NCBI GenBank assembly: GCA_002344625.1
Contig: DDUE01000052.1
Span: 1-29,088 of the forward strand
Direction: 5' to 3'
DNA length: 29,088 bases
From: Rhodocyclaceae bacterium UBA2346
Lineage (GTDB): Bacteria > Pseudomonadota > Gammaproteobacteria > Burkholderiales > Rhodocyclaceae
Part shown: positions 1 through 29,088 of the stretch, one piece after another
Position numbering within the stretch: the stretch's first letter is position 1
Layout of the letters: every line of letters begins with the position of its first letter
Position numbers and translations under genes: made by a program
The notes under the pieces: generated by a model
Told to the model about the DNA's origin: nothing
Database searches by the model: none
What the model saw: only the letters and a program-made list of their open reading frames with translations

Positions 1-41
1 CGCCGCGCACTCGTCGCAGCTACCGCGATGAGTGCGCGGCG
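1..41. terminator. Inverted repeat at the window edge
   Basis: Positions 1-12 (CGCCGCGCACTC) and 30-41 (GAGTGCGCGGCG) are perfect reverse complements, 12 bp with a 17-base loop. It could be the terminator of a gene to the left or a structure in the leader of the glucokinase-RpiR gene. There is no T-tract. A second small hairpin (59-65 with 68-74) follows. The structure covers a possible GTG start at 32, one reason the ATG at 86 is preferred for the next gene. Confidence 0.4.
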
Positions 42-85
42 CGTGGCAACGCATCACTCATCCGCAAGCGGATGCACGGGGATCC

Positions 86-1993
86 ATGGGACGGGACGCT
101 GATCCGGACAGGGCAGGACGCCCCCAAGCGTACCCGGGCGGGCCGCGCCTGATCGCGAACATCGGGGCGCGGTTCGCGCGGTTCGCGCTCGAAACCGCGC
201 CGGGCGCCTTCGAGCAGATGCAGACCTTCGCCTGCGCCGACCATGCGGGCATGCTGGAAGTCTGCCGCGCTTATCTGGCCCGCGTCGAGGGGCCGGCGCC
301 GATCCACGCGGCGCTGGCGCTGGCGACCCCGGTCGCGGGTGACCGGGTGCACCTGACCAATCGCGACTGGTCGTTTTCGATCGACGCGATCCGCGCCGAA
401 CTGGGCCTGCAGACCCTGCTGGCGGTGAACGACTTCCTGGCGATGGCGATGGCCTTGCCGCGCCTGCACGATACGCAGCGGCGCCAGATCGGGGGCGGCC
501 GCGCGACCGCCGACGGTGTCATCGGCCTGCTCGGCGCGAGTACCGGCCTCGGCACATCCGCGCTGGTGCCCCGCGGCGGACGCTGGATCACGCTGCCCTC
601 GGAAGGCGGGCATGCGAGTTTTGCGCCGGCCGACGAAACCCAGGTAACGATTCTGCGCCATGCCTGGAAGCGCTGGGAGCATGTGTCGGCCGAGCGGCTG
701 CTCTCGGCGCCCGGCCTGGTCCTGATGCATGACGCACTGCGGGAGGCGGCCGGCGCGCAATCGTCCGGACCATCGCCCGCCGCCGACACGATCATCCGGC
801 GCGGTGTCGGGGGGGAAGATCCGCTATGCGCCACGGTGCTGGAGTGCTTCTGCGACATGCTGGGCACCCAGGCCGCGAACCTGGCGCTGACGCTGAACGC
901 CACCGGCGGGATCTACGTCGGCAGCACGATCGTCAGGGCGCTGGGCGAGTTCCTGCCGCGTTCGGGTTTCCGGCGCGCGTTCGAACGCAAGGGGCGTTTC
1001 TCGGGATTCACCGCCGCGATTCCGACCTACATGATTCTCACCGACCAGTGTTCGTTGTTCGGCGCGGCCCAGGCGCTGCGCGAGCACCTCGAGGATCAGG
1101 GGGGCGCGGGGCGCCTGCTCGACCATATCCGCGCCGAGATGGATTCGTTCACGCCAGCCGAGCGGCGGGTGGCGCGCCTGGTGCTCGAGCAGCCGCGCAC
1201 GGTGCTCAAGGAGCCGGTCGCCGAGATCGCGGCCAGGGCCGACGTGAGCCAGCCGACCGTGATCCGGTTCTGCCGTTCGCTGGGCTTGCAGGGCTTGTCC
1301 GACTTCAAGCTCAAGCTGGCATCGGGGCTGACCGGCACGGTGCCGGTCCGGCGCAGCCAGGTGACGGTCGATGACGGCAGCGGCGAGCTCGCCGCCAAGG
1401 TGCTCGACAACACCGGCGCGGCCATCGCGCGGCTGCGCGACGAGCTGGATGCGAACGCCGTCGAGCGTGCGGTCGCGCTGCTCGCGAACGCGCGCCGGAT
1501 CGAATTCTACGGAGCCGGAAACTCGAGCGTCGCGGCGCTCGACGGGCAGCACAAGTTCTTCCGCTTCGGCATTCCGGCCAACGCCTACGCCGATGCGCAG
1601 GTCCAGGCGATGGCGGCCGCCATGCTCGGCGAGGGCGACGTGGCGGTGGCGATCTCGCGATCGGGCGATTCGATCGGGACGCTGCAGGCCACCGACGCGG
1701 CCGTGCGCGCGGGGGCGAGCGTCATCGCGATCACCGCCGCCGGCTCACCGCTGGCGCAGCGCGCGAGCGTTGCCCTGGAATTGACACATGATGAGCAGGG
1801 CGCGGACTGCGTTGCGATGGTCGCGCGCGTGCTGCACCTGCTGATCGTCGACATACTCGCCGTCGGCGTCGCGATGCGCCGGCTGGCGGCAACCGGCGCC
1901 GGGCGGGAAGCCGATGCCGATCGCGGGCCACGCCTGCCGCAGGACCGCCTCGAGGCACTGATCTCGCATGCCAACCCTGCCGCACCCCACTGA
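86..1993 (+). CDS. Glucokinase-like domain fused to RpiR/HexR-type transcriptional regulator
   Basis: This is a two-domain protein of 635 residues: an N-terminal glucokinase-like domain (about residues 19-330) and a C-terminal RpiR regulator with a helix-turn-helix (VSQPTVIRFCRSLG) and a SIS sugar-phosphate-binding domain. Such fusions occur in Burkholderiales and Rhodocyclales, where they phosphorylate glucose and control Entner-Doudoroff genes. The sugar-side signatures survive (VNDF with the catalytic Asp, SEGGH, HVSAER). The nucleotide-side ones do not: the usual DIGGTN loop reads NIGARF (bases 158-175), GPGTGLG reads GASTGLG, and the glycine triplet near the end of the kinase domain reads GST. 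The kinase may therefore be dead and act as a glucose sensor; that is inference. ATG 86 places the kinase motif at the usual distance from the N-terminus; a GTG at 32, directly after an in-frame stop, is the alternative. The 3' end overlaps the next gene by 26 bases. Confidence 0.85.
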   Translation: MGRDADPDRAGRPQAYPGGPRLIANIGARFARFALETAPGAFEQMQTFACADHAGMLEVCRAYLARVEGPAPIHAALALATPVAGDRVHLTNRDWSFSIDAIRAELGLQTLLAVNDFLAMAMALPRLHDTQRRQIGGGRATADGVIGLLGASTGLGTSALVPRGGRWITLPSEGGHASFAPADETQVTILRHAWKRWEHVSAERLLSAPGLVLMHDALREAAGAQSSGPSPAADTIIRRGVGGEDPLCATVLECFCDMLGTQAANLALTLNATGGIYVGSTIVRALGEFLPRSGFRRAFERKGRFSGFTAAIPTYMILTDQCSLFGAAQALREHLEDQGGAGRLLDHIRAEMDSFTPAERRVARLVLEQPRTVLKEPVAEIAARADVSQPTVIRFCRSLGLQGLSDFKLKLASGLTGTVPVRRSQVTVDDGSGELAAKVLDNTGAAIARLRDELDANAVERAVALLANARRIEFYGAGNSSVAALDGQHKFFRFGIPANAYADAQVQAMAAAMLGEGDVAVAISRSGDSIGTLQATDAAVRAGASVIAITAAGSPLAQRASVALELTHDEQGADCVAMVARVLHLLIVDILAVGVAMRRLAATGAGREADADRGPRLPQDRLEALISHANPAAPH

Positions 1994-2495
1994 TCGCCTC
2001 GAGGCCGTACTGCTGCCACGCGCCGGCGGATTCGGTCGCCTGGACGGCCCGCGCCGCCTGAGTCGTGCGACCTTGCGGGCCTACGTCGACACGGCCTACG
2101 TGGTGCACGCCGAGCCGGCGCCGATCGTGCTGCGGGTCGGCCAGCCGAGCGCGCAACTATTGGCCTGGCAGCAGGCGGAGGGGGTGTGCGAGTCGGTGTT
2201 CGTGAGCGCCTGCAATCCGTTCGGGCGGCGCGTCGCCGACCCGGTGAACGACGCGGCGATGCGCGCGCTCCGGGCCTGGTTGAGCGGGCGCGGCCATCGC
2301 AGCGTCGATGGCCTGGGCCAGGGCGACGATCGCGCCTGGCCCGCCGAGCCCAGCCTGCTGGTGCCCGGTGGCGATGCGGCGCTGGCGCTGCGATTGTGTG
2401 TGCGCTTCGAGCAGAACGCCACGGTATACATCGGTTGCGACGGGATCCCGTTGATCGCGCTTCACCCCGGGCTTGGCCTGTCGGAGGTGGACTGA
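1968..2495 (+). CDS. DUF3293 domain protein
   Basis: A 175-residue soluble protein matching the DUF3293 pattern: the central SACNPFGR segment, then RSVDGLGQGDD..WPAEPSLLVPG, and a C-terminal RFEQNATVYI segment followed by a predicted final strand. Its function is unknown. It starts inside the 3' end of the glucokinase-RpiR gene, so the two are probably co-transcribed and translationally coupled. Its own 3' end overlaps the convergent LysR gene by 34 bases. No signal peptide or membrane segment is visible. Confidence 0.75.
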   Translation: MPTLPHPTDRLEAVLLPRAGGFGRLDGPRRLSRATLRAYVDTAYVVHAEPAPIVLRVGQPSAQLLAWQQAEGVCESVFVSACNPFGRRVADPVNDAAMRALRAWLSGRGHRSVDGLGQGDDRAWPAEPSLLVPGGDAALALRLCVRFEQNATVYIGCDGIPLIALHPGLGLSEVD

Positions 2496-3406
2496 CCGGC
2501 ATGGGCGGGGCGCTTCCAGGCCGGCGCGACGAAGGCTTCGACCAGGAAGTCCACCAGCGCGCGCACCTTGACCGACAGGTGTTTGCGCGACGGATATACG
2601 GCATAGATGCCGAGTTCGGGGCCGCGACACTCGGGCAGCACTTCGACCAGCCGCCCGCTTGCGAGGTCGTCGCTGATCAGGAAGTCGGGCTGCAGGACCA
2701 GGCCCTGGTGCGCCAGCGCGATGGCGCGGCAGGTGTCGCCGTTGTTGGTGCGGATCTGGGGGCGGGTGACGATTTCGCGTTCACCTTCGTCGGTCGTGAA
2801 CTGCCAGGTGTCGCCGTGGGCACGGTATGAATACGCGATGACGCTGTGGGCGGCGAGATCCTCGAGGCGCGCGGGCGTGCCGCGCCGCGCGAGATAGGGC
2901 GGGCTCGCGCACAGCAGGATGCGGGTGGTGGCCAGGCGCCGGAACACGAGGCTGGAGTCCTGCATCTGGCTGATGCGGATCACCGCGTCGTAACCTTCGT
3001 CGATGACGTCGACCAGGCGGTCCGCGAGCGTGATCTCGAGCTCGACGTCGGGATAGCGGTTCATGAACGGGCCCCACAGCGGCGCCAGATGCAGGATGCC
3101 GAACGAGAATGGCGCGTTGATCCGCAGCCGCCCCACCGGGTGGCCGGTGACCGCGCCGACCGCGCTGTCGGCTTCGTCGAGGTCCGCCAGGATCTGCTTG
3201 CAACGGGCGAAGTAAGCCTGCCCTGCCTCGGTGAGCGACAGCCGGCGTGTGGTACGCTGCATCAGCCGCGCGCCCAGCCGCGCCTCGAGTTCGATCACAC
3301 TGCGCGATACCGCGGCCTTCGAGAGGCGCAATACCTCGGCCGCGCCGACGAAGCTGCCCGCTTCGACCACCGCAACGAAATGCTCCATTTCCCTGAAACG
3401 GTCCAT
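2462..3406 (-). CDS. LysR-family transcriptional regulator
   Basis: A LysR-type regulator of 314 residues. An N-terminal winged helix-turn-helix (about residues 10-65, SFVGAAEVLRLSKAAVSRSV) is followed by the periplasmic-binding-protein-like effector domain. The effector part (VGRLRINAPFSFG, TNNGDTCRAIALAHQGLVLQPDFL) is of the CrgA/AaeR-like group often linked to redox or aromatic-compound responses. The ATG at 3406 (MDRFREMEHF) matches the family start; a TTG five codons upstream is less likely. It is divergent from the cytochrome b561/YceI/DsbB cluster, and the region between carries short inverted repeats expected of a LysR operator, so it probably controls that cluster. The effector is not predictable. 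Confidence 0.88.
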   Translation of the reverse strand: MDRFREMEHFVAVVEAGSFVGAAEVLRLSKAAVSRSVIELEARLGARLMQRTTRRLSLTEAGQAYFARCKQILADLDEADSAVGAVTGHPVGRLRINAPFSFGILHLAPLWGPFMNRYPDVELEITLADRLVDVIDEGYDAVIRISQMQDSSLVFRRLATTRILLCASPPYLARRGTPARLEDLAAHSVIAYSYRAHGDTWQFTTDEGEREIVTRPQIRTNNGDTCRAIALAHQGLVLQPDFLISDDLASGRLVEVLPECRGPELGIYAVYPSRKHLSVKVRALVDFLVEAFVAPAWKRPAHAGQSTSDRPSPG

Positions 3407-3578
3407 GATGAAGATTGTCAAGTCATTGTTGACATAACGTCAATGATAGCCTTGTTTATTGCGCTTATGATTGTCAATATCATCGCTGCATCTTCAATGA
3501 AAACGCTTGTTTGCGCGCCGCTGGCGCCTTGAACGAGGCTCCGCTCGCCGGCGCAGACGATCGAAGGAGACGAATCGA
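3407..3578. promoter_or_regulatory. Divergent promoter region with TTGAC/GTCAA repeats
   Basis: This AT-richer gap separates the LysR gene from the cytochrome b561 gene. It contains a perfect inverted repeat TTGAC-N5-GTCAA at 3429-3443, a further ATTGTCAA copy at 3414-3421 and another (ATTGTCAA) near 3471-3478, flanked by ATGAT/ATCAT arms. These resemble LysR-type recognition and activation half-sites. The ribosome-binding site GAAGGAGA at 3563-3570 serves the ATG at 3579. Exact promoter boxes are not assigned. Confidence 0.5.
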
Positions 3579-4154
3579 ATGAACACACGGTATACCCGCA
3601 CCGCGATGAGCCTCCACTGGTTGATCGCAATCGCGATATTCGGCACTTTCGCGCTGGGTACTTACATGGCCGACCTGCGGATCTCGCCGACCATGCTCAA
3701 GCTCTACTCGTGGCACAAGTGGGCCGGGGTGACGATTTTCGTGCTGGTCGTCGCGCGCCTGGCGTGGCGTCTCGGCCATCCACCGCCGGCCCTGCCGGCG
3801 CACATGCCGCCGCTCGAGCGTCTGGCGGCGCATGCCGGACACCTGGCGCTGTATGGCCTGATGTTCGTGATTCCGGTCAGCGGCTGGCTGATGAGCTCCG
3901 CCTTGGGTTTTCAAACCGTCTGGTTCGGCGTGCTGCCCTTGCCCGATCTGGTCGCCAAGGACGCGGCGCTGGGCGATCTGCTGCAACAGGTGCATCTGGT
4001 ACTGAACTATATGCTGCTGGTGCTGGTCGTGATGCATGTGGCCGCTGCACTCAAACATCATTTCATCAATCGTGACGACGTGTTGTTGCGCATGCTGCCG
4101 CAGGTGCGCAAGACCAGCCCGGGCGTCTCGGCAACAGGAGTTTCGGAAAAATGA
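3579..4154 (+). CDS. Cytochrome b561 (YceJ-type)
   Basis: A 191-residue integral membrane di-haem cytochrome b with four predicted membrane helices. Likely axial haem ligands are His13 (SLHWL), His46 (SWHKWAG), His139 (QQVHLVLNY) and His153 (VVMHVAAAL). The family moves electrons from the quinol pool across the inner membrane and typically sits next to YceI-like periplasmic isoprenoid-binding proteins, as here. The start has a strong ribosome-binding site 8 bases upstream. The stop codon overlaps the next start as ATGA, so it is translationally coupled to the first YceI gene. Confidence 0.92.
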   Translation: MNTRYTRTAMSLHWLIAIAIFGTFALGTYMADLRISPTMLKLYSWHKWAGVTIFVLVVARLAWRLGHPPPALPAHMPPLERLAAHAGHLALYGLMFVIPVSGWLMSSALGFQTVWFGVLPLPDLVAKDAALGDLLQQVHLVLNYMLLVLVVMHVAAALKHHFINRDDVLLRMLPQVRKTSPGVSATGVSEK

Positions 4155-4729
4155 TCAAAACCACCATGAGCCGCAAGCTGGCAATCGGCGCCATGGCCAT
4201 GTTGATGGCCTGGACGGCGCAGGCGGTCGAGTACGACCGCATCGATCCCGCGGAGAGCCGGATCGATTTCGGATTCAAGCAGATGGGCGTCGGCATGGAC
4301 GGACGCTTCGACAAGTTTGCGGTGACGCTGCAGTTCGACCCGGCCAAGCCCGAGGCGGCGCGGGCCGTGCTCGAGTTGCAGGTCGATTCGGTCGATACCG
4401 GTTCGGTCGAGGGCAACGAGGAGGTCAAGGGCAAGCTCTGGTTCGACGCCGCGAATCACCCGTTGGCGAGGTTCGAAGCGAAGGGGTTGAAGGCGCTCGG
4501 CGATGGCCGCTTCGAACTTTCCGGCGATCTGACGATCAAGGGGCGCACCAAGCCGGTGCTTGCGTCGCTGAGTTATGTGCCGGACGGCGCGCGCGCGCGC
4601 ATCGAGGGCAGCTTTCCGATGAAGCGCTCCGACTTTGGCGTCGGCGAGGGCGAATGGGCCGATTTCGGTCTGGTCGCCGATGAAATAGAAATCCGGTTCA
4701 AGATGCTGGCCCTGGCCGCGGGCCAATGA
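4151..4729 (+). CDS. YceI-family periplasmic protein, first copy
   Basis: A 192-residue secreted protein with an N-terminal signal peptide (SRKLAIGAMAMLMAWTAQA, cleavage after about residue 25). The mature part fits the YceI lipocalin-like beta-barrel: SRIDFGFKQ near the N-terminus, DTGSVEGNEEVKGKLWFDAANHP, and GDLTIKGRTKPV. YceI proteins bind polyisoprenoids such as ubiquinone-like molecules in the periplasm. The gene overlaps the cytochrome b561 stop by 4 bases, supporting a joint role in periplasmic quinone or redox handling. A second start at 4166 (MSRK) is possible. The protein is diverged from the second copy, sharing mainly the TIKG.TKPV segment. Confidence 0.9.
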   Translation: MIKTTMSRKLAIGAMAMLMAWTAQAVEYDRIDPAESRIDFGFKQMGVGMDGRFDKFAVTLQFDPAKPEAARAVLELQVDSVDTGSVEGNEEVKGKLWFDAANHPLARFEAKGLKALGDGRFELSGDLTIKGRTKPVLASLSYVPDGARARIEGSFPMKRSDFGVGEGEWADFGLVADEIEIRFKMLALAAGQ

Positions 4730-4771
4730 TTTGCGGTAGATCGTCAATTCCAACTGAGAAAGGAACAAACC

Positions 4772-5341
4772 ATGAAGACCAGGATCATCTCGATTGCCCT
4801 TGCTTCCCTCGTTTCGGGCGCCGCGCTGGCGGCACCCGCGACCTATGTGGTCGATAGCACCCATACCTTCCCGCGCTTTTCGTACAGCCACCTCGGGTTG
4901 TCGACCCAGTTGTCGCGCTTCAACCAGACCACCGGCACGATCACCCTCGATCGCGAGGCGAAGACCGGCTCGGTCGAGGTCGAGATCGACATGACTTCGG
5001 TCGATACCGGCTACGGCACCTTCAACGAACATATTCAGGGCGCCGATTTCCTGGACACGGCCAATCATCCCAAAGCAACGTTCAAGTCGACCAAGGTCAC
5101 GTTCGAGGGCGATGCGCCGGTCACGATCGAGGGCGACCTGACGATCAAGGGCGTCACCAAGCCGGTGACGCTGAAGGTCACCCATTTCGTCGCCAAGCCG
5201 CACCCGATGCTGCAGAAGGACGCGATCGGCGCGAACGCCTCGGCACTGATCAGCCGCAGCGCGTTCAACGCCGGTAAATATGCGCCGAACGTCGGCGACG
5301 AGGTAAGCTTGGACATTTCGCTCGAAGCGATCCGTCAGTAA
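4772..5341 (+). CDS. YceI-family periplasmic protein, second copy
   Basis: A 189-residue secreted protein with a signal peptide (MKTRIISIALASLVSGAALA, cleavage about residue 20-21). The mature domain is a canonical YceI barrel: YVVDSTHTFPRFSYSHLGLS, DTGYGTFNEHIQGADFLDTANHPKAT (split here across the family motif), GDLTIKGVTKPVTL and the C-terminal RSAFNAGKYAP..GDEVSL. It lies 42 bases after the first YceI gene, with its own ribosome-binding site (GAAAGGA) and probably in the same operon. Of the two copies this is closer to the well-studied family members. Confidence 0.93.
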   Translation: MKTRIISIALASLVSGAALAAPATYVVDSTHTFPRFSYSHLGLSTQLSRFNQTTGTITLDREAKTGSVEVEIDMTSVDTGYGTFNEHIQGADFLDTANHPKATFKSTKVTFEGDAPVTIEGDLTIKGVTKPVTLKVTHFVAKPHPMLQKDAIGANASALISRSAFNAGKYAPNVGDEVSLDISLEAIRQ

Positions 5342-5350
5342 CAGCGTTCG

Positions 5351-5366
5351 CCCGGCTTGCGCCGGG
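5351..5366 (+). terminator. Small hairpin after the YceI pair
   Basis: CCCGGC (5351-5356) and GCCGGG (5361-5366) form a perfect 6-bp stem with a TTGC loop just after the second YceI stop. No T-run follows, so it may only attenuate or protect the upstream message rather than terminate. Confidence 0.35.
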
Positions 5367-5451
5367 GACGGCGGTCGGTGTGCGTCCGATCCTGGGTGCG
5401 CTCCGGCCGCGGGCTGATGGCGCATGTCCGGCGTGGTGGAGATTCAAGAAT

Positions 5452-5943
5452 ATGTCGTTGCCGAAGTTGACCCGCAGAAGGGCGTGGCTGGGTATCGGGC
5501 TGGGCTCGTTCGCGCTGGCGCTGAGCAGCCTGATCCTGACACCCTTGCTCGGGCTCAACGCCTGCTATCTGTGTGTGTTCCAGCGTTTCGTCTTCATGCT
5601 CGTCGGTGTGTTCGGGCTGCTCGCGTCGACCGGCCGTTTCGAGCGTGGCTTCGGCGCGGTCGTGTTGGCGCTGACCGCGCTCGGCGCGGGCGCCGCCGGC
5701 CATCAGAGCTGGCTCCAGGCCCAGCCCGAAGGGAGCGTGAGCTGCGTGGGCGGCGAACCCAACCTGATCGAGCGGCTTTCGTACTTTCTTGCCGAGGCCA
5801 TGCCGTCGCTGTTCAACGTGACCGGCTTCTGCGCCGATGAAGAGCTCGTGATCCTCGGCCTGTCGCTGGCAAACTGGGCCCTGGTCGCGTTCTGCGCGAG
5901 TTTCGTGGTCGGGGCGTGGGCGCTCTTTTCGCGCCGGTCGTGA
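5452..5943 (+). CDS. dsbB: Disulfide bond formation protein DsbB
   Basis: A 163-residue inner-membrane protein with four predicted helices and the DsbB cysteine arrangement: a first pair in ACYLC (Cys38, Cys41), which hands electrons to quinone, and a second periplasmic-loop pair (Cys98 in SVSCVGG, Cys127 in TGFCADE), which reoxidises DsbA. Arg45 in FQRF next to the first pair is the usual quinone-site residue. The ATG at 5452 is chosen because GGTGGAGA lies just upstream and the protein then has the normal family length. It follows the b561/YceI genes by about 110 bases, so the region groups several quinone-linked periplasmic redox functions. Confidence 0.9.
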   Translation: MSLPKLTRRRAWLGIGLGSFALALSSLILTPLLGLNACYLCVFQRFVFMLVGVFGLLASTGRFERGFGAVVLALTALGAGAAGHQSWLQAQPEGSVSCVGGEPNLIERLSYFLAEAMPSLFNVTGFCADEELVILGLSLANWALVAFCASFVVGAWALFSRRS

Positions 5944-5948
5944 TCTGG

Positions 5949-7463
5949 CTAGGGCGGCGCAAGGCGCTTTTCCGGCGCCGCTTCGGGCTTCGAAGCCAGG
6001 ATTTCGGCCAGGGCGTCGGTATCGCGCTCAAAGCTCGCATGGTTGATCGTCACCGCGTTGAGCCCGGCGAGTGCGCGCAGGGGCTCGGGTAGCGCGTCGC
6101 GCGCAGGCATGCCGGCACCGCCCACCAGCACCGGGATCATGCGCTTGTGCAGGGCCAGTCCCATTTCGATCTCGCGTCTCACGAAGTCATCGGGCAGATC
6201 CAGGCGGCGCTGGCCGGCCGTGCTGGCGGCGCTGATCCAGCCTGGCGCGATGATCACCAGCACGCTCTCCGCATCGCGCATCCGCGCCGCCAGCACCTGT
6301 TCGAAATGGCTGCCCGGCGGGATCTTCTCGACGTCGATGAAAACGGCTTCTGCGCCGAGATTCTCGATCAGGCGGTCATAGAGGCGTCCGCTATGTCCGG
6401 CGCTGTCATCGCGCCGATAGCTGATGAAGACCCGGTAGCGGGCCTTGCGGCGCAGGCTCAGCGCGGCGAGCACCAGCCAGCCGGCCAGGCTGGCGTCGAT
6501 CAGGGTCAGCAGGGTGGCGATGGCCGGGTTCGCGGTCAGGCGCGCATACAAGGTCGCATTCGCCGAGTGCTCATCGCGCCACACCCAGGCGCTGCCGTTG
6601 AGCCTTGCCTCCATCCGGGTCGAGCCGAGTTCAAGTGCGTCGATGGTCAGTGGCGTATCGCCGGGGCAGTGGCCCGCCGCTAGCGGGCCGGTCCCTTGCC
6701 ACAGCAATCGGTCTGACGAGGCGCCGCAGACGAATGCCGAAAGGTGTCCATCCGCTTCCCGCACGGCAATCGAGCGAACGGGCAGGCCGGTCTGCGCCGA
6801 GGTGCCGGCAAGGATGAGACGAAGGGTTTCGCGACCCGGTGACAGCGGCACCACCGTGCGCACCCGCGCGTGCGCGGGCACGTCGAGCACCAGGGGCAAG
6901 CCCCCCTGCAGTTCGAGCGCCTGATCGCCGAGCCGCAGGGATTTGCGCGCACCGGGCGTGTCGTCGATGAACGAAGTACCGACGGTGACCTTCAGCGGGG
7001 CGTCCGCATCGAATTCGAGCTGCGCGACATCGCGGGTCGGGGCCGGGTCCATGTGCAGGCGCAGCGTGAGCGGTTGGTCGGATGCCTCGCCATGCGTGAC
7101 CGTCAATATCGAGTCGCCCGCCACGCCAGCATTGGTGATCCATGAGATCGGACCGGCATCCGCCGGTACGGCGAAACCCAGTTGCCGGAACAGTATCGCG
7201 GTGACCGGCGCGAGTTTGGCGCGTTCGAAGCGCATGTCGATACCGCCGCCGGTTTGATGGTGGAGCAAGGTGTCTTCGGGCCGCAGCCCGGACAGCGTCA
7301 TGGTTTCCCGGGTCGAACTCGCGATGGCGGTCGCGATCGGCTGTGCGATCGGCACATTCATCAACCACAACTGCAGGCTCGCCGCGACAATGAATACGCC
7401 GAGCGCGGTCAGCCGGTGCTCTGCGGCGCGGCGCAGCAGTCGCGGAAGCGGGCTTGGCAGCAT
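5949..7463 (-). CDS. Membrane-anchored TIR-domain receptor-like protein
   Basis: A 504-residue protein. Hydrophobic segments at about residues 18-40 and 314-337 bracket a roughly 270-residue region predicted to be periplasmic and of no recognised family. After the second segment and a basic RRKAR stop-transfer comes a TIR domain (about 343-490): VFISYRRDD, the box-like FIDVEKIPPGSHFEQVL, VLVIIAPGW, and DFVRREIEMGLAL, where Glu431 aligns with the NADase glutamate of SARM1 and bacterial TIR enzymes. A membrane receptor that hydrolyses NAD+ or makes an NAD-derived signal in response to an envelope cue is a reasonable inference, not shown. The gene begins 15 bases after a lipoprotein gene and is probably co-transcribed with it. 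Confidence 0.82.
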   Translation of the reverse strand: MLPSPLPRLLRRAAEHRLTALGVFIVAASLQLWLMNVPIAQPIATAIASSTRETMTLSGLRPEDTLLHHQTGGGIDMRFERAKLAPVTAILFRQLGFAVPADAGPISWITNAGVAGDSILTVTHGEASDQPLTLRLHMDPAPTRDVAQLEFDADAPLKVTVGTSFIDDTPGARKSLRLGDQALELQGGLPLVLDVPAHARVRTVVPLSPGRETLRLILAGTSAQTGLPVRSIAVREADGHLSAFVCGASSDRLLWQGTGPLAAGHCPGDTPLTIDALELGSTRMEARLNGSAWVWRDEHSANATLYARLTANPAIATLLTLIDASLAGWLVLAALSLRRKARYRVFISYRRDDSAGHSGRLYDRLIENLGAEAVFIDVEKIPPGSHFEQVLAARMRDAESVLVIIAPGWISAASTAGQRRLDLPDDFVRREIEMGLALHKRMIPVLVGGAGMPARDALPEPLRALAGLNAVTINHASFERDTDALAEILASKPEAAPEKRLAPP

Positions 7464-7478
7464 CGTGATCTCAGCCGC

Positions 7479-8516
7479 TCATGGCGTGACCCGAACGGTC
7501 TGCTCCGACCAGGCCGTCACCCAGTCGGCCTCGTTGCGCGATGACATCCAGGCGCGCACCTGGATGATGTGGTTGCCGATCGAGGCCTTGTTGCCGGCGT
7601 CGGTGCCGTCCCAGAGCCGCTCCGGCGCCCGGCCGAACAGCGTGCCGCGGCTGATGCCGCCGGCGAAGCCGAATTCGCGCGCCAGACCGACCTTGATCTG
7701 CCCATCCGCGCCGTCGATCCTGAGCACGCCGACCGCAAAGTGGTTGAAGTCCGACTTCGAAAGAAAGCTGTAGCGCGCCTGTTGCCGCGCCGAGCGCTGA
7801 ATGACGGGCGGGCGGAAGTCGACCTGCTGTATCGCCACCGAACCGACTGCGCGTGGGCCGGCGCCGAGCCCATGGATGCGCGCACGCCCCGGGCCGCGTT
7901 CGCCCGGTTTGTTGCGCATCGAGCGCACCAGCATCACCGCGGGGCGGCTCGAATCGCCAATGCTGGCGGGTAGCTTGAACATCATCAAACGCCGGCCGGG
8001 GTTGTTGGCGAGTTCGAAAACGACTGGTTTGGACTGGCCTTGGACATGCAGTTCGATGGTCGTAATGCTCTGCCCATCCGGGCTGTAATCGACCACCATG
8101 GGCCAGCCGCCCTGGACCAGGCACCGGATCGGCATGCAACTGTCGCTGTAGCGCGCGTCGAAGCCGGGGCCTTCGGCCAGCCACTCGGGGACCAGGTCGG
8201 CGGCGGGGCCACGCTGGCCCAGCAAGGTGCCGAGATCGATTCCAAAGCCCACGCCGCGACTCGGCGTGTCGCCGCGCCTGCCGGGGTAGTCGCTGTCGCT
8301 GCGGGCGTTGTATTCGGTATCACGTGGGCGCGCCGGTCCGCCGCCGAACAGGCCGCCGAAAACGAGATCGCCCGGGGGAGCTGCCTGATCGTCCCAGGGC
8401 AGGCTGCGCAAGCGGCAGTCCTCGCCCAGCTCGAGCGCCGGTTTGGTGGGGCTCGCGCATGCGCCAAGTGCGCCCAGAATCACCATGAACCGAACTACGC
8501 GGGTTGCAGTGCGCAT
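7479..8516 (-). CDS. Lipoprotein of unknown function, partner of the TIR protein
   Basis: A 345-residue protein with a lipoprotein signal sequence; the lipobox LGAC puts the acylated cysteine at residue 20. The following Ala-Ser does not carry the Asp at +2 that retains lipoproteins in the inner membrane, so outer-membrane placement is likely. The mature part has a Gly/Pro/Arg-rich linker (about 45-95), a Cys-containing segment (DSCMPIRCLVQGGWPMVVDY) and a C-terminal half rich in predicted beta strands. I recognise no family. It is the first gene of a two-gene unit with the TIR receptor, suggesting it senses or presents an envelope signal to the receptor's periplasmic domain. That link is inference from position only. 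Confidence 0.7.
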   Translation of the reverse strand: MRTATRVVRFMVILGALGACASPTKPALELGEDCRLRSLPWDDQAAPPGDLVFGGLFGGGPARPRDTEYNARSDSDYPGRRGDTPSRGVGFGIDLGTLLGQRGPAADLVPEWLAEGPGFDARYSDSCMPIRCLVQGGWPMVVDYSPDGQSITTIELHVQGQSKPVVFELANNPGRRLMMFKLPASIGDSSRPAVMLVRSMRNKPGERGPGRARIHGLGAGPRAVGSVAIQQVDFRPPVIQRSARQQARYSFLSKSDFNHFAVGVLRIDGADGQIKVGLAREFGFAGGISRGTLFGRAPERLWDGTDAGNKASIGNHIIQVRAWMSSRNEADWVTAWSEQTVRVTP

Positions 8517-8856
8517 GTTGTGTCCTCACGACCAGGCTCATGGCTGTACGCGGACGAACCCGCCCAGGCGACCAGGGTCTGTACGGATCGGATCCGGGGT
8601 CGCCAAGGGGCCGAAACACAAGGCGGCAATTGCAGTATAGGAGGCAGGGCGCGTTCGACAACGACGCATTTGCGATGTGCGGTGGCGTATCGCTGGAGCG
8701 GCAATCCGTACGTCGGCCGGGGTCGTACGCCCCTGCAGATCATGAGGAATCGCACGGCGCGGGACAGTTTTGTGCAAACAGACATGAATCCGGTTGTTAG
8801 AATCCATTTGCAAGTAAATGTTACGTATCGTCCTTACACTACATAGGAGCAGGCAA
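8517..8856. promoter_or_regulatory. Divergent intergenic region between two lipoprotein genes
   Basis: These 340 bases separate two divergently transcribed lipoprotein genes and should hold both promoters. A short near-perfect inverted repeat CATTTGC-AA-GTAAATG lies at 8807-8822, and AGGAGC around 8848 is the ribosome-binding site for the plus-strand gene. Apart from these I see no convincing gene, RNA or strong promoter boxes. Confidence 0.4.
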
Positions 8857-9765
8857 ATGGCAGATTCGAGGTTCAGACTTTCCATCCTGGCGTTCGCGCT
8901 ACTGGGTACCTTGACCGCGTGCGGGGGCAGTTCGTCGAGCAGTTCGGCCAATCCGGAAGAAGGTGGCCCGGCTCCGGTTGAACCCGTGCCCCCTGTGGAC
9001 CCCGTTGCCCCTGTGGACCCGGTTGCCCCGGTTGCCCCGGTGGACCCAGTGGAGCCAGAGCCCGCGGAACCGGGCCCGGGCGGTGGCGCGACGCCTGGAA
9101 CCGGCGCTGCGGCCGATTGCTTGAACGGTTCGCTCTACGACGCCACTGCCACGGTGAGCCTCGAATACACCATCATCGGTCCTTTGAGCGGCACATCGAA
9201 GTCCGACTATACGATCACACCGTCTGCCATTTTCGAAGGGCAAGCGTCGAGCAAGGCGCAGGGTACGGTAACCACGACGTATACCGGCCAGGCGCCGATC
9301 GTGACCAATGTCCAGAACTTCTTCCAGATGGACGGGCTTGCGGTGAACGATCTCGGGAATATTACCGAAACGTCGTCGCTCGGCTCGGTCTATACCACGC
9401 GCACTGTCAACGATCCCGCTTATCGCGACTTGAAGTTCACCCTTGCCGCGGGTGCGAGCGACGAGCAGACGATTGGCCGGGTGACCACGGTCAGCGGCGG
9501 CATCGTGCCGGAGACCACCGTGCGTACCACCGAAACCAGGCGCGTCACCTACGCCGGGCGTGAGACCGTGACGGTGCCTGCCGGTACTTTCGAGACCTGC
9601 CGTTTCGACTTCACGGTGGCGATCGGGGCCGAAAGCGACACGGCCACGGACTGGGTTGCGGTCGGCAAAGGCCTGAGCGTCAAATCGGTGGCACGCGACA
9701 CCGATACGGCAACCGAGACCACGTTGGAACTCACCAGCGGGCGCATCAACGGCGCTCCGATCTAG
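8857..9765 (+). CDS. Pro-rich-linker lipoprotein of unknown function
   Basis: A 302-residue lipoprotein. Its signal sequence ends in the lipobox LTAC (Cys22), followed by a Ser run and a low-complexity linker built from a VDPVAP unit (about residues 38-72). The C-terminal domain (about 90-302) is Thr-rich, probably beta-sheet, and contains YAGRETVTVPAGTFETCRF, a pattern seen in several uncharacterised secreted bacterial domains where a Val-Pro-Ala-Gly turn precedes a conserved Cys/Arg. No enzymatic motif is visible. ATG 8857 is chosen over one at 8818 because a ribosome-binding site precedes it and it gives a standard signal peptide. It appears monocistronic: a hairpin follows immediately. 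Confidence 0.8.
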   Translation: MADSRFRLSILAFALLGTLTACGGSSSSSSANPEEGGPAPVEPVPPVDPVAPVDPVAPVAPVDPVEPEPAEPGPGGGATPGTGAAADCLNGSLYDATATVSLEYTIIGPLSGTSKSDYTITPSAIFEGQASSKAQGTVTTTYTGQAPIVTNVQNFFQMDGLAVNDLGNITETSSLGSVYTTRTVNDPAYRDLKFTLAAGASDEQTIGRVTTVSGGIVPETTVRTTETRRVTYAGRETVTVPAGTFETCRFDFTVAIGAESDTATDWVAVGKGLSVKSVARDTDTATETTLELTSGRINGAPI

Positions 9766-9772
9766 ACGGAAT

Positions 9773-9798
9773 ACCCCGGCCGCTTGCCCGGCCGGGGT
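9773..9798 (+). terminator. Strong hairpin after the Pro-rich lipoprotein
   Basis: ACCCCGGCCG (9773-9782) pairs perfectly with CGGCCGGGGT (9789-9798) around a 6-base loop, 8 bases after the stop codon. The trailing sequence (GTTGAAACC) has only a weak T content, so this is a likely but not textbook terminator. Confidence 0.6.
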
Positions 9799-10096
9799 GT
9801 TGAAACCGTTGGACCCTTCGACAGCGGTTTCAACGCGGTACCCCGGTTCGGCTTTGCGCACCCGATCGGGGGTCGATCCGCCGCATTTTCCGCAACACGC
9901 CATCCGGCGACGAAACCTCGAACCCGCCTTCGTGTCCATGCTTATGTGTTGATCATCCGTCATGCGGATGTCGCGGGGGACGCCCAAGATGTCGAAGGAG
10001 CGGCCGGCGTGGCACGGACGCATGGCAGGCGATGGTTTTCACTCATTCCGTGATTCGACGTCTTTACGTCGCCAAGGCACAGAGCAGGCCGGATCA
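9799..10096 (+). promoter_or_regulatory. Leader region of the P-type ATPase gene
   Basis: About 300 bases with no convincing gene. Two small perfect hairpins are visible: CATCCG (9954-9959) with CGGATG (9965-9970), and CGACGT (10056-10061) with ACGTCG (10066-10071), the latter about 25 bases before the ATPase start. They could be protein-binding sites or leader structures. No clear sigma-70 pair was found. Confidence 0.3.
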
Positions 10097-12838
10097 ATGA
10101 CACAGCATCCCACCGCCGACTCCCCGGAAACCCCGCAACCCATCCACTGGCATACGCTGTCGCAGGCACAGCTCGAACAAATGTTGCAGACAGGCGTGGG
10201 AGGCCTGACCGACGCCGAGGCCGATCGGCGCCGCGAACAGTACGGGCCGAACCGGCTGGTCCCGCCGAAACGGCGTGGGCTGCTGCTGCGCCTGCTCGCG
10301 CAGTTTCACAACATCCTGCTCTACGTGATGATGGGTGCGGCCTTCATCACCGCCATCCTGGGGCATTGGGTCGATACCGGCGTGCTGCTGATGGCGGTGG
10401 TGGTCAATGCCATCATCGGCTTCATTCAGGAAGGCAAGGCGGAGTCGGCGCTCGACGCCATCCGTGCCATGCTCTCGCCTCACGCCACGGTGATCCGTGA
10501 TGGCGCGCGCCGCGAAATCGACGCCGCCGAGCTGGTGCCCGGCGACGTGGTCAATCTTGCCTCCGGAGACCGGGTGCCGGCGGATGTGCGGCTGGTCGAG
10601 GTCAGGGACTTGCGCGTAGAGGAAGCAGCGCTCACCGGCGAATCGGTGCCGGTGGAAAAGAGCGCCGGCGCGGTCGGCGCCGAGGCCCCGCTGGGCGACC
10701 GCTATGGCATGGCCTATTCCGGCACCCTGGTGGTCTATGGCCAGGGCAGCGGCGTCGTCGTGGCCACCGGCGGGGCCACCGAACTGGGGCAGATCAACCA
10801 GATGCTGGCCGGCATCCAGAGCGTGACGACGCCGCTGCTGCGCCAGATCGACCGCTTCGGCCGCGGGCTGGCGCTGGTCATCCTGGCCGTGGCGGCGGTC
10901 ACTTTTGCCTTCGGCACCTTGTGGCACGGCCATTCCGCGGCCGAGATGTTCCTGATGGCGGTCGCGCTCACCGCGTCGGCGATCCCGGAAGGGCTGCCGG
11001 CGATCATGACCATCACCCTCGCGCTCGGCGTGCAGCGCATGGCGCGGCGCAACGCCATCATCCGCCACCTGCCGGCGGTCGAGACGCTGGGTTCGGTCAC
11101 GGTGATCTGTTCGGACAAGACCGGCACGCTGACCCGCAACGAGATGACGGTGCAGCGCGTGGTGTGCAGCGGCCACGTGTTCGACGTCGGCGGCGTAGGC
11201 TACGCGCCGGTGGGCGATTTCAGCGTCGACGGGCGCATCGTCGATCCCGAGCACTACCCCGCGCTGTCGCTGGCGATCCGGGCCGGCGTGCTGTGCAACG
11301 ACGCACGCCTGCGCGAGGACGAGGACGGCCTGTGGCGGGTCGAGGGCGATCCCACCGAAGGCGCGCTGCTGGTGCTCGGCGACAAGGCCGGCTTCACCCG
11401 GCATGCGGGCGATGCCACATGGCCGCGGCTCGATGCGATTCCGTTCGAGTCGCAGCACCGTTTCATGGCGACCTTGCACCGGGATTCCGACGACGAGCCG
11501 TGGATCTTCGCGAAAGGCGCGCCGGAGCGCATCCTCGAGATGTGCGCGTTCCAGTTCGACCATGGCGGCGAAGCCCCCCTCGACCCCGACTATTGGCGCC
11601 GCATGGCGACCGATACCGCGGCGCAGGGCCTGCGCGTGCTGGCGCTGGCGTGCCGGCGCGCCGTGCCGGCCGGCGGGCAACTGGACTTCGCCGACATGGA
11701 GGAGGGGCATACGTTGCTCGCGCTGGTCGGCATCATCGACCCGCCGCGCGAGGAGGCCATCCGCGCGGTCAGCGACTGCCATCATGCCGGCATCCGGGTC
11801 AAGATGATCACCGGCGATCATGCCGAGACCGCGCGCGCGATCGGCGCCCAGTTGGCGATCGGCGTCGGCCGGCCGGCGGTCACCGGCGCCGAGGTGGCGG
11901 TGATGGACGACGCCACGCTGCGCAGCGTGGTCATGGAGGTGGACGTGTTCGCCCGCGCCAGCCCGGAGCACAAGCTGCGCCTGGTGCAGGCGCTGCAGGA
12001 CGACGGCCAGGTGGTGGCGATGACCGGCGACGGCGTCAATGACGCGCCGGCCCTGAAGCGTGCCGACGTCGGCGTCGCGATGGGCCGGAAAGGGGCCGAG
12101 GCGGCCAAGGAAGCGGCCGACGTGGTGTTGGCCGACGACAACTTCGCCACCATCGCCACCGCGGTGCGCGAGGGTCGCGCGGTCTACGACAACCTGAAGA
12201 AATTCGTCCTCTTCATGTTGCCCACCAACGGCGGCCAGACCCTGGTGGTGATCGCCGCGATCCTGTTCAACCTCACCCTGCCGCTCACCCCGGCCCAGGT
12301 GCTGTGGGTGAACATGGTCACGTCGAGTTGCTTGGGGCTGGCGTTGGCCTTCGAGCCCGCCGAGCGCGACATCATGCGCCGCCAGCCCCGCCCGCCGGGC
12401 GAGGCGCTGCTGTCCGGCTTTTTCGTCTGGCGCGTGGTACTGGTGTCGGTGCTGATGATGACCGGTGCGCTCGGCCTGTTTTTGTGGGAGCTGTCCCTCG
12501 GCACCAGCGTCGAGACGGCGCGCACCATGGCGGTGAATGCGATCGTCGTCAGCGAGATGTTCTACCTGGTCAACAGCCGCTACGTGTTCGCCCCGGTCGC
12601 CAACCGCGAGGGCCTGTTCGGCAACCGCTACGTGCTCGCCGCCATTGCCGCCTGCATTCCGCTGCAGCTGGCCTACACCCATGCCCCCGCGATGCAGGCC
12701 ATCTTCGGTTCGGCTCCGCTGACCGCGCTGGAGTGGGTCAAGGTGCTGGGGGCCGGGCTGCTGGTGTTCTGCGTGGCCGAGCTCGAGAAGCTGGTGATTC
12801 GACGCTCTCGTCTGGCGGCGCGTCTGCGCCGTGGGTGA
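10097..12838 (+). CDS. Cation-transporting P-type ATPase (P2, Ca2+-ATPase-like)
   Basis: A 913-residue P-type ATPase with all signature motifs: actuator TGES (180-183), PEGL in the ion-site helix, phosphorylation site DKTGTLT (Asp340), and the hinge GDGVNDAPALKRADVG (from about 644). An N-terminal cation-ATPase domain starts at WHTLSQAQLEQML, and the C-terminus carries the extra helices of the P2 group, giving about ten membrane segments. It pumps a cation (calcium, or possibly magnesium, manganese or sodium) out of the cytoplasm; the exact ion cannot be read. The chosen ATG gives the normal family N-terminus, whereas the open frame extends upstream without one. No partner genes are adjacent. 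Confidence 0.92.
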   Translation: MTQHPTADSPETPQPIHWHTLSQAQLEQMLQTGVGGLTDAEADRRREQYGPNRLVPPKRRGLLLRLLAQFHNILLYVMMGAAFITAILGHWVDTGVLLMAVVVNAIIGFIQEGKAESALDAIRAMLSPHATVIRDGARREIDAAELVPGDVVNLASGDRVPADVRLVEVRDLRVEEAALTGESVPVEKSAGAVGAEAPLGDRYGMAYSGTLVVYGQGSGVVVATGGATELGQINQMLAGIQSVTTPLLRQIDRFGRGLALVILAVAAVTFAFGTLWHGHSAAEMFLMAVALTASAIPEGLPAIMTITLALGVQRMARRNAIIRHLPAVETLGSVTVICSDKTGTLTRNEMTVQRVVCSGHVFDVGGVGYAPVGDFSVDGRIVDPEHYPALSLAIRAGVLCNDARLREDEDGLWRVEGDPTEGALLVLGDKAGFTRHAGDATWPRLDAIPFESQHRFMATLHRDSDDEPWIFAKGAPERILEMCAFQFDHGGEAPLDPDYWRRMATDTAAQGLRVLALACRRAVPAGGQLDFADMEEGHTLLALVGIIDPPREEAIRAVSDCHHAGIRVKMITGDHAETARAIGAQLAIGVGRPAVTGAEVAVMDDATLRSVVMEVDVFARASPEHKLRLVQALQDDGQVVAMTGDGVNDAPALKRADVGVAMGRKGAEAAKEAADVVLADDNFATIATAVREGRAVYDNLKKFVLFMLPTNGGQTLVVIAAILFNLTLPLTPAQVLWVNMVTSSCLGLALAFEPAERDIMRRQPRPPGEALLSGFFVWRVVLVSVLMMTGALGLFLWELSLGTSVETARTMAVNAIVVSEMFYLVNSRYVFAPVANREGLFGNRYVLAAIAACIPLQLAYTHAPAMQAIFGSAPLTALEWVKVLGAGLLVFCVAELEKLVIRRSRLAARLRRG

Positions 12839-12849
12839 GAGCGCGGCGA

Positions 12850-12901
12850 CTCGATTACGCTCGGGCCCGGTGGGCCGGTAGCGGGCAAGCGGGTAATCGA
12901 G
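12850..12901. terminator. Bidirectional terminator between ATPase and HxlR genes
   Basis: CTCGATTAC (12850-12858) and GTAATCGAG (12893-12901) are perfect 9-bp arms. Between them GGCCC-GGT-GGGCC makes an inner stem. The structure lies exactly between two convergent genes, so it probably terminates both, although T-runs are lacking. Confidence 0.55.
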
Positions 12902-12907
12902 CCAGGT

Positions 12908-13282
12908 TCAATCGCCGCTTTGCCGCAGCGAAGTGGGGGCGAGGGCGCCGGTAGCGGAGTCTTGCCGGGCGCTTTCGTGCTCCAGCGCTTCGATCTGCTG
13001 CAGCACGGAAAAAAGCTTCCTGCCGAATTCCGTGAACGTGTATTCCACATGTGGCGGAATCTCGGGGAAGGTCGTTTTTCCGAGCACGCCATGGGTAACC
13101 AGCTTCTGCAGACGTTCATTCAAGACCTTGGTCGATAGACCGGGAATTGCACGTTCGAGCTGCCCGGGCCGGGTCGTGCCGGTGTCGATGGCCCGCACGA
13201 TGCTCCACGACCACTTGCATCCCAGCACATCCTCAAGCAACGCCGCGACACGGGGGGGCGGGCGTTCACCGGCGGTCGTCAT
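12908..13282 (-). CDS. HxlR-family transcriptional regulator
   Basis: A 124-residue winged-helix regulator of the HxlR (MarR-like) family: an N-terminal LLEDVLGCKWSWSIVRAI helix, then RPGQLERAIPGLSTKVLNERLQKLV as the recognition region and the VEYTFTEFGRKLF wing. Cys in LGCKWS corresponds to the N-terminal cysteine that many HxlR members (YodB, HypR, QorR types) use to sense quinones, aldehydes or disulfide stress. The gene is divergent from a small CPVC redox protein, which suggests control of that gene by thiol stress. A GTG two codons upstream (13288) is an alternative start. Confidence 0.87.
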   Translation of the reverse strand: MTTAGERPPPRVAALLEDVLGCKWSWSIVRAIDTGTTRPGQLERAIPGLSTKVLNERLQKLVTHGVLGKTTFPEIPPHVEYTFTEFGRKLFSVLQQIEALEHESARQDSATGALAPTSLRQSGD

Positions 13283-13390
13283 GGGCACCGTTTGGTGGGT
13301 AGGGAACCATTTTGTACCTTCTTTTCAGATGATTGCAGATGTGAAGAATAGTGGCTGTGACGCTGGGTCACAACCCCGAGGAGTTTCATC
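13283..13390. promoter_or_regulatory. Divergent hxlR/redox-protein promoter region
   Basis: About 100 bases between divergent genes. GGTAGGGAACC and a nearby TTGTACC (13298-13318) form a loose GGTA-N13-TACC inverted repeat typical in size for an HxlR operator. GAGGAG just before 13391 is the ribosome-binding site of the redox gene. Confidence 0.4.
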
Positions 13391-13627
13391 ATGACCAAGC
13401 AGGCTGTTTTCTATCACGCGGGCTGCCCGGTGTGCGTCGAAGCCGAGCAAAATGTCGCCCTGGCGCTCGACCGCGCACGCTACGACCTTGAAATCGTGCA
13501 TCTGGGCCAGCAGAAAGGCCGGATCAAGGACGCTGAAACCGCTGGTGTGAAGTCGGTACCGGCGCTCGTCCTCGATGGCCTGCCGTTTCACATCAACTTC
13601 GGCGCCGGGTTGGACGCGCTCAAGTAG
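13391..13627 (+). CDS. Small thioredoxin/glutaredoxin-fold protein with CPVC motif
   Basis: A 78-residue protein with a thioredoxin-like beta-alpha-beta start (AVFYHAGCPVCVEAEQNV) and active-site pair Cys12/Cys15, then the cis-proline element (VKSVPALVLDG). It is about the size of a glutaredoxin. It probably reduces or isomerises disulfides or senses thiol stress in the cytoplasm. Its divergence from an HxlR regulator that carries a candidate sensor cysteine fits a stress-induced redox pair. It ends just before a strong hairpin, so it appears monocistronic. Confidence 0.85.
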   Translation: MTKQAVFYHAGCPVCVEAEQNVALALDRARYDLEIVHLGQQKGRIKDAETAGVKSVPALVLDGLPFHINFGAGLDALK

Positions 13628-13649
13628 GCCGGCGGTTTGTCCTGATGCG

Positions 13650-13680
13650 CGGCTCCACGCGCCGTCGACGCGTGGAGCCG
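13650..13680. terminator. Strong hairpin between convergent genes
   Basis: CGGCTCCACGCG (13650-13661) pairs perfectly with CGCGTGGAGCCG (13669-13680), a 12-bp stem with a 7-base loop, located between the plus-strand redox gene and the minus-strand SnoaL-like gene. It probably terminates transcription from both sides. Confidence 0.65.
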
Positions 13681-13776
13681 GCCGGTCGGACCACGTTCGG
13701 TTACGGCGCTACGCCTTGTAGTGCCGCCGGGTTGTCATGATGTTCCGCCGATCGCGCCGCGCGATCGCGACGGTCC

Positions 13777-14253
13777 TCATTGATTGGCCGGTCGTGGCCG
13801 CGCCGACGAATGGTGATGCACGATGCGCCAGTCGTTCCCGTCTTTAACCAGCACGAAGCTGTACCGGGCCGGGGCTGAAAAGGCCTGGCCATCGGGCCGC
13901 ACGCCCGAGAATTCGTAGAGTCCGGCGATCACCGCATGATCGGCGGACAAGGCGTTGACGGTGCCGGCGTCGAGCAGCTTGACCTGGGTGCGCGCACGGG
14001 CCGCCTGCGCGAAATACGCATGCAGTGCCTCGGTACCGGCGGCGAGGTCGGGCGCCATCGTGCCGTACACCGTGGCATCCGCGGTATATGTCGCCGCGAT
14101 CTGCTCGGCATTGCCGGTGTTGAAGGCCTGCACCCAGCGTCCGACCGTTGCTTTGACATCCTCCTCGGGCGAGGCAAGTGCCAGACTCGATGCGCCAACG
14201 ACGCAGACGGTCGCCAGTCCGCCCAGCATCCTGCGTGTCATGCTGGATCGCAT
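13777..14253 (-). CDS. Exported SnoaL/NTF2-like (DUF4440-type) protein
   Basis: A 158-residue protein with a signal peptide (TRRMLGGLATVCVVGASSL, ending ALA) and a single NTF2-fold domain: VGRWVQAFNTGNAEQIAATYTADATVYG at the N-terminus, HAYFAQAARA in the middle and YSFVLVKDGNDWRIVHHHSS at the end. This is the SgcJ/EcaC-DUF4440 type, a small alpha+beta cone used by diverse enzymes and binding proteins; the substrate cannot be predicted. A second start at 14241 (MTRRML) is possible. No operon partners. Confidence 0.82.
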   Translation of the reverse strand: MRSSMTRRMLGGLATVCVVGASSLALASPEEDVKATVGRWVQAFNTGNAEQIAATYTADATVYGTMAPDLAAGTEALHAYFAQAARARTQVKLLDAGTVNALSADHAVIAGLYEFSGVRPDGQAFSAPARYSFVLVKDGNDWRIVHHHSSARPRPANQ

Positions 14254-14507
14254 CGTGGTTCCAGCAGTGAGCCTCGATTGCCGGGGTATCGTGCAAGTGG
14301 TCGACATGGCATGGTCTTCTTACCAATAGGGTTGATTGGCCCGTTGCCGCACCGCCAACCGATCGGGAAAAGCCTGGGATGGCCCGATTATGGGTCGGCA
14401 GTCCGGCCGGTAAGGTTTATTCTAGAACCAGAATCGAAGGGCCGGATGTCGCGTCGAAGCGCCGGGCGAGCCAGCCTGTCGAGCCCAGAACGGCTGGAGG
14501 AATGACA

Positions 14508-14858
14508 GTGCCTCAGAATCGAATACCGCAGATGAAGTTCTCAAGCGTTTATCCCATGTACGTCCAGAAGGTCGAACGCAAGAACCGGACACAACAAGAA
14601 GTTGACCAGATCATCTGCTGGCTGACCGGTTACAGCCACGAGGAACTGCAACGCCAGATCGAACTTGAAAACGATTTCGAGGCCTTTTTTGCCAACGCGC
14701 CATCGCTCAATCCGAATGCTGCGCTCATCAGAGGGGTCGTGTGCGGCGTGCGCGTCGAGGAAGTCGAAGATCCCCTGGTGCGGAAAGTCCGTTACCTGGA
14801 CAAACTCATCGATGAACTTGCGAAGGGAAAGGCACTGGAAAAGATTCTGCGGCAGTAG
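14508..14858 (+). CDS. DUF2200 domain protein
   Basis: A 116-residue soluble protein covering the whole DUF2200 family: [20 protein letters not shown], then [20 protein letters not shown], and ending in a helical [18 protein letters not shown] segment. Its function is unknown. The GTG at 14508 is preferred because GGAGGA sits at good spacing before it and families usually begin just ahead of the R-I-x-x-M element; an ATG two codons upstream (14502) overlaps the ribosome-binding site and is less suitable. It is convergent with nrdJ. Confidence 0.8.
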
Positions 14859-14900
14859 CCCACGCGCCTTTCGGAGCGCGATGTAGGCGTTGTCGAGCCG

Positions 14901-14917
14901 ACGCCGCTTCGCGGCGT
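14901..14917. terminator. Hairpin between DUF2200 gene and nrdJ
   Basis: ACGCCGC (14901-14907) and GCGGCGT (14911-14917) form a perfect 7-bp stem with a TTC loop in the gap between these convergent genes. No T-run is seen, so it is a plausible shared terminator only. Confidence 0.4.
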
Positions 14918-14964
14918 GGCCCGAACAAGGCAATCCGGACGCGCGTGGCGCGGGCTGCAATGCG

Positions 14965-17841
14965 TCAGCCGCAGGTCCCCACCGCGCCGCATGCCGTGCA
15001 GAAGTCGCAGCCGTCCTTGCGGATCACCGAGTAGTTGCCGCACTCGGTGCACAGCGCGCCCTGCATCAGCACCGGGTCGCTGTCCTTGTGCGGGGCTTCG
15101 AGGATGCCCATTTCGCGGATGGGGTAGCCCTTTTCGTCGAGCACGCCGAGCATCGCGTAGCGGTGGATCATCAGTTGCGCAATGTAGGCGACGGTGCTGG
15201 GGTAGTTCTGCTGGCGCTTGGTGCCGGGCACGAAGGCCATGAAATCGCCCAGCGGCTCGGGGTAGTTGAGCAGCTTGCGCAGTTTCATGCCGATCCAGGC
15301 AGGGTCCATCACGCGCATGTCGAGCGCCAGGATGCGGGTGAGGCCATCGAGCGCGCGCGGGTAGTTGCCGGACAGCCACACCGAATAGGGGCGGGTGACG
15401 CCGTCGGGCAGGGTGATTTCCTTCAGGCCGAGCACGAAGTCTTCGCCGGTGGCGGGGTTGGCGATGTCGACCGTCCATGACAGGGTGCCGTCGGTGCCGG
15501 TCTTGGGCTCCTGCAGGCTGAAGAGGGTGTCCAGCACCGGGGTGGGCGTGCCGTCGACCGCGAGTGCGCCGAGGTGCTCGCAGCGGTAGCGCACCACCTG
15601 GGCGAAGGCCGACACCACGCCGGGGAACAGCTTCTTCTCGCCATGCGGCGGGAAGGGCATCTCGAAGGACTTCTCGCCGATGGTGCGGGCGAGCGTGTCG
15701 AGCTTGAGCGCGAGCCAGCCACGGTCGTTGGCGCGCATGTCCATCGACAGGGTCTTGGCGACCGCGCCGAGGCCGCGCGGCTGGTCGGCGCCGTTGACCC
15801 ACACTTCAAACGGGAAGCCATTGACGCTCACCGGCTGGGTATCCACATGGCCGATGAAGAGCGCGAACTCGCCTTGCGGCGACTTCAGCATGTAGGTCCA
15901 GGCCATGTTGCCGTCCGGCATTTCGGGGCGGCCGGGCCAGCGCAGGCTGGACAGCACCGGAGCGGGCAGGGTCTTGATCGACAGGCGGCGGTTGGGATCG
16001 TTGAGCTCGACGTCCTGCGGCTTTTTCTGCTCGGGACTGGGCGTGACCGACAGTACCGAACCGAGCACGCTGTTGGGCCGGTAGGTGGCCAGGCCCTTGA
16101 GGCCCGATTTCCAGGCCGACATGTAGAGGTCTTCGAAATCGGTGTAGGGGTAGTCGGCAGGGACGTTCACCGTTTTCGAGATCGAGGTGTCGACATACGG
16201 GGCGACCGCCGCGACCATGTCCTTGTGCGCCTGGGCCGAAATCTCGAGCGCGGTCACGAAGTAGTCCGGCAGCTTGTCGATGTTGCCGCCCAAGTGCTTG
16301 TACAGGCGCCAGGCGTAGTCCTCGACCGCGTATTCCTTGAAAGTGCCGTCGGCCATGCGCTTGCGTCGGGTATAGGTGTACGAGAACGGCGGCTCGATGC
16401 CGTTGGAGGCGTTGTCGGCGAACGCGAGCGAGATCGTGCCGGTGGGGGCGATCGACAGCAGGTGCGAATTGCGGATGCCGTGCTTGCGGATCTTGTCCTT
16501 GACCTCGGCCGGCAGGCGCGAGGCGAAGTTGCCGCCCGACAGGTACATGTCGGCGTTGAACAGCGGGAAGGCGCCGCGCTCGACCGCGAGCTCGACCGAA
16601 GCCAGGTAGGCGCGGTTGCGCATGAAGTCGGAAATCCGGGTGGCCATCTGGCGCGCTTCGGGGGTGTCGTAGCGCAGCCTGAGCATGATCAGCGCGTCGC
16701 CCAGGCCGGTGAAGCCGAGGCCCACGCGGCGCTTCGACTGGGCTTCCTTCTCTTGTTCCTTGAGCGGCCAGTGGGTCACGTCGAGCACGTTGTCGAGCAT
16801 GCGGATCGCGACGTCGACCACCTTGCCGAAGCCGTTGAAGTCGAACTCGGCCTGGTCGGAAAAGGCATGCCTGATGAACGGGGTGAGGTTGATCGAGCCC
16901 AGGTCGCAGCAGCCGTAGGGCGGCAGCGGCTGCTCGGCGCAGGGGTTGGTGGCCTCGATGGCTTCGCAGTAATACAGGTTGTTGTCCTGGTTCATGCGGT
17001 CGAGGAACAGGATGCCCGGCTCGGCATGGTCGTAGGTCGAGCGCATGACCTGGTCCCACAGGTCGCGCGCGCGCACCTTGCGATACACCCAGGCGCCGTC
17101 GTCGAGCTGATAGGCGCCGTTGCGCTTGATTTCGTCGATGGGCTCGGCCTTGTGCACCAGTTCGACATCGCCGTCGGCCTCGACTGCCTTCATGAAGGCA
17201 TCGGTCACGCCCAGCGAGATGTTGAAGTTGGTGAGATCGCCCTGGTCCTTGGCGTGGATGAATTCCTCGATGTCCGGATGATCGCAACGCAGCACGCCCA
17301 TCTGCGCGCCGCGGCGGGCACCGGCGGACTCGACCGTCTCGCACGAGCGGTCGAACACCCGCATGTACGACACCGGGCCGGAGGCGTTCGACTGGGTGCC
17401 CTTCACCAACGCACCCTTGGGGCGGATGCTGGAGAAGTCGTAACCGACTCCGCCGCCGCGGCGCATGGTTTCGGCCGCCTGCGCCAGCGCCGTATAGATG
17501 CCGGGCCGGCCATCCACCGATTCGGTGACCGAATCGCCCACCGGCTGCACGAAGCAGTTGATCAGCGTGGCCTGCAGTTTGGTGCCGGCGGCGCTGTTGA
17601 TGCGCCCGGCGGGCACGAAACCCATTTCCTGCGCTTCGAGGAACTTCGCTTCCCAGTGGGCGCGCTTGTCGTCGGCTTCGACCGTGGCCAGCGCCCGTGC
17701 GACACGTGTGCGCACCTCGTGGATCGACGCCTCGTCACCCTTGGCGTATTTCTCGACCAGGACCTCGGCGCAGATTTCCTGCGGGGCGAGGGTGCTGGCG
17801 TCGGCTCTGGACGTGGCGAGTTTGTCGGTCTTGGCGCTCAT
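14965..17841 (-). CDS. nrdJ: Class II (adenosylcobalamin-dependent) ribonucleotide reductase
   Basis: A 958-residue enzyme that converts ribonucleotides to deoxyribonucleotides, with the radical made from adenosylcobalamin so that no oxygen is needed. Visible motifs: [11 protein letters not shown] (redox Cys96), the thiyl-radical loop NPCAE (Asn299, Cys301, Glu303), the adjacent [11 protein letters not shown], and a C-terminal cysteine-rich tail ([19 protein letters not shown]) that probably holds zinc and relays electrons. The ATG at 17841 with GGAGACC upstream gives the expected N-terminus; the frame continues upstream without similarity. It was the divergent neighbour of a B12-synthesis operon before a Mu-like element inserted between them. 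An NrdR box lies upstream. Confidence 0.95.
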
Positions 17842-17978
17842 TGCGGGTTGGTCTCCGGGTGTTTTTACGGTGATCTGAACTGAGGCGAGCATAGCGCGGA
17901 ACGGGGTTGGATGCAAAAATATAAAAATCAAATAAAACAAAAAGATAATATAAATTACGGGGTGTCAAGTGTTATTTG

Positions 17979-17996
17979 AATACTATATATAGTAGC
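17979..17996. promoter_or_regulatory. NrdR box upstream of nrdJ
   Basis: The 14-bp palindrome TACTATATATAGTA (17981-17994) contains CTATATATAG, matching the NrdR-box core C-w-A-T-A-T-w-G pattern exactly. It sits in an AT-rich region about 140 bases before the nrdJ start. NrdR represses ribonucleotide reductase genes when dATP is high. Boxes usually come in pairs about 31 bp apart; a second clear copy was not found. On the minus strand TTGACA (around 17965) with TATCTT 15 bases on could be the promoter. Confidence 0.7.
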
Positions 17997-18064
17997 TCTT
18001 TCCGGTGCTCGTAGGCTCCGGATCCCGCGTCGATCCTGGGTTCGGGCCGCGATGTGAGTGGTGC

Positions 18065-18128
18065 TAGGCGCGCGGAACCAAAACACACCACACGGCTAAA
18101 ATAAAACGCGACACGCGGAAAAAAAACG
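18065..18128. repeat. Left end of the Mu-like element with transposase-site-like repeats
   Basis: Contains AAAACACACCA (18080-18090), shared in inverted form with the right end, and two GCGGAA-type motifs: GCGCGGAACC (18070-18079) and ACGCGGAAAAAAAACG (18113-18128). The latter resembles MuA-binding sites, which end in a CGAAA core. The expected Mu terminal TG is not present at this boundary. Confidence 0.6.
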
Positions 18129-18170
18129 AGGCATAGAAAAGCAGAACCCACGGTACGGAATGGCCTTCCT

Positions 18171-18253
18171 CTGACGCTCGAAGGCTTCGCGTTGCCCTAT
18201 TTCAAGCCCGTATATAATAGGGGCGAGACGCGAAGGCGATAGGGCAGCGTCAG
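18171..18253. promoter_or_regulatory. Overlapping hairpins at the 3' end of the last element gene
   Basis: CTGACGCT (18171-18178) and GCCCTAT (18194-18200) can pair with AGCGTCAG (18246-18253) and ATAGGGC (18239-18245), an interrupted 15-base inverted repeat. CTTCGCGT near 18185-18192 can instead pair with ACGCGAAG near 18228-18235, so the two folds compete. A TATAATAGG stretch lies in the loop. It overlaps the stop of the coiled-coil gene and could be its terminator or part of a small RNA; neither is proven. Confidence 0.35.
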
Positions 18254-18834
18254 CCGATCGCGCTGGCAACCATGCTGTCGACTTCGGCTTGCAGTTCAAC
18301 ACGTCGCGCATGTAGTTCTGTGCGCTCCCCGGAAAGTCCGGCGATCATCTTCCGCCGCTCTGCAACTGGCATTCTTCCATCGGGCCAGCGTCCCTCAAGC
18401 GCGATTTCGATCTTCTCCATGATCTTTTCGTGGGCTTTGTCTGGAAAAAACGCAAACAAAGCTTTGGGAACAGACATGCGGTGAAGGTACCCCGGGGCAT
18501 TACCCTTGACCGGAATAGTCAAACCCGACCCTTGCGCAAGCTCGAAGTGACTCCACGGAAGCGAGAATACAGCCTCATCCAACTTTTCCACGGCACCCGC
18601 GACCCCGACAGCCTCACGCCCAAACAACGGCGCAACCCATTCACTCCCTTCACGGATGATCCATTGCCGCACGAACTCTGAATAATCCTCGAATGACACC
18701 GGCTCAGCCCGAAGGCGCGCTATCGTCCGATCAATCTCAGAGATACGCTCATCTATCCGACCAACCTCGGACCGCAGCGTTACCAGCCTGGCGCGAACCA
18801 GCTCGATCGCATCCTTCATATCCGTCTTGCTCAT
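18250..18834 (-). CDS. Coiled-coil protein of unknown function, last gene of the element
   Basis: A 194-residue soluble protein. N-terminal residues (about 5-45: LVRARLVTLRSEVGRIDERI and on) and the C-terminal third (about 150-190: RRKMIAGLSGERTELHARR) are heptad-rich coiled coils flanking a compact central domain. I recognise no family and no catalytic motif. It follows the I-like gene by about 38 bases with AAGGA at good spacing before its third ATG (18834), so it is probably the last gene of the Mor-led operon. Long coiled coils at both ends suit a structural or scaffold-like protein, but this is speculation. Confidence 0.6.
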   Translation of the reverse strand: MSKTDMKDAIELVRARLVTLRSEVGRIDERISEIDRTIARLRAEPVSFEDYSEFVRQWIIREGSEWVAPLFGREAVGVAGAVEKLDEAVFSLPWSHFELAQGSGLTIPVKGNAPGYLHRMSVPKALFAFFPDKAHEKIMEKIEIALEGRWPDGRMPVAERRKMIAGLSGERTELHARRVELQAEVDSMVASAIG

Positions 18835-18872
18835 CATCATCTTCCTTATCTACTTGTAATGGCGTCTGCCGC

Positions 18873-19739
18873 CTAAATGTCGATGTCCCGAAGCCCGGCT
18901 ATCGCGGGCTGAGCCGCTCCCAAAAAGCCCACATGCCGCAAGTACCAACGGCCCGGCGTGGGGTTGCTAGAGTGCTCCGGGCTGTAGAAAGCAGCGCTGC
19001 GTTTTTTGTAGCGTCCAAGCTTCACATCCTCTGCAAACCGCGCGTCCACTTGCCGGGTTCGCATCAATAGCTTCCCGTCACGCGATGCCATGAGCCCGTC
19101 AACCCACCCCACAGCAGGCTTATCCGTTTCCGGATGGCCAATCACCAAGGGCGCTTCACGCTCGGTCGGTCGGTAGTTTCGGGCTATATCGTCGATGTCA
19201 GCTTGCGAGAACGTGATACTTTGCCCTTGATCGCTGACATGTGAGCCCGCCTTGAAAATCTCGATCCAGTTTCCGATGATCGGCGCGTTTCCAGCCGGCG
19301 CCCCCGCGTTGTATGGCTCGCTGAAGAACACGCCCCCTTCGGCATCCTCGCGAAACGCAGCACAACCCGTTCCACTCAGAACCGCCACGTGCCGAAGGGC
19401 CTCGGCATAGCTCACGTTGTGCTCTTTAGAGAAGCTCTGCGCTCGCGCGTCAAGCTGCTGATCCGAAAACGGTCCCGCATCCTCTGAGAACGCCGCGCCT
19501 GGCGGTGGCGTGCTTTCCGCAACGAACTTCACGGCATCCCAATACGGCACACCAATTTTCGCCGCAAGGATATTTGCCGATGCGTGCAATACATCGTCGG
19601 GCCGTGCTTGGCCGTTCTCACTAAATCCAACGCGTGTTGACGACTCCATCAGCACCGTCCGAGCAAGCGCTTCCTGATAGGTGATGCGCGCACTGAAGGC
19701 CAGCGTCTTTGCTCGCCTGTCCAACTCCATATCATCCAT
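18873..19739 (-). CDS. Mu I-like domain protein with three 45-residue N-terminal repeats
   Basis: A 288-residue protein. Residues about 157-288 match the N-terminal domain of Mu-type phage I proteins (head protease/scaffold): NWIEIFKAGSH, REAPLVIGHPETDKPAVGWV, LGRYKKRSAAFYSPEH and RHVGFLGAAQPAI. Residues about 4-138 are three tandem repeats with an exact 45-residue period: Leu6/51/96, Ala10/55/100, Tyr21/66/111, Phe39/84/129, Glu41/86/131. Comparable A..A....Y.EAL helices usually sit at the C-terminus of I proteins, so the order looks permuted and the C-terminal scaffold is missing. The gene starts 5 bases after the Mor stop with a strong AAGGAG, so they form one operon. A role in assembly or in interfering with helper-phage assembly is inference. 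Confidence 0.7.
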   Translation of the reverse strand: MDDMELDRRAKTLAFSARITYQEALARTVLMESSTRVGFSENGQARPDDVLHASANILAAKIGVPYWDAVKFVAESTPPPGAAFSEDAGPFSDQQLDARAQSFSKEHNVSYAEALRHVAVLSGTGCAAFREDAEGGVFFSEPYNAGAPAGNAPIIGNWIEIFKAGSHVSDQGQSITFSQADIDDIARNYRPTEREAPLVIGHPETDKPAVGWVDGLMASRDGKLLMRTRQVDARFAEDVKLGRYKKRSAAFYSPEHSSNPTPGRWYLRHVGFLGAAQPAIAGLRDIDI

Positions 19740-19744
19740 TTTGC

Positions 19745-20068
19745 TTAATCTCCTTCATCATGGCCTTTTCTGGAAGAAGCAACGATCTCCCTGACCCGCC
19801 GTTCCGACAGCCCATAAGTGCGCGCCAAAATGCGAAAATTTCGGCCGTCAAACTCTTTTCGAATCGCCTCATCGCGCGATTCGCTGAATGAACAGCTCTT
19901 CCTCATGTAGAGCTGTTCCCCCCCGAACTCCTCAACCATCAGGCTCACACAGGTCCTTGCAACATCCGGTACGGCGTCCGCGAATACCGGTGCCCGATCC
20001 ATCAACACATCAGTCAAATGTTTCAACAGCCGATCGTCAAAGCGGTCCACCTCGGGGTCTTTCGCCAT
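19745..20068 (-). CDS. mor: Mor-family transcriptional activator
   Basis: A 107-residue DNA-binding protein of the Mor/C family, which in Mu turns on middle or late transcription. The C-terminal helix-turn-helix is clear (FDGRNFRILARTYGLSERRV with REIVASS), and the N-terminal half (LLKHLTDVLMDRA, the VARTCVSLMVEEFGGEQLY strand) forms the dimerisation part. The start at 20068 is preferred because AAGGA lies 6 bases upstream; 20107 is possible. It is the first gene after a terminator-like hairpin and downstream of two palindromes, so it is probably separately controlled. In the absence of late genes its target here would be its own operon or a helper phage; this is inference. Confidence 0.78.
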   Translation of the reverse strand: MAKDPEVDRFDDRLLKHLTDVLMDRAPVFADAVPDVARTCVSLMVEEFGGEQLYMRKSCSFSESRDEAIRKEFDGRNFRILARTYGLSERRVREIVASSRKGHDEGD

Positions 20069-20084
20069 CGCGCATCCTTGAATT

Positions 20085-20146
20085 CGTTCACTGATGAACG
20101 ACACCATAGGAAATGGTGGCGGTCGCGTACATTGAACGAGTTCAAT
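20085..20146. promoter_or_regulatory. Two palindromes upstream of mor
   Basis: CGTTCA-CTGA-TGAACG (20085-20100) and ATTGAAC-GA-GTTCAAT (20131-20146) are perfect palindromes about 46 bp apart, centre to centre, directly before the Mor gene on the minus strand. Both have GTTCA/TGAAC arms, like half of the repressor operators near 25400. They are likely operators or activator sites controlling the Mor-led operon. Confidence 0.55.
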
Positions 20147-20163
20147 TATTGAGAACAGGCCAA

Positions 20164-20214
20164 TTCGGGCACCCGAACGAACAAAGGGCGGAGCATCACG
20201 CCCCGCCCTTTGTT
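20164..20214. terminator. Terminator after the early operon
   Basis: AACAAAGGGCGG (20180-20191) and CCGCCCTTTGTT (20203-20214) are a perfect 12-bp stem with an 11-base loop. A smaller hairpin TTCGGG-CA-CCCGAA (20164-20177) follows. The stem lies 60 bases after the stop of the 20274-20987 gene on the minus strand, so it probably separates the transposition operon from the Mor operon. Confidence 0.65.
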
Positions 20215-20273
20215 GTTGGCGGCCAATCTAGCCACCGCCAAGCCTTTAGAACCACCTCACCGATACCTGACCA

Positions 20274-20987
20274 TCACCCAGCCCCTTTAACGGCGCTACG
20301 GGCCTTTTCGGCGGTCTTGGTGCTCCGGTCCGTGGGTGCGTTTTCAGCTCCCTCGTCCAGGCCGGCCACTTCCACCCGGATCAGATCCTTCACGTACTTG
20401 TCAGTCAGCGCCTCGCGCTTCTTCGCGAGCTTCTTCGACGTTTCCGTGAAGACCATCGGCCGGGCCACGCCCGGCGCGTCGGGTGACTCTTCAAATCCGA
20501 TCGAGAGGCCCCGATTTTTGAGCTTCGCCATGAACGCGGTCCAGAACACGTGATCCTGCGCGGCCGTCTTCGACCTGATCCAGTCATCATAAAGTAGGGT
20601 TGCGGCTTCTCCGACCGTCTCCAGATCGCTCGAATCCAGCATGCTCACCAGCGCCCGAACCGTCTTGCGCAACGCCAACTGTTCGCGCAAGAGTTGTTCG
20701 ATCTGCACGTTAAGCCGGCCGCTGTAAGTTTCAATCCCTTCGGAAACCTCTTCGAAGCGCCCCACCAGCGCATCATGTGCAATCTCGATCAGGTTCAGGA
20801 CATGCACGTCCACGTCTCGCGTACAGCTATCGGTCGCCAGGGCCTTGGCAGCAAACAACGCCGACCGGCTATGACCCGCCATGAAGTAAAGATCACGGCT
20901 CAACTCACTAATGTCCGGGCCGCCGATCTTGCCCCTGATAGCCCACACGTGCCCAACCAAATCGGGTTCCATCGCTTGAGCGTTCAT
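20274..20987 (-). CDS. Hypothetical protein of the Mu-like element early operon
   Basis: A 237-residue soluble, largely helical protein with no recognised domain. It has a central coiled-coil-like stretch (IEQLLREQLALRKTVRALVSML) and a charged C-terminal tail (TDRSTKTAEKARSAVKGAG). It overlaps the start of GemA by 4 bases (ATGA-type), so it is co-transcribed with the transposition genes. In Mu-like phages this stretch of the early operon holds variable genes often involved in gene regulation or host takeover, but I cannot assign one. Confidence 0.65.
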   Translation of the reverse strand: MNAQAMEPDLVGHVWAIRGKIGGPDISELSRDLYFMAGHSRSALFAAKALATDSCTRDVDVHVLNLIEIAHDALVGRFEEVSEGIETYSGRLNVQIEQLLREQLALRKTVRALVSMLDSSDLETVGEAATLLYDDWIRSKTAAQDHVFWTAFMAKLKNRGLSIGFEESPDAPGVARPMVFTETSKKLAKKREALTDKYVKDLIRVEVAGLDEGAENAPTDRSTKTAEKARSAVKGAG

Positions 20988-21430
20988 TTCTGCAACTCCT
21001 TTGCACTGGATTGCGCAAGCATGCGAGTCAGACCGGTAATGACCTTCGACGCTTCAGCCCGCGTCATCTCGCCCAGATCGGCGACCTTCACCGTATGCCG
21101 GGCGAAGGCAAGCAGGCGGAAATCCTTAAGGCCTGACCAACTCGCCCGGCGGGCCAAACCTTCGAGTGCGGTCCACTGGCGTTCGGTCGGCATCGGTGCC
21201 CCTCGCGCCAGACCCTTCGCGCGGTCAACCTGCGCCCCTTCCGGAAGGGCTTTCCCTTGGATCAAGCGTTCCAGGCAATCCGCAAGCCGGGAAAGCTGCT
21301 CGAAGCTCATTTCCCGGCAACTGGTCTTGCCAGTCTGTGAAAGCAGCACCGTGCGGTAAGTCGCCTCGTCGTAATCCAACTGCTTCGCCAGGGCATGCAC
21401 TTTGCCGATCAGCGTGTTTCGCGTAGTCAT
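20984..21430 (-). CDS. gemA: GemA-family regulatory protein (Mu gp16-like)
   Basis: A 148-residue protein matching the Mu gp16/GemA family: LIGKVHALAKQLDYDEATYR at the N-terminus, with LDYDEATYRTVL and the C-terminal VITGLTRML. In Mu, GemA affects host DNA topology and gene expression during the lytic cycle. It overlaps both neighbours by 4 bases (ATGA-type junctions with the MuB-like and hypothetical genes), consistent with one transposition operon. Confidence 0.8.
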   Translation of the reverse strand: MTTRNTLIGKVHALAKQLDYDEATYRTVLLSQTGKTSCREMSFEQLSRLADCLERLIQGKALPEGAQVDRAKGLARGAPMPTERQWTALEGLARRASWSGLKDFRLLAFARHTVKVADLGEMTRAEASKVITGLTRMLAQSSAKELQK

Positions 21431-22533
21431 CCCGCCACCCTCCCGTAAGCCTTTGCAATCGCAATAAAATTCTCTGGAATGAGGTCGACTTCGCGGGAAC
21501 CCATTTCTCCGAGAAGCTCAACGACGGCGCGCAATCCGCCATCGCGACCCGGAAGGCGGGCAATCGTCAGCAGCGCATCGCGCCACTTCTTGCCCTTCAG
21601 CCCCCGCCAGTCCATGAACGCTTCGATATCCTCCGCGTCGTTCGATTCCAAGGAGATATGTCGGGTTCGACTTGCCAAGGCGTCATAGTCAGTCCGTTTT
21701 CCCCACACCGCGCCGTGAAATGCAGGGTTGCCAATCATCAGCACGGGAATTCCGGCCTGTTCGTTGATGTAGGACATGAACCTAAGCCCGGTTCCCCGAT
21801 CGGCAGGAATACCGCATTCATCCGCAATGAGAAAATCACCCGGCCTGACCTGGCTGAGAATGCGGGAAAGCTTTGTGCTCACGTTTCCCTTGATGTCGCC
21901 GTAAGGCTCCAGCGCTTCCAAGATTGAATCAAGCACACCGATATCACCCTTGGTGCCTGGCGAGAACTCGAAATACACCGCCCCCGCTTCGTTCGGGCGA
22001 CGCGGATAGTCGAAGGCGTAGCGCTTCGCCGCAAACGATTTCCCGATGCCGTACATGCCGGTAATAGCGAACAACGCACGCGATTTGTGCGCCATCCGGC
22101 AAGCACCATATACACGCTTGTAGATCGCGGTTTCAGCATGGTCATCTTGACCTTGCTCGGTCGCGTCCTCCTCATCCGCCCACTTCTTGAGCGCGATAAG
22201 GTGGATTCGGGCCGTGTCGTTATCCCACCAACTCCAACCGCCATCTTCGAGACGCTCTTCGTGAAGAATGCGTTTAAGCTGCGTCATGGATGGACCGCTC
22301 TCGCACTCCGCCACGATGCGCGAAACACGCACGCGACCTGCCGTAAAGGCATTGATTCGGTCGACAATCTCTTGCGCGCCCTTTTCGCCGCCGATCTCTG
22401 CCCTTTGCTTCTCTTTCCGCTCAAAATCTGCCTTGGCTACGGCCTGCTTTCGACTGGCCTCCTCTTCGGTAACCGGTCCGTTGTTGCCATCGGACCATGA
22501 CACCTCTTGCCGAACTGCCGGTTTCTTGGTCAT
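21427..22533 (-). CDS. MuB/TnpB-like transposition ATPase
   Basis: A 368-residue AAA+ ATPase, partner of the transposase. It has a Walker A (GMYGIGKS, residues 159-166) and a Walker B (DFLIADE, 233-239), preceded by a basic, helical N-terminal part with a DNA-binding-like region (AFTAGRVRVSRIVAECE). MuB-type ATPases choose the target DNA, stimulate the transposase and help protect the element from self-insertion. The gene begins within a few bases of the transposase stop; the ATG at 22533 has GAGG upstream, and one at 22548 overlaps the transposase stop. It is shorter and differently built from Mu's own MuB, closer to BcepMu/Tn552-type ATPases. Confidence 0.85.
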   Translation of the reverse strand: MTKKPAVRQEVSWSDGNNGPVTEEEASRKQAVAKADFERKEKQRAEIGGEKGAQEIVDRINAFTAGRVRVSRIVAECESGPSMTQLKRILHEERLEDGGWSWWDNDTARIHLIALKKWADEEDATEQGQDDHAETAIYKRVYGACRMAHKSRALFAITGMYGIGKSFAAKRYAFDYPRRPNEAGAVYFEFSPGTKGDIGVLDSILEALEPYGDIKGNVSTKLSRILSQVRPGDFLIADECGIPADRGTGLRFMSYINEQAGIPVLMIGNPAFHGAVWGKRTDYDALASRTRHISLESNDAEDIEAFMDWRGLKGKKWRDALLTIARLPGRDGGLRAVVELLGEMGSREVDLIPENFIAIAKAYGRVAG

Positions 22534-22537
22534 ACTG

Positions 22538-24916
22538 TCACGCCTCATCTACGGTTCCTGCCACTGCAAATGGCTGAATCAAGTCGGTCTGGCGGCTTCC
22601 AGGGCCGTCAGACCGCTCCTTCTGCTTTCGCGCCTTTTCCTTTTCATACTCCTCTTCAAAGTTGTCGAATGGGTTCCTTGTTCTGGGTGTGGGCTTCTCG
22701 TACTTGAAGTCAGGCAGCAGTGCAGCTTTCGCCATCGGCTCTTGAGCCTTGGCCGGCACTTCAAGTCGGCTGATCGCGCCTTCCTTGTCCAAAAATTCGC
22801 CTGCTCGCACGCGTTCAACCGGGTTCGGGTTATCGCCGCGCAACTGCCTGTCCATTGCCTGAAGTTCTGTCGACAAGCCGATATGGCGATCATTCGGGCC
22901 GGGTGCGGGCGTCGCATCGCCGGTTACGCGCGCCTTTTCGGCCACGTAATTACGCATTGACTCTTGCAGGTCGACGTTCGGCGCTGTCCCTCTGAGATAG
23001 CGGATATGGCTCTTTCTCAGGGCGTTCAGCCGGGCCGCTTCCTTCGCGCCTTCCGGGTCGAAGAAACCAAACGCTCTCCGCTCGTGGATCACGTCGTAAG
23101 CCCATTTCCCATTGATCCGACGTACCAGAATGATCGCTTCGGGCCGCCACTTGGCAATTCGGAAGGTTTGGCGGGTTCCGATCAACGGCACCAGCGCATC
23201 CGCCATGTACCACTTGCCGCCCTCCTTTGCGCCCAACTGAACGCCCTGAGTTCTTACTTTCAGTTGCCTTTCCACTGAGAAGGCCAACAAGAACACCGGC
23301 ATTTCTGCACGCGTGACCCTTGCTTGCTCGCGCATGGCTTCGTAGCGTTCGTTCGGCGACACCCCGCCCAGGTGGCCACGCTGGGGCAGGTTATGAAAGA
23401 AGGCCATCGCTTCGGCAAAGTCCCTGTCAAATGCTTCGGCCGTGCCCGGATACGGATCGGGCTCGCGTCCGACCTTGCCGACGTGTTTGTTCATACGGTC
23501 ACCGCCGATGTAGCCGGGGAGCATCGAAAGAACCTTCTCCTTGGCACTGAACGCCCCTTCAACGGGCTTTGCCGCCGCGTTGTATGGCTTTGCCCGAATC
23601 AGCGCGCGTCCGTCGCCTGTTCCGCCCTGTTGATCGGCGTCGATCGTCTGTGCCTCGTCCAGGCCGGCCGCCCACTTGGCCTCCAAGGCAGCAATTTCGT
23701 TCAATTTCAGCTCCAGTTCGTAACCAATCCCCTTCAGCGCATCAAAGCCGTCGACCAGCTCTGCGCCGATATACTCGGGTCCGTTATCGAGGTAGAGCTT
23801 GCTTGGAACACCCCAGGCCATGCACAGATCAACGAACGAACGCGTTACGTCGGCTTGTGTGACCGATCGGCCGGGCTCCGGGTGCAGCAAGGTGTAGAAA
23901 CATCGGTTCGTGGCTAGGTCGTACCAGGCGATCATTCGTGGCGTGTAGGTCGAGCCATCGGCGCGCGAAAGCAGGATATCTAGCGGGTGCACGTCACCAA
24001 CAATGGCTTCTCCCGGCATCAACTCGCTTCGTGTGCGGGCGATACGTGGTTGATAGATATCGGAGTAGCGCTTGGCGTCACGGTCATGCACGGACACGGG
24101 CCGTGCATCCTGATGCATCTCGACCAGGTGTTGACCGACATCGCAGTTATTGATGGTCGCCTCGCTCCAACCCGCCTCACGACAAAGCCGGGCAAACTCA
24201 GCGCTTGCCATCAGGCGCACCTTGCTTCGACTGGCACCCCCGCTAACCCACAACCCGCGCACATATCGGGCGATTTCTTCCGCCAATCGCGTTTTCTCGG
24301 GCAGCGCCAAAGGGCATTCCTGATCCCACTTGCGGTTCACCAAACGGCGCGGTTTGGTCTCTAAGGCGCGCTCCTTGCGCATCAGGGCGCGAACGCCCCC
24401 CTCTTCGTACAGCCTGCAAAACGCGCGCAACTTGGCTTCTGTAAAGCGCATCGGCTTACCGTCGGTCGGTCGGACGTGGGTTCTTTCCGCGATGCTGCGC
24501 AACAGTTCGCCACGCCCCGCCGACCGGGACCGGTACTGAAGTGCCGGCATAATGATGCCGACCTTCCATTCCGCTTCACGGTATTGCTTCGCGAGCACCT
24601 CCGGCCGCTCGCCCACCCGTACCGGCTGCAAAGTCTTTGCATTGGGCGCAATCGCAGGAACCGCCAGCGCTTCGCGGTTCGCTTCAAAGAACTTTTGATA
24701 CAGCTCGCGCGGGAGCGTGCGTGCATCAACCAGGTACGCGCGCCCCTGCTTGCGGACAGCGAGCGTTGCACCGTGCCAGGTGTGGCCTTGTGTGGCGCGG
24801 AGAATGGCTTTCTGCGCCCCTTGCACCGTACACGCGGCCATTTCCGCCAGTTGCCCAATCGTCAGCCAGTACAACGCATCCTGTGCCGGCGATGTCTGTA
24901 GCGAATCAACAGTCAT
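22538..24916 (-). CDS. DDE transposase (MuA/Tn552-type, BcepMu-like)
   Basis: A 792-residue transposase. The retroviral-integrase-like core shows the DDE triad: Asp308 in VGDVHPLDI, Asp377 in LDNGPEY and Glu453 in AKPVEGAFS. The N-terminus starts with a winged-helix-like segment (YWLTIGQLAEMAACTVQGAQ) that should bind the element ends. The C-terminal domain is a beta-barrel-like region with a charged, probably disordered tail that could contact the partner ATPase. The ATG at 24916 overlaps the stop of the preceding small gene (ATGA). No stop, frameshift or loss of triad residues is visible, so it is potentially active. Confidence 0.9.
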   Translation of the reverse strand: MTVDSLQTSPAQDALYWLTIGQLAEMAACTVQGAQKAILRATQGHTWHGATLAVRKQGRAYLVDARTLPRELYQKFFEANREALAVPAIAPNAKTLQPVRVGERPEVLAKQYREAEWKVGIIMPALQYRSRSAGRGELLRSIAERTHVRPTDGKPMRFTEAKLRAFCRLYEEGGVRALMRKERALETKPRRLVNRKWDQECPLALPEKTRLAEEIARYVRGLWVSGGASRSKVRLMASAEFARLCREAGWSEATINNCDVGQHLVEMHQDARPVSVHDRDAKRYSDIYQPRIARTRSELMPGEAIVGDVHPLDILLSRADGSTYTPRMIAWYDLATNRCFYTLLHPEPGRSVTQADVTRSFVDLCMAWGVPSKLYLDNGPEYIGAELVDGFDALKGIGYELELKLNEIAALEAKWAAGLDEAQTIDADQQGGTGDGRALIRAKPYNAAAKPVEGAFSAKEKVLSMLPGYIGGDRMNKHVGKVGREPDPYPGTAEAFDRDFAEAMAFFHNLPQRGHLGGVSPNERYEAMREQARVTRAEMPVFLLAFSVERQLKVRTQGVQLGAKEGGKWYMADALVPLIGTRQTFRIAKWRPEAIILVRRINGKWAYDVIHERRAFGFFDPEGAKEAARLNALRKSHIRYLRGTAPNVDLQESMRNYVAEKARVTGDATPAPGPNDRHIGLSTELQAMDRQLRGDNPNPVERVRAGEFLDKEGAISRLEVPAKAQEPMAKAALLPDFKYEKPTPRTRNPFDNFEEEYEKEKARKQKERSDGPGSRQTDLIQPFAVAGTVDEA

Positions 24917-25146
24917 GCCGCCTCGCCGCTCGCCAACTTCGCCACGCTCGCACGCCACAAGGCATGACCGCGTTCATTACCGGAAAAATAGGCGTCGAGC
25001 TGGACCGTTCCTTCACGGTATGGACCTTGGATTCGCACCGCCTGAATACGGAAGCGCAGAACGTCTAGCGCGCCGCGCCAGTATTCGGCGCTGCGCTTGT
25101 CGCCGTTGCGTTTCGCCGCGTCGACGATCGCCTCAGGCGTGTTCAT
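24913..25146 (-). CDS. Small hypothetical protein in the early operon
   Basis: A 77-residue protein (from the ATG at 25146) with no recognised domain. It begins NTPEAIVDAAKRNGDKRSAEYW, looks mixed helical/strand, and ends KLASGEAA. It overlaps the Ner-like gene upstream and the transposase downstream by several bases, which strongly supports being real and translationally coupled. A start at 25161 is possible. The function is unknown. Confidence 0.65.
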   Translation of the reverse strand: MNTPEAIVDAAKRNGDKRSAEYWRGALDVLRFRIQAVRIQGPYREGTVQLDAYFSGNERGHALWRASVAKLASGEAA

Positions 25147-25360
25147 GGCCTTCGCCCTCAACGATCACGCCATCCTTGATTCCGAGCTTCACGGCTATTT
25201 CGTGACCAAGGCCCCGCGAACCGCCATTACGGCCGCTCAGAACGTTGCTTACAGAAATCTTGGTGTAGCCGTGCGCCTTGGCCCAGGCTGAAAGTGTCAA
25301 TCCCCTTCGAAGCCAGTCTGCGCGCACCTCTTGCGGGGTTCGTAACTTACGTGCTTTCAT
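25133..25360 (-). CDS. Ner-like/BcepMu gp16-family DNA-binding protein
   Basis: A 75-residue regulator with a helix-turn-helix (LSAWAKAHGYTKISVSNVLS) resembling the Ner/BcepMu gp16 group: an RTPQEVRADW N-terminus, then the HTH and the GLGHEIAVKLGIKDG tail. In Mu-like phages this cro-like protein shuts off early and repressor transcription. The ATG at 25360 is chosen because AAGGAG lies 9 bases upstream and this gives the same length as Mu Ner. It is divergent from the repressor gene, with two 20-bp operators between them, and is the first gene of the transposition operon. Confidence 0.8.
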   Translation of the reverse strand: MKARKLRTPQEVRADWLRRGLTLSAWAKAHGYTKISVSNVLSGRNGGSRGLGHEIAVKLGIKDGVIVEGEGHEHA

Positions 25361-25384
25361 GGTCGCATTCTCCTTCAACTGTTA

Positions 25385-25430
25385 ATTCACTCAAACGGGT
25401 GAATACATATTTTCACCCAAACGGATGAAT
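25385..25430. promoter_or_regulatory. Two 20-bp repressor/Ner operators
   Basis: ATTCACTCAAACGGGTGAAT (25385-25404) and TTTCACCCAAACGGATGAAT (25411-25430) are near-identical 20-bp copies, each an inverted repeat of the ATTCAC/GTGAAT type around AAAC, with a 26-bp period. They lie between divergent Ner-like and repressor genes, so are almost certainly the genetic switch. The second copy contains the repressor ATG (25425). TTCACT (25386) and TATTTT (25408) 16 bases later could be a repressor promoter. Confidence 0.75.
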
Positions 25431-26093
25431 GTCAACCTGCCACAAGAGTTTTCTGCGCGCCTTCGTGAGGAACGAAAGCGACTCGGGATGAGCCAAACGA
25501 CTTTCGCAAAGGCGGTTGGCATTCACCTCAACAGCCAGTCACGGTACGAGAAGGGAGAACGCGCTCCGGATACGGCCTATCTCGGAGCGATAGCCAAGCT
25601 TGGCGTCGATATGTCGTTCTTGCTTACCGGGGATCGCGGGAATGATTCACAGTTGGAGATTGAGTCCGCCCGCGCCAAATCTCACGCGTTGGTCCATGTT
25701 CTCAGCCAGATACAAGGATTCCTCGGGTTCTGGCCGGCTCCCATGTCGTACGAATTCGAGAAAGCGATGCAGGATGTGTACGAGGCTCACCAGAAACAAT
25801 GGGAAGATCCGATGGCTTTGGATAGGGCGGATGTCAAACTGCTAAACATGCTCCAAAGAAGCCCGTCGACGCTGCCAACTGTGCAAGAACTTGCGGAGAT
25901 TCTGTGGGGGCTGGAACTCGTCGAAAAAAAACTTGGCGTCAAGCTAGCCCCCTCTGTGAGGGCAAACTCATTTCATAAGGCTTGCCAAGAAACAAAGCTG
26001 TCAGGTCGAGCGCTTCGACGTGAAGAGATAGAGCGAATCGTCCGGACAGAAGCCTGCCTCATCGCCTCGAGCAACGGCGATGATTACAGCTAG
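25425..26093 (+). CDS. Phage-type repressor (Xre-family HTH)
   Basis: A 222-residue repressor. The Xre helix-turn-helix is at residues about 8-60 (LREERKRLGMSQTTFAKAVGIH, shown in part; then QSRYEKGERAPD and the LLTGDRG end). The C-terminal half is helical with no LexA-type Ser/Lys peptidase motif seen, so induction is unlikely to be through RecA-driven self-cleavage. The ATG lies inside the second operator without a ribosome-binding site, so translation is probably leaderless, as in lambda cI. It is transcribed towards the right end, away from all other element genes, as in Mu. Confidence 0.85.
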   Translation: MNVNLPQEFSARLREERKRLGMSQTTFAKAVGIHLNSQSRYEKGERAPDTAYLGAIAKLGVDMSFLLTGDRGNDSQLEIESARAKSHALVHVLSQIQGFLGFWPAPMSYEFEKAMQDVYEAHQKQWEDPMALDRADVKLLNMLQRSPSTLPTVQELAEILWGLELVEKKLGVKLAPSVRANSFHKACQETKLSGRALRREEIERIVRTEACLIASSNGDDYS

Positions 26094-26370
26094 TTGGTTG
26101 AAGTTGGTGAGGTTGGTCTTCTGCAGTTGGTTTGCACCATCTCTGTGCATCCGCCGCCCGATCGCCCTTTGCCCGATCCGACCCACCTTATAGGCTTCAA
26201 TCTCAACACAGACGCGGCTTTCGCGGGCCTTTTCTCTCCCGCCAATGGCCTTGCATCCCGTGCAATGCGTTTGCATTTTCCGCCTTGATCCGTTCCAACA
26301 CGTTCCGCCATATACCGCTACGTCCCGGAATTTTCCCGCAGCAATGGTGTGTTTTCTTTCTGCCCCCTTA
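26094..26370. repeat. Right end of the Mu-like element with transposase-site-like repeats
   Basis: No gene is supported here. TGGTGTGTTTT (26345-26355) is the inverted copy of a left-end motif. Further in are TTTTCCGCC (26276-26284), CGTTCC...CGTTCCGCC (26291-26309) and TTTTCCCGC (26331-26339), the reverse of the left-end GCGGAA motifs, probably transposase-binding sites. The inner 180 bases show nothing clear. Confidence 0.6.
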
Positions 26371-26374
26371 GTGC

Positions 26375-26404
26375 TTGCCGTCCGGGCGCGGCGCGGCGTA
26401 TAGT
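26375..26404 (+). promoter_or_regulatory. Sigma-70 promoter of the cobalamin operon
   Basis: TTGCCG (26375-26380) and TATAGT (26399-26404) are separated by 18 bases, a good sigma-70 pair. Transcription would start near 26411, at the 5' end of the riboswitch. The Mu-like element ends directly before the -35 box, so any upstream activator sites would have been displaced. Confidence 0.7.
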
Positions 26405-26410
26405 TCGGCC

Positions 26411-26640
26411 AGCATCGATTGGGATGCCCTGCGGCGCATCCGCGCCCCGGGGTGAAACGGGAAGTCCGGTGACGTACGAGTGCATGCTCGTGCCATTCCG
26501 GCGCAGCCCCCGCTGCTGTAAGCCCGACGGCGCCGTCAACACTAAAACCCACTGGAGCAGGCTGCTCTGGGAAGGGTGACGGCGACCGGACGAAGGCGAG
26601 CCAGAAGACCGACCCTTTCGACGATACAGGTAAAGAGACC
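26411..26640 (+). ncRNA. Cobalamin riboswitch
   Basis: The leader shows the conserved adenosylcobalamin aptamer elements in order: a GGATGCC entry strand, GGGGTGAAACGGGAAG with TCCGGTG (26449-26470), GCAGCCCCCGCTGCTGTAAG (26503-26522), GGGAAGGGTGACGGCGA (about 26569-26585) and the B12 box AGCCAGAAGACCGACCC (26599-26615). It should shut off the cobO-cobW-cobN operon when cobalamin is plentiful. The exact limits are approximate. Confidence 0.92.
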
Positions 26641-26664
26641 CCGGGGTGTGGGTGGATTGCCGAC

Positions 26665-26712
26665 GGGGTCCGCGGGCGTTTGCGCCTGCCCCCATTGCGT
26701 CCCGGCTTTTTT
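26665..26712 (+). terminator. Possible riboswitch expression-platform terminator
   Basis: GCGGGCG (26672-26678) pairs with CGCCTGC (26683-26689), and flanking GGGG (26665-26668) can pair with CCCC (26690-26693). A run of six T follows at 26707-26712 after a 13-base gap. It could be the regulated terminator between aptamer and cobO; the gap before the T-run weakens this, so control through the cobO ribosome-binding site is also possible. Confidence 0.4.
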
Positions 26713-26777
26713 CGGCTTCGCTGCGTCGACATTCGGTCCATCCCCGGTTCCAGCAGCGATCGAAGGGAGCCGCGCAC

Positions 26778-27389
26778 ATGGACCAGGACGGGAAGAACAG
26801 CCACAACCAACGCATGCAGCGCAAGAAGGACGTGGTCGATGCGGCGATCGGGCGTGCTCAGGAAGAGCGCGGCATCGTCATCCTGATCACCGGCAACGGC
26901 AAGGGCAAGACCACGTCCGCGTTCGGCACCCTCTACCGTGCGCTCGGGCATCGCCAGCGCGCCGGCGTGGTGCAGTTCATCAAAGGCACCCAGGCCACCG
27001 GCGAGGTGAGCTTCCTGCAGCAGGACCCGGCGCGGGCGGCGGTGCAGTATCACGCCATGGCCACCGGATTCACCTGGAACACCCAGAACTGGGACGCCGA
27101 CAAGCGCGCCGCCGACACGGCCTGGGCGCACGCCGCGCGCATGCTGGCCGATCCAGCGCTCAATCTGGTGCTGCTCGACGAGCTCACCTACATGCTCAAG
27201 TACAACTACCTCGACGCGGCCGACGTGGTCGCGGCGATCCGCGCCCGCCCGCCGATGCAGACGGTCATCGTCACCGGCCGCGCCGCCAGGCCCGAGCTGG
27301 TGGAGCTGGCCGACACGGTGAGCGAGATCGCCGATCGCAAACATGCCTTCAAGGCCGGCGTGAAGGCGCAGGCGGGCATCGATTTCTGA
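26778..27389 (+). CDS. cobO: Cob(I)yrinic acid a,c-diamide adenosyltransferase
   Basis: A 203-residue CobA/CobO/BtuR-type enzyme that transfers the 5'-deoxyadenosyl group from ATP to cob(I)alamin or its precursors. The P-loop is GNGKGKTT (residues 39-46), with the family segments FGTLYRALGH, VQFIKGT, ATGFTWNTQNW and LLDELTYMLKYNYLD. It is first in the operon under the cobalamin riboswitch, with GAAGGGA upstream of its ATG. Its product is the cofactor that NrdJ requires. Confidence 0.94.
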   Translation: MDQDGKNSHNQRMQRKKDVVDAAIGRAQEERGIVILITGNGKGKTTSAFGTLYRALGHRQRAGVVQFIKGTQATGEVSFLQQDPARAAVQYHAMATGFTWNTQNWDADKRAADTAWAHAARMLADPALNLVLLDELTYMLKYNYLDAADVVAAIRARPPMQTVIVTGRAARPELVELADTVSEIADRKHAFKAGVKAQAGIDF

Positions 27390-27423
27390 CAACCCGTCCC
27401 CCGACACGCAGGAGCACGAACCC

Positions 27424-28500
27424 ATGTCCAATCGCCCGAAGATCCCCGCCACCATCGTCACCGGCTTTCTCGGCAGCGGCAAGACCACGCTGCTGCGCCA
27501 CATCCTCGCCAACGCCGGCGGGCGCCGCATCGCGGTCATCGTCAACGAGTTCGGCGAACTCGGCATCGACGGCGACATCCTGCGCGGCTGCGGTATCGGC
27601 TGCGACGAGGACGGCGGCGAGCGGCGCGGCGCGCTGTTCGAACTCGCCAACGGCTGCCTGTGCTGCACGGTGCAGGAAGAGTTCTACCCGGTGATGCGCG
27701 AACTCATCGCCCGCCGCGACGACATCGACCACATCCTGATCGAGACTTCCGGCCTGGCGCTGCCCAAGCCGCTGGTACAGGCCTTCAACTGGCCCGAAGT
27801 CAAGCACGCGTGCACCGTAGACGCGGTGGTCACGGTGGTCGACGTGCCGGCCGCCGCGGCCGGGCAGTTCGCTGCGAATCCGCTCGCGGTCGACGCCCAG
27901 CGGCGCGCCGACCCCAACCTGGACCACGAATCGCCGCTGCACGCCTTGTTCGAGGATCAACTCGCCGCCGCCGATCTGGTGATCCTATCCAAGACCGATC
28001 TCGCCGACGCGGCGGCGCGCGCTGCGGTCGAGGCCTTGGTGCGCGCGGAAGTGCCGCCCGAGGTCAAGATGGTGGCGAGCGAGCACGGGCGGATCGACCT
28101 CGACCTGATCCTGGGCCTGAACGCCGCCGCCGAGGACGGCATCCACCTGCGTCCCAGCCATCACGACCACGGTGACGGCGACGACCATGACCATGATCAC
28201 GACGCGTTCCAGTCGGTGTCGGTGGCGTTGCCGCGGGTCGATCGCGAGCGGCTGTTCGCGGTGCTGCACGAGCTGGTGCGAGCCCATGCCATCTACCGGG
28301 TCAAGGGTTTCGTCGCGCTGGCGGACAAGCCGATGCGCCTGGTGGTGCACGGCGTGGGACGCCGCTTCGACAGCTACTTCGACCGCCGCTGGCGGGCCGG
28401 CGAGACGCCGGCCACCCGCCTGGTGCTGATCGGTGCGGACCTCGATACCGCCGCGCTGGCCGCCGCGCTACAGGCGGCGGCTCTGGTCGAGACGGCCTGA
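27424..28500 (+). CDS. cobW: CobW-family GTPase (COG0523)
   Basis: A 358-residue metal-chaperone GTPase of the G3E/CobW family: a P-loop GFLGSGKT (residues 14-21), the family's CxCC metal site (GCLCC, Cys78/80/81), a switch region NEFGELGIDGD, and the guanine motif SKTDL. A His/Asp-rich stretch (HHDHGDGDDHDHDHD, about 244-260) suits metal binding, and a CobW C-terminal domain follows. It probably helps deliver cobalt to the CobN chelatase. It follows cobO by 34 bases, and its stop overlaps the cobN start. Confidence 0.93.
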   Translation: MSNRPKIPATIVTGFLGSGKTTLLRHILANAGGRRIAVIVNEFGELGIDGDILRGCGIGCDEDGGERRGALFELANGCLCCTVQEEFYPVMRELIARRDDIDHILIETSGLALPKPLVQAFNWPEVKHACTVDAVVTVVDVPAAAAGQFAANPLAVDAQRRADPNLDHESPLHALFEDQLAAADLVILSKTDLADAAARAAVEALVRAEVPPEVKMVASEHGRIDLDLILGLNAAAEDGIHLRPSHHDHGDGDDHDHDHDAFQSVSVALPRVDRERLFAVLHELVRAHAIYRVKGFVALADKPMRLVVHGVGRRFDSYFDRRWRAGETPATRLVLIGADLDTAALAAALQAAALVETA

Positions 28501-29088
28501 TGCACCTGCTTGCCGCCCAGCCGGGCGGTTTCGTCGACGACGATTCGGTGATCACGCGGATTGCGCAGGACCCCGCCGAGATCGTCATCCTCAGCGCGGC
28601 CGACACCACGCTGGCGCTGCTGGCCGCGGCCTGCCCGGCGCAGGGCTTCCCGTCGGTGCGGCTGGCGAACCTGCTGCACCTGCGCCAGCCGGCCTCGGTG
28701 GATCTCTATCTGGACGAGGTGCTGCGGCATGCGTGCGTGATCGTCATCGACCACCTCGGCGGCGAGAGCTACTGGCCGTACGGCACCGAACGGGTGGGCG
28801 AGCTCGCCCGGGCGCGCGGCATCGCGCTGGTGATGTTTTCGGGCGACACCAGCGAAGACCTCAACCTGCTCATGAAGGGCACGGTGGGCATCGATCTGGC
28901 ACGCACCCTGTGGCGCTACCTGCGCGAAGGCGGGCCGGCCAACGCGCGCAATTTCTATCGCTGCCTGGGGCAGCATTTCTTCGCCCACGCGGACGCGCCC
29001 GAACCGCCGCGGGCACTACCCAGCGCCGCGGTGTTCCACCCGCGCCACGAGCTCGGCTCGGTGGCAGCCTGGCGCGCCGACTGGCAGG
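28500..29088 (+). CDS. cobN: Cobaltochelatase subunit CobN (5' part, runs off the window)
   Basis: The first 196 codons of a large chelatase subunit. The N-terminus (MHLLAAQPGGFVDDDSVI, ILSAADTTLALLAAA, SVDLYLDEVLRHACVIVIDHLGG) matches CobN/magnesium-chelatase H-type proteins, which insert cobalt into hydrogenobyrinic acid a,c-diamide with CobS and CobT or ChlI/ChlD-like partners. The ATG at 28500 shares a base with the cobW stop (TGATG), showing translational coupling. The catalytic part lies beyond the window. Confidence 0.88.
   Translation, partial: MHLLAAQPGGFVDDDSVITRIAQDPAEIVILSAADTTLALLAAACPAQGFPSVRLANLLHLRQPASVDLYLDEVLRHACVIVIDHLGGESYWPYGTERVGELARARGIALVMFSGDTSEDLNLLMKGTVGIDLARTLWRYLREGGPANARNFYRCLGQHFFAHADAPEPPRALPSAAVFHPRHELGSVAAWRADWQ

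Follow-up and report, generated by a model that had tools for sequence, protein, structure and literature searches.

Results

The window analysed here, the whole 29,088-nucleotide stretch from the MAG Rhodocyclaceae bacterium UBA2346, carries a Mu-like element of 8306 bp bounded at 18065-26370, with TA...TA ends and exact copies of AAAACACACCA lying 15 nt inward from either end. The best alignment of the ends gave TA...TA with a 4-bp repeat, GTGC (18061..18064 on the left and 26371..26374 on the right), and 20 of 30 end positions were identical, a value matched by 1 of 150 shuffles. The original prediction that both ends are kept within a short target duplication is borne out by this arrangement. 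It had also proposed a 5-bp repeat and a start at 18066; GTGCT is indeed present at 18061-18065 and 26371-26375, but the best-aligned ends give 4 bp, and the TA-end alignment puts the start one base earlier, at 18065. When a 5-bp duplication was combined with aligned ends, the window element and its relative L176 scored no better than shuffles. Judged from these alignments, the target duplication of the window element is probably 4 bp and not 5 bp.

A cI-like repressor gene (25425-26093, plus strand) was recognised in Pfam and PHROGs, and the remaining nine ORFs lie on the minus strand. A Ner-like HTH regulator (25133-25378; phrog_925, E 2.4e-21) is separated from cI by two 18-20 bp palindromes found in the stem-loop listing (25385..25429), which are perhaps the operators of the switch. 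A small conserved protein, u82 (24913..25161), with relatives in loci L182, L316, and L317, is encoded between Ner and a MuA-type transposase (22538-24958; phrog_310, E 3.7e-35). Residues D322, D391, and E467 of the transposase, which had no match in the Pfam scan, do not vary between the three closest sequences, and we take them by their position as the putative DDE triad. The genes for a MuB-like ATPase (21427-22548; phrog_296, E 2.2e-13, and a weak match to Pfam Phage-MuB_C), GemA (20984-21430; PF06252, 6e-14), and u237 (20274..20987), a protein without assigned function that has a partial relative in L313, are accompanied by those for a Mor-type transcription activator (19745-20107; PF08765, Pfam 4.3e-15, and phrog_532), an I-like protease (18873-19739; phrog_976, head maturation protease, E 1.4e-60), and a 196-residue protein, u196 (18250..18840). 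A terminator-like hairpin on the minus strand (20185..20204), a consensus match only, separates u237 from the Mor-I-u196 unit; terminator-like sites numbered 11 in 18000-26450 versus 9.2 in shuffles. We thus read from the sequence a divergent cI/Ner switch, MuB beside an intact MuA-type transposase, matched ends flanked by a short target duplication, and a putative late block of Mor, I, and u196. The predicted switch, transposase, ATPase, GemA, and Mor are all supported by Pfam or PHROG matches, and the clean junctions described earlier were confirmed: all ten ORFs are open, genes overlap, and the gap between Mor and I is 5 bases.

The ten ORFs, the protease aside, gave no convincing match to virion, packaging, or lysis families in Pfam and PHROGs, weak matches to virion-type families being at chance level (E 0.03 or worse), and tblastn, which is not very sensitive, gave no window match to reference terminase, portal, head, or tail proteins. 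The claimed lack of terminase, portal, capsid, tail, and lysis genes thus stands within the scope of these searches. The Mu-like phages (Mu, B3, and the Thauera/Azoarcus type, represented by L106, L123, L108, and contig C86 of the same MAG) also have cI/Ner, MuA/MuB, and GemA, and they share Mor, an I-type protease, and a short target duplication with the window element. The window element accordingly has the Mu-type transposase, target protein, and matched ends of such a phage, but terminase, portal, head, tail, and lysis genes of its own were not found in it; at 8.3 kb it compares with 38.4 kb for B3, and unlike those of the phages its I gene is rearranged and scaffold-less.

The I-like protein consists of three N-terminal copies of a motif, a low-confidence linker, and an assemblin-type protease domain. 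The motif copies correspond to the C-terminal motif of phage-type I, which ends in a scaffold and has a single C-terminal motif; the coiled-coil scaffold is absent from the window protein. The motif columns matched the phage-type I of the same MAG (E 6.8e-7). A motif profile built from short I forms had no match at E < 1e-3 among the non-I ORFs of the examined loci. With this profile we counted motif positions in 161 I genes among the loci listed (the best 80 of 190 genome-contig loci, the best 80 of at least 597 viral-contig loci, and C86; two loci were cut by contig ends). The N-terminal form, with 2-4 copies and 0-13 residues after the protease, occurred in 6 of these 161, and a single copy near the C-terminus, at a median of 2 residues from the end, in 64; none carried the motif at both termini and 91 carried it at neither. 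Among 69 matching phage records, none covers 80% of the window protein. These features bear out the earlier suggestion of an altered assembly-like protein, in that the scaffold is lost and the motif is multiplied and N-terminal, and as judged from the sequences this is a rearrangement that one simple deletion cannot produce. A second I lineage is also scaffold-less (L309 and L316 match PF10123 up to positions 209 and 168, respectively, of 330). In L175, Mor is followed by u196 with no I in between.

The u196 protein, with two long helices, serves as the marker gene of the element family. Neither Pfam nor PHROGs assigned it to a family at E ≤ 0.02, and no structure matched at E ≤ 0.001; a scaffold-like role may be envisaged for it. 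PADLOC assigned no family to the unknown proteins, u196 included, a result that is neither for nor against an anti-phage function. Matches to the u196 profile were present in 21 of 395 genomes of the family, in 18 of 68 genera, and the loci were examined in 14 genomes as well as in the MAG itself, G011, and G056, with G204, G205, G214, and G344 left out.

The window transposase alone, used as a query, found no relative in genome contigs, viral contigs, or the phage collection, and relatives were reached through alignments and whole-genome searches. The same skeleton of Ner, MuA, MuB, Mor, I, and u196 was found in seven bounded elements from seven genera, the window element included. Besides the window element (8306 bp, GTGC), these are L176 (8224 bp, duplication GCGG), L312 (8237 bp, GAAGT), L309 (8132 bp, CCCGC), L178+L179 (about 8660 bp, ACAG; split over two contigs of a single MAG that overlap by 115 bp), L304 (9327 bp, GTATT), and L311 (9322 bp, TTATG), so that the sizes range from 8.1 to 9.3 kb. 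Ends were sought in these seven and in L316, with repeat lengths of 4, 5, and partly 6. They were clear or nearly clear of shuffles in three of the seven elements, and in the other four the bounds rest on end likeness: scores against the best shuffle were 17 versus 18 for L304, 15 versus 17 for L309 (where a second end pair tied with the chosen one), 16 versus 20 for L178/L179, and 18 versus 18 for L311. In L178/L179 the top-scoring pair, at 17/30, was dropped in favor of a TA-TA pair at 16, because the latter ends resemble those of L176; the L316 searches gave nothing above shuffles. The compact gene order thus recurs in other genera, as proposed; some of the insertion sites are shared and others differ, the ends match, and the target duplications are short. 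The similar size and order of the elements in seven genera favor a selected layout over random deletion.

For all seven elements, the tblastn searches were negative for terminase, portal, and head genes. Some members nevertheless carry virion-related genes: L304 has a tape measure gene and L311 a tail-tube protein (phrog_185, E 8.8e-13), whereas L316 has genes for a tape measure, for a head-tail adaptor, and for a 148-residue protein matching phrog_209 (labelled portal). L312 carries a truncated Mu gp27-type small terminase and L305 a relative of B3 terS, neither of which was found in the window. The MuB genes of L178 and L309 and the Mor gene of L176 are open and overlap other ORFs, and cI was not recognised in L176. 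Annotation of L314, L315, and L318-L321 was by tblastn alone, L321 giving no match, and L322 and L323 were left out of the comparison. Two Aromatoleum contigs, C54 and C71, might be taken for copies of a single element, but with a likeness of 89% over 1390 bp they represent two related elements. Visual inspection suggested a tRNA-like stretch close to the u196-side ends of L304 and L311, but ARAGORN did not call it.

Three of the seven bounded elements lie upstream of nrdJ and two upstream of groES. In the window, the nrdJ promoter contains the palindrome ACTATATATAGT (17982..17993), which we take to be an NrdR box and which lies at a distance of 71 bp from the element. A second species of the genus has, adjoining nrdJ, a cI-side end that agrees with that of the window element at 44 of 50 positions, and the end in G001 is 12 bp from that of the window element. 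L182 also adjoins nrdJ and carries head, portal, and tape-measure genes behind an early region closely related to that of the window; as far as its contig goes, it has no I gene and no u196 match.

Co-occurrence of a full Mu-like prophage had been suggested as a check. Another contig of the same MAG (C86, 7.1 kb) carries a phage-type I with GemA and Mor; the MAG comprises 89 contigs at 52.8% completeness, so the co-residence could be a binning error. Seven genomes contain the N-terminal-motif form; phage-type I was found in three of them, this MAG included, but not in the other four. The cultured environmental strain Thauera phenylacetica B4P has both forms. It was present in at most 8 of 149 other relatives, those 8 being counted without individual inspection.

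Discussion

We favor the view, at a probability of about 0.7, that the window element is one of a recurring family of phage satellites whose mobility depends on Mu-type transposition. It is a mobile element in which a full virion gene set was not found, and seven such elements are discrete, bounded, and located at different sites; we therefore see in it a probable hitch-hiker of a recurring kind, as opposed to a broken virus.

One could instead envisage a Mu-derived transposon that has become domesticated and is mobile only within the cell and on other carriers, with Mor, I, and u196 having another role or being passengers. In its own MuA/MuB, ends, and target duplications the element has all that transposition requires, a packaging gene was not found in the window itself, and phage-type I went undetected in four of the seven genomes; however, diverged members have all retained the late activator, the capsid protease, and u196, and the truncated small terminase of L312 and the tail genes of L304, L311, and L316 make most sense near virions. 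We regard this explanation as unlikely.

Decay, in which deletion stripped a full Mu-like prophage of its virion genes and the remainder is eroding, was our first null hypothesis and lost to the recurrence of a layout of similar size in seven genera. Its expected signature, single and variably deleted copies matching full prophages, was not what we found, given the recurring order and the I rearrangement, which is no deletion. The ten ORFs are open, and dN/dS among relatives was 0.23 for short I (L096/L098), 0.26 for MuA, and 0.10 for MuB, values that also speak against erosion. Decay would fit the observations that every recognised gene has Mu-like phage relatives, that the MAG has one MuA match only, that some relatives retain single tail genes, and that L182 keeps head, portal, and tape-measure genes behind its closely related early region; yet L182, over the length of its contig, lacks an I gene and a u196 match, and hence the window element is not L182 minus genes. 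We consider decay quite improbable. Least probable is an anti-phage element whose I-like protein and u196 poison Mu-like head assembly and protect the host with no particle transfer. A scaffold-less protease with several capsid-binding motifs might be a good decoy, but this reading explains neither why the sizes fall in a narrow range nor why relatives have a truncated small terminase and tail genes.

Under the satellite reading, the element would be silent under cI until a Mu-like phage is induced or enters, and would then replicate by transposition with its own MuA/MuB, Mor turning on I and u196 late. With its several copies of the end motif found in the helper scaffold, the I-like protein may bind the major head protein of the helper, and the scaffold-less protein together with u196 could displace the normal scaffold and protease to yield a smaller shell, in the manner of CpmB, into which the helper terminase would pack the genome of about 8 kb. 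The narrow size range is as a fixed small head would impose, and by their anatomy the I rearrangement and u196 would fit a modification of helper assembly. We infer that the elements probably redirect helper heads, and that packaging and hijacking would form part of their life cycle.

P4-like satellites are characterized by an integrase, an alpha primase, and Sid, Psu, and delta, and no such family was among the Pfam/PHROG matches of the ten window ORFs. Like the element as proposed here, they are small satellites of tailed phages with their own size-determining factor, the Sid scaffold (PMC7552001), but the ten ORFs include no P4-type integrase or primase family. The hallmarks of PICIs are an integrase, an Stl/Rpr repressor, and a primase/replication module (PMC6092414); an integrase or primase family was not detected in the ten ORFs with Pfam/PHROGs. 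The window element resembles SaPI1 and other PICIs in being small and without a full virion gene set, and its I-like protein would resemble CpmB of SaPI1, which competes with the 80alpha scaffold, in reusing the capsid-binding end of a helper scaffold (PMC5644958). Unlike these elements it would move by a Mu-type transposase, and unlike CpmB its motif is in several copies and fused to a protease domain.

More tentatively, at somewhat less than even odds, the family may constitute a previously undescribed satellite class that combines replicative transposition, a head size matched to a genome of about 8-9 kb, a capsid redirected by the rearranged protease, and a preference for inserting, in either orientation, into control regions of a small number of housekeeping genes (nrdJ, groES). 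Our literature search for self-transposing satellites of Mu-like phages found no description. The available sections of a 2024 review name P4-like, PICI, cfPICI, PLE, PICMI, VEIMEs, and Tycheposons, and tie none of these to transposable phages (PMC11389934). If the proposal is correct, some satellites multiply by transposition; they would then need no replication origin and would generate new insertions in each round, and the rearranged protease would offer a direct, testable handle on how the size of Mu-type heads is set. The capsid-forming PICIs differ from the window element, which has no head genes of its own, but among its relatives L097 similarly has head and tape-measure genes beside a short I (PMC11389934 for the capsid-forming PICIs); a scan of seven L097 ORFs recognised neither a transposase nor an integrase. 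L097, like L095 and L098, shares genes with co-resident or related phages.

Setting, gene content and ends of the window element

The Mu-like element examined here lies in contig C16, of which the window is a part, in a metagenome-assembled genome (MAG) that is 52.8% complete and comprises 89 contigs. It is placed between nrdJ, encoding the adenosylcobalamin-dependent ribonucleotide reductase (14965-17940, minus strand; TIGR02504), and a cobalamin riboswitch (26404-26631) followed by cobalamin genes, among them CobW (27424-28500). In 1-kb steps its G+C content is about 0.55-0.62, compared with about 0.61-0.72 in the surroundings. Within 26371-26631, about 33 bp separate the cI end from the riboswitch, so that the element splits the divergent nrdJ/cobalamin-gene region and hits neither gene.

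Of the element's genes, cI is read from the plus strand and Ner, u82, MuA, MuB, GemA, u237, Mor, an I-like protease gene and u196 from the minus strand, the unnamed genes being labelled by protein length in residues. Two palindromes occupy the Ner/cI interval, and a terminator-like hairpin sets u237 apart from Mor-I-u196, although hairpins occur at about the same frequency in shuffled sequence (11 versus 9.2). The I-like protease is the only representative of a virion, packaging or lysis family recognised in the ten ORFs, and tblastn searches of the element with reference proteins for head, portal, terminase and tail gave no match. The sensitivity of this tblastn is low: it overlooked the tape measure gene of the related locus L304, yet PHROGs detected it.

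Both ends contain AAAACACACCA at equal depth. When the ends were aligned on it, TA stood on either side, flanked by a 4-bp duplication, GTGC, and 20 of 30 positions were alike, an agreement equalled by 1 of 150 shuffles. These TA ends and the duplication define the element as 18065-26370 (8306 bp). The original prediction had a 5-bp duplication, GTGCT; that sequence is present, but it takes in the first base of the element, and the duplication is probably 4 bp.

Elements with the same layout in other genomes

The window transposase found matches in 11 of 150 related genomes, its own counted, and its profile matched 24 of 395 family genomes, 12 of them strongly. The profile of u196, the family marker gene, matched 21 of the 395, representing 18 of 68 genera. 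Six further elements could be bounded: L176 in the one-contig genome G011 (8224 bp, duplication GCGG), L312 in G026 (8237 bp, GAAGT), L309 in the one-contig genome G019 (8132 bp, CCCGC), L178 with L179 in G056 (about 8660 bp, ACAG), L304 in G306 (9327 bp, GTATT) and L311 in G252 (9322 bp, TTATG). All seven bounded elements, including that of the window, have Ner, a MuA-type transposase, MuB (phrog_296), a Mor-type activator (called by PF08765, phrog_532 or phrog_836), an I-type protease and u196. cI was recognised in six, the exception being L176; GemA went unrecognised in L304 and L312; and a 58-residue gene, u58, is present in every bounded element but that of the window.

The paired ends of L176 and L312 were equalled by none of 150 shuffles each, while those of L309, L304 and L178/L179 did not exceed the best shuffle and those of L311 tied with it. 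The latter four pairs were accepted on a resemblance, seen by eye, among cI-side ends from different elements (T and next G or A, ahead of a run of G); their sizes stand on weaker ground than those of the other three.

In none of the seven did tblastn find a gene for terminase, portal or head. PHROGs, run on some ORFs, identified a 658-residue tape measure protein in L304 (4345-6321) and a tail-tube protein in L311 (11202-11798), and the family thus includes members with single tail genes that are otherwise head-less. The locus L316 (G397), which spans about 13 kb judging from the positions of its genes, carries an adaptor, a tape measure and a scaffold-less I, together with a 148-residue protein matching phrog_209, which is labelled portal but at 163 positions is far shorter than usual portals; its ends were searched for and not found. 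The transposases of L304, L309, L311 and L312 match phrog_310, with DDE_2 in all three run on Pfam, and are distant from that of the window, indicating that the same late block associates with several transposases.

L312, L177, L185 and L305 carry truncated relatives of Mu gp27, a small terminase: those of L312, L177 and L185 correspond to the N-terminal part of PF11985, and that of L305 (2246-2533) matches B3 terS. The one in L312 (12619-13005) lies within the bounded element. L178 contains a match to Rfam sRNA-Xcc1 (81.1 bits, 3162-3249). A tRNA-like stretch was discerned by eye near the u196-side end of L304 (about 4260-4335) and of L311; ARAGORN made no call there.

Insertion upstream of nrdJ and groES

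The nrdJ promoter region (window 17982-18065) hosts Mu-like elements of several genera in both orientations, and groES is a second shared site. The u196 end faces nrdJ in the window element, L176 and L312, and the cI end does so in L182, L316 and L317; the last two, from the same genus, may represent a single insertion event. Against 27 nrdJ promoters, the flank of L175 scored 25 in one orientation and 13 in the other, with 200 simple shuffles reaching at most 18. In G001, another species of the window's genus (L190, 1-800), a cI-side end like that of the window at 44 of 50 positions adjoins nrdJ, in the opposite orientation and, by a shared flank word, 12 bp closer to the gene. Behind this end lie a PIN-family toxin gene and then the end of the contig, so that G001 counts as a relative by its end alone. 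The gap to the nrdJ promoter palindrome is 71 bp in the window, 42 in L176, 84 in L312, 69 in G001 and, by eye, about 320 in L316, which argues for a preference, due perhaps to target choice or to survival, rather than a fixed site. Upstream of groES are L178 and L304; L309 sits between the genes for isocitrate lyase and a peroxiredoxin, and L311 near a PBP4-type gene.

Rearrangement of the I-like protein

Phage-type I proteins consist of an N-terminal protease and a scaffold, which in B3 is a nested product, often with one short motif at the extreme end. In the window protein three copies of this motif stand in front, followed by a low-confidence linker and the protease. The AlphaFold model (pLDDT 80.8, pTM 0.48) has three helical hairpins plus a compact domain. 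The best PDB matches of the compact domain were herpesvirus assemblin-type capsid proteases, one with E < 0.001 and probability 1.00, all with low TM-scores. His202 and Ser248 do not vary across the alignment and, by analogy, are the putative catalytic residues.

We counted the motif in 161 I genes, taken from the best 80 genome loci, the best 80 viral loci and C86, another contig of the window's MAG. Six genes have two to four N-terminal copies and 0-13 residues past the protease, 64 have a single copy near the C-terminus, none has both, and in 91 no motif was found. All six came from genome loci and none from the best 80 viral loci. Among 69 phage-collection records matching the I-like protein, none covered at least 80% of it, and the 30 matches listed fell in the protease part only; among protein clusters, 43 of the 120 matches listed (2020 found), its own included, reached that coverage. 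A protease-only I of 196-204 residues occurs in L178, L304, L311 and L312, and a PF10123-type I stops at profile position 209 (L309) or 168 (L316) of 330; the scaffold was therefore lost in more than one lineage. For the short I of L096 and L098, dN/dS was 0.23 over 277 codons; u196 of L305 and L308 was too diverged for an estimate.

A probable satellite-like mode of life and possible helper phages

Anatomy, recurrence, size range, the rearranged I and co-residence in three genomes are matters of direct observation; the window element probably works like a satellite. Induction would be followed by Mor-driven late expression, redirection of the capsid and packaging. The closest published mechanism found for such redirection (PMC5644958) is that of SaPI1 CpmB, which shares a C-terminal motif with the scaffold of 80alpha and competes for a site on the capsid protein. 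By the families recognised in its ten ORFs, the window element falls outside the PICI family as delimited in PMC6092414, and likewise outside the P4-like family. In a search that covers few subscription papers, none of the papers listed deals, by title or start of abstract, with satellites of transposable phages, and the parts available of PMC11389934, PMC6092414, PMC10689766, PMC10367356 and PMC12135933 name none; a description may thus exist elsewhere in print.

The 7.1-kb contig C86 carries GemA, Mor, a 250-residue gene with no NCBIfam match and a phage-type I (327 residues), the C-terminus of which was matched by the motif columns (E 6.8e-7). Both I forms, short and phage-type, occur in Thauera phenylacetica B4P and MAG SZAS-76; T. 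aminoaromatica S2, Aromatoleum toluvorans Td21, Comamonas aquatica and one MAG showed the short form alone. In SZAS-76, the locus L097 (4928-14708) has its own major head protein, a short I and a tape measure, and no transposase was recognised in it. Over 594 bp, the start of its tape measure gene shares 82% DNA identity with its counterpart in L108, a co-resident phage. L097 is perhaps mobilised in trans. Two related Mu-like elements are present in one Aromatoleum toluvorans genome, on contigs L306 and L307; across 1390 bp where the transposase begins, they are 89% alike.
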